Of a stretch of 64,000 nt of DNA, positions 1 through 64,000 are shown in pieces; position 1 is the first letter of the stretch; every line of letters starts with the position of its first letter. The DNA is taken from positions 186,001 to 250,000 of the forward strand of contig JAGKQI010000012.1 in assembly GCA_018806915.1 (NCBI GenBank), given 5' to 3'. The position numbers and the translations under genes are program-made. The notes beneath the pieces were generated by a model. It had not been told where the DNA came from. It made no database searches and saw only the letters and a list, made by a program, of their open reading frames with translations. Source of the stretch: Phytophthora colocasiae (Eukaryota > Oomycota > Peronosporomycetes > Peronosporales > Peronosporaceae).

Positions 1-773
1 TTTGCGTCCTTTATGCAGTCAGTCTTCATATCTCAGGTACTCTTGGTCTTTGTATACATCTGGTAATTTGACTTGGTCTCAGTATGCAGTCTGTGCAGCC
101 GATCTCGATGGGTTGACAGGTAGAGACGTCATTACGGGGGATGTGCAGGTCAGTAATCACTTGAATGCGTGACTTGAACTTGGGTTCACTTGGTTTCAGT
201 ATGGTCTTGAATCTTCGGTATTTTCAGGGTCTGGTATCCTGGTTTTCAGAGTCTGATATCACTTGGTTTTCAGAGTCTTAGTCGCTCAGAGTTAGAGATA
301 CCAGAGTCTTGAGTAAGAAACCAGAGTACGGAGCACTAATGCTTCAACGTACATGAAGATCTTGAGGGTTGCGCGGGTGCGCGGCGTCCGGCGCGCGATA
401 CTTGGTCTCTGCGGGTATATATTGTGAATCCTTGAACCATCCATCGTCGCGCTGGACGGTAACGGGATGAGGTCTCTCAGAGATACGTTCTTCTGAGAGA
501 CTTTCCGCCAGAACTTAGGCACTCATCGTCGGGGAAAGTCCGGTGACCAGACAGAGTGTAGTTGACCTTCAGAGTTGTGCACACTCTGAAGTACACTTCT
601 GGTCCTTTGGGCCCCTTTACAGTCAGGCGAAGGTTTATCCACAATCTTCCACAGATGTCGCACGGGTGCGGCCGCGTCCCAAAGTCCCTTTCGCTTATAA
701 CCCATAGTATAACCAATCACGTCGTAACGTAATATCCACCTGTCGCTCGAAAATCGGAATTAACATCATGTCA
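1..773 (-). repeat. Family A LTR, partial (3' LTR of copy A)
   Basis: Matches 8430-9202 and 31014-31787 base for base over most of its length. The end ...CATGTCA at 773 is shared by all three copies and is followed by different sequence at 31788, which defines the LTR edge. The window starts inside it. Short open frames here are repeated in all three LTRs and show no domain. Confidence 0.85.
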
Positions 774-3123
774 TATTCCTCTGAAAGACGGTCATCTGAC
801 TTGTGAGTGCTGGCATCTCTGAAATCGGAGTATGGTTCTCAGAGTCTGAAAGATGCTTCTCAGAGTCCTGAGGCTGGAGTTGTAGGAATTCCAGAACCTC
901 CGCATCAACTTCAGCTTCTTCTTCTGGTGACAGTCTCACGAACCCCCACAGGCAATTGTCTAACATAGCCTGGTACACAAGAGGGGCGTTCTTCAGACCA
1001 AACGGCATCCTTACCCACTGAAAATGTCCAAACGGGCAAATGAAAGCTGATATCAGTCGTGCGTGATTGGGAGGTTCTGATTCTGGAAAGCACCCCGTCA
1101 CCAGAGACTAAGAAACGTATGAAGAGAGAGGCGGAGTTGGAGGCCTTGATGCCGCGACCCCCGTGTGTAGATCGCCCAGACTACCCATGGCCAACTGAAA
1201 TATTGCAACGACCAAGGTTCGATAACGCTCGAGTACAATTCGTGAAACCAGATTCACCATCGACCGTGAAGCGAGTGCGCTTCGCCCTGGATGCATTCAC
1301 CCAGACAGAGGATGGTTGCCACAGTGAATCAATGGGAAGTGCGGACATCAGTACAGATACCAGAGATTTGGAAACACTCCCTGAAAGTACTTCACAGGAG
1401 GACTCCGGTGACACCTCCGTTGCCATCGACGATGACGTCCTGGACTCAAAGCCTGAGTGTCTCCTAGATGATCCTCAAACTCCTGAGTTACCCGCAGATG
1501 ATTTCGACTTGATGGATGAGTCTTGGGATATTCCCATTCAGGGGATGCCTGGAACGCCTGTGGAAAAATTACGAGTGGAATACGAGCGGTGTATGAACGT
1601 TTCGAACGAAGAATTAGACCTGGAGCCAGGTGTGTATATGCGAGAAGGCACGGAACTCCTCGCCCAATTACGCGACCAATTGGTCATGCTACCAGAGCTG
1701 GAAGAGTTGACACCAGAGTGTGATATCGAGAGCGCTGATGTTGGAGAACCAGGAAAGACGACCCCAGAAATGGAGAAGAAACTGCGTGATATTCTGAGGT
1801 ATCACAGGAAAATATTCCTGGGAGATGGCAATGCAGCACCCGCACCGGCAAGGGGCGTGGTCTGTGATCTGGATGTGGGAGATGCCAAGCCGGTAGCTCA
1901 ACGTCCGAGATCCGTCGCCCCTCATCTCATGCTGAAGGTATACGAGCTTCTAAAGAAACTCCTGGAAACTGGTTTGATCGAGTACTCTAACTCCCCGTGG
2001 GCATCTCCTATTGTGATCGTTCTCAAGAAGAATGGTGTTGACATACGAATGTGTATCGACTATCGCATTGTGAATGGCTTTATTCAACTGTCGCGCTACC
2101 CTCTGCCTCTTATTGACGACCTCCTAATTGGTTTTGAGGCTGCCATGTGGTTCATGAGCCTGGATATGGCTAGTGGTTTCTGGGCGATCAGGATGACGGA
2201 GCGCGATAGGCAGCGGAACCTGGACGCACGAAACGTCCATGCCTTGGGAAGAAACCATATTCCACGATCCTCCCGACATCAGAAAGTTCATTGACCCACG
2301 TGTTTTTATCAGAGATGTTTACCACGCGAACGGCCACAGGCCAAGATCGGGCCGCATAGATCAGCTGGGTAACCCAGCGGTCACCGCGTCCGGCCCACAC
2401 GACCTCCCTTTGAGGGTTCGTTGGCCCATAGTCAATTCGGACAACAAATTCTTCGCCTGGACTCAGAAGAACAGCCTCACATGGTCTAACCGACCTGTTA
2501 CGACCAATGTGATCACCAGGTTCCCAATTACACATCATCACCACTACCTCGTCTGGTAACGATACCAGACCTTCACGAGCACTAATTCTCACTCCGGCAG
2601 CAAACATAAAACCCATTCCCAGAAGCACGTCAATTCCCTCACCGATATTCGCGACCCAAACATCCACAATATATACCACTCTTGGCCCAAGTGTCAACTT
2701 GATCTCAGCGCTGGCACCGATATAGGTTGGAACACCACCCATCCCCGACACTTTGGTCTGCTTGTGCGACTTGAGTCTGAGTCCGAGCTTACGCGCAAAG
2801 TCGTAACTCAGAATATTTATGGTCGCACCAGTGTCCAGAAGAATCTTGGTTCGATGGTCATTCACCGCACCATACACCATCACCACATCCCTCTTTGAAC
2901 GGTCAGGATAGTTGTCTTCCCACCAGCCATAACACTCGCCATCCTTCAACCTGAACGACACTGAGTCGTCTGGTGTCGGATCGGTGTCGTCAGCGATCTC
3001 AGGTAACTCATTCCCTGAGTTTCCAGAAGGTATGGTCGATTCTTGGGCAAAAGTAGTCATGCATTGTTGAGTGTTATCGTGAATCTTTCTCAGCTCTGGT
3101 CCTACACACACTAGAACACACAA
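766..3123 (-). pseudogene. Family A copy A: protease and half reverse transcriptase, internally inverted
   Basis: Sense strand is minus. Residues from 3123 down to about 2206 encode the spacer and retropepsin, with the active site DTGATINIL, a conserved glycine-rich second half (LLGMGFMF) and a long linker. From about 2205 to 1062 the sequence is flipped onto the plus strand: there it encodes the linker and reverse transcriptase fingers and palm as far as LDMASGFW. From 1060 to 766 the minus strand resumes with the palm motif MPFGLKNAP and then a tail unrelated to RT, stopping in the first bases of the LTR. The YxDD catalytic box, RNase H and integrase are absent. Comparison with copy B (9195-11553), which is collinear, shows the inversion. 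This copy cannot make a functional polymerase. Confidence 0.85.
1062..2205 (+). other. Inverted segment inside family A copy A
   Basis: Relative to copy B (about 9494-10636), this stretch is reverse-complemented. The outer sequences on both sides match copy B in direct orientation. At the breakpoints copy B carries GTGCACGC on one side and AGTCACGATA on the other, so a CACG/CGTG pair of short inverted matches sits at the ends. The segment carries an open plus-strand frame from 1059 to 2294 that runs past the breakpoint into meaningless sequence. It is either a real micro-inversion or an assembly error. Confidence 0.8.
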
Positions 3124-3176
3124 CTCTGGGGTAACACCATGCCCGGCGCGTTTCGGATCCCCATCCGACGGGCATA

Positions 3177-6100
3177 TTAGTTTAACGGCTTCCCAGAGTC
3201 TGCCTCATCACTCAGGAGTTTCTCCCGTAGGTGGTTCGGCATGTCCTTGAGTGCACCTTGTCGAGCGAGTTGCTTGAGTGCTTCCAGAGTTTTCAGATCT
3301 TCACAGGGTTTTCCAGGGTGTATTCTTCCACATACTTCACAGGGTGGCATCCGACACATTCGACTCGGGTGTCCCTTTTCCTGACATCGGTCACACGTGA
3401 TATCTCTCCAGCAATCTTCTTCTGAGTGTCCTGAGCGTTGACATTTTTCACAGAACTTGTTCCAGTAACCACCATTCTCATGACGCCTTTGATGGAACCC
3501 CTGACCTGACGATCCAGACGGGGACTGGGGCGGCGGACGCCATCCCATGTTATCCATCACTCGATATACCTCATTCGTCAGAGTCTGCGTCCAATCTGCA
3601 CTTGGTGGAGCCTTTGAATTGTTCGAAGATGCCTGCGCAGTACTTTCATCACGGGTAGATTCTGAAGTCGCACTTGGAGTTCTGGAATCACCCGTCTGAT
3701 CTCTGGTATCCTGATTGGCTTTCAGAGATTCCTTATGATTTTCTGAGTTTGCAGAGTCACAGTCTTCAGAATCCACATCTCTTGCGACATAAGTCCGATG
3801 CACACGCTTGGGCTTGAATTGTCCTCGCGGAATATTGTCAGCTCGGAAGTCTCGAGACTTGGCAGGGGTCATTTCTTGGTCACCAGTTCGCCACACATCT
3901 TCATCTTGCTGCAACGCATATTCCAAGTCTGAAATTCGTCGAAATCTCTGACCTTGCAGCGACGTTTTCAGGCGCGCATCCTTAAGCTTCGTGATGAATC
4001 GCAGTACATGCTTCTCAAGACGCTTGGACGACTTTCTGAAATCGATGTCAGCTTTTCCAGCGGCAGAATTAAGTCGGTAGAAAAATTCAAGCGGAGTCTC
4101 AGAGTCTTTCATAGCCATAGTGAAGTATCTCTCAGAATACGATGACCGAGCTTTGCAATAACGTTTCTTGAACTCTGAAGACAGCTCTTTCCAGTCACGG
4201 GACACACTTTTGGGTAGCTGGTTAAACCAGTCTCGCGCAGACACCGGGAGCTTCAACTTAAGTTCCTGGATGCGCGTCTTAGTCGACCAACCTCCTTGAG
4301 AAGCCATATTCGTAAACCGCTCCCACCAGTAGACTCGTTCCCTGAGGGTAGCTCTGGGGTCGAATTCCCCAAGGTTGTTCGAGTTCATGAACGGCCTTAG
4401 CGTCAGAAGTGTGGTTCCGGCTTGTGCTTGAGTTGCTGCCGTCAGATTCACCACTTCACCTGGCTCTGAGTCCTCCGATGACGAGCTCGCAGAGTCTGAG
4501 CTTGAATCGTCAGAGTCTCCACCAGAGTCTGGTGCTCTATCATGACGCTTCGCTTTGCGGGACGTTCTTCGATCTCCATTAGGCCGCTTAGCTTCAGTTC
4601 TCTGCGGCGGATCTCGCCTCGGAGTAGGCGCACGTCTGATATCACCCTTGGTCTCTGTCACTGAAGTCGCTTGAGTCGCCTGGGTGGCCGTAGCAGTAGT
4701 AGCGCCACCATTCCTCTCGGCCTTCACTCGCTTCGTTCCCGTGCTTCGTGCAGGGGTGCCTTGCTGGAAGGTTGCAACCTCTCGAGATTCCGTCTTGAGA
4801 GCCGGTGAATGTGACATGGATTCAACCCCAACCCTTCTTGCGTCACTTCTGATTTCCGACCCGGATACTGGATACATAGTTGCAACTTCAGGGTTGCCGG
4901 TATGTAACACTTGGTTCGAAGTTGCTGAATCAGGGTGACCGACCCTTCGCGCTTCTTGAACTTGGGATAATGTCGCTCGAAGGTTTCTTAACTGACCGGC
5001 TTGGAACCGTTGCATGTTCTGAGAACTTTCTTTCTCCCTGTCGCGTTCAGCTTCCATGTCTTTCATTCGCTGCTGTAGAGCTTCCATTTGAGAAATCCAG
5101 TCCCGTTTCATCTCGTCAGTCGCACGCGCACGTTCGGCTTCAGTCTCGGCCTCTCTCTGTCGCCAGCGTTCAGCAAATACTGATTCCAGACGTTGGTTTT
5201 CAGAGTTTTGGAGCTCCGTTTTCAGAGTTTCCCACTCTGCCGCGCTGCGATTCCTGAGCTTGTTTTCAGATACCAGACTTCTGCGTTCTTCAGCATCGTC
5301 GGCGCGTCTCTCAGCCTCCAGCCTCGCGTTTTCCGACTTCAACAAGCGCTCGGTGAGCTTCTGAATCTCGCGTCTTGCTTCCAAGTCACGTTGTTCCCGA
5401 CGACGATCGCGTTCCATAGACTCCAAGCGTTCTCGGGCCAAGAACTCCATCTGCGCTTGCTCCATCCGGCTTTGCCACTCCTGCTGCTGCCTCATGACGT
5501 TCAACTCGATCTGGGCAGGTCCTGATCTCTGAGAACTTCGAGCTTCAGACTTCGTACGACTCGACGCAATGGAACTCAAGCGTCGGGACGGTGGTCTCGG
5601 AAGGTCTTCACTCTTCACACTTTGGCGGTGGCTCTGGTGACTTTCGCTTCGGATGGAGGCAGATACAGGCGGAATCTCCGGAGACAATTGTTTGAATTCC
5701 CGTGAAGAACTTCTGACAGACACCTGGTTTCCAGACTCCGCGCCCGGCACCTCTGGTCTCTCTTCCGGCATGTCGACATCCTCGGACTCTGGTTTCACTG
5801 GTAACAGCGTTCGCGTTACTTGGATCCCCATGCCTTCAGAGACTGTTCCTCCTACATCAGCACCTTGAGCGATTAACGCCAGACTTCCTGTGGGCGGCGG
5901 CATATGTGATGCCGCCCTCGACTCATGGACATCAAGGACGAGTCCGTAGAGCTTCCTCGTGAAGTCTGGAAACTCGACGACTGGTCGTCTGAGGTCCCAA
6001 TGACACTGGGAATTGGCACATCCGACATCTGAGTCTGAGAGATGCTGTGATCTTCGGACATTGGATTTTCAGACTCTGGTCGCGTGTTATCAGAGCGGCT

Positions 6101-7422
6101 CTCGTACTGCGGCAGTGAAGACAGCGATGGCGTCGATAAAGCTGACGGTGTCGACGGGATTTGTGGGCGCGGCGGTCTCTGCTGCAAGCGCTTGGACTGC
6201 GGCGGCTCGTCACTGCTGGAACCATCAGAGCTGTGCGTCACTCGGAGTCCGGTCACCCGGAGTCGCATGATCAGCCGTTGTCCTTGTAGGTCAGCATCTT
6301 CGTCAGGTAATACACTATTTGCTTCGTCCTTGCCAGCTGTGTCTTCTTGCTTCATGCTTTCTGGGAGTCGGCAAACTTGTAACCTGGCGGTCACTGTGGC
6401 CCACTCAACCAATTCTACTGCGAGTCGACTCTGAAGTTCGGACGCCACACTGCGTACTTGAGACCCAACGACGGCTGACGCCTGCGTCTGGGGCCAGGTT
6501 GGGAGGAGGTTCTGGAATTCGAATCCTGCCTCGTACAACATTGTCTGAAGAACAGCCACACACTCCGGTGCTGTCAGCGTGCTCATCGGAATCTCAACAT
6601 AAGATAGGTCTTGGATCCAACCAAAACCATGACGCCTCGCGTGAAACTCTGAGATCCACATATCCTCGGGGAAAACGGAGGAACATCGCCATTTGATGTA
6701 GTCGCCAGTCGCAGCAGCGGCTTTCTGGAAAGCATCAGCACTAGGCTTCGTCGTTGGCCACATATATTCAATGCTAGGCGGAATGACTTTGCCTGTGTCC
6801 ATATCTCTCCAACGGCGGAACTCACGACGCACATACCTCAGAGCTCGTTCCCCGTCAAGCGAATCAGCCCTCCCAGACTCATCAGACGGTGTCTTCAGAG
6901 ACTCTTCAGACTTGATCGCCATGTCATCAGACATTAGTGCGTCTTCAGACTTTGGGGACCGTTGAACACGTTCTTCAGAGTGTCCGGGTTCTATTTTCAC
7001 TTCGTCCACGGACTGCCCGGAAGTTGCCGAATCTGAACACAGATCGATCACTTCCGGGGACTCAACCATATCGGCGCCTCCCTCAGACGCCTCATCACCA
7101 CCCTCGCGGGCAGTGGTCGCCTCGTCACCAGAAGCCTCGACTTCTGACGGGCCTTCAGAACCTTGTTCACCAGGGACAGCGGGTGTCTCTTGAGCTTCTG
7201 GTTCCTCAGCAGGCTGGTCTTCGACCGCCGGTTCTGGGACGCTCACATTCTCAGCCGCCTTCTTCTCTCGTGCAGCTTTCCTCTTCTCGCGGGCCGCCTT
7301 CTGGATAGCATCCAAGTCTGGTTGCTCTTCAGGCGACAAACCTTGTAGACGCTTGATTGACGTGTCGGAATACTCCGACCACGACCACGGCGTCCTCCTC
7401 TCGTAGATCCTGGCGTAGCCAT
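3177..7422 (-). pseudogene. gag: Family A copy A Gag (very long, two frameshifts)
   Basis: Starts at ATG 7422, 74 bp inside the primer-binding site. Frame breaks occur near 7358 (one G fewer than copy B) and near 5912 (one base fewer than copy B). Layout: basic Arg/Gly-rich N-terminus; an acidic Ser/Glu region with PEVIDLCSDS resembling a SUMO-interacting motif; a unique folded-looking domain (about 6350-6850); a Ser-rich linker; a long charged coiled coil (about 4970-5500); the capsid region (about 3870-4400, WWERFTNMASQGGW); and CCHC-like knuckles near 3310-3470 (CEKCQRSGHSEEDC, CDRCQEKGHPSRMC, CEVCGRIHPGKPC). About 1,400 residues is far above the few hundred usual for Ty3/Gypsy Gag. It would coat and package element RNA. 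Confidence 0.85.
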
Positions 7423-7495
7423 CTTGAATATAGACGCTTGACAGGAAACTTTCTCTTCTTGTACTCTCAAATGCGGTGATATCACGATTCCAAAA

Positions 7496-7513
7496 ATCCG
7501 GGCACGCGCACCA
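7496..7513 (-). promoter_or_regulatory. Primer-binding site, family A copy A
   Basis: On the minus strand the sequence TGGTGCGCGTGCCCGGAT lies two bases after the 5' LTR end (...GCGACA). It begins with TGG, as expected for pairing to a tRNA CCA tail. The same 18 bases occur in copy B and in the unrelated family B element. Confidence 0.75.
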
Positions 7514-7515
7514 GT

Positions 7516-9202
7516 TGTCGCGAAGTCGGTGAAACTTTGGTCGCGGAGCAGGGGGGCGTATAGTGAACCCTAGTTATACGACTACTGAAAAGGGGTTTTC
7601 AGAGCCGTACAACGGTAGGTTGGCGTGTGGTACCTTGCGGTATCCTCGTGGGTTCGTTGTCTTCGGAAATATGACCCTCGCCGGAGTCTGAGAATGTGTT
7701 GTGAAGAGAAGTTAGGGTTCCCTTGGAGTCTGGTGTCGGTATTCAGGAAATCTTCCCAGGAGCGTTCGGGAGTCGGAATCTCTGGAAACCAAGATGGTTT
7801 CCAGGAAGTCGGCGGTCGGAAAGAGGTTAATATACCAGAGAAAGTCTGAAATCGGTGTCTGAATATCACAAATCCAGAACCGATATACCTGACTTTCAGA
7901 GATAAACGACCAATATTCAGAGTTCAAAAATATACAAATATATACAGCCGTTCTTATTCTTTTTAGGCCCTTGAACGGTGGGCTAACACTCCAGGTCAAC
8001 TAGGGACTTACTACCAGACACCTGGTCTGTCTGGTATCCCTTTACGTTCGCGCACCCCCCTCTAGTATAGAGGGAAAATATAAACCAATACAATCGGCTA
8101 TATATAACAGTCTACCTTGCACTCTGAAAACGACTGTCTAGTTTCCAGAGCCTGTCCAAACGAGCAATATGAAATGGGCTACCGCTAGAGACAAAACAAA
8201 CGACCCAACTAGGATATGGAATAGGCGGGTCCTTTCAGGTCGCTACGTTACCTGATCTCCACCTAAGGGGATTGAATAGGCGAGAGATCACACGGCAGCG
8301 ATGCTTGGCGTGGCCTTGCAAACAGAAATACAACGACTTCTGGGTTACACGGCAAATTGAACTCTGTTTATCGTTTATCTTCCTCATAACTATCATATAT
8401 CTCTGGTAACTCTCTCCTTCTTGTCGTCTTTTGCGTCCTTTATGCAGTCAGTCTTCATATCTCAGGTACTCTTGGTCTTTGTATACATCTGGTAATTTGA
8501 CTTGGTCTCAGTATGCAGTCTGTGCAGCTGATCTCGATGGGTTGACAGGTAGAGACGTCATTACGGGGGATGTGCAGGTCAGTAATCACTTGAATGCGTG
8601 ACTTGAACTTGGGTTCACTTGGTTTCAGTATGGTCTTGAATCTTCGGTATTTTCAGGGTCTGGTATCCTGGTTTTCAGAGTCTGATATCACTTGGTTTTC
8701 AGAGTCTTAGTCGCTCAGAGTTAGAGATACCAGAGTCTTGAGTAAGAAACCAGAGTACGGAGCACTAATGCTTCAACGTACATGAAGATCTTGAGGGTTG
8801 CGCGGGTGCGCGGCGTCCGGCGCGCGATACTTGGTCTCTGCGGGTATATATTGTGAATCCTTGAACCATCCATCGTCGCGCTGGACGGTAACGGGATGAG
8901 GTCTCTCAGAGATACGTTCTTCTGAGAGACTTTCCGCCAGAACTTAGGCACTCATCGTCGGGGAAAGTCCGGTGACCAGACAGAGTGTAGTTGACCTTCA
9001 GAGTTGTGCACACTCTGAAGTACACTTCTGGTCCTTTGGGCCCCTTTACAGTCAGGCGAAGGTTTATCCACAATCTTCCACAGATGTCGCACGGGTGCGG
9101 CCGCGTCCCAAAGTCCCTTTCGCTTATAACCCATAGTATAACCAATCACGTCGTAACGTAATATCCACCTGTCGCTCGAAAATCGGAATTAACATCATGT
9201 CA
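7516..9202 (-). repeat. Family A LTR, central and complete (1,687 bp)
   Basis: On the plus strand it runs TGTCGCGAAG...ACATCATGTCA, with TG/CA ends. It serves both as 5' LTR of copy A and as 3' LTR of copy B. It is nearly identical to the partial LTR at 1-773 but differs by scattered substitutions from the LTR at 30332-31787, so copy A's LTR pair is younger than copy B's. No protein domain is recognised inside it; CAGAGT-type words are frequent. Confidence 0.85.
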
Positions 9203-11553
9203 TATTCCTCTGAAAGACGGTCATCTGACTTGTGAGTGCTGGCATCTCTGAAATCGGAGTATGGTTCTCAGAGTCTGAAAGATGCTTCTCAGAGTCCTGA
9301 GGCTGGAGTTGTAGGAATTCCAGAACCTCCGCATCAACTTCAGCTTCTTCTTCTGGTGACAGTCTCACGAATCCCCACAGGCAATTGTCCAACATAGCCT
9401 GATACACAAGAGGGGCGTTCTTCAGACCAAACGGCATCCTTACCCACTGAAAATGCCCAAACAAGCAAATGAAAGCGGATATCAGCCGTGCACGCTCCGT
9501 CATCCTGATCGCCCAGAAACCGCTAGCCATATCCAGGCTCATGAACCACATCGCAGCCTCAAAACCGATTAGGAGGTCGTCAATAAGAGGCAGAGGGTAG
9601 CGCGACAGTTGAATAAAGCCATTCACAATGCGATAGTCGATACACATTCGTATGTCAACACCATTCTTCTTGAGAACGATCACAATAGGAGATGCCCACG
9701 GGGAGTTGGAGTACTCGATCAAACCAGTCTCCAGAAGTTTCTTCAAAAGCTCGTACACCTTCAGCATGAGATGAGGAGCGACAGACCTCGGACGTTGAGC
9801 TACTGGTTTGGCATCTCCCACATCCAAATCACAGACTACCCCCCTTGCCGGTGCGGGCGCTGCATTGCCGTCTCCCAGGAATATTTTCCTGTGGTGCCTC
9901 AGAATATCACGCAGTTTCCTCTCCATTTCTGGGGTCGTCTTTCCTGGTTCTCCAACATCAGCGCTCTCGATATCACACTCTGGTGTCAACTCTTCCAGCT
10001 CTGGTAGCATGACCAATTGGTCGCGTAATTGGGCGAGGAGTTCCGTGCCTTCTCGCATATACACACCTGGCTCCAGGTCTAATTCTTCGTTCGAAACGTT
10101 CATACACCGCTCGTATTCCACTCGTAATTTTTCCACAGGCGTTCCAGGCATCCCCTGAATGGGAATATCCCAAGACTCATCCATCAAGTCGAAATCATCT
10201 GCGGGTAACTCAGGAGTTTGAGGATCATCTAGGAGACACTCAGGCTTTGAGTCCAGGACGTCATCGTCGATGGCAACGGAGGTGTCACCGGAGTCCTCCT
10301 GTGAAGTACTTTCAGGGAGTGTTTCCAAATCTCTGGTATCTGTACTGATGTCCGCACTTCCCATTGATTCACTGTGGCAACCATCCTCTGTCTGGGTGAA
10401 TGCATCCAGGGCGAAGCGCACTCGCTTCACGGTCGATGGTGAATCTGGTTTCACGAATTGTACTCGAGCGTTATCGAACCTTGGTCGTTGCAATATTTCA
10501 GTTGGCCATGGGTAGTCTGGGCGATCTACACACGGGGGTCGCGGCATCAAGGCCTCCAACTCCGCCTCTCTCTTCATACGTTTCTTAGTCTCTGGTGACG
10601 GGGTGCTTTCCAGAATCAGAACTTCCCAGTCACGATAAGCAGCGGAACCTGGACGCACGAAACGTCCATGCCTTGGGAAGAAACCATATTCCACGATCCT
10701 CGCAACATCGGAAAGTTCATTGACCCACGTGTTCTTATCAGAGATGTTTACCACGCGAACGGCCACAGGCCAAGATCGAGCCGCATAGATCAGCTGGGTA
10801 ACCCAGCGATCACCGCGTCCGGCCCACACGACCTCCCTTTGGGGGTTCGTTGGTCCATAGTCAATTCGGACAACAAATTCTTCGCCTGGACTCAGAAGAA
10901 CAGCCTCACATGGTCTAACCGACCTGTTACGACCAATATGATCACCAGGTTCCCAATTACGCATCATCACTACTACCTCGTCTGGTAACGATACCAGACC
11001 TTCACGAGCGCTAATTCTCACTCCAGCAGCAAACATAAAACCCATTCCCAGAAGTACGTCAATTCCTTCACCGATATTCGCGACCCAAGCATCCACAATA
11101 TATACCACTCTTGGCCCAAGTGTCAACTTGATCTCAGCGCTGGCACCGATATATGTTGGAACACCACCCATCCCCGACACCTTGGTCTGCTTGTGCGACT
11201 TAAGTCTGAGTCCGAGCTTACGCGCAAAGTCGTAACTCAGAATATTTATGGTCGCACCAGTATCCAAGAAGAATCTTGGTCCGATGGTCATTCACAGCAC
11301 CATACACCATCACCACATCCCTCTTCGAACGATCAGGATAGTTGTCCTCCCACCAGCCATAACACTCGCCATCCTTCAACCTGAACGACACTGTGTCGTC
11401 TGATGTCGGGTCGGTGTCTTCAACGATCTCAGGTAACTTGTTCCCTGAGTTTCCAGAAGGTATGGTTGATTCTTGGGCAAAAGTAGTCATGCATTGTTGA
11501 GTGTTATCTTGAGTCTTCCTCAGCTCTGGTCCTACACACACTAGAACACACAA
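9195..11553 (-). pseudogene. Family A copy B: protease and half reverse transcriptase
   Basis: Collinear version of the truncated pol. From 11553 the frame encodes the pre-protease spacer. A one-base insertion near 11267 (AAG repeat) breaks the frame immediately before the retropepsin site DTGATINIL. From 11291 the frame is open to 9195: retropepsin, long acidic linker, RT with SPWASPIVIVLKKNGVDIRMC, LDMASGFW and MPFGLKNAP, then an acidic tail (VDAEVLEFLQLQPQDSEKH) that replaces the rest of RT. YxDD, RNase H and integrase are missing at the same place as in copy A, so the deletion was inherited by both copies. The stop lies in the first bases of the 3' LTR. If mobile, the element must use enzymes from another element. 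Confidence 0.85.
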
Positions 11554-11606
11554 CTCTGGGGTAACGCCATGCCCGGCGCGTTTCGGATCCCCATCCGACG
11601 GGCATT

Positions 11607-14600
11607 TTAGTTTAACGGCTTCCCGGAGTCTGCCTCATCACTCAGGAGTTTCTCCCGTAGGTGGTTTGGCATGTCCTTGAGTGCACCTTGTCGAGCAAGT
11701 TGCTTGAGTGCTTCCAGAGTTTTCAGATCTTCACAGGGTTTTCCAGGGTGTACTCTTCCACATACCTCACAGGGTGGCATCCGACACATTCGACTCGGGT
11801 GTCCCTTCTCCTGGCATCGGTCACACGTGATATCTCTCCAGCAATCTTCCTCTGAGTGTCCTGAGCGTTGACATTTTTCACAGAACTTGTTCCAGTAGCC
11901 ACCATTCTCATGACGCCTCTGGTGTAATCCTTGACCTGACGATCCAGACGGGGATTGGGGCGGTGGACGCCATCCCATGTTATCCATCACTCGATATACC
12001 TCATTCGTCAGAGTCTGCGTCCAATCTGCACTTGGTGGAGCCTTTGAATTGTTCGAAGATGCTTGCACATTACTTTCATCACGAGCAGACTCTGAAGTCG
12101 CACTTGGAGTTCTGGAATCACCCGTCTGATCTCTGGTATCCTGATTGGCTTTCAGAGATTCCTTATGATTTTCTGAGTTTGCAGAGTCACAGTCTTCAGA
12201 ATCCACATCTCTTGCGACATAAGTCCGATGCACACGCTTGGGCTTGAACTGTCCTCGCGGAATATTGTCAGCCCGGAAATCTCGAGACTTGGCAGGGGTC
12301 ATTTCTTGGTCACCAGTTCGCCACACGTCTTCATCTTGCTGCAACGCATATTCCAAATCTGAAATCCGTCGAAATCTCTGACCTTGCAGCGAAGTTTTCA
12401 GACGTGCATCTTTAAGCTTCGTGATGAATCGTAGTACATGCTTCTCAAGACGCTTGGACGACTTTCTGAAATCGATGTCAGCCTTCCCAGCAGCAGAATT
12501 AAGTCGGTAGAAAAATTCAAGCGGAGTCTCAGAGTCCTTCATAGCCATCGTAAAGTACCTCTCAGAATAGGATGACCGAGCTTTGCAATAACGTTTCTTG
12601 AACTCTGAAGACAGCTCTTTCCAGTCACGGGACACACTTTTGGGAAGCTGGTTAAACCAGTCTCGCGCAGACACCGGGAGCTTCAACTTAAGTTCCTGGG
12701 TGCGCGTCTTAGTCGACCAACCTCCTTGAGAAGCCATATTCGTAAACCGCTCCCACCAATGGACACGTTCCCTGAGTGTAGCTCTGGGGTCGAATTCTCC
12801 AAGGTTGTTGGAGTTCATGAACGGCCTCAGTGTCAGAAGTGTGGTTCCGGCTTGCGCTTGAGTTGCTGCCGTCAAATTCACCACTTCACCTGGCTCCGAG
12901 TTCTCCGATGACGAGCTCGCAGAGTCTGAACTTGAATCGTCAGAGTCTCCACCAGAGTCTGGCGCTCTATCATGATGCTTCGCTCTGCGAGACGCTCTTC
13001 GATCTCCATTAGGCCGTCTAGCTTTAGTTCTCTGCGGCGGATCTCGTCTCGGAAGTAGACGCACGTCTGAGTATCACCCTTGGTCTCTTTCGCCGAAGTC
13101 GCTTGAGTCACCTGGGTGGTCGTAGCAGTAGTAGCGCCGCCATTCCTCTCGGCCTTCACTCGCTTCGTCCCCGTGCTTCGTGCAGGGTGCCTTGCTGGAA
13201 GGTTGCAACCTCTCGGGATTCCGTCTTGAGAGCCGGTGAATGTGACATGGGTTCAACCCCAACCCTTCTTGCGTCACTTCTGATTTCCGACCCTGATACT
13301 GGATACATAGTTGCAACTTCAGGGTTGCCTGTTTGTAACACTTGGTTTGAAGTTGCTGAATCAGGGTGACCGACCCTTCGCGCCTCTTGAACTTGGGATA
13401 ATGTCGCTCGAAGGTTTCTCAACTGACCGGCTTGGAACCGTTGCATGTTCTGAGAACTTTCTTTCTCCCTGTCGCGCTCGGCTTCCAAATCTTTCATTCG
13501 CTGCTGTAAGGCTTCCATTTGAGAAATCCAGTCCCGTTTCATCTCGTCAGTCGCACGTGCACGTTCGGCTTCAGTCTCAGCCTCTCTTTGTCGCCAGCGT
13601 TCAGCAAACTCTGATTCCAGACGTTGGTTTTCAGAGTTCCAGAGCTCCGTTTTCAGAGTTTCCAACTCTGCTGTGCTGCGATTTCCGAGTTTGCTCTCAG
13701 ACACCAGACTTCTGCGTTCTTCAGCGTCGTCCGCACGTCTATCAGCCTCCAATCGCGCGTTTTCAGACTCCAACAAGCGGTCGGTGAGCTTCTGAATCTC
13801 GCGTCTTGCTTCCAAGTCACGTTGTTCCCGACGACGATCGCGTTCCATAGACTCCAAGCGTTCTCGGGCCAAGAACTCCATCTGCGCTTGCTCCATCCGG
13901 CTTTGCCACTCCTGCTGCTGCCTCATGACGTTCAACTCGATCTGGGCAGGTCCTGATCTCTGAGAACTTCGAGCTTCAGACTTCGTACGACTCGACGCGA
14001 TGGAACTCAAGCGTCGGGACGGTGGTCTTGGAAGGTCTTCACTCTTCACACTTTGGCGGTGGCTCTGGTGACTTTCGCTTCGGGTGGAGACAGATACAGG
14101 CGGAATCTCCGGAGTCAATTGTCTGAAATCCCGTGAAGAACTTCTGACAGACACCTGGTTTCCAGACTTCGCGTCCGCCACCTCTGGTTTCTCTTCCGGC
14201 ATGTCGACATCTTTGAACTCTGGTTTCACTGGTAACAACGTTCGCGTCACTTGAATCCCCATGCCTTCAGAGGCTGTTCCTCCCACATCAGCGCCTTGAG
14301 CGATTAACGCCAGACTTCCTGTGGACAGCGACATATGTGATGCCTCCCCTCGACTCATGGACATCAAGGACGAATCCGTAGAGCTTCCGCGGGAAGTCTG
14401 GAATCCCGACGACTGGTCATCCGAGGTCCCAATGACACTGGGAATTGGCACGTCCGACATCCGAGTCTGAGAAGTGCCGTGATCCTCAGACATCGGGTTT
14501 CCAGAGTCCGGTCGTGTGTTATCGGAACGACTCTCGTACTGCGGCAGTGAAGACAGCGACGGCGTCGACAGGGCTGACGGTGTTGACGGGACATGTGGGC

Positions 14601-15855
14601 GCGGTGGTCTCTGCTGTAAGCGCTTGGACCGCGGTGGTTCATCACTGCTGGAACCATCGGAGCTGTGCGTCACTCGGAGTCCGGTCACCCGGAGTCGCAT
14701 GATCAGCTGTCGTCCTTGTAGGTCAGCATCCTTGTCTGGTAATACACTGTCTGCTTCATCTCGACTTGTCATGTCTTCTGCTTTCACACTTTCTGGGAGT
14801 CGGTTAACCTGTAACCTGGCGGTCACGGTGGCCCACTCAACCAATTCCACAGCGAGTCGACTCTGAAGTTCGGACGCCACGCTGCGTACTTGGGACTCGA
14901 AAACAGCTGACGCTTGTGTCTGGGACCATGTTGGGAGGAGGTTCTGGAATTCGAAACCCGCCTCGTACAGCATTGTCTGAAGAATAGCTACACACTCTGG
15001 TGCTGTCAACGTGCTCATCGGAATCTCGACGTAGGAAAGATCTTGTATCCGGCCAAAACCATGGCGCCTCACGTGAAACTCTGAGATCCACATATCCTCA
15101 GGGAAGACAGAGGAACATCGCCACTTGATGTAGTCGCCGGTCGCTGCAGCAGCTTTCTGGAAAGCATCAGCACTAGGCTTCATCGTCGGCCACATATACT
15201 CGATGCTTGGCGGGACGACCTTGCCTGTGTCCATATCTCTCCAGCGGCGGAACTCACGACGCACATACCTCAGAGCTCGTTCCCCATCAAGCGAATCAGC
15301 CCTCCCAGACTCGTCAGACGGTGTCTTCAGAGACTCTTCGGACTTGATTGCCATGTCATCAGACAATGGTGTGTCTTCAGACTTTGGGGACTGCGGAACA
15401 TGTTCTTCAGAGAGTCCGGGCCCTGGTTTCACTTCATCCACGGACTGGCCGGAAGTGGTCGAATCTGAACACAGATCGATCACTTCCGGGGGCTCAACCA
15501 TATCGGCGCCTCCCTCAGACGCCTTATCACCACCCTCGCGGGCAGTGGTCACCTCGTCACCAGAAGCCTCGACTTCTGACGGGCCTTCAGAACCTTGTTC
15601 ACCAGAGACAGCAGGTGCCTCCTGAGCTTCTGGTTCCTCAGCAGGCTGGTCTTCGACCGCCGGTTCTGGGACGCTCACACTCTCAGCTGCTTTCTTCTAT
15701 CGCGCAGCCTTCCTCTTCTCGCGGGCCGCCTTCTGGACAGCATCCAAGTCTGGTTGCTCCTCAGGCGATAAACCTTGTAGACGCTTGGATTGACGTGTCG
15801 GAATACTCCGACCACGACCACGGCGTCCTCCTCTCGTAGATCCTGGCGTAGCCAT
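11607..15855 (-). pseudogene. gag: Family A copy B Gag (nonsense codon and frameshifts)
   Basis: Same layout as copy A: Arg/Gly-rich start at ATG 15855, acidic and Ser-rich N-terminal half, coiled coil (about 13400-13950), capsid (about 12300-12830) and three CCHC-like knuckles (about 11730-11890). Breaks differ from copy A: a GAG-to-TAG change near 15695, a lost G in a GGGG run near 13186, and single-base insertions near 13055 and 13070. Because the breaks are private to each copy, the ancestral Gag was intact. Lysines in the pattern hydrophobic-K-x-E recur (IKSE, VKAE, VKPE, VKSE, LKTE). Confidence 0.85.
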
Positions 15856-15928
15856 CTTGAATGTAGACGCTTGACAGGAAACGTTCTCTTCTTGTACTCT
15901 CAAATCCGGTGATATCACGATTCCAAAG

Positions 15929-15946
15929 ATCCGGGCACGCGCACCA
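15929..15946 (-). promoter_or_regulatory. Primer-binding site, family A copy B
   Basis: Identical to the copy A site, two bases from the LTR edge at 15949. Confidence 0.75.
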
Positions 15947-15948
15947 GT

Positions 15949-16184
15949 TGTCGCGAAGTCGGTGAAACTTTGGTCGCGGAGCAGGGGGGCGTATAGTGAA
16001 CCCTAGTTATACGACTACTGAAAAGGGGTTTTCAGAGCCGTACAACGGTAGGTTGGCGTGTGGTACCTTGCGGTATCCTCGTGGGTTCGTTGTCTTCGGA
16101 AATATGACCCTCGCCGGAGTCTGAGAATGTGTTGTGAAGAGAAGTAGGGGTTCCCTTGGAGTCTGGTGTCGGTATTCAGGAGAT
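15949..16184 (-). repeat. Family A LTR 3, left fragment
   Basis: Begins TGTCGCGAAG like the central LTR and runs to 16184, where the family B LTR starts. The last four bases AGAT (16181-16184) are the target duplication. The LTR continues at 30332. The two pieces together give 1,688 bp after removing one AGAT, against 1,687 bp for the complete central LTR. Confidence 0.9.
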
Positions 16185-17677
16185 TGTGGTGAAGCGGACG
16201 AAAATTTTTCCCGGAGAGGCGATGTCAGCCACGAACCCGAATAGAGTCGGAACGAGCGACAGGGGGGGACCGGTGATCGCCAGATCTGGGTCGAATCAGA
16301 CGGAGGTACGATGGGTCCCGCCGGGAACAGGCAATGGAGACACCGGCGAAGAAGCAGGTGGAGCGGTGTTCGTGGGTGATCCGAATCCTGCCGTGGTGTT
16401 CGTAGGTGATCCGAATCCTGCCGGAGGAAGAATGGGGAAATCAAGGATGTTCTCGCGCGATCAACGATGACGGGTCCCCAAGCGAGCATGATCAGCTTAC
16501 CCTGGCGCCCCGAAGCCTCTAACAGCACGATCCAACTTCCCCGGGCGGCGACGAAGCGAGATCACGCAAGATCGCGCAATGATCCTCTCCCGTATAAGTA
16601 CGAGATCAGCTCCGGATCAAGGTCAACCCCAGGCGCGACGCAGACTCTTCTTGTGGCCTGATCCGGATTCTAAGAAGGATCACCAAGCGGGATCAGGCAG
16701 TGATCAAGTCCCGATTAAAGTACGAGATCAAGCTCCGGTTAAGTGCGAGATCAAGTCCCGATTAAGTACGAGATCAAGCTCCGGTTAAGTGCGAGATCAA
16801 GCTTCGGTTAAGTGCGAGATCAAGCTTCGGTTAAGTGCGAGATCAAGCTTCGGTTAAGTGCGAGATCAAGCTTCGGTTAAGTGCGAGATCAAGCTTCGGT
16901 TAAGTACGAGATCAAGCTTCGGTTAAGTACGGAATCGGCTCAAGATCAGGGTTAGGGGAACCAAGCTAGTGATCAGCTATGTAGCCAGTGTCATGTGATC
17001 GTAGGATAGTAAATCAGGATGGGATTAGTAGGCATAGGAATAACCATAAACAGAATCGAATTTGCCCTGAACCACTCAAGTGTCTTCGCTACGTCTGGAA
17101 CCGGGAACTACATTGGCCCTACAAGCGTCAGGAAGGTAAGGATACGTGACCTAGTATAGCGGTTAAGTCTGGATAATATATTGGCCAGCTTTGCCCTATC
17201 TAGTGAACTATCCTTTAAGTGCATACATCGGATCGGAAGGAATTGGTTGTTTAGCCTAAAGATCCCGTCGAATCTCGCCCTCAAGACCCCCGCTATCGGA
17301 AGCGGAAAACAACGGAAAGGAAGGACCGAATCCCGAACATTGGACTATTGGAAGACCTGGATCAAGAACCAGGCACCCGGATCAAGGCTCGAGAACTCGC
17401 CTACGACCGGGATCAAGTACCCCGAGGTGGAGTGAAGAACTTCCACGCCGCCTCAAACCCCTGCGTCACCCAAGCCCAAGACCTTCTTCTCGTCCCAAGA
17501 CATCTTCAGAAGTTACCTGGAAGAGCGTAACCCGCCTACCGACGGGTACACAAGGTGAACACTACACGCAACAAGATCACGGATCATCGGGGGACCCCCT
17601 CCGTTAGTCGGTGTCTGGGCGCAAGTGGCGATCGCGATCGGCCTCAACCAGATTTTGGTCAGATCCGCTCCACCACA
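16185..17677 (+). repeat. Family B 5' LTR (1,493 bp)
   Basis: TGTGGTGAAG...CTCCACCACA, a 7-bp perfect terminal inverted repeat. Contains a 23-bp tandem repeat (16690-16935). A TATAAGTA word at about 16593 is a possible core promoter, unproven. Confidence 0.92.
16690..16935 (+). repeat. 23-bp tandem repeat in family B 5' LTR
   Basis: About nine to ten copies of a 23-mer of the form CGAGATCAAGCTTCGG plus TTAAGTG, with CTCCGG and TCCCGA variants at the left end. Each unit contains one GATC. The 3' LTR carries the same array (about 29350-29580). Candidate regulatory array in U3 or R; function unknown. Confidence 0.85.
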
Positions 17678-19898
17678 ATGGTGCGCGTGCCCGGATCTTC
17701 TGGTGACTTCGGATATCACCGTGAGTCCCAAGAAGATGTCAAGATTAAAGAAGAACAAGGGGAAGAAGTGCCTACGAAGGTTGGATCAACGGAGGCACCG
17801 CTAAAAACGGAAAGATCCACAGATCAGCAGAGTTCTGGGAGGATCTCTACTGACAGACATGAGGCAGACCTGGATCGCAATCCAGATCTCGAAGAAAAAC
17901 CTCGAATTCCTCCCAAGGCCCCGTCGAGGGCCATTTGCGGATCTCGATGAGAATCGAGATCCGCACACGAGCGATAAGGAATCAGCAAAGCTGAAACCTA
18001 ATCTGCTCACCAAGTCCACTGGTGCCTCAAGATCGACCAAGAAAAAGAAGATCAAGAGCACCCGGACGAAATTGAAGGCTCCAGACTCAGAGCCAGAGGA
18101 TGTGATCAACCCAGGATCAACGATCACCAAGGACGCGATCGAACAGGCCTACTACAGGAAGAGGCTAAGCGAGACCTTGCTTAATGATCCTGTTCTTACG
18201 ATCATACAAGTCCGCCAGATCGGTAACCTCACCGGCCCAGTGTCGAAGCCCCGGATTAGCTCTGACCGCCTGAACGCGGTGAAGATTCTACTTGATCTGC
18301 TCCAAGAAGCTGGTTTGGTGGCTGGAGAGTTCGACCCAAACTCTCTATTTGACTTGGAACTGCAAGCGATTCAATCTGCGACCCATGATCTATTCGACTC
18401 CCTCAAGATCTTGGTCGGCGAGCGCCTACTGACGCCCGACCCAGGCTATCAGACTGGGTCGTCATGCTACGCGTCAGCGACCTCGGAACCAGACTCAGAT
18501 AGCCCGAGAGGGTTGCAACGCATGTCGTTAGGGCCCTCCGGCGCCAAGTTCCTGAAATCGCGTGTGAAGAAACAGGATACGCGATCGATGGCCGCAAAGC
18601 TGGAGGTCAAGATGCCCGATCAGCAAGAAAATCGCCGGATCCGGACGGACCAGACCGCGCCGACGACTAATTCCACTGGATCGAGCAACAAGTTGGACGA
18701 TTACTTTCAAATGGCGATGGATCGTTTCTTGAAGAAACGGAATCTCGCGACACCCCGATCGCCGATCAAAGGGGAGTTGGATGTTGAAATGGAGTCCGTC
18801 ACGGCCTCGGATCCGGATGCATGGGAATACGATCCGGACGATATGGGCATACCAAGTTCTGGTGGACAGATGTCGAGCCGAGCAGCGATCGCATCCGCGG
18901 CAATCGGTCAAGGAGGATCGTCGATGATCCAGCGGGTCCGGATCTCAGCGATCTCGGATCTGAAAGATTTTGCGGGTAAAGATCTGGACGAAGATCGCGC
19001 TCGGGCCTGGATCAGTAAAGTCAAGTCAGCATTTCAGCGCGATCAGGCTACGGAAGAAGAGAAATGCCTCACATTTGCAGATCTGATGGTGGGACCGGCA
19101 AAGAACTGGTACAGGCAGCTCAGTCGAACGACGAAAACCAAGTGGGCAGATCTGTTGGACAGTTTCCAGACCCAGTATTGTGGGTTGGGTATGTCGGTCG
19201 CGTGGCAATACTATCACGCTCGCAAGCGATCGGAAGAGACTCCTCTCGATTATCTCTACCGGCTCAACGTGGCGGCTTTACGTGCTAGACTGAAGATCAA
19301 GGACGGGAGCCCTAAGGCCCGCCGAGAACATGTGGACCACTACATAGAGACATTGGGAGATCCGGAGTTAGCTGATCGGCTGACCCTACTCCGACTGAGT
19401 GACGTCGATGAGCTGGAGGAGGTACTTCGTGCCCGGGAACGGGCGAAAAGCGAACAGCGTAAATCTGCGTTCCGGATCGAAGTATAGACAAAAGCACCGG
19501 CCAGTGCCCCAGCAGCACCCACCCGAGCGGTGGTACGGGCGATCAAACCCAAGATCCGAGCTCGGAATCAGAGGAAATATCCGAGATCGGACGGATCCGA
19601 CTCTGAAGGCGATCTCCGGAGAATATATCTTGCTGCGTCGGAAGACAAGCAGATCGGCACTGGGGGCGTCCCCCACCAACAGGATCAGTCGCGATCGCAG
19701 GTGAACACGCAAGATCGAGGCCGGATCGCGGATCGCAGGGGTACGTCGGACCACGATCGAGGTCGCTGTTCACACTGTGGATCGCGGAAGCATACGGATC
19801 TGGACTGCTGGAGACGTCTAACCTGCGAAAAGTGCGGGAAGAGAGGTCATCCAACAGATCGCTGTCTGTATACCTGCCGTGGTTGTGGAGATCCATGA
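17678..19898 (+). pseudogene. gag: Family B Gag with one frameshift and one in-frame amber
   Basis: The frame opens at ATG 17678, overlapping the primer-binding site, and runs to a break near 17940 (GGGCCATTT) where coding shifts to the frame ending at 19487. An in-frame TAG at 19485-19487 follows ...FRIEV; the same frame then continues to 19898 through two perfect CX2CX4HX4C knuckles (CSHCGSRKHTDLDC, CEKCGKRGHPTDRC) and the start of a third. The capsid region (about 18920-19440, ARAWISKVKSAFQRD, ETPLDYLYRLN) precedes the stop. Since the nucleocapsid lies after the TAG, I read it as a nonsense change rather than programmed Gag-Pol readthrough. The N-terminal part is charged and Ser-rich. Confidence 0.85.
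17679..17697 (+). promoter_or_regulatory. Primer-binding site, family B
   Basis: TGGTGCGCGTGCCCGGATC, one base after the LTR end CA at 17677. Same primer-binding sequence as family A. The first ATG of the gag frame (17678-17680) overlaps its first two bases. Confidence 0.8.
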
Positions 19899-22800
19899 AG
19901 CTGGAGAATGCCCCATGGAAGGAATTCTACAACCAGATCCGCAAGTGGTACGACCCGACCCGACATGCCGGATTGTTCCCGAGAAGGTGGAAAGATGTTA
20001 AACTAGGACGCTCGCCGGTTTGGAAACCGGTACGAGCCGAGCGTTCTGAGTACTGCATCTATGCATATGTGAACAAGAAATCGAGAGATCAAGATAGGGA
20101 GAATTCGGATCTGCGCGGTAATACATGTAAGTTGCATTCGTATACTGCTAAGATCGCGAGTCTTCCCCGGATCGATGAGTTCTCGCGATCTGGTGCGGAA
20201 GTGGCTTTGGATCTCAAGGAAGGAGAATCCAGGGGGTATTGGAAATACCACGCACCAGGAAAATGGTTCCGCCAAGCCAAGATCTCAGGCAAGATCAATC
20301 AGGAAAGAGCGATCTTGCTCCTGGACACTGGCGCCGAGGTATCCATCTTGGATACCACCTTTGCTCGTAAGGTTGGGTGCCACTTTGACACTAGTCAGAG
20401 ACAGGAGTGTGTTGGGATCGGCGATAATGTGTACACCACCGAGGGAAGAACGAGGATCAAGATCACACTTGCGGGATATTTGGTCTACTTTTTCGATATT
20501 TGGATCGGAGATCTATCCGGACAAGATGCGATCCTGGGTATGGATTTCATGATCCCGGCTGGGGTCCGGATGGATCTGGCAGAGGGATCGATGTGCTTAC
20601 CTAATGAAGTGGGGATACCACTTAGTGGTCGCAAAAGATTATACGGGGAGAAGGTGAGATCAGTGAAATTGGAGGAAGATCTACATATCCCAGTTGGGGG
20701 ATCTGAAGAGACCGCCTCGAGAGTGAAATTATCGGCGACGGAGAAATTATGGGTGACCAGAGGCGACCGATGGGTACCCACCGTGGTAAATGGACCCGGC
20801 CGAACTCGGTACTTAGTGATCACGAATTTGAGCGAGAAGATTTTACGACTGGATCACAGATTACATGTCGGGATGGTACTTGATCAAGAAAAAGTTCCTC
20901 GCTACCCCGGGTTTGTGTCGATCGGGTCCCGGCGTTACATGGAGTGGCAGAATCTAGCTCTAGAAGCGACAGTGGACGCAAGACCGGAACCTCAGGAAAC
21001 CGTAGAGACCCCCTTACCGTCGGTCGAACGGCCGACCTACGTTACGCCGCGATCTATACTCCGTCGAGGTGAGGCAATCAAGACCGATCCTGATCCTGCA
21101 CCAATATCGACATTGGAACCGCGATCACCGACCGATACGGCCGAAGTCAAGGTCGCATTCATCGACCCCCAACCGGATCCCACGGATACCCCACCGATCA
21201 CGATCAGTTCCGACAAGACCCCGAGTGGCGAAGCTGGGGGCGGTGAGACTGAGACGAATGAGAGCTTGCCAGATCAGGCCCCAGGTCGGACAGATCGGAC
21301 ATGCGAAGAAGAGATCGAGAAAAAAACAGAAAAACCAGATTTTCAAATCGAGATCAAACATGAATCCGACGCCGGTGCCGTCCCCATGGTTAAAGACACC
21401 CCGATCTTGACAGCCAAGGACGATAGGCTGCGTGATCAATCAACGGATGAACCGGATCCGACATCTCCTGAAGGGATCGAGAACGCTGATCAGACCCACT
21501 TACACGAAAGTGGCGATTTTTCGGCCGAAGATCTAGCCGATAATCTCGCAGTAGTACCGGAGATCCAGATTTCCACCACTGAAGAAGTCAGGATCGAAGA
21601 TCTGCAAGTAGGAAATCCGGGATCGGCTACCCCGGAGGAGATCGAGAAACTTCGACAGATTATTTGGAAGAGGCGACATCTCCTGATCGGAAAGGGAAAC
21701 GCACTTCCTCCAGCGGCCAAGGGTGTTATATGCGATATCGACGTGGGTGATGCAAAGCCGATCGCACAACGAGTCCGAAAGGTGGCGCCACAGTTCCGCG
21801 AGAAAGTATCGGATCTCATCAAAGGACTCCTAGCTGCCAAGATCATCCGGCCATCGACCTCGCCATGGGCATCGCCGATCGTGGTGATCATCAAGAAGAA
21901 CGGTGTAGACATCCGACTATGTATCGATTATCGGCTGGTGAACGGTCTCACGAGGCTGATGATCTACCCAATGCCTCTGATCAATGACCTGTTAGAAGAT
22001 CTTGACAAGGTTCTGTGGTACTGTTCATTAGACATGGCGAGTGGATTCTGGGTCGTATCAATGACCGATCGAGCTCGCGCGATCTCAGCTTTCATCACCC
22101 CGTTCGGCCTCTTCGAGTGGAATCGCATGCCGTTCGGGCTGAAGAACGCCCCTCAGATCTATCAACGTCTTGTGGACAACGCCCTATATGGATTTTTGAA
22201 GATCTCCCAGTCAGGGAATACGAAAGACTCTACAGATGTGTTTGAATCAGGGGTCCCGGAAGATCCTGGTCGCCCGTCGGTTCTAGGACGGAGATCTTAC
22301 ATCGACGATATCTTGATCACGGCTGGATCATGGGATCAAATGTGCGATCGGGTGGAAGACCTATTGGAGGCCTGTGATAAATGGAATCTCTCGATCAGTG
22401 TGGCGAAGAGCTTCTGGGGCATGGATAAGGTGGAATATCTCGGACACAAAGTGTCGATCGACGGATTGGAGGCAAACCCGAAAGACCTGAAGTCTCTGAC
22501 AGATCTGCCATTCCCTGGGTCGCTCCGATCCATGCAATCGTTCCTGGGAAGTTTGAATTACTATAGTCGGTTCATCGAGGATTACGCGATCTATGCATCG
22601 GTCCTATATGAACTACGTGAAGTGGAGTTCGCAGAACTGAAGAAGCGACCAGATCTTCGAAAGATCATGGATAGTACGGACCCGATCAATCGAGATCCCG
22701 TTGCGCTTAAGTCGAATCAGGATGGATCACCCGACACCTTGACTCAAAAGGGGAATAGTACGCCGGATCTTAACTTGGGGGCGACGCCTCCCCCCTGTTC

Positions 22801-22924
22801 AAGCAAGGTCGGAGCCAATCTGGCCCAAAGAGCTGGCGACGAAAGGTGGGGTAGAGCACACAGGGCGTTTACAGCCTTGAAAACCAAGATCGCGTCGACC
22901 CGATCCTCCGTCACTTCGACATGA
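19832..22924 (+). CDS. pol: Family B Pol, part 1: protease and reverse transcriptase
   Basis: Open for 1,030 codons. The first about 60 residues continue the Gag C-terminus in a shifted frame. Retropepsin site LLDTGAEVSIL at about residue 163 with the partner segment AILGMDFM; a long acidic linker (about 370-590); RT from about 620 with SPWASPIVVIIKKNGVDIRLC, LDMASGFW (about 733), MPFGLKNAP and the catalytic YIDD box (about 822), then the thumb and connection LGHKVSIDGLEANP and FLGSLNYYSRFI. All RT catalytic aspartates are present. The frame breaks at 22920, where coding moves to the next frame. It would process the polyprotein and copy element RNA in the capsid. Confidence 0.9.
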   Translation: MREERSSNRSLSVYLPWLWRSMKLENAPWKEFYNQIRKWYDPTRHAGLFPRRWKDVKLGRSPVWKPVRAERSEYCIYAYVNKKSRDQDRENSDLRGNTCKLHSYTAKIASLPRIDEFSRSGAEVALDLKEGESRGYWKYHAPGKWFRQAKISGKINQERAILLLDTGAEVSILDTTFARKVGCHFDTSQRQECVGIGDNVYTTEGRTRIKITLAGYLVYFFDIWIGDLSGQDAILGMDFMIPAGVRMDLAEGSMCLPNEVGIPLSGRKRLYGEKVRSVKLEEDLHIPVGGSEETASRVKLSATEKLWVTRGDRWVPTVVNGPGRTRYLVITNLSEKILRLDHRLHVGMVLDQEKVPRYPGFVSIGSRRYMEWQNLALEATVDARPEPQETVETPLPSVERPTYVTPRSILRRGEAIKTDPDPAPISTLEPRSPTDTAEVKVAFIDPQPDPTDTPPITISSDKTPSGEAGGGETETNESLPDQAPGRTDRTCEEEIEKKTEKPDFQIEIKHESDAGAVPMVKDTPILTAKDDRLRDQSTDEPDPTSPEGIENADQTHLHESGDFSAEDLADNLAVVPEIQISTTEEVRIEDLQVGNPGSATPEEIEKLRQIIWKRRHLLIGKGNALPPAAKGVICDIDVGDAKPIAQRVRKVAPQFREKVSDLIKGLLAAKIIRPSTSPWASPIVVIIKKNGVDIRLCIDYRLVNGLTRLMIYPMPLINDLLEDLDKVLWYCSLDMASGFWVVSMTDRARAISAFITPFGLFEWNRMPFGLKNAPQIYQRLVDNALYGFLKISQSGNTKDSTDVFESGVPEDPGRPSVLGRRSYIDDILITAGSWDQMCDRVEDLLEACDKWNLSISVAKSFWGMDKVEYLGHKVSIDGLEANPKDLKSLTDLPFPGSLRSMQSFLGSLNYYSRFIEDYAIYASVLYELREVEFAELKKRPDLRKIMDSTDPINRDPVALKSNQDGSPDTLTQKGNSTPDLNLGATPPPCSSKVGANLAQRAGDERWGRAHRAFTALKTKIASTRSSVTST

Positions 22925-24429
22925 CAAAGTTACCCGTGGTGATCGTGTATGCCAGTGACTGGGCGATCTCTGCCGCATTAATGCAGGAACACGACCAGAT
23001 CTACCACCCGGTCGCATTTGCCAGTCGAACCTTGAAGACGAACGAGTTAAACTATAATGTTGCCGAAAAGGAGGTGTTGGCTCTACTTCGGATCCTGGAT
23101 CTACACTACACCCTGTTGGTGGGACGTCGGATCAAGGTCCTAACCAGACACTCCACGCTTGCCTGGCTGTTCAAGTCTGCCGGCCTTCAAGGGCGTCTGG
23201 GACAATGGTCCGCTCTCCTGTCCCCATGGACACTCGAGATCACGAAGTGTACGAAGGGAGAGGATGAGATACTGGGGGCGATCGCAGCTAATATAACGCC
23301 TAGATCGGAGATCGACGAAGCCCTGATCGCGATCGCGCCACAGAAGGAACCAAGGCGTAAGATCCAGATGCCGATTCCTACCGTAGATCCAGGCGAGGAG
23401 CTATCGGTAGTAAGTTTCGACGGCTCGGCACGCGTGAAACGAGGAGGAGGCGCTTTCAGCGCGATCGTGTGGAGTTTGCCGGAGTGGAAAGTGATCAAAG
23501 CTAGATCAGACTATGCGGAGAGTCTTACTGTCAATGAAGCGGAATACCGTGGGCTCTTGCTAGGTCTTGGCATGATCGCACAGTTAGAACGCCGCCGTTT
23601 GGTCATTTGTGGCGATTCGAACCTAGTGATCCGACAAGTCCGGGGCGAGATCGACTGCAAGGCGCCAGGATTGACGTTACTGAAACAGAAAGTGCTGGAT
23701 CATTTGCGGAATTGGGGAGATCACGAGCTTGTCCATGTGAAGAGAGACTGGAATGGGAGCGCAGACAGCTTGGCGAGCGCCGCGCTGCAGCGAGGAAGCG
23801 GGATCGAGGTCCACGATGAAGCAGATCGGTGCGATCTGGTCACCCTGAATCGGCTCGATGAGGTGTTGACCCCTCGAGTTGAAGATCGAACGGTGCAAGT
23901 GTCGGCCGTAGCCACGGGCGCAGCCCGAGCACGACCCGATGCCGCCGTCCTACGAGAGGAACTGATCCGGGAGATGCGAGTGGATCGGATCAGGCGAGCC
24001 CAGGACGAGGAGGTCTGGATCGCCGGACTAAAGAAGTACCTGGCTGGGCAGATCGCGGATCTTACCCGAGCCGAGGCTGGATCCTACGCCAAGATCGCTT
24101 CCGAGTACGAGGTAGATGAACAGGATCTGTTGTTTTATTGCCCACCAGGGCCGAGATCAAGAGGTGATCGCGACCGTCTGATGAGACTCGTGGTTCCAGA
24201 AACGCTACAGCAGGATGTCCTCCACCACTACCATACGACTCTGGAAGGGGACATCAAGGGATCGGACGCACTTATCAGCGGATCCGAGATCATTTCCACT
24301 GGAGGGATTATATCAGGTGTGCAGCGATACGTAGGCGAGTGTGTAGACTGTGAGACTGGAAAGGGAGACCCACGATCCGAGGCGAGTCACCTGGGAATCT
24401 GCAAGCTACATACCCATTCCAGATCATAG
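22921..24429 (+). CDS. pol: Family B Pol, part 2: two RNase H domains and integrase zinc-binding region
   Basis: First RNase H (about residues 1-80) aligns with the usual Ty3/Gypsy domain, but the expected TDAS reads VYAS and TDH reads TRH, so two catalytic aspartates are replaced; the Glu of AEKEVLAL remains. A second, archaeal/RNase HI-like domain (about 155-300) has the full set: SFDGSA, NEAEYRGLLLGL, CGDSNLVIRQV and SADSLAS. The integrase HHCC region follows near 24215-24365, with VGECVDC visible. Between 24250 and 24320 the conserved HxGxxRT-like pattern is readable only in another frame, implying two compensating one-base indels at a GGGG run and further on. The frame ends just before the integrase core. 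Confidence 0.85.
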   Translation: MTKLPVVIVYASDWAISAALMQEHDQIYHPVAFASRTLKTNELNYNVAEKEVLALLRILDLHYTLLVGRRIKVLTRHSTLAWLFKSAGLQGRLGQWSALLSPWTLEITKCTKGEDEILGAIAANITPRSEIDEALIAIAPQKEPRRKIQMPIPTVDPGEELSVVSFDGSARVKRGGGAFSAIVWSLPEWKVIKARSDYAESLTVNEAEYRGLLLGLGMIAQLERRRLVICGDSNLVIRQVRGEIDCKAPGLTLLKQKVLDHLRNWGDHELVHVKRDWNGSADSLASAALQRGSGIEVHDEADRCDLVTLNRLDEVLTPRVEDRTVQVSAVATGAARARPDAAVLREELIREMRVDRIRRAQDEEVWIAGLKKYLAGQIADLTRAEAGSYAKIASEYEVDEQDLLFYCPPGPRSRGDRDRLMRLVVPETLQQDVLHHYHTTLEGDIKGSDALISGSEIISTGGIISGVQRYVGECVDCETGKGDPRSEASHLGICKLHTHSRS

Positions 24430-24431
24430 CG

Positions 24432-25593
24432 ATGGATCACATACCCTCTCTGCCCAGATCCAACAAAGGCAATACTGAACTGCTGATCTGGGTGGATCTG
24501 TTCACGGGATATGTGATCGCAAAGGCTAGTTCCTCCCGATCGGCCCAGACCGTCGCGGAATCTTATGAAGAATGCGTGTTCCGCAGATTTGGCGCTAGCG
24601 AGATGATCAGGCACGATCGAGAGCCGGGCTTCATGTCCGACTTCTTCAGATCGTTTAATAGGATCCTGGGGCAACGACAACGGGCGACGATGGCCTACCG
24701 ACCACAGGCCAATGGGACTGCCGGAACGGATGGTGCAAACGGCCACTAGGCCAATCAAGATGTATGTTCAAGATCTCGATCAAAAGGACTGGGATGAATA
24801 TGCGGAGAGATTGACTTTCGCTATTAACACGGCTCACGATCGGGTCCGGGGAGATACCCCTCACTATTTGGTACACGGATGGGACCCGAGATCGACGTTG
24901 GAAGCGACGATCCCGATCGGGTCGACCAGGCGCCATGACCGCGATCCAAGACGATGGAGATATCGCGTTCAGAGATACTACCAGCAGTCGAGAGAACAGG
25001 TCAACGCTAGGCTGCGAGAGGCGATTGCGGACCGAGCTGATCGACACAATGAGGACGTCGATCCGCATCAGATCGAAGCTGGATCACGTGTTTGGCTATA
25101 CCTAGATCGTGTGAAGGAAGGGTATGCACGTAAACTCGCTCACCTCTGGCACGGCCCGTTCCGTGTTGCAGAGAAGCTCAATGAATTCACGATCAAGCTG
25201 GAAATCGCGGGATCTGATTACCATATCTTCCCGGTGGTCCATGTTTCTAAGCTAAAGCTGGTACGGAATTTCCCGGATCGACCGCGGATCGAGTTGACGG
25301 TGGATGAAGCAGATCGGCTCGATTTCGATGAGATCCTCCTTCCGGAAGACAGTTGGGTCCCGGATCTGGATACCGATGAGTACGAAGTTGAACGGATCTC
25401 GGACATGCGAAGTGGGAAACGAACTCGCTACGGCCGGATCTATCGTGAATTTCTGGTGCACTGGGTCGGTTATGATGAGCCAACGTGGGTCGACGAAGCT
25501 GATCTTAACTGTGGGGCCATACTGAGCGCGTTCCTACGTGACCACGCTAATCGGAACCGATTCGGCGTGATGCAGTCACATGAAGAGGTGTAA
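24432..25593 (+). CDS. pol: Family B Pol, part 3: integrase core and chromodomain (one frameshift)
   Basis: The first frame (24432-24749) holds the integrase core: D of AMDHIPSLP and D of IRHDREPGF. An extra G near 24722 (GCCGGAACGG) shifts coding to the frame ending 25593, which supplies the Glu of ERMVQT, completing D-D-E. Then come the helical C-terminal part, a GPF/Y-like module (HLWHGPFRVAEKL, VVHVSKLKLV), an acidic linker and a chromodomain (about 25380-25540: YEVERISDM, REFLVHWVGYDEPTWVDE). Chromodomains in this position bind modified chromatin and steer integration; the aromatic residues Y, W and Y/W are present. Confidence 0.88.
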
Positions 25594-25938
25594 GGAGAGT
25601 CAGGCGAGGTGACAGGGTTGCCTCGCCGTGATCGAGGAAGCTGATGTGGAGGAGAATCCAGATCAGAGCGAGAATTTTACATTTGTGTATGTGCATGTAC
25701 GTAGGGAATTTGACGCTGGAAGATGGTGATCCGGGATGTCGAGATGGAGATGAAAGGGGATCACATTCTCAAAATGATGGAGTACGATGGAATGACTGTG
25801 GGGATGGAGAATACGAGAATTACGAGTGGAGATTATGGGAGTTACGAATGGAGATGGAAGAATGCAGCACGGCCCTGGATGGGGTTCCGAATCCGGGCTC
25901 GGGGGGAAGCCTCGAGCAGGTGATCGAAGTGGCACGAT
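25594..25938 (+). other. Non-coding gap between family B pol and antisense ORF
   Basis: About 345 bp, purine-rich on the plus strand (many GGAGATGGAG-type words). No domain-bearing frame on either strand. It lies between two convergent reading frames and may carry both 3' ends. Confidence 0.5.
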
Positions 25939-28818
25939 TTACGGAGAAGCGGGAGGAGGATTGAACTTGCCGATAAGTCGGGGAATCCTGGTAGCAGGAT
26001 GGTTAACCGGGTCTTGCCGATACTGGTTACGCCACGGATCCGCCTCGTCACACTCCTCCAGAGCCTCGATCAGGTTCGTCGGCTCTGGGACGTTCGCGTT
26101 GGGATCCGCCAGGTTGGCACGCCGAGAGACCACTCCGGGATACCAACGAACCACATCCACCGACGGAATGGGGAGATGAAGGAAGAACGGATCCAGCAGG
26201 ATGTCGAGATCGAACCACTGATCGCGCATTATGGCGGGGAAGGAGGCGAGGAATTGGCGCCAAGCAGACCCAGCTCGACTCCGCCGGGCCTTGCGAGCAG
26301 CGTAATACCGCTGCAGTTCAAGATCCGCATCCTGCATGGCAGAGGTGATCTCGAAGTTGTGGGTGGCCTCCCAAAATGCTTGACGGTGCCGTTCCTCCAG
26401 AACGCGATAGGTGGCGGCCACGGCCGCGAGGGGTGTTCTCTCCCTCTCATGCAGATCGAGGTCGAACGTAAGGGGACCCGGGTTCGCGAAGTCGTTCCAC
26501 GGCTCCAGAGCCAGCAGATCAAGCACGTTCACGCCCGTGATCAACTCGTGGAGGTATTCGGTGCGGGGGGTCGGTGCAGGCCCAGCCTGTATCTGGGAAG
26601 GGAACAGCCAACCCGAAGGGATCAACAACCGTTTGCCCAGAGAACTGGCGATCAGACCCACGATCGAATACTGCCCGATCACCTGCGGATCCCACGGCAC
26701 GATGTCAGCAGCCGCGAAGGTACGCTGCCGATCGTACCCTGGAATGAAAGAGGCGACCGGAAACAGGGGTGGTCGGAGCCCGGGGGGCGAGGAACCGCCG
26801 GAAGGAGGTGGCGGCGGTGACGGGGAACCCGGAGGTGATCCTGGAGACGGCGGGCCTGATCCATCTGGAGATGGGCTTGAGCCGTCCGGAGACCCCGATC
26901 CACGGGTGCCAGAAGGTCCGGATCTCGGAACCTGACCAGACTCGCGCCGGTGCGTCGAGATAGATCGTTGGCGGCTCATGTGTAAAATATCATCATCCTC
27001 GGAGTCCTCCGCCCCGTTGGAGCGTTCCGATTCGGCTTCAGAACTAGTTCCATTGCTGGGTTCTGGACTTCCGTCCTCTTCGGACGGCGACGAGAATGGG
27101 TGCTGGGGATCGTAGTCGGAGTCTTCCTCGTCCTCATCCGGCGAACCACCCTCGGCGGGGAGTGATCCGGACTGATCCGTAGGCGCTGGGGTCGGATCAG
27201 GGGCTGGAGTGTCGGTTTCCTCCCCTCCGACTTGCCCAGAAGCTTGATCCGCCAACAGATCCAGCGGACTCGCCGTTGATCCTGCCGGGGTCAGGACCAC
27301 CGTGGGTGTGACAGGCTGGGTTGACCCGGGAGCTTCGGTAGCTGCAAGTTTTAGATCACGGGGAGCTGAGGTGCTCCGAGCCGGACGCTTGCGTGAGGAA
27401 GGAGGACCGGCCGGGGAAGCGGAGGCGCTTCGAGATCTTTTGGTGGCACGAGCCGCCCGTCGATCCGCGATCCACGAGGACAATCGAGCAGAGGAATCCT
27501 CGGCGTGGTGCAGCTGTTGCTCGGCTTCGGCATAATCAGCGTCCAGCTCTTGGTGAGCCTGTCGAAGCTCCGCGTTCTGTCGCTGGAGTTGGTCGAGCTC
27601 TTGTGTCGCCGCATCCCGGGCGGAACGAGCCACATCAAGGTCTGTGAGGGCAGACAAACGATCTTGGGTGGCATCGTCCAGGTCGACCTGGATTCGATCA
27701 CGGTCTGCCGTTACTCGATTGAGATCTTGCATTGCCTGATCCCGGTCGAGGCGGGCCTGATCCAGGTCTGCGACGGCCTGATCCCGCTCGGCAATGGCGG
27801 CACGATGCTGGACTGAGAGCTGGTCCCGGTCGTGCTGGATTATTTCCAGATTTCCCAAGGCGTCTGCCAGATCTTGCTCCAGGCTGGATACGGCGGCGGC
27901 ATCGGCGGCTGCACCCAGAGGCGGAGCGCGAGGATCCGGGGCGGATACGTCCTCCAAGGCGAGGTGTGCCCGAGCCAGTTCAACCTGGTGATCCTCTGCC
28001 TCGCGTTCCAGATACGCGACTTCGGCTCGAGCGGCGAGCAACTCCGCTTGGGTCCGCGTTAACTCCAACCTTAACCGAGCTTCCTCTGCCGTCAGGCGAG
28101 TCTGATCAGCAGGCATGGCCATAGCCGCTTGTGGACCTTGGGAGGAATCGTTCCTCTGCCAGCGCTCAAGGCTACGCTGAGTGAGGGTCAGGTCATGACG
28201 CACGGCGGCGAGCTCCCGTTCGCGATCCTGAAGCTCATCCCGGAGTTCAATCTCCGTCTCCCCGGCTATGCGAAGTTCGGCCAGCCGGAAGTCGAGATCC
28301 TCGAGCGCAGAGTCTAGCCGCGTCTGGATCCGGGCCAGTCGCTGCTCAGACTCCCGTCGTTCGGCGTCGTGCTGGGCCCGCTGATCCTGCAAGGCGGCGA
28401 TCGCGTCCCCACCGATAGCATCTCCGGTTCCCGATCGCAGATGAACGATTTCGGCGTTCAGCCGCAAAATCTCCTCCGCTTGGTCGTCCCGGAAGCGCTC
28501 CATATCCTCCATGTCGGATCGCAACCGGCGAACGGTGTCGTCCAGGTGGTCCCGATCGCGGCTCAAGGTCTCGCGCATCCGTTGGCTATGGGCCAGCCTC
28601 GCTTGCAAGGTGACCAGCTCAGGGTTTACCCCGGGGGTTGAGAAGCGGGAGGCCGTGGATCGGGCGGATCGGAGCGAGTGCTCGCTCGAGGGCGTCCTCG
28701 GCGTCAAGGGGGGCGAGGGAGGCGGATCGGACATTTCGAGAGAGTGGTGGCGCTTGAACGACTTGTGTTCCAGGTGGTGAATGTGGAAATAAACCCGAAG
28801 TGAGCTGCGGCAGCTCAA
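25939..28818 (-). CDS. Family B antisense ORF: coiled-coil, acidic/Pro-rich and globular protein (959 aa)
   Basis: One uninterrupted minus-strand frame fills the space between pol and the 3' LTR. ATG 28818 is 20 bp inside the LTR edge; a second ATG at 28734 (MSDPPPSPP) is an equally good start. Residues about 65-465 are a heptad-rich coiled coil (many LDxARxDRDQA repeats); about 465-690 are basic, then Ser/Glu/Asp- and Pro/Gly-rich; about 690-959 look globular, with W, Y and F spread evenly (LDLLALEPWNDFANPG, WFDLDILLDPFFLHLP). I recognise no family. An antisense ORF in this place occurs in some plant Tat-type elements. It stays open while gag and pol of the same copy are broken. Transcription would need a promoter in the 3' LTR reading inward (inference). 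Confidence 0.75.
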   Translation of the reverse strand: MSCRSSLRVYFHIHHLEHKSFKRHHSLEMSDPPPSPPLTPRTPSSEHSLRSARSTASRFSTPGVNPELVTLQARLAHSQRMRETLSRDRDHLDDTVRRLRSDMEDMERFRDDQAEEILRLNAEIVHLRSGTGDAIGGDAIAALQDQRAQHDAERRESEQRLARIQTRLDSALEDLDFRLAELRIAGETEIELRDELQDRERELAAVRHDLTLTQRSLERWQRNDSSQGPQAAMAMPADQTRLTAEEARLRLELTRTQAELLAARAEVAYLEREAEDHQVELARAHLALEDVSAPDPRAPPLGAAADAAAVSSLEQDLADALGNLEIIQHDRDQLSVQHRAAIAERDQAVADLDQARLDRDQAMQDLNRVTADRDRIQVDLDDATQDRLSALTDLDVARSARDAATQELDQLQRQNAELRQAHQELDADYAEAEQQLHHAEDSSARLSSWIADRRAARATKRSRSASASPAGPPSSRKRPARSTSAPRDLKLAATEAPGSTQPVTPTVVLTPAGSTASPLDLLADQASGQVGGEETDTPAPDPTPAPTDQSGSLPAEGGSPDEDEEDSDYDPQHPFSSPSEEDGSPEPSNGTSSEAESERSNGAEDSEDDDILHMSRQRSISTHRRESGQVPRSGPSGTRGSGSPDGSSPSPDGSGPPSPGSPPGSPSPPPPPSGGSSPPGLRPPLFPVASFIPGYDRQRTFAAADIVPWDPQVIGQYSIVGLIASSLGKRLLIPSGWLFPSQIQAGPAPTPRTEYLHELITGVNVLDLLALEPWNDFANPGPLTFDLDLHERERTPLAAVAATYRVLEERHRQAFWEATHNFEITSAMQDADLELQRYYAARKARRSRAGSAWRQFLASFPAIMRDQWFDLDILLDPFFLHLPIPSVDVVRWYPGVVSRRANLADPNANVPEPTNLIEALEECDEADPWRNQYRQDPVNHPATRIPRLIGKFNPPPASP

Positions 28819-28823
28819 CTTAC

Positions 28824-28837
28824 GTGCTGGGGGCGGA
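28824..28837 (+). promoter_or_regulatory. Polypurine tract, family B
   Basis: The G-rich stretch GTGCTGGGGGCGGA lies directly before the 3' LTR start TGTGG, the usual position of the plus-strand primer. Confidence 0.6.
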
Positions 28838-30331
28838 TGTGGTGAAGCGGACGAAAATTTTTCCCGGAGAGGCGATGTCAGCCACGAACCCGAATAGAGT
28901 CGGAACGAGCGACAGGGGGGACCGGTGATCGCCAGATCTGGGTCGAATCAGACGGAGGTACGATGGGTCCCGCCGGGAACAGGCAATGGAGACACCGGCG
29001 AAGAAGCAGGTGGAGCGGTGTTCGTGGGTGATCCGAATCCTGCCGTGGTGTTCGTAGGTGATCCGAATCCTGCCGGAGGAAGAATGGGGAAATCAAGGAT
29101 GTTCTCGCGCGATCAACGATGACGGGTCCCCAAGCGAGCATGATCAGCTTACCCTGGCGCCCCGAAGCCTCTAACAGCACGATCCAACTTCCCCGGGCGG
29201 CGACGAAGCGAGATCACGCAAGATCGCGCAATGATCCTCTCCCGTATAAGTACGAGATCAGCTCCGGATCAAGGTCAACCCCAGGCGCGACGCAGACTCT
29301 TCTTGTGGCCTGATCCGGATTCTAAGAAGGATCACCAAGCGGGATCAGGCAGTGATCAAGTCCCGATTAAGTACGAGATCAAGCTCCGGTTAAGTGCGAG
29401 ATCAAGTCCCGATTAAGTACGAGATCAAGCTCCGGTTAAGTGCGAGATCAAGCTTCGGTTAAGTGCGAGATCAAGCTTCGGTTAAGTGCGAGATCAAGCT
29501 TCGGTTAAGTGCGAGATCAAGCTTCGGTTAAGTGCGAGATCAAGCTTCGGTTAAGTACGAGATCAAGCTTCGGTTAAGTACGGAATCGGCTCAAGATCAG
29601 GGTTAGGGGAACCAAGCTAGTGATCAGCTATGTAGCCAGTGTCATGTGATCGTAGGATAGTAAATCAGGATGGGATTAGTAGGCATAGGAATAACCATAA
29701 ACAGAATCGAATTTGCCCTGAACCACTCAAGTGTCTTCGCTACGTCTGGAACCGGGAACTACATTGGCCCTACAAGCGTCAGGAAGGTAAGGATACGTGA
29801 CCTAGTATAGCGGTTAAGTCTGGATAATATATTGGCCAGCTTTGCCCTATCTAGTGAACTATCCTTTAAGTGCATACATCGGATCGGAAGGAATTGGTTG
29901 TTTAGCCTAAAGATCCCGTCGAATCTCGCCCCCTCAAGACCCCCGCTATCGGAAGCGGAAAACAACGGAAAGGAAGGGACCGAATCCCGAACATTGGACT
30001 ATTGGAAGACCTGGATCAAGAACCAGGCACCCGGATCAAGGCTCGAGAACTCGCCTACGACCGGGATCAAGTACCCCGAGGTGGAGTGAAGAACTTCCAC
30101 GCCGCCTCAAACCCCTGCGTCACCCAAGCCCAAGACCTTCTTCTCGTCCCAAGACATCTTCAGAAGTTACCTGGAAGAGCGTAACCCGCCTACCGACGGG
30201 TACACAAGGTGAACACTACACGCAACAAGATCACGGATCATCGGGGGACCCCCTCCGTTAGTCGGTGTCTGGGCGCAAGTGGCGATCGCGATCGGCCTCA
30301 ACCAGATTTTGGTCAGATCCGCTCCACCACA
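28838..30331 (+). repeat. Family B 3' LTR (1,494 bp)
   Basis: Same as the 5' LTR apart from run-length changes: a G6 for a G7 near 28914, AA for AAA near 29369, two extra C near 29931 and one extra G near 29977. Includes the 23-bp tandem array (about 29350-29580). Short frames inside the LTR appear in both copies and carry no domain. Confidence 0.92.
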
Positions 30332-31787
30332 AGATCCTTCCAGGAGCGTTCGGGAGTCGGAATCTCTGGAAACCAAAGTGTTTTCCAGGAAGTCGGCGGT
30401 CGAAAAGAGGTTAATATACCAGAGAAAAGTCGGAATTCGGTGTCTGAATATCACAAATCCAGAACCGAGATGCCTGACTTTCAGAGATAAACAACCAATA
30501 TACAGAGTTCGGAAATATACAAATATATACAGCCGTTCTTATTCTTTCTAGGCCCTTGAACGGTGGGCTAACACTCCAGGTCAACTAGGGACTTGCTACC
30601 AGACACCTGGTCTGTCTGGTATCCCTTTACGTTCGCGCACCACCCTCTAGTATAGAGGGAAAATATAAACCAATACAATCGGCTATATATAACAGTCTAC
30701 CTTGCACTCTGAAAACGACTGTCTAGTTTCCAGAGCCTGTCCAAACGAGCAATATGAAATGGGCTACCGCTAGAGACAAAACAAACGACCCAACTAGGAT
30801 ATGGAATAGGCGGGTCCTTTCAGGTCGCTACGTTACCTGATCTCCGCCTAAGGGGATTGAATAGGCGAGAGATCACACGGCAGCGATGCTTGGCGTGGCC
30901 TTGCAAACAGAAATACAACGACTTCTGGGTTACACGGCAAATTGAACTCTGTTTATCGTTTATCTTCCTCATAACTATCATATATATATGGTAACTCCCT
31001 CCTTCTTGTCGTCTTTTGCGTCCTTTATGCAGTCAGTCTTCATATCTCAGGTACTCTTGGTCTTTGTATACATCTGGTACTTTGACTTGGTCTCAGTATG
31101 CAGTCTGTGCAGCCGATCTCGATGGGTTGACAGGTAGAGACGTCATTACGGGGGATGTGCAGGTCAGTAATCACTTGAATGCGTGACTTGAACTTGGGTT
31201 CACTTGGTTTCAGTATGGTCTTGGATCTTCGGTGGTTTCAGAGTCTGGTATCCTGGTTTTCAGAGTCTGATATCACTTGCTTTTCAGAGTCTTAGTCACT
31301 CAGAGTTAGAGATACCAGAGTCTTGAGTACGAAACCAGAGTACGGAGCACCAATGCTACAACGTACATGGAGATCTTGAGGGTTGCGCGGGTGCGCGGCG
31401 TCCGGCGCGCGATACTTGGTCTCTGCGGGTATACATTGTGAATCCTTGAACCATCCATCGTCGCGCTGGACGGTAACGGGATGAGGTCTCTCAGAGATAC
31501 GTTCTTCTGAGAGACTTTCCGCCAGAACTTAGGCACTCATCGTCGGGGAAAGTCCGGTGACCAGACAGAGTGTAGTTGACCTTCAGAGTTGTGCACACTC
31601 TGAAGTACACTTCTGGTCCTTTGGGCCCCTTTACAGTCAGGCGAAGGTTTATCCACAATCTTCCACAGATGTCGCACGGGTGCGGCCGCGTCCCAAAGTC
31701 CCTTTCGCTTATAACCCATAGTATAACCAATCACATCGTAACGTAATATCCACCTGTCGCTCGAAAATCGGAATTAACATCATGTCA
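30332..31787 (-). repeat. Family A LTR 3, right fragment
   Basis: Starts with the second AGAT (30332-30335) and continues the LTR sequence interrupted at 16184. It ends ...CATGTCA at 31787, directly abutting family C sequence. It shows several substitutions relative to the central LTR. Confidence 0.9.
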
Positions 31788-33594
31788 CACGTACTTGTGC
31801 AAGTACGTGGACAACTATGCGGGCAATATTCGCCCGTTGTCACAGCTTCTTAAGAAAGAAGCTGAGTGGATTTGGACGACCGAGTGCGAGGAGGCATTCG
31901 GTGCAGTCAAGCAGGGCTTGACTGAAGCGCCGATCTTGGCCGCCGTGGCGGACCAAGATCGTCCATTCCACGTAGTGTGCGATGCATCCGACTTTGCAAT
32001 CGGATATGCATTGATGCAACACGATCACGAAGGGCGTGATCGTGTAGTCTACTATCAATCGCGTCAGCTGAAGCCAGCTGAGCGTAACTATCCCGTACAT
32101 GACAAGGAGCTCCTTGCCATGAAGTATGCACTCGCAAAGTTCCGAGTGTATCTAGTTGGGAGTAGACCGTTCGTGGTCTATACAGACCACGCATCATTGC
32201 GTACGGCGATTAAGTCGCCGCACATCTCGCAACGTATGGCGAGATGGTTGTCCTTCTTCGCGGAGTACAACTTCCGGGTAGAGTACAAACCCGAAAGACT
32301 CAATGTAGTGGCCAACGCGTTATCGCGGAGACGGTCGACGCCAACGCAGTTGGCGTCGTGAGGACAAGTGTGCCGTCGTCAACGTTGATTGACGACGTGA
32401 AGAACGCGTATGCAAGGGATGCAGACGCGAAGGGGCTGCTGGAGTTCTTTACAGGACCTTCCGACGTGGCACGTCGGAAGCTAACCCCTCATCTTCGAGC
32501 TCGTGTACACCGCTATCGTGTACACGAAGGCCTACTGTTGTACAGTGCAGTAGACGACAATCGCATTGTCGTTCCGAATGATCATGACCTCCAGTTGATG
32601 ATCATGTTCGAGTATCACGATGCCCCCACGGCAGGGCATCCGGGTCGTGAGAAGACATACACTCTTCTCACGCGTGACTTCTACTGGCACCACCAGTACA
32701 AGTGGGTGCGCAAGTACGTACGTGCTTGCGAGGTTTGTCAACGCGTGAAGCCTGCGCGGTTCTCGCAGGCTCCTCTTCAGTCACGTCAGAGTGTTGGCAG
32801 TCCATGTCCATTGGACTTTGACTTCGGTCTTCCGCCTGACAGCAAGCGGAGGACGGACATCGTTGTCTTTGTGGACAGCTTCAGCAAGATGGTTCATATT
32901 GCTGCCGTCCCGGCTTCTGTTACAGCCGCGCAGACTGCGCGACTGTTTGTTGACATGGTGTTCAAACACCATGGCATGCCGCTCGACATTGTGTCGGACC
33001 GTGATCCACGCTTCACAGCGCGGTTCTGGCAAGAAGTGTTTACACTTCTTGGTTCACAGTTATCAATGTCGACTGCGGATCATCCGCAGACGGACGGACA
33101 GACCGAACGTGTCAACCGTGTATTGGGTGACACGTTGAAGAGCTATGCTCACTCGTTCCCGCATTGGAGCGAGTGCTTGCCGATGGCAGAGTTTGCCATC
33201 AACAACTCGGTGCATGCCTCGACAGGGCATACACCGTTCTACGTGAACGCCATGAGGCATCCACGATTGCCGAGCATGCTCGGCGGGGTAGCTTCCTCCT
33301 TAAGTGGGGGAGGATCTACGGTTGCGTCCGAACAACCGCAGAATGCAACTGATAGCAGCACACTATCAGCTGCGGTGACGCGTGCGACGTCTCGTTCGAG
33401 CAGGAACGAGCGCGCGATGTCTGTGCCAGGCACAGACGCGAGGAGATGATAGCGAGCAGGCAGGGCCTGCTGCTGACAAAGGCGACAAGCTGATAGGAGT
33501 CAGCTCGAGTGCGCTAGACTTTGTCCAGCGAAGACAAGCCGTCATACGGTTTGTCCAGAATGCTATCGCAGCTTCTGTCGATCGACGAAGCTGA
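31788..33594 (+). pseudogene. pol: Family C Pol: RNase H and integrase, frameshifted
   Basis: 31795-32361 encodes the RT connection and a canonical Ty3/Gypsy RNase H (VVCDASDFAIGYAL, HDKELLAM, VVYTDHASL), so unlike family B its catalytic aspartates are kept. The frame shifts near 32340 and continues to 33449 as integrase: an HHCC zinc region (H of EYHDAPTAGH at about 32615 to CEVC at about 32730), D in LDFDFG (about 32812), D in VSDRDPRF (about 32995) and E in QTERVNR (about 33100). After a Ser/Thr-rich insertion another frame carries the helical segment up to 33594. It is truncated at the left by the family A insertion. Confidence 0.88.
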
Positions 33595-34337
33595 ACGCTG
33601 ATACTGTTGGTAGAGGCAACACAAATGAATTCGAAAAGGGTTCATTAGTTTTGTTAGCTACACAAAACCTACCTAGACATGCAGTGTCTGACTTTGGAGC
33701 AAGCAAGCTTGCTCCAAGATTCGATGGGCCGTTCAAAGTACTTGAACGGCATGGTAACTGCGTACCGGCTGGACATACCGTCAGCATGAGGTTCCACCCG
33801 ACCTTCTACGTCGGGCGGTTGAAGCCGTACGTGCAGCACGGACTACCTAGGGTTGGTAGTCCGACTGAGGAGTGCGAGAGGCATGGAAGGCCTACTGGAG
33901 ACCGTCGACACGGTCGATCAACCTGTTCACTCTAGTCCCAAGACCGGACGAGAGGTTCGAGGCAGTCTGAGCTGCCTCGCAGACCTCAGCACGGAGGACA
34001 CGAACCTCCTGCTTCAGAGCCGCTATCTCAGCGCTCTGTGTCTGCTCCAGCGCAGCAACTCGATCGTGCAGGGCACGATCGTCACGGTCATAGCGGTGAC
34101 GGGAGTGTTCTCGCCCCCCCCCCCCCGCCGCCGTTGCGCGACGCGCGTGGAGCGATCCGCTGGATTGTTGAGCGGATCGTGGCTCATAAGAGAACGAACT
34201 CTCAAGGGGTTCGTTTTCGTATTCGTTGGAGAGAATTTCCCCTCCATCGAGATACATGGGAGCCGCGGAACGTCCTGATGGAGGGCGTACCGGAAATAGT
34301 GATGCCGTACGAAGCCCACCATAACTTGCAGGGGTAA
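33595..34337 (+). pseudogene. pol: Family C integrase C-terminus and chromodomain
   Basis: 33651-33935 holds the GPF/Y-like module (LAPRFDGPFKVLERHG, MRFHPTFYVGRLKPYV). A different frame at 34038-34337 has a Pro run and then a chromodomain (IRWIVERIVAHKRT, FRIRWREFPLHRDTWEP). A C homopolymer (about 34117-34127) lies before the chromodomain and is a likely site of length error. This region is also covered by the antisense frame ending at 33892. Confidence 0.8.
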
Positions 34338-35347
34338 GCCACAGCACTCGGAGCTTCGCGTGGCACAATACGACCACGGAGCTCCTTGAAGAGATCGGGT
34401 ACACGGACGACCGTGTACCCCAGGAGATCACTTTCGGTGAGACGTGTTGCCAAGGGTTGGCAACACGGACAGGGTGTGCCAAACGGCGCATGGGATCCCC
34501 GCTTCGATGGACTGATCATGGAGGCGTTCACACTTACCACGTGTAGTGTAAGTGTAGTAGCGATTGCGAGCCGCAGCAACGCGCTCGCGATATGCCTTCG
34601 GGTCTTTGTTGAAGTTTTCAACAAAGGCGTTCCACGACTGACACAGTGCCTGCCACTCTGGCACTTTGCTCTTGCGCGAAGTCTTCTTCGCTGCATAGTA
34701 TCGGAGCTCATGGAAGAGCCCGATATATTAGTCGCGTCTTTGAGTCTCGGACTCAAAGACAACCTCAGCGGCGACGTCGTCGTCGTTGATACTGTTGCAT
34801 GCGTACAACAGTATCGGGTTCGGTGGTGAACTAGCACCGAACCGATCATGGATCTCTGCCTCAGTAGGCATCCATGGTGTGCGCACTGGCGGATCAGTGC
34901 GCGGGGCGGTGAGCGCCCTCGACATGCGGGACGCTTCGTCATCACTGCGCGGACGCTTCGAGGCCTCAACACGAGGTCGTCGAGATCCCACGGGTGGGTC
35001 TGACGTGTCTTCGGACGAAGAAACGGAAGCGGGAGCCTTGGCGTCAAGCTCTCCCTCCTCGACATCGTCGTCATCATAGTCAAGGATGTCTTCGTAGTCC
35101 TCTCCAAAGCGTTCTTTGAGAGGGACAGCAGGATTCTTAATCTCTGCTAGAGAAGAAGACTTCTTCTTCTTCTCATGCTTCTCCTTGTGGAGAGCATGGT
35201 ACTCGGTGACAGATAGCTTCTCTGTCGAACTGCTGGAAGCAGCAGTGCTAGTGGGCACTGCTGAGGTTGTTGTTCCTGCTGCAGAGGCAGCAGGGGAGGC
35301 TTGCGCGTTCGCAAAAGCGGACGGAGACGTGGGCGTTGGCGAGTCCA
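33892..35347 (-). pseudogene. Family C antisense ORF: Ser/acidic and coiled-coil protein (broken)
   Basis: ATG 35347 begins MDSPTPTSPSAF, followed by Ala/Ser/Thr-rich, Lys-rich and acidic (YDDDDVEEGELD) sequence. An in-frame TAA at 34728-34730 interrupts an otherwise continuous frame, which goes on with a globular-looking part (WNAFVENFNKDPKAYRERV). After a frameshift near 34500 it ends with a clear coiled coil (RVAALEQTQSAEIAALKQEV) and a stop at 33892. It occupies the same place as the antisense ORF of family B, between integrase and 3' LTR, with the same ingredients but no visible sequence identity. Its 3' end overlaps the chromodomain on the other strand. Confidence 0.65.
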
Positions 35348-35440
35348 TTGCGAAATGAACTCGGATTTCTCTCGGGAACTTGACGGTCTTGTCAAGTTCT
35401 GTTGATTGACGTATCGGGTACCGATACGTCAAATCTTAAC

Positions 35441-35450
35441 GGGGGGATGG
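35441..35450 (+). promoter_or_regulatory. Polypurine tract, family C
   Basis: GGGGGGATGG, immediately before the LTR start and right after the 12-bp-arm hairpin at 35406-35432. Confidence 0.6.
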
Positions 35451-35899
35451 TGTAACGGGGTTACACGTACAAGTGGTAGTACCACTTGTAACTCTAACAG
35501 TTAGGATAACTGTTAGAGATTGGAAATGGGCCTCAGACCTTGGTGTGCTGTACACACCAATGGATACATGGGCGAACCACATTATTGGGTGGCTCGTGTG
35601 CATTTGTGCATATTATTGGTAGAATTCTACCAATCACTGAGCAGAGTTTCTGCCAACCACACGTTGGCAGACCCTTTAGAATAGATAACAAACAGTTTTA
35701 GGAGGTCCATAATTGGTTTATGCCAAATTCAATAACAGTTCTCATTTTACGGTATTTTGCAGTTTAATTTAGTTATATTTGATTTAATTATACTTATTTA
35801 AATAAGTATACTTAAATTAAGTCTATTCTAATTGCACGCTTCCTCATACACGTAAGCGCACGTGTACGCCACCTAATAGGTCTAAGCAGACCCATTACA
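35451..35899 (+). repeat. Family C 3' LTR (449 bp)
   Basis: Starts TGTAACGGG and ends CCCATTACA, a 9-bp terminal inverted repeat with one mismatch. It carries several perfect hairpins (35468-35490, 35492-35518, 35540-35560, 35615-35634, 35649-35671, 35789-35810, 35847-35866). The right flank begins ATCTT; the partner duplication would be left of the window. Confidence 0.82.
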
Positions 35900-35916
35900 A
35901 TCTTCCTGCAGAAGGA

Positions 35917-37895
35917 ATGGAGATCGTCCATTTGCTGAACGCAGACGACGACGGCGAGGACTGGGCGTTCGAGCCCTCTGACACAGATGAGGAGGAAGAA
36001 GAAGGAGCAGACGTCGTGGCTGCAGATGATGAGGGGGGGGCGTCAGGACGGAGGCACGAAACGAGACACATAAGCCTTTGCCCACTGGCAATGCATACAT
36101 ATATGGCATTATGCGCGATAGTGGACTGCATATTGTGCGTGAGAGGGAAGTAAGAGCTTCTTACAAGGAGCGGGGGGAATTGGGTCTCTTTTCTCTCTTC
36201 TTCACACGAGACTTTCGTGACTCGTTGCGGACATGGACAAATCAAATTCTCAAAGAAAAAGGAAAACCGGAGGCTACAGTGTATGAACTGGACGCTTACT
36301 TGGGTTTGGAGATTGCAATGAGCTTCAACCCTGTCACAGAAATGAAAGAGCTCTGGTCCCAAAAGGTCTTTATGGACCAATCTGATTTTTGCAGCGACGA
36401 TGGCTAAAAATCGGTTCGAGACCATCCGAGCCGCCTTTCAAATCCACGCTCCTGATAGTTTTCCTGCTGAGCGGTGTGATCAAGATCCGCTGTGGCACAG
36501 TCGCCGCCTTATGACCCAGATCCAGAAGAAGTTCGCAGCGATTGCTGTACCTGTAGGTGCTGTTAGTCTCGATGAGAACACCGTACGCACGAAGGCGCGG
36601 TCGTCAGCAAGGACGTACCTACCGTCAAAGCCTGTCAAGTATGGGGCGCGATTCTACGCGGTTGTGGGCTGGAAGAGTTTGTTTGCTTACTCTATCTGGG
36701 ATAATGGCTCCGGGAATCGGTATGTATGCGTATTCCCCGCTCTGCGAACAGCACTTTTCAGGACGCTGGAGCGCTCGGATGACGCGATCAAACGGAAAGA
36801 TGCTAGTGCTTTATGGGTTGCTATGAGTGGCCACCTTACAAAGATCCACTCGGCGCCTAACTGTCGCCGCCTTCTCGTGTGTGATAATTTTTACACACGA
36901 CACAACCTGGCGAAGACGCTGCTAGCTTTCACAGATGGGGAAATGCGTATGCTGGGCACTGTAGGTATACCGTTGCAAGGAAAGTGGAATGCTATTGGCT
37001 GGATGCAGCTAAAGCGCGCGTAGCTGCAGCAGAGCGTGGAAGCTGGGAGCTCATCGCAGCAATAGATGTACCGGTCGGATGGGAGAAGCTTCAAGAGAAG
37101 CATAACCGCGAGCAGCAGAAGCTTCCAGCGCACTTGCGGACGCCATACAAGCCGCCAATGTCGATTGCTGAGAATGCGGGCTATGTCGTCTATCGGGACA
37201 AAAACACTGTGGTATTCTATACTAATGACCTCGCTGGTACAATGGCGGAACCCATGTTGTCGGGCACATCTACGGAGGCCGTCCGACTTTGTCGTGGTCT
37301 TGCTCCTCTTCGGCGCTGGACAGGCGACCAAGTAATGCACCGCAAAACCTTCCAAGCACCGGCTACGGTAGTAGAATACAACATCTTTATGAATGGTGTG
37401 GATAGAGTCGACCAGCTGAGAAGTACCAACCCGATCCGCCGCAAGGAGAAGCGACTGTCAATGAGCTTGCTGACATGGGATCTGGATCTTTCCTTGATCA
37501 ATGCCTTCGCGCTATTCAAAAAGGTAGCTGGGTCAATAGTAGAACGTGTCACTCTACGTGAATTCAAACAGCGTGTTGTTGAAAAACTTACCGCCGTTCA
37601 GCGTACTCGGCGGGAGAAGGAACGCTGCCGTCGTCAGCCTCAACCTAACGAGCCGCTAGAAGAATTAGTGAGGGCAGATCCAAGTTTACATCCAATTACA
37701 CCAAACTCAAAGAAGCATTCAAGCGGTAAGCTGGCTTGCTACCTGTGCACGCTGCGCGGCTTCTCGAAAAAAGCGGTCTATGGCTGCACTGGCTGTCAAC
37801 GGGGATTCCACGTAGCCTGCTTCACCGCCTTCCACTACCGCGACGCCCCCACATCTAACTCACTTGGGGTCCGCTCCGCGCTAGACGCTGTCTGA
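35917..37895 (+). pseudogene. piggyBac-like transposase 1 (three frameshifts)
   Basis: ATG 35917 starts an acidic N-terminus (DTDEEEEEG). Coding then moves through frames at about 36080, 36400 and 37000; the last two fit single-base losses at a T run and a GG run. Catalytic aspartates are visible: ISLDENTV-like SLDENTVRTK (about 36570), LLVCDNFYTRHN (about 36880) and NGVDRVDQLRS (about 37395). A C-terminal Cys/His cluster (CYLCTLRGF, CTGCQRGFHVACF) matches the zinc-binding tail of piggyBac transposases. It would cut and join at TTAA if repaired; as read it is inactive. It precedes a small convergent ORF. Confidence 0.85.
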
Positions 37896-37971
37896 GCTAA
37901 GGCGCCGGGCGATGGGCTTGTGCACACACGTAAAGAAGAACAGTACCATCACGCATCTTAGTGAGCTAGAG

Positions 37972-38250
37972 TTACCATAACAGTACCGTAATAAAGATCG
38001 TTGTGTACCTAACAGTTGGGTTGAGATGCCGGCTGCCATTCTCCACACAATGTGGCAGGTAGATCAGCGACGGCTTGCTCAAGCGGCCGTTCCTCTTATA
38101 GTAGTACAGCAGGGAGAGCGCCGCCTTCACGCGCCGAGCGGTAAGACGCTTGTGGTCGCGGGCTACCATCCGCAGCCTGCTCCCAATGATTTCGTTCCGG
38201 TATTGCACCCACTCGCATGAGGCCTCTCCGCAGTAACTACACGCGATCAT
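37972..38250 (-). CDS. Small Cys-containing ORF convergent to piggyBac-1 transposase
   Basis: 92 codons, minus strand, tail-to-tail with the transposase (76 bp apart). It begins MIACSYCGEASCEWVQYRN, with a CxxC pair and a third Cys close by, and continues basic and Leu/Tyr-rich. I recognise no named family. The composition looks coding, and small C-x-x-C ORFs beside transposases occur in oomycete genomes as I recall them. It could be an element accessory protein. Confidence 0.45.
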   Translation of the reverse strand: MIACSYCGEASCEWVQYRNEIIGSRLRMVARDHKRLTARRVKAALSLLYYYKRNGRLSKPSLIYLPHCVENGSRHLNPTVRYTTIFITVLLW

Positions 38251-38403
38251 CTTGGCCTTGGCTTGAATTTTTGTATTTGCGCGTCCAAATTTGAATTTGT
38301 AACAGACCTGTCATTGGCGGAATTTTATGCTTCTCGGAAGCCCATTGGTCGAGTTACAGGTACTGAGCGGTCTTCTAAAAAACCTCTGGTAGTAAAGGGC
38401 TAA

Positions 38404-38813
38404 TTTGGTTTTAGTATAGTGCGAACCTTCTGGTATTAGTGAACATTACGGCCTCTCGAAGTGTCTTTTCTTTACGAATGGCCCTCCCTGGAATGGTCCT
38501 CCTTAGCATCACCCGGTAGATATAGCCAGTGATAGAGCAAGAAACGTCTTACTTTTGAAAAGTGCCTGAATAAGCGAATACTGACTTCATGTATTAAATC
38601 TGGGTGTCGCACGAGGTACAATCCGAAAGAGCAACAAAAGGACGTTAAATCCAACATAGAATTTTTGACAGCTGGTATTGTCAGTTTCATTCGAATTTGT
38701 GAGAATAGCCTGAATCGAATCGTTTTGACGAATCGATTTCGAATCGATTCGTGCCATTTTTAGCCAGTCAGAAGCTCCAATCGCTCGCCCATTCAGACCG
38801 GCAAGCGACAGCG
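38404..38813. other. Gap with a diverged piece of the right-end tandem repeat
   Basis: No gene seen. 38513-38675 resembles the tandem unit at about 60538-60700 (GATATAGCCA, AAGAAACGTCTT, TTAAATCC in the same order). At 38728-38752 a perfect inverted repeat with 11-bp arms (ACGAATCGATT / AATCGATTCGT, loop TCG) lies 60 bp before the IS630-like transposase start. Confidence 0.6.
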
Positions 38814-39944
38814 ATGGCAAGCATTCAGCAGGCGGTCAATGGGCGCCACGCATCAAGAAGCACCATCATGCACGCACTGTACGGATACTTCTACCTGGGC
38901 TTGTCGAAAAGCCGGCTGGCAACGATCTACCACAAGCATATCAACACCATCTCGAACTGGATCCAACGCTTCGAGGCTGACAACGACTACGAACGCCGCG
39001 CTACGAAGCGCACCAGCCAACTCACAGCAGAGCAGAGGGAGTGGTTGCTAGACTTCTACACAAAGCACCCGGTTGCATTTCTCGATGAAGCGAAGGCTGC
39101 GTTTGAACACCAGTTCACACGCTTTATTTCGATCTCAACGGTATGGAGGGCCTTACGCCAGCATGGACTCACGTGGAAGGTTCTCGAGCGACGTGCGTGA
39201 ACATTAAGATCAACGATATTGTGCGCTTCACGCTCGAGCTGAGCACGATTAAGTGGTGTCAAATGAACATTCAGTTCCTCGATGAAGTCAGTTTTGACAA
39301 CAGGGGCATGCTGCGCTCGCGAGGTTACTGTTTGAAAGGAAAGAAGCTCGCGTTTCGTGGAGAGTTTAATAGGAAAGCTCGGGTTTCGTTGCTGTGCTTC
39401 ATATCTGTGGATGGGCTCGTGGAAACATTTCACACTGACGGGACCTTTGACCGATCTATGTTCATTGAGTGCTGCCGTGTACATGCGCATTCGGGGAAGA
39501 CTGTGCACCAATACCCAGGAAGCGGCTCCGTGTGGATCCTGGATGGTGCCAAGATCCATTGTCACCCCGATATCGTCTACTATCTGCGGTCACTGGGGAT
39601 CATTTCCCATTTTTCTTCCGGCATACTGTCCATTTTACAACCCGATCGAGTATCTCTTTGGCTTGATCAAGAAAGCATTCAAGCGGCAGTACGTTGAAGG
39701 GTCCAAGCAAAGCCAAGCTGTACTCATTGCCAATGTACTCCAGCAATTCCACGATTTCGACATGACGAATATTTTTGAGCACTGTGGGTGGAGTGTGACC
39801 GGTGAGTTTGACCCGACCTCGGCCCTGGGGGATGAGTACGTGAGTACACCGCGAGCTGGGCAATTCGGCGTGGACGATTTGCTGGAATTCTCCGAGCGCG
39901 GAGATCCTGATGATGACGATGCGTGCTCGAGTGACGATGACTAA
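38814..39944 (+). pseudogene. IS630/Tc1-like (DDE_3) transposase with two frameshifts
   Basis: ATG 38814. The N-terminal helix-turn-helix region (LSKSRLATIYHKHINTISNW) is followed by a homeo-like second helical region (FISISTVWRALRQHGL). Coding changes frame near 39197 and near 39610 (extra T in a T run). Catalytic residues: D in FLDEVSFDN (about 39280), D in WILDGAKIHCH (about 39538) and E in YNPIEYLFGLIKKAF (about 39644), which is D-D-E spacing of the IS630 type. The C-terminus is strongly acidic (DDDDACSSDDD), which is unusual for the family. It is convergent with the coiled-coil gene 61 bp downstream. Confidence 0.85.
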
Positions 39945-40005
39945 TTTAGTGTTGGAAATGTGTGTTTGTTTGGAATTTGAGTTTGGTGCTACTTAAGAGT
40001 AAGAG

Positions 40006-41066
40006 TCAAATGGCGGCTAGCACGGACGATACCTCCGCACTATCTGGTTGTATAACCACGTCCTCGCCCATGTCCTCAATAACATCCAAATGATTCTCCA
40101 GCATTTGATTCATGGAAATGATGGCAGTCTGCAGCACTTGAACGGTTTGCTCGAAGTGCTGAATCTTTGTCTGCATGGCCTGTACGACTTTCTTCGCCAT
40201 CTTTACGCTGCGCTGCACACGCTGTAAGTGCTGGTCGCTTGAGTTTGACGCAGGCCTGAACAGAGCTACTAGATTCGGTGGCGGGCCCTTGGCGATTTCG
40301 CGCTCGTGCTGAGGCCTGGGCTTCTTCAAAACGAGTGAGGCCCACAGGCGCCACGACATATCTTGTGCACTAAACGTAGCATCCCATTTCTCCCTGAGAG
40401 TAGTGATCATGAGTTGGTGGAGCTCTTCTGTCGCAGCACCCCCACGATCGATAGCAGCCGGACCGATGCACTGATCTTCAAAGGCTGCAAACTGGCCAAC
40501 GGTGGATATCTCGTTGCCGTACTTATAGACTGAGAGAATTGCGGGTTCCTCCTTGTGTTTCAGCAAATATTTACGATCGTTCGCACTTGTCCACGGATTC
40601 AGCGCCTTGCCGTTCATCTTCAAAGAAGTGTACTTCTCAAACATCGCAATTGATGGTTCATGCTCACCAACCGTCCAGACTGGCGGTTCTCCAGTCGGAA
40701 TAGCTAGTGGCTTCAACTCGCACTGAATGATGCCCCAAAGCATGGTTTTCACCTCATCCCATGTGTCGCGTTGATGCCCATCCGCAATCCCGATGTCAGA
40801 CGCTGGTTGACAGTGTTCTTCAATCGTACATCGACCGAGAGCTTGATCAACGGATCATGCGAAGAAAGCGGCTCACGCTGGTGCTCAAGACGCGGGCTTC
40901 GCCTCTGGTGCGGCGAGGAAGCCACCTCTTGCTGTTGTTGAAGGCGCCTCTGGTACGGCGAAGGGCGTGGACTGGAACCTCGTGCCACTCGTTCATGACT
41001 GGGAGTGTTGTCCTGGAGCGACACTCGTCGAGGAAAGCTGCGCCGGACCGGGGTTGTCAGGCTCAT
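40006..41066 (-). pseudogene. Convergent accessory gene of the IS630-like element (basic and coiled-coil, one frameshift)
   Basis: ATG 41066 (MSLTTPVRRSFPRR) opens a basic, Gln/Ser-rich N-terminus. A frame change near 40770 leads into the frame ending at 40006: a folded-looking middle (TMLWGIIQCELKPLAIP, PWTSANDRKYLLKHKEEP), WRLWASLVLKK, then a coiled coil (MAKKVVQAMQTKIQHFEQTV) and an acidic end. I recognise no named family. Tail-to-tail placement 61 bp from the transposase suggests a two-gene transposon. No membrane segment or signal peptide is seen. Confidence 0.6.
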
Positions 41067-41229
41067 TGCTGGAGGAATGCAAAGTGATGTAGGATTGGTT
41101 AAAAATGACTGCAAATCGATCGAAAAACGCCACTTTTCCCTCCCGGTTCTACAAATTATAGCAAAAACAACAATAAGTATAGCCAAACTTATGACGAGAT
41201 TAGTGGGCGTTTTGATGATATTATTAGAG
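41067..41229. other. Short gap with tandem-repeat similarity
   Basis: 41170-41210 (TAGCCAAACTTATGACGAGA) matches the tandem unit at 58138-58180 and 60711-60750. Together with 38513-38675 this suggests that the IS630-like element sits inside a diverged unit. Confidence 0.5.
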
Positions 41230-42046
41230 ACTTTCAGAAGCCCCGGAAAATGAAAATCACGTAGTGAAAAACTCGTGGCAGGATACCGCTTTTTGACTAA
41301 GGGTTTTCGGTACGAAAGGCCGCTTCAGGTTTACCGGAAAAATAAACCCGTGACAAAATCACGTAGTCGGACTTATAAAAGTTTTGTGCACAATTATGGC
41401 GAGCCCGCATCCACAAGACTGCAACGCTGGGTCGCCTCGTAGACGTGCTGCAGCGCTTAGAACCTTGTGATGGGAGACCCTTGGAGTCTCATTCCTGCGG
41501 TGTCGTCGCTGTCGCGCCGCCAGGCACAGGACGAAGAGATAAATAAAAAACAAAAACGTTTAGAAAAAAAAAACGAATAGAGCTCCTCATTCTGCTTGAG
41601 CTCACATCTACAGCTCCCTTCTCCTATAGAGACCGCGTGCTTGTGCCAGATTTCTGTCTTGACATCCTCTCAATGTCCGATGCCGAGTCCAAGGACCAGT
41701 TTCGCTTCGCCACCAGCGACTTACAGCGTCTCGTCATGCATCTAAACATCTAAGATCCCGTTATAACGAAGGAAGGTACTCTCATGAGCCTCACACAGCT
41801 CATAACCGCATGACCCGCTCATCCGGGTAGACATTCCATCCGGGCCTTTCATTAGGACGGGCATGGCAACCGAGCCGAGGCCGGCGGCTTCCGCGCTGAA
41901 ATCCGGTAGCGTTACCCCGTAGCAAGGGTGCTCGGCACGGGATTTCGGAATCGAAAAACACGTCGGAAGGGTCGTGCTAAAAATAGATGGCTGCGCTACG
42001 TAAAAATGACTACGGATTTTTGCATTTTCCGGGGCTTCTGAAAGCC
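41230..42046. mobile_element. PIF/Harbinger-like deletion derivative between terminal inverted repeats
   Basis: CTTTCAGAAGCCCCGGAAAATG at 41230-41251 recurs as its exact reverse complement at 42025-42046; similarity continues imperfectly inward for about 14 bp. The 817-bp interior keeps part of a transposase start. No convincing target duplication is seen, so flanks may have decayed. Confidence 0.6.
41396..41753 (+). pseudogene. PIF/Harbinger-like transposase N-terminal remnant
   Basis: A TATAAAA word at 41374 precedes ATG 41396. Frames then break repeatedly. An open stretch at 41650-41753 encodes SMSDAESKDQFRF followed by SDLQRLVMHL, the helical segment found before the DDE domain in PIF/Harbinger transposases. 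A stop at 41751 and further stops follow; the catalytic domain is missing. Too decayed to function. Confidence 0.45.
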
Positions 42047-42338
42047 TATATTGTAGTTTCCGTTTTTCATTTATGCAGTGAATGTTCAATTTTTTTTTAT
42101 TTTTGACCGACCATAACTGTACTTCGACTTGCAGTATTTTCATTCTACTTAGATGGAATTTGACGCGCTATACGATCGTACTAAGTAGCATTTCCATATG
42201 TAAGTCTTCGCTAAGTTATTCAAGTTTAAAGTCAAACTCAATCCAATTTACTACACATGACGTTCGTACGGTTCAAACATCTCTATAGCTGAGAAACAGA
42301 AACGCAAAATAGCAACAAACCGGTTGCGGCAGTGCTGA
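42047..42338 (-). repeat. Inverted fragment of the right-end tandem repeat
   Basis: 42095-42245 is the reverse complement, diverged, of the monomer at 58220-58345 (tracts such as GCTACTTAGTA and CTAAGTAGA are recognisable). The remainder shows nothing I can name. Confidence 0.65.
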
Positions 42339-42606
42339 AGCTGCATATATGATAAGCGGGTCCCAGTGCAATACTGGGGTGGCTGGGGTGGCTATACTAG
42401 ACTTTGTATTGGCTATTACACTGTAATCCGTGCTCTTAACAGTTAACTAGCATTTTTCACTAGAATCCAGGGGTGGCTGCACTGGAATCCAGTGGTGGCT
42501 CTCACCAATCATTGGCTATTATTCTTCCTTTTACGTGCTTTGATTAGCTAAAATGGTTAAAAATGCTCGGTAAACGAGTTTTAGATTTTAAGAGCCGTCC
42601 ACAACC
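42339..42606 (+). repeat. Fragment of the right-end tandem unit: left flank of the large piggyBac insertion
   Basis: 268 bp identical, apart from about one base, to 59524-59791 and 61741-62008. It ends CCACAACC, then TTAA at 42607-42610. In the tandem units the same sequence continues through TTAA into TATAGGAAAT, which here is found at 57458. Confidence 0.9.
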
Positions 42607-42610
42607 TTAA
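42607..42610. other. TTAA target site duplication, left
   Basis: TTAA directly before CCCTTTCGT. Its partner is 57454-57457. The single TTAA of the empty site is seen at 59792-59795 and 62009-62012. Confidence 0.8.
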
Positions 42611-43260
42611 CCCTTTCGTTCTCAAAAACGTACATCAAGTAACTTTTAACAAATCTGAGTTTTTAGTATAGTGAGTTGAAGACAAGTTCAATTGCAACAC
42701 TTCGTCGATGATCAGAGTGGTAGATATTTTCTACCAATCATCACCATGTTCTTCATGAAATGTCTGGTTAGCACTATTGTGTCCCGTACTGTACAAGCGT
42801 GATTATGATGTTGTACGGGTGGCTACATTTGTTCGGGAGCAAGGTAGTGAATCTCGTAACATCAATTCTGTAGCCCATGCATATGAACATTCGACTGTGC
42901 GCGACGATAAGTTTCGGAAAATGGCAATCACACTGGCAAACAAAACTGCATCAATTTGACCATCACTGTTGGTCGAATCCTGCTCCTCGAGAGTTGTGCT
43001 TCCTGTGTTCATCGGAGACTGGCACGATAGAAATGTATTGCTCGATCGATCCGCGAGAGCCCAATACCTTTTGATGTAGAAACCTTTGTATACTTGAACC
43101 AAGATGAGCTCGTGCAGGAGAGGAATGTAGATGTGGGTACAGGTAGATGTCGACTACTATAGTACGAATTGCAATCTTCGATCTCTACCATACAATCCAT
43201 AGTATATTTGATCCAGTGTATCCTAAAGCGACGGACCGTACAGCTAATGTATAGTTGAAT
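42611..43260 (+). other. 5' region of the large piggyBac-type element
   Basis: Contains the left terminus and subterminal repeat, then AT-rich sequence. A 60-codon frame at 42777-42959 (CPVLYKRDYDVVRVATF) looks weakly coding but matches nothing I know and begins without clear context. No other feature seen. Confidence 0.4.
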
Positions 43261-43740
43261 ATGCCAGGCAAGGGCAAGCAGCAACTACTGCGCAAAGGAG
43301 ACAGCACCTCAAAGCGGCGACGGATTTCCCGTAGAGCTGAGGGTATAGCCACTTCGTCCTCGTATGGTACGTTAGAACAAATAGCTAAGTAAATACACGG
43401 CCAACTGACGAGCACATGGCTAGATCGGGCAACGTTTAGCAGGGTGTGGAGTACTTTGCGTCGAGCTGGGTGGAGCTCCAGAAAGCCACCGGGGAATAGT
43501 CTTAGCGACCTCTATCGCTATGTTCGGCCTGGTGGCGACGCGAATGGTGAGGCTGGCGTTGATTTCTACTTAGGAGAAGAAGCACTTTTGGATCATTACA
43601 ACTCAGAGGTTGGTAGCGATGCTGTCCCAATAGTGTCGGAAGATGGTTCCCGTACAGAGAATGGAAACGGGGAAGATGATAATAACGACGCTGGAGACTT
43701 TGAAGCAGAGCGAGTTGATTCTGGAAAGAGGTGCAATATA
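43261..43740 (+). pseudogene. piggyBac-like transposase 2, N-terminal segment before the Tc1 insertion
   Basis: ATG 43261 starts a basic stretch (KGKQQLLRKGDSTSKRRRIS). TAA at 43390-43392 interrupts, and the same frame continues to a region seen in other piggyBac-like proteins (VWSTLRRAGWSSRKP, YRYVRPGG) and an acidic tail, until the Tc1-like insertion at 43741. The remainder of the gene resumes after 44878. Confidence 0.65.
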
Positions 43741-44876
43741 CAGCGGGTAGATTAAATGAGCGCCCACCCGAAAATTCATTTGATTCTGTATTGATTTTAT
43801 GTTCCATACAAAAATGCAGTCAAACTAAATGTTGAAGTTCATCTTGAAGCACCTTTTCAATACTTGGTGTGGCCCCCAATGCTGTCACGCACAGCTTGAA
43901 GACGCTTAGGCATAGACAAAACTGCATTAGCCACTACGCCGTCGTCAATGTTGGCCCAAATGCTGCGCAGTTTCACTTTGAGATCCTCGATCGAGGTCGC
44001 AGGGGATTTGTTCAGTTCCCGCTTCATAAATATCCAAACCGAAACCCGACCTGACGTGCCGTGCAACTCAACACAAGCCTCATCGCTGAACAAAACCCTC
44101 CTCCAGAAGAGCGGCGACATCGTGCCGAACCTCTTTGCGTAGGCCAGCCGCTGGCGGCGATGCATAGGACTCAGGTACGGTTTTTTTCGGGCAGAGCGTC
44201 CATGAAGCCCAACTTCGCGAATTCGATCTCGGACGAGATCGGTAGACACCGGTTGACCAATGTCCTCGGACACTTGGGCAGCAATCACTGCAGCACTGAC
44301 GAAGCGGTTCTTCTCAACTTCTCTAATGATACGTCGGTCTTGACGAGAGTCGGTAAGGCGAGGTCTGCCTGGGCGTGGAATCAGCTTTGAGCGACCATGC
44401 TTCTTCGTGTAGGCGATGATGGTGCGAACACTCCGCCTTGGCATTACAAGATGCGAACTAATCTTTCTTGTACTGCATCCTTGCTTCCACTTGATAATAA
44501 CCCGTCTGCGGAGGTCTTCAGAGTACTGCCGCCTTCGAATTGGCGCCATTGCAGGCAAATTGAGAAGTGAGAGGCATGACACTCAAAAAGTTAGTTTTTC
44601 GGGTAACATTCGTGTAACATTCGGGATTTGATACAAAAGCTAAGTATAAAACCTAACTGCATTATAGGCATTGCCTCACGATTAGCTGCTGAGATTATTG
44701 GCGGAACCGTAGCGCAGTCCACCAATCAAATTAAAGCGAATCCGTTGGGGAAAACGATCCCGTGTTGTTTGCGCATCCAGTGTCGTTTGTTTCGTTTCAA
44801 TCGAAGCAATATTGAAGTCGCTATGATTGAAAATGTGCTTCAGTTTGGGGTGGGCGCTCATTTAATCTACCCGCTG
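43741..44876 (-). mobile_element. Tc1-like deletion derivative (1.14 kb) inserted in piggyBac gene 2
   Basis: 28-bp terminal inverted repeats beginning CAGCGGGTAGATTAAATG (43741-43768 and 44849-44876), flanked by TA on both sides (43739-43740 and 44877-44878), the Tc1/mariner target. It encodes an internally deleted transposase on the minus strand. Confidence 0.9.
43857..44549 (-). pseudogene. Tc1-like transposase lacking the second half of its catalytic core
   Basis: ATG 44549 (MAPIRRRQYSEDLRRR). Paired helix-turn-helix DNA-binding domains (STRKISSHLVMPRRSVRTII; SAAVIAAQVSEDIGQP), then the core with the first catalytic D (VLFSDEACVELHG) and GRVSVWI. The sequence then jumps to the usual C-terminus (SMPKRLQAVRDSIGGHTKY). 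The second D and the D/E with their surroundings are missing in an otherwise open frame, so this is an internal in-frame deletion. It can still bind ends in principle but not catalyse. Confidence 0.88.
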
Positions 44877-44961
44877 TACATGGTAACATGATTTTGCGCG
44901 ATGATAGGACGGCGTTTGATGATGTTGCAAACGCGACGAAGCGTTTGGTGGTGCTGATGTC

Positions 44962-45510
44962 TTGACGGTTGGAGATCCGAGACGTAGTGACGTCAACTCT
45001 GAAATGCCCCATTCACGTGGAACAACCATTTTGTGTGCCGTTTGCGGAACTGAATGCACAAAAGAGCGATCATGTACTTCCTGTGGCAAGTTTATTCATC
45101 ATTTTTGCTCTCACGATGTTTGTCTATCGTTAAACCTTTGGGATTCTAACGGAGCGTGTGTTCAAGACTTTGGCGACTGCTGTTACTGTAGTAAGCTATG
45201 TTACACACGAACTACAACCTTACCAACAGGAGAGGCAACTTTGGCATCAAAATCGCCGGCGATTTCTATGTCATGTATCACGAGCGACGCTGCAGGACCA
45301 CAACAAGCCTCCCTAGGAACGGCGACAGCTATGGATTCAAGTATTCGGATGTCAAAGACAACGATACCTGTCTCGGTGCGATCGGATCGAGGCCGAGGCT
45401 CACCCAACACACAGAAACACCGCCAAAGACTCAACAAAACCAAAACCTCTCCCAAAAAGACTCAACAGAAAAAGTGCGGTCAGTATGATGATGGAAGAAC
45501 TGGTACGTAG
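44962..45510 (+). CDS. piggyBac-like transposase 2, PHD/RING-like zinc-finger segment
   Basis: Frame with a Cys/His array near its start (CAVCGTECTKERSCTSCGKF, HHFCSHDVC, CCYCSKLC) resembling a PHD or RING-type cross-brace, followed by a Ser/Thr-rich and then Lys-rich linker (NKTKTSPKKTQQKK). It overlaps the next frame by 26 bp and most likely belongs to the same protein, broken by a one-base shift near 45485 or joined by an intron I cannot see. N-terminal zinc fingers are not standard in piggyBac proteins. Confidence 0.6.
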   Translation: MTVGDPRRSDVNSEMPHSRGTTILCAVCGTECTKERSCTSCGKFIHHFCSHDVCLSLNLWDSNGACVQDFGDCCYCSKLCYTRTTTLPTGEATLASKSPAISMSCITSDAAGPQQASLGTATAMDSSIRMSKTTIPVSVRSDRGRGSPNTQKHRQRLNKTKTSPKKTQQKKCGQYDDGRTGT

Positions 45511-47878
45511 AGCACGGGCGGCTGCCGAGAAGTATGTCAATGCTAGCGTTGCGTTTTCTCCTGCCGAAGAGTCCTGGATGCCAAACGTTCGGTACCGTGA
45601 TGTTGGTGCTTCATACTTGATCGGCGTTGTTGCGCGTTACAGCATCATAAGCTCAAAAACTGTCGATGGTGTAAGCGTACCTTCGGCTTCTTTTCAACTT
45701 CACTGGACAAACACAGCGTTCCAGACTAAGGACCATGTTCATGTTGTGCAAGAGGAAGTTATCATCCGCGGAATTAAGCAATTTGTGATGCTAAAGAAGA
45801 ATAATTTGCAGATTGGTGAGTCATGGCTCTCACTCTGCAGTATGGTTCCCCAGCTATCGAACATTCCAGCTCTGACTGATGAATTTGAAGAATTGGACAG
45901 CCAGTCGTATCGTGAGTGGTCCGCTTTTCGTAGTCGAAAGGAACTGCAGATTCCACTAAGCCCAGCGGAAACAGAAGAAATCCAGTCGATGACATTTTCA
46001 GCAACTGATTCACTAGGACAGCCAACTGGGTTGTACTCGAACGCAAACGGTTCTACGACAAGCATGCTTCGCCAAGAAAGCCGCGAATATTTTGGGCATT
46101 CTGCAACATCCGCGTTTTTTGCTTGTATTCCTTTGTCATTTTGGAAGCAAGTTGTCGTATTTTCGAACGAGTACGCGGTGGCTTCCGGAAATCATTCGCC
46201 CATGCCCATAAGTTTGGAGGATCTCATGAAGTTTCTTGGTATTCTTTGGTTCATGACGCTCTACGATAAGGGTGAAATGAGGAATTATTGGTATGACAAT
46301 GTTGAAGAATCGATTTTACCAGGGGCCCGACGGGGTAGTTTAGGAACAGTGATGACGTGGAGAAGGTTCCTCTATATACGCCAAAACCTGTGCTTTCGAT
46401 CGAGTGTCACGCCTGCGGATATTCAAAAAGGCCCTGCTGCTCGTATCCGGCCACTGATAAATATTTTGAAATCACGTTGCACCCGTCATGTGATTGTTGG
46501 TCGGAATGTGGCCGTCGACGAAGCCAGCGTCGCCTGTCGCTCACGGTATGCTCGCCACATCATAGTCTACAACCCAAGAAAGCCTACAGGGAAATATCAT
46601 TTTAAATTCTACATGTGTTGTTGCTCAACGACGTGGTTTGTTGTCGACTTCAAACTACATTGCTCGAGTGATTTGGGCGTCCGTATGGGTGGAGTTGTCT
46701 CGGTAGCTGAAAAACGCAAAATGGAGCAGTTGGTGGCGCAGTCCTCAGAAGTTCGTTCCCATGTCATCGAGGTGACGGCATCACTTCATGGCTCGCAGAG
46801 AATAGTGAATACCGACAACTTCTACACGTCATGCTTGCTTCTTGAGAGCCTTCGCACGATTGGATTATACGGACGTGGAACGGTCCGGGCATCCAGCAAA
46901 CATTTCCCTCATTTTACGATGATCCAGGCCGGTGATTCAAAGCCACGAGGGTATCTGAAACAAGGTGTGTGTGTAGCCAAGCATATTGTCGCTGCAAGTT
47001 GGGTGGATGGGTCAATAGTAAACGTGGTCTCAAATGCTGATGCTTCTGACACCACCACAGTATTTCGGCGCATAAAGGAGAAACGTGAGGCATTTTCAGC
47101 TCCAAGGTGCGTAAGTGAATACAACAACGCCATGCAAGGCGTAGACAGACATGATCAGTTACGTGGGCGCTTTTCGCTCGCTAGTGGTCATTCTTTCCAG
47201 AAGTGGCACAAAAAATTGGCCATGGCACTCTTGGACATTGCGAAGTGCAATGCGTTTGTTTGCAACGAACTGGCCAATGGCAATTTTCCAGACGCTACCG
47301 ATGAATCTACTAGATCTGTAAATGGGCGAGATAATCATCGATCGTTCGTTGTCGAACTAGTGCGCGAGCTGTTCAATGGGACGTGGACGAAGTGGCTGGA
47401 TACTGACAATGGATTGATTTTCGGTTCTGCTAGCACGACAAATACATCTGTACCCACAGAAAAAAACGGAACTGTAATATCGGTGCCACCCGATTCACAC
47501 GTGGCCTGTGTTGCCAAAGAATCATGGATCGTCCTGAAAGGTAGAAGCCGGACAATGCGTGAGTGCACAATCTGCAAATTTGAATGCAGAGATGCTACGC
47601 AGAAAACGGATTTCTGTCTGATGCATCGAGTTGCGCTTTGCAAAAGGGTTTTTCCAGTCGATCGCAGCAAACAGCACTTGTGTCAACAAGAAACATGGAC
47701 GTGTTGGCAGAAATTTCATAGCTACTACGAGCCAAACAACGTCTATACGGTAGACGGAAATTTGCGCAGAACGTCTCCTATCTACATTGCACAAGCACCA
47801 TTTCTAAAGGCGCGCAAAGATGAGAAGAAGTCTCGTAAAGACTCTTCTGGTGTAGGCGATACTTTGGTCGTGCTCTAA
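45485..47878 (+). CDS. piggyBac-like transposase 2, catalytic part (797 codons, uninterrupted)
   Basis: Begins at a run of three ATGs. DDE_Tnp_1_7-type core: FLGILWFMTLYDKG, NVAVDEASVACRSRY (first D, about residue 343), IVNTDNFYTSCLL (second D, about 441) and MQGVDRHDQLRG (third D, about 552). Conserved partner segments such as YNPRKPTGKYHFKFY and WHKKLAMALLDIAKCNAF are present. A C-terminal Cys/His cluster (CTICKFECRD, CLMHRVALC, CQQETWTC) matches the zinc-binding tail that recognises subterminal repeats. All core aspartates are intact and the frame is open, unlike most genes here. It is the likely enzyme for the surrounding 14.8 kb element, if the N-terminal part is dispensable or repaired by splicing. 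Confidence 0.88.
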   Translation: MMMEELVRRARAAAEKYVNASVAFSPAEESWMPNVRYRDVGASYLIGVVARYSIISSKTVDGVSVPSASFQLHWTNTAFQTKDHVHVVQEEVIIRGIKQFVMLKKNNLQIGESWLSLCSMVPQLSNIPALTDEFEELDSQSYREWSAFRSRKELQIPLSPAETEEIQSMTFSATDSLGQPTGLYSNANGSTTSMLRQESREYFGHSATSAFFACIPLSFWKQVVVFSNEYAVASGNHSPMPISLEDLMKFLGILWFMTLYDKGEMRNYWYDNVEESILPGARRGSLGTVMTWRRFLYIRQNLCFRSSVTPADIQKGPAARIRPLINILKSRCTRHVIVGRNVAVDEASVACRSRYARHIIVYNPRKPTGKYHFKFYMCCCSTTWFVVDFKLHCSSDLGVRMGGVVSVAEKRKMEQLVAQSSEVRSHVIEVTASLHGSQRIVNTDNFYTSCLLLESLRTIGLYGRGTVRASSKHFPHFTMIQAGDSKPRGYLKQGVCVAKHIVAASWVDGSIVNVVSNADASDTTTVFRRIKEKREAFSAPRCVSEYNNAMQGVDRHDQLRGRFSLASGHSFQKWHKKLAMALLDIAKCNAFVCNELANGNFPDATDESTRSVNGRDNHRSFVVELVRELFNGTWTKWLDTDNGLIFGSASTTNTSVPTEKNGTVISVPPDSHVACVAKESWIVLKGRSRTMRECTICKFECRDATQKTDFCLMHRVALCKRVFPVDRSKQHLCQQETWTCWQKFHSYYEPNNVYTVDGNLRRTSPIYIAQAPFLKARKDEKKSRKDSSGVGDTLVVL

Positions 47879-47907
47879 GCTACCTTAGCTCAGCTAAACA
47901 ATACATT

Positions 47908-48828
<921 letters not shown>

Positions 48829-49008
48829 TAATGTCGTATAGTGTTGTCGAAGCAGGCGTTGCTATTGTGTTGTTTGCCAGACGAGTGCGAACACGGATCA
48901 CGGATCAAACATACTAAGTTTTGTATGGCGAAGATCGCTATTTGAACATCAAACGTCGTTGTGCTTTGATTTGCTAAGACCAGTCTTTGGAAAAGTAAGA
49001 CCAGTCTT

Positions 49009-49287
49009 ATGAAAGTAAGAAGTACTGAGTCTCATGCAGACCACAACGTGTACGGCGATGGCGATGCCGAATCCTTGGATAAAGAAGAAGGAGTTCTCGC
49101 GGTTTATAATTCTGATGCAGTTGGCTACATGTATCGGCAGATGGACAAGTGGCGATCGTTTGTGGAAGGACTTGTCCGTTCGCCTGACAGCAGAGCTTAC
49201 GCTATGGCTGCTACAATGGCGCACTTAGAGACACTGAGTGCTAATATCAAACAAACGGTTGAATATTGTAATTGTCAGGTCAGCTAA
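49009..49287 (+). pseudogene. Kinesin-associated C-terminal helical segment, left copy
   Basis: Frame encoding AVGYMYRQMDKWRSFVEGLV and an alpha-helical end (LETLSANIKQTVEY). Located downstream of the motor in both arms, so probably the tail of the same gene. No named domain recognised. Confidence 0.5.
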
Positions 49288-50629
49288 GCCAAGATGCATG
49301 AGATGTAAAGCTCCGAGGATAAGACAAGAGTATCGCGCCGATAAGCTATGTATATTCAATTTACTGCAGCTCCGCCATATTCAATAATTGAAGCGTATAT
49401 ACTGGGTAGTTCTCACAGCAACACTCATCCTACGGAACCAGCGTTTCAATCCGGGTGTCACGACAACGAATCGGAAGCGATGACAGTCGTCAATGCCTGA
49501 ACAGGAGAAGGCCCTCTGTTCAATTTGGTCATCACTGTACTTGTGTTAGTCACTGGCAGCCTCGAAGATGTCATCGTGTTCATTTTCCATCTCAGTGCAG
49601 GCAAGTGTGGCTACTATTCATCGGGTCTAGTGGCACGAGTGAGTGAGAAGAGTGAGTTGTCAGTCTCAACATCTCCACTTGCCGTTGCATCCACACTGCG
49701 ATCAATCTGCTCCAACTCCCACGCCACGTAGCTAAAGTCTGTATTACACTGACCATGTCATCCCTCTAGTGGTTGCAGAACCTTGTGAGGTCTCACAGTA
49801 TGCCTTCGGTAGAGGTTACGGTGCGCAACACCGCTCGTAGTGGAGTGCGAGCGTTTCGGTGATTGCAGCAGAGGTCGGTGATGCGGTGATGGTGGTGCCC
49901 AACAGAGCCTCCAGTACGCAACGTCGTTCGTGGTGGGGAGATTTGTCGTGAGTGCTGACGCGACGGCCACGATGGTGATAGCTTCTAACCGGTCCTAGGG
50001 CATCCAGCGACACCCATGGGGATGATACTCGCAAATTCTCTCGAAGCGGGGGGTATGGATCGATGGAGGCAAGGCTCAGCACGGCGTCTGGCACGCAGCA
50101 TCTTCGTAAATGGGGAGCAGCACCAGGGCCTACGGCGGCCATTTGGACGGTGGTGACACTGCGGTGGAGGCGGAGCTGGCATCGTCAGTCGCTATTGCAC
50201 AAGCTGGCAAAACTAGGAATGACATCAACTCGGATTTGGATTTTGAGCTCGAAACGCGCGCGATCCATGGTGCCACTAGATACAATCCAAGGTTGAAGAA
50301 AGTAGTTCCGCCAATAAGATCAAAATTGGTAGGCGCGAAGGTCAATGATTGGCAGGATGTGTTGAAGATCGTAGATGAAAGGCTGTGATTGGTGGAATCC
50401 GCAAAAGCGAGCCCATTGGGAAAAGAAGCGTGTGTCCCACGCATTAGCCACACCCAAAGTGCATGGGTGACGCGCCGAGATGGGCATTCATGATCTGCAC
50501 CTAATAAGGAGACATTTTGTTAGCAATGAATCATATAACTTCAGTTGAAATTAGCAGTCCTATTGACGACTATAAAAATGACTGGTCCGGATCAAATATC
50601 CTCTCCTCAGTATAGAGACACTTCCGGAT
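49288..50629. other. 3' part of left arm, unidentified
   Basis: A plus-strand frame at 50110-50388 (DINSDLDFELETRAIHGA, YNPRLKKVVPPIRSKLVG) looks coding and recurs in the right arm at 53941-54219 on the minus strand. On the minus strand, 49628-49730 reads ELEQIDRSVDATASGDV. I recognise neither. Nothing else is seen. Confidence 0.4.
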
Positions 50630-53600
50630 TTGCCAAGATTGTGGAGATGGCGGATTTTCGGACGCCGAAGATCTGGTGTTGTTTCTGTTTTGAGTGAAGA
50701 GGAGCATGTGTAGATGCAGAGGCAAAGTGGACTAGAAACGGATAGGAAAGGCTATGTCATGTCAACCGGGAAAAACCAAGAATTTCAACTTCGAAGCCGG
50801 CTAAAAACCCTCAAGAGGACTGCACGGTTGCGATTTGACCCGCTTCCCACGATATATTTCTTTGTGTAGGCCGTAGCGAAATCGATTCCGCCGTACCGCA
50901 TACGCATAAACCTCAGCGGTCAAGTGAAGCAATTTATACCAACGTCCGATGAGATTCACCATCAAGTGGGCCGAGTTATTTTCCTCAGTTTCGCGGCAGC
51001 AGATTCGTTTAAGAAGCTGCCACACCAGACGCACATCCTGGTGAGCTGACTTCATGGCAGTGTCTACAATCCTACCGTCAGCTCTACCAACCCCTGTCAA
51101 TTAAGGATGTTTTTCTGGATATTTGGATCCGGTATCCCGGCAATGTTATTGTGCAAGTGGGGCTAGCTTAACAAGTGTTGCGGGTATCAATAGGAGTTGA
51201 GCTTCTCAAGATCACGCTTGCATTGCTGTCGAAGAACGATTATCTATGGGGCTACGTCACGACTCCCAAAGCTTGCCAAGGTTATTGTACATGCAGATGA
51301 CATTCGGGGCTTCGCTCTGTCACTCGCGATGCGATGCAATCCCAGTACGGTGGCATTTTCTAATAATCTCGTGTTCGATCCATCGAGCAACGATGCACTG
51401 GAAGATGTTTGCTATAAAGCGCCCTATCTCGTTCATCTTGTTGTAACGCACGCAAGTTTTGCTGGTCGCCAGAGAGAAGGGATGTAAACGCGCGAGAATT
51501 CTGCTCGGTGCTTATGGCAGCTTCATCGGATCTTACCAGTTGACGTTTCGTGGTCAGCTCAGTCTCAACAGGTGTTCTAGTATACGTAAGAAGAGTAGCG
51601 TCTCCAGCGTTTTCCGGGGCAAACCAAGCATACATGTTGTAACAACCTCGAAAACAGAGATTATTTGCTTTAGGTGACAATTTCTTTAAGGCTCGTATAC
51701 GTGTACTGCTATTACCTCGGTAGTCTGTCATAGTAGCCCACGAGCTCAAGGGAATAGTGTATTATCAAGCTCACAAGTCAATGGATCTTGTCACGAGCAA
51801 TGGGAATCCTGTTGAAAGAGAATCTCCAAGGGAAAATGCTACAGTGAAGTCGATGCTTTTAACTCATTCAAACCTATATCGAAAGCCTGTGCTGCATGCA
51901 ATTGAAAGCGCCATTCCAAGTTGGCATTGATATGAAGAGTGCTGGTGAACGAGCACTTGATAACTCAAGACGCCAACTGTTCGTTGAAAAAAGAGGTTTC
52001 TTTTCCAAAGGAGACGTTAGCTAAACAGACTAACTATTGTGATGAGAAAACTGACGAGGCATATGGTTCGAATCGCTTAGGCGATTGGGAGAAGGAGCTG
52101 ACTGAAGTTCAAGAAGAAGAAAGAGAGAAAGTTCTCGTTTCATCACGCAAGAAGTACCCGAAAACGAACAGAGAGTGAACGAAGGCTACCGGCAAACCAG
52201 CCGAAAAAGGTCGAAGAGGAACTTGCTGTGTTGTAAAAGAAGAACGACGACGACTGTGTTTCATACGTTTGTAGCGGCGAAAGCGAAGGATGGAATCGTA
52301 TGGCTTCGGAACTCTCGATACTATTAAAATCGACGCTCAACGCGCTTTTTTCCCGACGTAAATGCAGGATTTGGAGAGGGAATAATCCCCTATTGGAGCA
52401 AGCCTGCGCGCCAAGCAGGAGGACGGATGCAAGCTGCTAAAGGTGGAGCTGATGCTACGATCATCCACTCAATGTACTTTACTGGAAGAACGAGCATTTT
52501 ACGCAAGAATTGGCCTTTCAGAGTCGAGAAACGGAGAAATTAATATACGTTTGGACCCGAAAGCACAGCATAAATTAGCGGTGAAAGTGGGAGAGCGTAG
52601 AACAAAGTTCTAGCGAGTGATATATCTTACTTTGTGTTGCGTCGAAAACTCTATTATATCAGGCAAACTGCAAAATTCCTTCAAGAAGCATTGTCAATTT
52701 ATCCACCATCACGCAGTTGAACTTGATTGAAAAGCTAACGCCTGAAAACTGGGGTTTGAATCAGCGACAAATGTAATCCTGAAAGGGCAACTGGCAACAT
52801 CTGGATTCCGCTGGCTTAGTGTAGTTTTTAGAATCTTGAGATATAGAATCCCGCAGACGAGAAATCCGCTAACTATGTTAATCCACTCATTTTCCTTCCC
52901 TGCGCTTCCGAGACGTATATCGCCGTAAAAACACGTGTAGTACGTCCATGCCCTAACTAACAGAAGGTATCGGATTTAGAGGTTTGGGGAGACAGAATAT
53001 ATTCAAAGGTGTAAAATTATTTAGCTCGTGGTTCCATGTCTCCCGAGGTAAACTCGTTATCTCTCATTGAAATAGGTACCGGAGATCTAGCAAATTACAG
53101 AGACCAATTGCTACGCTTGATATGACACCTTCAAATTGTGGGGATTACAGGATAGTATGTATGACGTCAATTTTATATGTTCAGTTGTACAGCGCCATGA
53201 ATTTGCTACACTACTAACAATGGCGAGGTACTTGCTATTGTTGAGCTAGGGACTGGCAGAGAGGTTGTTCAGAGCGTGTACAATCAGCTCCACGTCACGT
53301 AAAATATGGCAGCGTCACCTCTCAGGTGGTAGCAAAGACAAAGACACTGGAAGAAATATATATGATTATACGCTGCGTAGTCGGTCTTTCAAATGATATC
53401 GAAAATCTAAACACTTGATACATAGCTTGTAGTCTCTTTTCTTGATGAAATAGCGACACTACTTTTTCAACAAATTCCATTTAGTACACTCCGAAATAAT
53501 CACAGCCAACCTCAACGGGAGGCGAGCAAACTTTTATGAAAGCTATGGCGAGACAGCATTTATCTTGAACCCATCGTACTCAACCGTTTGCAAAACATCT

Positions 53601-53698
53601 CCATCCAAGCTCTCAGCAAGCAAACCACAGCAAACCTCCTTAATCTACACTCGTGCACTTCTCGACTCCATATTAGGTGCAGATCATGAATGCCAGCC
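50630..53698. other. 3.07 kb spacer of the inverted repeat, unidentified fragments
   Basis: Unique sequence between the arms. Weakly coding-looking frames: 50801-51100 minus (HLMVNLIGRWYKLLHLTAEV), 51197-51487 plus (KVIVHADDIRGFALSLAM) and 51939-52178 plus (WEKELTEVQEEEREKVLV). None shows a domain I know and all are short. From 52350 to 53560 I see no gene. ATTAGGTGCAGATCATGAAT at 53672-53691 is repeated at 53825-53844 inside the right arm. Confidence 0.4.
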
Positions 53699-53940
53699 AT
53701 CCGGAAGTGTCTCTATACTGAGGAGAGGATATTTGATCCGGACCAGTCATTTTTATAGTCGTCAATAGGACTGCTAATTTCAACTGAAGTTATATGATTC
53801 ATTGCTAACAAAATGTCTCCTTATTAGGTGCAGATCATGAATGCCCATCTCGGCGCGTCACCCATGCACTTTGGGTGTGGCTAATGCGTGGGACACACGC
53901 TTCTTTTTCCCAATGGGCTCGCTTTTGCGGATTCCACCAA

Positions 53941-54219
53941 TCACAGCCTTTCATCTACGATCTTCAACACATCCTGCCAATCATTGACCTTCGCGCCTAC
54001 CAATTTTGATCTTATTGGCGGAACTACTTTCTTCAACCTTGGATTGTATCTAGTGGCACCATGGATCGCGCGCGTTTCGAGCTCAAAATCCAAATCCGAG
54101 TTGATGTCATTCCTAGTTTTGCCAGCTTGTGCAATAGCGACTGACGATGCCAGCTCCGCCTCCACCGCAGTGTCACCACCGTCCAAATGGCCGCCGTAGG
54201 CCCTGGTGCTGCTCCCCAT
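53941..54219 (-). CDS. Unidentified ORF in right arm (also at 50110-50388)
   Basis: 92 codons, composition coding-like (DINSDLDFELETRAIHGA, WQDVLKIVDERL), identical in both arms. No family recognised; lies downstream of the kinesin tail on the same strand. Confidence 0.3.
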   Translation of the reverse strand: MGSSTRAYGGHLDGGDTAVEAELASSVAIAQAGKTRNDINSDLDFELETRAIHGATRYNPRLKKVVPPIRSKLVGAKVNDWQDVLKIVDERL

Positions 54220-55043
54220 TTACGAAGATGCTGCGTGCCAGACGCCGTGCTGAAAGCCTTGCCTCCATCGATCCATACCCCCCGCTTCGAGAGAATTTGC
54301 GAGTATCATCCCCATGGGTGTCGCTGGATGCCCTAGGACCGGTTAGAAGCTATCACCATCGTGGCCGTCGCGTCAGCACTCACGACAAATCTCCCCACCA
54401 CGAACGACGTTGCGTACTGGAGGCTCTGTTGGGCACCACCATCACCGCGTCACCGACCTCTGCTGCAATCACCGAAACGCTCGCACCCACTACGAGCGGT
54501 GTTGCGCACCGTAACCTCTACCGAAGGCATACTGTGAGACCTCACAAGGTTCTGCAACCACTAGAGGGATGACATGGTCAGTGTAATACAGACTTTAGCT
54601 ACGTGGCGTGGGAGTTGGAGCAGATTGATCGCAGTGTGGATGCAACGGCAAGTGGAGATGTTGAGACTGACAACTCACTCTTCTCACTCACTCGTGCCAC
54701 TAGACCCGATGAATAGTAGCCACACTTGCCTGCACTGAGATGGAAAATGAACACGATGACATCTTCGAGGCTGCCAGTGACTAACACAAGTACAGTGATG
54801 ACCAAATTGAACAGAGGGCCTTCTCCCTGTTCAGGCATTGACGACTGTCATCGCTTCCGATTCGTTGTCGTGACACCCGGATTGAAACGCTGGTTCCGTA
54901 GGATGAGTGTTGCTGTGAGAACTACCCAGTATATACGCTTCAATTATTGAATATGGCGGAGCTGCAGTAAATTGAATATACATAGCTTATCGGCGCGATA
55001 CTCTTGTCTTATCCTCGGAGCTTTACATCTCATGCATCTTGGC

Positions 55044-55298
55044 TTAGCTGACCTGACAATTACAATATTCAACCGTTTGTTTGATATTAGCACTCAGTGT
55101 CTCTAAGTGCGCCATTGTAGCAGCCATAGCGTAAGCTCTGCTGTCAGGCGAACGGACAAGTCCTTCCACAAACGATCGCCACTTGTCCATCTGCCGATAC
55201 ATGTAGCCAACTGCATCAGAATTATAAACCGCGAGAACTCCTTCTTCTTTTATCCAAGGATTCGGCATCGCCATCGCCGTACACGTTGTGGTCTGCAT
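55044..55298 (-). pseudogene. Kinesin-associated C-terminal helical segment, right copy
   Basis: Same segment as 49009-49287 with one extra A upstream (AAAAGAAGAAGG), which alters the frame just before EEGVLAVYNSDAVGY. Confidence 0.5.
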
Positions 55299-55503
55299 GA
55301 GACTCAGTACTTCTTACTTTCATAAGACTGGTCTTACTTTTCCAAAGACTGGTCTTAGCAAATCAAAGCACAACGACGTTTGATGTTCAAATAGCGATCT
55401 TCGCCATACAAAACTTAGTATGTTTGATCCGTGATCCGTGTTCGCACTCGTCTGGCAAACAACACAATAGCAACGCCTGCTTCGACAACACTATACGACA
55501 TTA

Positions 55504-57178
<1,675 letters not shown>

Positions 57179-57453
57179 GGTACTTCTTTTTACTTGAATT
57201 TGTCAGTGAGAAGTTGACTAAGGCAGTACCACTGCACGATTCTAGCGAATCAGGCGTCATCAACGTTCTGGTTGTCAAAACGTACATGAAGTACGTTTTA
57301 GCAAAAAAAAAACTCCAAAAGTTTATATATATTGTCATTTTGCCTGTGAAACCTGAACCAGTAGAAGCATACTTGAAGTAACTTTTTACCACGTCTTACT
57401 TGATGTTTGTATTGGGGTTCTTAATATAGAAATGTATGGCGATGACGAAAGGG

Positions 57454-57457
57454 TTAA
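57454..57457. other. TTAA target site duplication, right
   Basis: Follows GACGAAAGGG, the right tip of the large piggyBac-type element. The next bases TATAGGAAAT continue the tandem unit. Confidence 0.8.
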
Positions 57458-59227
57458 TATAGGAAATACCATACAAAAACTCCAAGCCAATTGCGAAGCC
57501 AAAACTCAGTGAAATCGGCGGAAAATTGGAGAGTGAAAAAAATAGTTGGCTTGAAAATGTATGACTGTACTCCCATGTCGTATAGACGGGCCATTGAGCC
57601 AATTTTCAAACTTCGTCAATACTTCACTTCACTATACGAAAAATTGTGAGGTGGGGTATTTCGGCACGGGTAAGATGATGGTGGTATCCCAATGTGACAT
57701 AAACAGGCCAATCAGCCGATTTTTGAAACTTTCTCAATATTGCACTTCAGTATACGAAAATTTGTGAGGTGGGGTATTTCGACACAGGGAAGATGATGGT
57801 GAGACTCCCATGTAGCATAAACAGGCCGAACACACGTATAACGTCTTCATGTTAAAAACTCCTTTATATGGTAATACTGACTTCATATATTAAATCTGGC
57901 CGACACACGAAGTACCATTGGAAAGAGCATGAAAAAGTACATTGATTCCATGTGCGTAAGAAAGGGACACTGTAGATATAGCCAATGATAGAGTAAGAAA
58001 CGTCTTGTTTTTGAAAAATGCCTGCACAAGCTAATAATGACTTGAGATATTAAATATGGCCGACAAACGAAGTACCATCGGAAAGAGCATGAAAAAGTAC
58101 GTTAAATCCATCTAAGAAGATTTGCGAGAGTGTAAATTTAGCCAAACTTATGACGAGATAAGTGTGCGTTTGTTGGTGTCAATGTGTAGTAAGTTTGAGT
58201 CAGTTTGACTTTAAACGTGAATAACTTTGCGAAGACTTAACATATGGAAATGCTACTTAGTATGATCGTACAGCGCGTAAAATTCTACGTTGATTCCATC
58301 TAAGTAGATCGAGCAGACATTAAGTCTAAGTATAGTTATGGCCAGTCAAAGATGAAAACTTTAAAATTCACTTTAACAGTTATTAACTTTATCAAAAATA
58401 AGATTTGGGAGTGCTACCAAGTATAGTCGTGTAGCGCGTCAAAAACTACATTAGGTACATAAAAGAAACGTCACCCAATTGCAAGATTAGCCAAAGTTAG
58501 AGCAGAAAGAGTGAAACTTTTGAAAGAGTGAGTATAGCGAAGTACAAAGTAAGTAATTTGACTTTAAACGTGAATAACTTTGCGAAGACTTAACATATAG
58601 AAATGCTACTTAGTACGATCATGTAGCGCGTCAAATTCTACGTTGAATCCATCTAAGTAGAACGAGCAGACTTGAAGTTGAAGTATAGTTATGGCCAGTC
58701 AAAGATGAAATTTTGAAAATTCACTTTAAAACTTAATAACATTATCAAAAATAAGATTTGGGAGTGCTACCAAGTATAGTCGTGTAGCGCGTCAAAAACT
58801 ACATTAGGTACATAAAAGAAACGTCACCCAATTGCAAGATTAGCCAAAGTTAGAGCAGAAAGAGTGAAACTTTTGAAAGAGTGAGTATAGCGAAGTACAA
58901 AGTAAGTAATTTGACTTTAAACGTGAATAACTTTGCGAAGACTTAACATATAGAAATGCTACTTAGTACGATCATGTAGCGCGTCAAATTCTACGTTGAA
59001 TCCATCTAAGTAGAACGAGCAGACTTGAAGTTGAAGTATAGTTATGGCCAGTCAAAGATGAAATTTTGAAAATTCACTTTAGAACTTAATAACATTATCA
59101 AAAATAAGATTTGGGAGTGCTACCAAGAATAGTCGGGTAGAGCTTCGGAAACTACGTAGCGGACAAGGATTTATTGGTGAAACCTCTTGTTTGGTGCGCT
59201 TTTATTGGTAGATTCTCGTCAGTGATC

Positions 59228-59470
59228 GGCGGATGATCGGCTATTCTCGACCTGCAAGTTATTAGCGGATGACCGGCTATTCTCGACATCCAAGTGATCA
59301 GTGGATGACCGGCTATTCTCGACATGTAAGATATTAGCGGAAGACCGGCTATTCTCGACATCCAAGTGATCAGTGGATGACCGGCTATTCTCGACATGTA
59401 AGATATTAGCGGAAGACGGGCTATTCTCGACATCCAAGTGATCAGCGAATGACCGGCTGTTCTCGACACG
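59228..59470. repeat. 33-bp minisatellite in unit 1
   Basis: Seven copies of a 33-bp unit containing CGGCTATTCTCGAC with alternating flanks (ACATCCAAGTGATCAG and ACATGTAAGATATTAG), so the true period is a 66-bp doublet. Confidence 0.85.
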
Positions 59471-61444
59471 CAATTGTTTATAATAAATTGAAAATAAAGT
59501 GTTTGAAGAAAAGTGTAGAAAAAAGCTGCATATATGATAAGCGGGTCCCAGTGCAATACTGGGGTGGCTGGGGTGGCTATACTAGACTTTGTATTGGCTA
59601 TTACACTGTAATCCGTGCTCTTAACAGTTAACTAGCATTTTTCACTGGAATCCAGGGGTGGCTGCACTGGAATCCAGTGGTGGCTCTCACCAATCATTGG
59701 CTATTATTCTTCCTTTTACGTGCTTTGATTAGCTAAAATGGTTAAAAATGCTCGGTAAACGAGTTTTAGATTTTAAGAGCCGTCCACAACCTTAATATAG
59801 GAAATCCCATACAAAAACTCCGAGTCGATTGCGAACCCAAAACTCAGTGAAATCGGCGGAAAATTGGAGAGTGAAAAAAATAGTTGGCTTGAAAATGTAT
59901 GACTGTACTCCCATGTCGTATAGACGGGCCATTGAGCCAATTTTCAAACTTCGTCAATACTTCACTTCACTATACGAAAAATTGTGAGGTGGGGTATTTC
60001 GGCACGGGGAAGATGATGGTGAGACCCCCATGTGACATAGACAGGCCAATCAGCCGATTTTTGAAACTTTCTCAATATTGCACCTTATTATACGAAAATT
60101 TGTGAGGTGGGGTATTTCGACACAGGGAAGATGATGGTGAGATTCCCATGAGACATAGACGGGCCATTGAGCCAATTTTCAAACTTCGTCAATACTTCAC
60201 TTCACTATACGAAAAATTGTGAGGTGGGGTATTTCGGCACGGGGAAGATGATGGTGAGACCCCCATGTGACATAGACGGGCCAATAAGTCAGTTTTCAAA
60301 ACTTTTTCAATATTGCACTTCAGTATACGAAAATTGAGCTGGGGTATTTTGATACGGGGAAGGAGATGGTGAGACTCCCATGTAGCATAAACAGGCCGAA
60401 CACACGTATGACGTCTTCATGATAAAAACTCCTTTATATGGTAATACTGACTTCATATATTAAATCTGGCCGACACACGAAGTACCATTGGAAAGAGCAT
60501 GAAAAAGTACATTGATTCCATGTGCGTAAGAAAGGGACACTGTAGATATAGCCAATGATAGAGTAAGAAACGTCTTGTTTTTGAAAAATGCCTGCACAAG
60601 CTAATACTGACTTGAGATATTAAATTTGGTTGACAGACGAGATACCATCGGAATGAGCATGAAAAAGTACGTTAAATCCATCTAAGAAGATTTGCGAGAG
60701 TGTAAATTTAGCCAAACTTATGACGAGATAAGTGTGCGTTTGTTGGTGTCAATGTGTAGTAAGTTTGAGTCAGTTTGACTTTAAACGTGAATAACTTTGC
60801 GAAGACTTAACATATGGAAATGCTACTTAGTATGATCGTACAGCGCGTAAAATTCTACGTTGATTCCATCTAAGTAGATCGAGCAGACATTAAGTCTAAG
60901 TATAGTTATGGCTAGTCAAAGATGAAAACTTTAAAATTCACTTTAACAGTTATTAACTTTATCAAAAATAAGATTTGGGAGTGCTACCAAGTATAGTCGT
61001 GTAGCGCGTCATAAACTACGTTAGGTACATAAAAGAAACGTCACCCAATTGCAAGATTAGCCAAAGTTAGAGCAGAAAGAGTGAAACTTTTGAAAGAGTG
61101 AGTATAGCGAAGTACAAAGTAAGTAAATTGAGTTTAAACGTGAATAACTTTGCGAAGACTTAACATATAGAAATGCTACTTAGTACGATCATGTAGCGCG
61201 TCAAATTCTACGTTGAATCCATCTAAGTAGAACGAGCAGACTTGAAGTTGAAGTATAGTTATGGCCAGTCAAAGATGAAATTTTGAAAATTCACTTTAGA
61301 ACTTAATAACATTATCAAAAATAAGATTTGGGAGTGCTACCAAGTATAGTCGGGTAGAGCTTCGGAAACTACGTAGCGGACAAGGATTTATTGGTGAAAC
61401 CTCTTGTTTGGTGCGCTTTTATTGGTAGATTCTCGTCAGTGATC

Positions 61445-61687
61445 GGCGGATGATCGGCTATTCTCGACCTGCAAGTTATTAGCGGATGACCGGCTATTCT
61501 CGACATCCAAGTGATCAGTGGATGACCGGCTATTCTCGACATGTAAGATATTAGCGGAAGACCGGCTATTCTCGACATCCAAGTGATCAGTGGATGACCG
61601 GCTATTCTCGACATGTAAGATATTAGCGGAAGACCGGCTATTCTCGACATCCAAGTGATCAGCGAATGACCGGCTGTTCTCGACACG
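61445..61687. repeat. 33-bp minisatellite in unit 2
   Basis: Same array as at 59228-59470, with one or two base differences (for example ACCGGC for ACGGGC). Confidence 0.85.
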
Positions 61688-64000
61688 CAATTGTTTATAA
61701 TAAATTGAAAATAAAGTGTTTGAAGAAAAGTGTAGAAAAAAGCTGCATATATGATAAGCGGGTCCCAGTGCAATACTGGGGTGGCTGGGGTGGCTATACT
61801 AGACTTTGTATTGGCTATTACACTGTAATCCGTGCTCTTAACAGTTAACTAGCATTTTTCACTGGAATCCAGGGGTGGCTGCACTGGAATCCAGTGGTGG
61901 CTCTCACCAATCATTGGCTATTATTCTTCCTTTTACGTGCTTTGATTAGCTAAAATGGTTAAAAATGCTCGGTAAACGAGTTTTAGATTTTAAGAGCCGT
62001 CCACAACCTTAATATAGGAAATCCCATACAAAAACTCCGAGTCGATTGCGAACCCAAAACTCAGTGAAATCGGCGGAAAATTGGAGAGTGAAAAAAATAG
62101 TTGGCTTGAAAATGTATGACTGTACTCCCATGTCGTATAGACGGGCCATTGAGCCAATTTTCAAACTTCGTCAATACTTCACTTCACTATACGAAAAATT
62201 GTGAGGTGGGGTATTTCGGCACGGGGAAGATGATGGTGAGACCCCCATGTGACATAGACAGGCCAATCAGCCGATTTTTGAAACTTTCTCAATATTGCAC
62301 CTTATTATACGAAAATTTGTGAGGTGGGGTATTTCGACACAGGGAAGATGATGGTGAGATTCCCATGAGACATAGACGGGCCATTGAGCCAATTTTCAAA
62401 CTTCGTCAATACTTCACTTCACTATACGAAAAATTGTGAGGTGGGGTATTTCGGCACGGGGAAGATGATGGTGAGACCCCCATGTGACATAGACGGGCCA
62501 ATAAGTCAGTTTTCAAAACTTTTTCAATATTGCACTTCAGTATACGAAAATTGAGCTGGGGTATTTTGATACGGGGAAGGAGATGGTGAGACTCCCATGT
62601 AGCATAAACAGGCCGAACACACGTATAACGTCTTCATGATAAAAACTCCTTTATATGGTAATACTGACTTTATATATTAAATCTGGCCGACACACGAAGT
62701 ACCATTGGAAAGAGCATGAAAAAGTACATTGATTCCATGTGCGTAAGAAAGGGACACTGTAGATATAGCCAATGATAGAGTAAGAAACGTCTTGTTTTTG
62801 AAAAATGCCTGCACAAGCTAATAATGACTTGAGATATTAAATATGGCCGACAAACGAAGTACCATCGGAAAGAGCATGAAAAAGTACGTTAAATCCATCT
62901 AAGAAGATTTGCGAGAGTGTAAATTTAGCCAAACTTATGACGAGATAAGTGTGCGTTTGTTGGTGTCAATGTGTAGTAAGTTTGAGTCAGTTTGACTTTA
63001 AACGTGAATAACTTTGCGAAGACTTAACATATGGAAATGCTACTTAGTATGATCGTACAGCGCGTAAAATTCTACGTTGATTCCATCTAAGTAGATCGAG
63101 CAGACATTAAGTCTAAGTATAGTTATGGCCAGTCAAAGATGAAAACTTTAAAATTCACTTTAACAGTTATTAACTTTATCAAAAATAAGATTTGGGAGTG
63201 CTACCAAGTATAGTCGTGTAGCGCGTCAAAAACTACGTTAGGTACATAAAAGAAACGTCACCCAATTGCAAGATTAGCCAAAGTTAGAGCAGAAAGAGTG
63301 AAACTTTTGAAAGAGTGAGTATAGCGAAGTACAAAGTAAGTAAATTGAGTTTAAACGTGAATAACTTTGCGAAGACTTAACATATAGAAATGCTACTTAG
63401 TACGATCATGTAGCGCGTCAAATTCTACGTTGAATCCATCTAAGTAGAACGAGCAGACTTGAAGTTGAAGTATAGTTATGGCCAGTCAAAGATGAAAACT
63501 TTAAAATTCACTTTAACAGTTATTAACTTTATCAAAAATAAGATTTGGAAGTGATACCAAGAATAGTCGTGTAGCGCGTCAAAAACTACATTAGGTACAT
63601 AAAAGAAACGTCACCCAATTGCAAGATTAGCCAAAGTTAGAGCAGAAAGAGTGAAACTTTTGAAAGAGTGAGTATAGCGAAGTACAAAGTAAGTAATTTG
63701 ACTTTAAACGTGAATAACTTTGCGAAGACTTAACATATAGAAATGCTACTTAGTACGATCATGTAGCGCGTCAAATTCTACGTTGAATCCATCTAAGTAG
63801 AACGAGCAGACTTGAAGTTGAAGTATAGTTATGGCCAGTCAAAGATGAAAACTTTAAAATTCACTTTAAAACTTAATAACTTTTTCAAAAATAAGATTTG
63901 GAAGTGATACCAAGAATAGTCGTGTAGAGCGTCATAAACTACGTTAGGTACATAAAAGAAACGTCACCCAATTGCAAGATTAGCCAAAGTTAGAGCAGAA

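What the first reader, a model, noticed from the sequence alone, without database searches (positions are those of the whole stretch)
31788..35899. A retroelement written almost entirely in short perfect hairpins
Seen directly: from 31788 to 35899 perfect inverted repeats follow each other every 30-80 bp, through RNase H, integrase, chromodomain, antisense ORF, purine tract and LTR. More than 40 have arms of 8-12 bp, for example 32336-32358 (CGACGCCAAC/GTTGGCGTCG), 33728-33750 (GCCGTTCAA/TTGAACGGC), 34443-34467 (CGTGTTGCCAA/TTGGCAACACG), 35406-35432 and 35492-35518. About 0.7 are expected by chance. The pattern starts and stops at the element edges and ignores codon frame. It may be selected RNA structure (packaging, protection from or exposure to small-RNA machinery) or the trace of a copying process that converts near-palindromes to palindromes, such as template switching by the element's own RT. 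I know of no described element with this property.
Basis: partly seen in the sequence, partly recalled or inferred. Interest (0 to 1): 0.96.

Follow-up and report, generated by a model that had tools for sequence, protein, structure and literature searches.

The report
Retrotransposon built of two-strand hairpins
A mobile genetic element in what is most likely a Phytophthora (water-mould) genome carries a perfect mini-hairpin about every 70 bases through nearly all of its genes and ends; the stems are kept as the element spreads, and they likely shield both RNA strands from the host's RNA silencing.

Summary
The window holds 43 perfect hairpins (arm 8 or more, loop 10 or less) in 31788-35899, against 0.73 per shuffle. 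This copy is a 5'-truncated member of a Ty3/gypsy family (8.3 kb, about 460-bp LTRs). A full-length copy carries 118 hairpins across LTRs, gag, pol and an antisense gene; 20 fetched loci average 13.5/kb inside the element and 0.46/kb outside. Four sister loci show 1-4/kb, eight outgroup loci 0-0.4/kb.

Variation shared between copies is halved in stems, also at pol third codon positions; single-copy mutations are not depleted. Loops are not conserved. In the focal family AT-rich stems are longer, which evens out stem energy. Paralogous hairpins covary. This supports current selection on hairpin pairing.

Plus-strand RNA folding alone is unlikely: at the observed energies it predicts about 85% G.T among G.T plus A.C mismatches; 30% (focal) and 50% (sisters) were seen. 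Arm rewriting by template switching alone fits poorly.

Best inferred mechanism: short hairpins keep sense and antisense transcripts folded, limiting double-stranded RNA and small-RNA targeting. Untested: no RNA data. Eight literature searches found no described element like it.

The parts
31788..35899 (+). 5'-truncated copy of the hairpin-rich Ty3/gypsy element (equals positions 4117-8312 of the full-length copy L011)
   Evidence: blastn to L011, 94.2% identity over 4212 columns; 43 perfect hairpins inside
31789..34275 (+). remnant of pol: RNase H, integrase, Tf2-1-like SH3 domain; frame broken in this copy
   Evidence: tblastn with pol of L011 gives several pieces in different frames; domains by Pfam on L011
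34044..35414 (-). remnant of the antisense gene between pol and the 3' LTR; broken in this copy
   Evidence: tblastn, 70% identity to the 493-aa antisense ORF of L011; shared polymorphism by antisense codon position 4:8:32 in the family; 555 homologues, of the 120 listed 117 named to Phytophthora and 3 without a species name
35440..35450 (+). purine tract before the 3' LTR, lying between hairpins
   Evidence: read from sequence; hairpin map of the same place in L011
35451..35899 (+). 3' LTR, begins TGTA and ends TACA; itself carries hairpins
   Evidence: blastn with LTR, 95.3% over 464 columns starting at 35448; LTR ends and 5-bp duplications in other copies
32336..32358 (.). example hairpin in pol, arm 10, loop 3
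33728..33750 (.). example hairpin in pol, arm 9, loop 5
34443..34467 (.). example hairpin in the antisense-gene region, arm 11, loop 3
35406..35432 (.). example hairpin before the purine tract, arm 12, loop 3
35492..35518 (.). example hairpin inside the 3' LTR, arm 12, loop 3

Best explanation
The element is a probably recently active Ty3/gypsy retrotransposon of a probable Phytophthora whose whole length, LTRs, gag, pol and an antisense gene alike, is packed with short perfect hairpins whose stems are conserved between spreading copies, and these hairpins likely keep both its sense and its antisense transcripts folded so that they would escape double-stranded-RNA formation and small-RNA targeting by the host. 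Shown here: the hairpins, their whole-element extent, their restriction to one clade among the loci examined, conservation of stems but not loops in shared variation (third codon positions included), the trade of arm length against GC in the focal family, covariation among paralogous hairpins, and lack of preference for G.T over A.C in fixed stems. Inferred: that the constraint is natural selection on folded single strands; that it acts on both strands, which fits an element with a conserved antisense gene; and that the benefit is avoidance of RNA silencing. With arms of 8-13 pairs the hairpins would be too short to be Dicer substrates themselves (established knowledge, recalled), and so could hide the sequence without feeding the pathway.
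For: Real and whole-element: 43 vs 0.73 in the window; 118 vs 1.6 in full-length L011; pol 76 vs 2.2 under synonymous shuffling; 2172 hairpins in 160,790 element bases vs 18 in 39,210 other bases over 20 loci. Lineage trait: RT-IN density 12.5/kb focal, 1.1-4.0/kb in four sister loci, 0-0.4/kb in eight outgroup loci of about five families; the five-row clade is split off with 100/100 support on a midpoint-rooted tree. Constraint on pairing: shared (>=3 of 22 copies) polymorphism 32/2397 stem columns vs 2.69% shifted, p=2e-4; pol third positions 11/504, p=0.001; outside pol p=0.004; pol positions 1-2 p=0.012; singletons p=0.22; loops and inner columns 41/719 shared, outside 150/5183. Second data set: sister loci L038/L041 differ at 36/316 stem vs 454/2820 other columns (Fisher p=0.03), with 4 distinct paired changes that keep Watson-Crick pairing. 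Stability target: AT-rich stems longer, rho -0.27, p=9e-4; stem energy SD 2.9 vs 3.6 permuted, 0/2000; outward extension falls from 0.78 at arm 7 to 0.21 at arm 11. Covariation in 12 paralogous TCNGGGA hairpins: 27 double-change cells vs 11.5 shuffled, 0/500. Both strands: simulated plus-only selection gives 85% G.T among G.T+A.C at the observed folding energy (75-96% over all strengths tried), both-strand selection 49-58%; observed 15:35 focal, 15:15 sisters. Antisense gene under protein constraint: 4:8:32, homologues across the genus. In P. infestans, small RNAs map along Gypsy elements in both orientations (PMC3522703, passages).
Against: No RNA, small-RNA or probing data were available, so folding in cells, antisense transcription and silencing are untested. 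The energy trade-off is absent in sister L030 (38 stems, p about 0.5). Wobble data conflict: shared mismatches at pairs that are mostly Watson-Crick are 8 G.T to 0 A.C at 3 or more copies (p=0.008) but 4 to 8 at two copies, and fixed ones favour A.C 36 to 14 (34 to 14 counting the LTR once, p=0.006), which is not the even split of a clean two-strand model and could hint at the minus strand. Pairs that cannot physically close still pair more often than chance (0.41-0.45 at loops 3-4, stems of 7, vs a baseline of about 0.27), which pure hairpin selection does not predict. Focal stem pairs are paired above control also in outgroups (0.29-0.33 vs 0.23-0.24; sisters 0.39-0.44), so some near-palindromes may be old or favoured by the protein. 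In the covariation test two of five measures did not exceed shuffles (pairs changed on both sides 49/500, further pair types 405/500). Stem cover at arm >=6 is only 37% of bases with one uncovered run of 137, so shielding would be incomplete. Sister L037 is barely above chance (3 vs 0.38, shuffle maximum 3), yet 31 places of what is presumably its family were matched, so a close relative spreads nearly without the trait (only one member was scanned).
Confidence: 0.4

Rival explanations
1. The hairpins are selected for the element's own replication rather than defence: compaction and packaging of the RNA genome, and control of reverse transcription, with folding needed in both the plus-strand RNA and the minus-strand cDNA.
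For: Same stem conservation, energy levelling and covariation. A sub-family of 12 hairpins in the protease-RT linker has an invariant TC.GGGA apex with changing stems, as expected for repeated protein-binding hairpins. RNA genome and minus cDNA are both single strands, so no G.T preference is expected. The purine tract and the stretch after the 5' LTR lie between hairpins, though the gaps are no longer than others.
Against: Only 12 sites share the apex, and not all of these form long stems, against 118 hairpins in all. Sister locus L037 is nearly without hairpins while its presumed family is numerous. Nothing here separates this from defence avoidance.
Confidence: 0.27
2. A copying process makes and maintains them: during reverse transcription the nascent strand folds back at near-palindromes and one arm is rewritten from the other (quasi-palindrome correction), without selection for the hairpin.
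For: No G.T preference in fixed stems; excess pairing even in positions that cannot close; amino-acid sequences of the clade are themselves enriched in palindrome potential (0.21-0.33 per kb vs 0.10-0.14 in seven of eight outgroups); double changes keeping pairing occur. In small comparisons between sisters the one-arm dispersion is sometimes high (for instance L037 vs L030 4.2 with 3 hairpins, L041 vs L038 2.3 with 7, L038 vs L031 2.3 with 10), and two hairpins in L038/L041 differ mainly in one arm. The mechanism is documented for DNA polymerase in yeast (PMC8604942, abstract) and proposed for Nematomorpha (PMC6649704, Discussion).
Against: In the large focal comparisons (76 hairpins) changes that complete pairs are spread evenly over both arms. 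Unbiased rewriting should turn lost single changes into double changes and so give no depletion of variable columns (my reasoning); a two-fold depletion with only 3 shared double changes was seen. More stable stems should grow longer under fold-back priming; the reverse holds in the focal family.
Confidence: 0.2
3. Ordinary plus-strand RNA structure over the genome, as in RNA viruses with genome-scale ordered RNA structure.
For: Folding energy z about -4 to -5.5 on the plus strand per 200 bases in the focal family and in sister L030; in the LTR the plus strand folds better than the minus. Shared G.T variants 8 to 0 at 3 or more copies.
Against: Outside the LTR, minus-strand energies are about equal. 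Plus-only selection would give about 85% G.T among G.T+A.C at the observed energy; observed 30% and 50%.
Confidence: 0.08
4. Artefact of composition, coding or one odd copy.
For: None found; the sister loci are GC-rich, but shuffles of each keep that.
Against: Dinucleotide and synonymous shuffles, flanks, outgroups and 20 loci all speak against it.
Confidence: 0.01

Closest known systems
Ty3/gypsy LTR retrotransposons of oomycetes
   Same: LTRs, 5-bp target duplications, gag with zinc knuckle, protease-RT-RNase H-integrase order, Tf2-1-like SH3 domain; pol relatives in Phytophthora and Globisporangium
   Different: A perfect hairpin about every 70 bases over the whole element; eight outgroup gypsy loci in the same genome are at background
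Retand-type plant LTR retrotransposons with antisense ORFs between pol and 3' LTR (PMC11963269, passages)
   Same: Conserved antisense gene between pol and the 3' LTR
   Different: No TRP28 (PF04195) match in the antisense protein; that paper's main text has no occurrence of 'hairpin' or 'inverted repeat'
Coding palindromes in Nematomorpha mitochondrial genes (PMC6649704, abstract and Discussion)
   Same: Perfect inverted repeats embedded in functional coding sequence, phases partly set by the code
   Different: Those reach 284 bp and lie scattered in mitochondrial genes; here arms are 8-13, dense, in coding and non-coding parts of a retroelement, with a length ceiling
Genome-scale ordered RNA structure of RNA viruses (recalled)
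   Same: Genome-wide excess of folding energy
   Different: Here Watson-Crick on both strands, no G.U preference in fixed stems, perfect local stems
Quasi-palindrome correction by template switching (PMC8604942, abstract)
   Same: Arms made perfectly complementary inside coding sequence
   Different: No one-sided multi-base signature in the focal family

Membership tests
Ty3/gypsy LTR retrotransposon | LTRs with TG..CA ends and 5-bp target duplication | tested here: met
   TGTA..TACA; clear 5-bp duplications beside 6 of 13 copies with two LTRs (L009, L014, L015, L020, L021, L027); in the other 7 the blast ends were imprecise or no duplication shows
Ty3/gypsy LTR retrotransposon | order protease, RT, RNase H, integrase; gag with CCHC knuckle | tested here: met
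   Pfam on L011
Chromovirus (chromodomain integrase) | C-terminal chromodomain PF00385 | tested here: not met
   Only SH3_Tf2-1 PF24626 in L011 at E<=0.1; some homologues carry PF00385
Retand-type element | antisense ORF between pol and 3' LTR | tested here: met
Retand-type element | TRP28 domain in antisense ORF | tested here: not met
   no such Pfam match at E<=1 among 25 proteins scanned
Genome-scale ordered RNA structure | excess folding energy along the genome | tested here: met
   mean z -4.3 to -5.5 plus, -3.3 to -6.5 minus over the parts of L011
Genome-scale ordered RNA structure | structure specific to the genomic RNA strand, G.U tolerated | tested here: not met
   fixed stems; the shared-variant count points the other way at 3 or more copies
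Template-switch (quasi-palindrome) product | clustered changes confined to one arm | tested here: not met
   focal family: dispersion 1.0-1.5 vs control means 1.1-1.3; small sister comparisons scatter from 0.1 to 4.2; two candidate cases in L038/L041
Element avoiding RNA silencing by structure | reduced siRNA yield or targeting relative to hairpin-poor families | not testable with these tools
   no small-RNA data

The most novel reading that the evidence does not exclude
A whole mobile genome has been rewritten, genes included, into an array of minimal two-strand hairpins held at a set stability, so that neither its sense nor its antisense transcript offers a pairable single strand: a structural, sequence-independent counter-defence against RNA silencing, tied to a conserved antisense gene that forces the element to be read from both strands.
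Probability: 0.35. Interest if true: 0.95.

Novelty: new variant of a known kind. Interest (0 to 1): 0.85.

Why it matters
If the reading holds, a selfish element has solved a coding problem at genome scale, proteins on both strands plus about 118 stems of matched stability, under a nucleic-acid constraint that can be seen in its own polymorphism. It gives a natural test system: related loci in one genome range from about 12/kb to near background, so packaging, small-RNA load and spread can be compared across a gradient. It also bears on an open question, whether mobile elements can hide from RNA silencing by folding instead of by encoding a suppressor, and warns that dense perfect palindromes in coding DNA can be selected and need not be a copying scar.

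Tried and rejected
Tried and rejected or unresolved. (1) Chance or composition: rejected by shuffles, flanks and outgroups. (2) Plus-strand RNA folding only: disfavoured by mismatch types and two simulations; the first simulation reached stronger folding than observed (-21 to -35 against -14.7 kcal/mol), so it was repeated at matched strength, which lowered the plus-only prediction from about 95% to about 85% G.T. The slightly more negative minus-strand z-scores I put down to composition and did not use. (3) One-arm rewriting: dispersion test negative in the focal family, noisy in small sister comparisons. (4) Left/right arm bias in protein conservation as a polarity signal: none. (5) Same hairpin positions between families: weak, 3 of 12 L030, 1 of 3 L037, 3 of 12 L038 and 0 of 7 L041 hairpins coincide with focal ones, p 0.07-1. 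(6) Relatives outside this genome as DNA: three IMG/VR scans and two scans of prokaryote genomes gave none. (7) Fold of the antisense protein: model confidence low (mean pLDDT 54; blocks of residues 231-370 at 58-92), no PDB match at E<=0.001. (8) Literature for a described element: searches in the open PMC library (listings seen) gave none; papers outside it were not searched. One search was for Phytophthora small RNAs.

Rows dropped: loci L001-L008 duplicate the window copy and L009-L015 and were not counted again; columns with fewer than 15 of 22 rows were left out of polymorphism rates (fewer than 10 and in the base rates); hairpins with an indel in the other row were left out (1 case); for the antisense protein, the ORF and 24 of the 120 listed homologues went into the alignment. 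The two LTRs of a copy are both counted. The 'outward' values for L038+L041 and for the rest of the window are wrong because runs of N were counted as pairing; they were not used. The outgroup loci are not independent: L029, L031 and L034 are near-identical, as are L040 and L042.
Full report
OBSERVATION. A scan for perfect inverted repeats with arms of at least 8 and loops of at most 10 finds 43 non-overlapping hairpins in 31788-35899. Dinucleotide shuffles of the same stretch give 0.73 on average and at most 4 in 100. The other 59,000 bases of the window have 22.

WHAT THE THING IS. The window lies in a 92.5-Mb eukaryotic genome held without a name. Protein relatives of the element are named to oomycetes: 80-84% for the antisense protein in P. 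citrophthora, 83-88% for pol in P. ramorum, P. sojae and P. cinnamomi over 76-91% of the query part, so the host is most likely a Phytophthora. The DNA search scored 40 places and all 40 matched at 92-100%; the protein search gave 69 stretches in 68 places. I fetched 20 regions of 10 kb. Full-length copies are about 8.3 kb with LTRs of about 460 bases and TGTA..TACA ends; 5-bp target duplications are clear beside 6 of 13 copies with two LTRs; LTR pairs are 95.9-100% identical, three of 13 at 100%, which suggests recent activity. Gag has a capsid domain and a zinc knuckle; pol has protease, RT, RNase H, integrase and a Tf2-1-like SH3 domain, no chromodomain. Between pol and the 3' LTR lies an antisense gene. 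The window copy is cut at the 5' side (it starts at element position 4117) and its frames are broken.

THE PATTERN IS A PROPERTY OF THE WHOLE ELEMENT. Bins of 500 bases show dense hairpins from LTR to LTR and few outside, except where another copy of the family adjoins. Over the 20 loci: 2172 hairpins in 160,790 element bases (13.5/kb), 18 in 39,210 other bases (0.46/kb). In L011: 118 observed, 1.6 by shuffle; pol 76 vs 2.2 by synonymous shuffle; gag 9 vs 0.2; antisense ORF 24 vs 0.7. Density is 7-21/kb in every part, LTRs 12.7-12.8. Half of the element lies in hairpins with arms of 6 or more, loops included.

THE PATTERN IS A LINEAGE TRAIT. In the same genome, pol relatives at 60-62% identity over RT-IN (L030, L037, L038, L041) form one clade with the focal family (100/100 on a midpoint-rooted tree with some long branches) and have 20, 3, 12 and 7 hairpins in 4.6, 3.2, 3.2 and 3.2 kb, shuffle means 0.4-0.8. 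Eight outgroup gypsy loci of about five families and one further RT locus (L029, L031-L036, L040, L042) have 0-2 with shuffle means 0.3-0.8. L037 is marginal. L039, fetched as a possible relative, proved to be a copy of the focal family (31 hairpins in 3.2 kb).

FORM OF THE HAIRPINS. In L011 arms are 8-13; loops lie mostly within 0-10, with a thin scatter beyond. The chance that a stem extends outward by one more pair rises to 0.77-0.78 at 6-7 pairs and falls to 0.21 at 11; spans stop near 27-28 bases. In stems with a feasible loop, arm length falls as GC of the inner pairs rises (rho -0.27, p=9e-4), and the SD of stem energy is 2.9 kcal/mol against 3.6 when arm lengths are permuted (0 of 2000). 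The window copy agrees (p=0.005 with minimal loop 3, 0.03 with 4, RNA parameters); L030 with 38 stems does not (p about 0.5). I read this as a stability target in the focal family.

SELECTION ON PAIRING. I laid 22 copies on L011 coordinates. Taking as stem every column that pairs in any copy with at least 4 bases inside, variants shared by 3 or more copies occur at 32 of 2397 stem columns (1.34%); circular shifts of the same annotation give 2.69% (p=2e-4). Pol third positions: 11 of 504 vs 4.5% (p=0.001). Outside pol p=0.004; pol positions 1-2 p=0.012. Variants seen in one copy only, taken as mostly post-insertion decay, are not depleted (226 of 2397, p=0.22). Loop and inner columns have 41 of 719 shared, non-hairpin columns 150 of 5183. 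The definition admits any column that pairs in a single copy, which biases against finding depletion; part of the loop excess may come from the same definition. Stratified by 250-base bins the odds ratio is 0.37 overall and 0.35 at pol third positions. Two sister loci at 84.4% identity repeat the sign: 36 of 316 stem columns differ vs 454 of 2820 (Fisher p=0.03), with four distinct paired changes that keep Watson-Crick pairing.

COVARIATION. In the protease-RT linker 12 sites share the apex TC.GGGA. Their alignment shows 27 double-change cells vs 11.5 in shuffles (0/500) and 75.8% paired cells vs 63.0 (0/500); sliding the partners destroys it, and no G.U occurs in alignment columns 5-10. The number of pairs changed on both sides (9 vs 6.8, 49/500) and of further pair types (16 vs 17.6, 405/500) do not stand out. 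Between families, focal stem pairs are paired in 39-44% of cells in sisters and 29-33% in four outgroup loci, shifted controls 23-25%.

WHICH STRAND. In near-perfect stems G.T is no commoner than A.C: 15 vs 35 in L011, 15 vs 15 in sisters, 26 vs 25 by chance in outgroups; by family majority 14 vs 36. Simulated 35-base strings under plus-strand selection give 85% G.T among the two at energies like the observed (-12.9 to -16.4 against -14.7 kcal/mol), 75-96% over all strengths; two-strand selection gives 49-58%. So plus-strand RNA folding alone is unlikely. The A.C lean in the focal family (p=0.006) may point to the minus strand (antisense RNA or cDNA). Against this, variants shared by 3 or more copies were 8 G.T to 0 A.C, and those in two copies 4 to 8. 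I leave the strand balance open.

ANTISENSE GENE. Shared variants in the spacer beyond pol fall 4:8:32 on antisense codon positions 1:2:3, a clear sign of protein constraint on the opposite strand. The protein search gave 555 homologues at 1e-3 among the 7991 candidates scored; of the 120 listed, 117 carry a Phytophthora name and 3 none. In the own genome 87 of 87 scored places matched at 86-100%. No Pfam domain; the predicted fold is poor outside a helical core and matches nothing. An antisense gene implies an antisense transcript (inferred), hence a risk of double-stranded RNA.

COPYING PROCESS. Fold-back template switching would also give Watson-Crick arms on both strands. But in the focal family the changes that complete pairs are spread over both arms (dispersion 1.0-1.5, control means 1.1-1.3), double changes that keep pairing are few (3 shared by 3 or more copies, 1 by two, 7 in single copies), and unbiased rewriting should not reduce the number of variable stem columns (my reasoning). 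Small comparisons between sisters scatter widely (0.1 to 4.2 with 3-10 hairpins), and two hairpins in L038/L041 do differ mainly in one arm. I keep it as a contributor or origin, not as the upkeep.

CODING COST. In RT-IN, synonymous choice can place far fewer hairpins in the phase that pairs codon positions 1-2 and 3-3 (26 of 261 feasible sites in L011; 3 of 22 observed there); over all of pol, with its freer linker, that phase holds 22 of 76. The clade's proteins give 0.21-0.33 hairpins per kb when back-translated at random, seven of eight outgroups 0.10-0.14 and L032 0.22, so amino acids seem to have been bent as well.

MECHANISM. Committed view: local hairpins too short for Dicer (recalled knowledge) keep both transcripts folded, so sense and antisense anneal poorly and small RNAs find little open target. 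In P. infestans, small RNAs of 21 and 25/26 bases derive mostly from LTR retrotransposons and map along Gypsy elements in both orientations (PMC3522703, passages read), so the pressure exists in the genus. Each functional step is inferred. Packaging and reverse-transcription roles fit nearly as well.

KNOWN OR NEW. The element is an ordinary Ty3/gypsy by gene order. Antisense ORFs in this place are known from plant Retand elements (PMC11963269, passages). Perfect palindromes inside coding sequence are known from Nematomorpha mitochondria (PMC6649704, abstract and Discussion), longer and attributed tentatively to conversion. I found no description of a retroelement with this property in eight searches of the open PMC library (listings seen).

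Noticed in passing
L011 3309-4158 (element positions 2082-2931): Array of 12 sites with invariant TC.GGGA apex and covarying stems in the protease-RT linker; four of them lie in a 72-bp tandem repeat of 2.1 copies. A candidate set of protein-binding hairpins.
   Followed up: partly
L011 7610-9088, minus strand: Antisense gene under protein-level constraint, with homologues across Phytophthora, no known domain.
   Followed up: partly
element positions 2251-3250, 6751-7000, 7501-7750 in several copies (L018, L026, L028, L016, L010, L015 and others): Blocks of 6-12% divergence inside copies that are mostly 0-5% apart elsewhere, as if copies had recombined with an older subfamily.
   Followed up: partly
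L030 versus L037: Two loci 71% identical in RT-IN differ several-fold in hairpin number (20 in 4.6 kb vs 3 in 3.2 kb), so the trait may be gained or lost fast.
   Followed up: no
window 30597-30621, 31486-31515, 31581-31605: Three further perfect hairpins just left of the element, not part of the aligned family.
   Followed up: no
window 29500-29580: Short tandem copies of a unit like CGGTTAAGTGCGAGATCAAGCTT, seen by eye.
   Followed up: no
window 36200-37900: Broken transposase-like ORFs next to the 3' LTR that look like a piggyBac-type element by eye (recalled, not tested).
   Followed up: no
window 21710-24716: A second, distant gypsy pol (26-34% identity) without the hairpin pattern.
   Followed up: no
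22 aligned copies: Single-copy G>A changes outside stems are somewhat commoner per base than C>T (0.090 vs 0.075), the reverse inside stems (0.059 vs 0.075).
   Followed up: no
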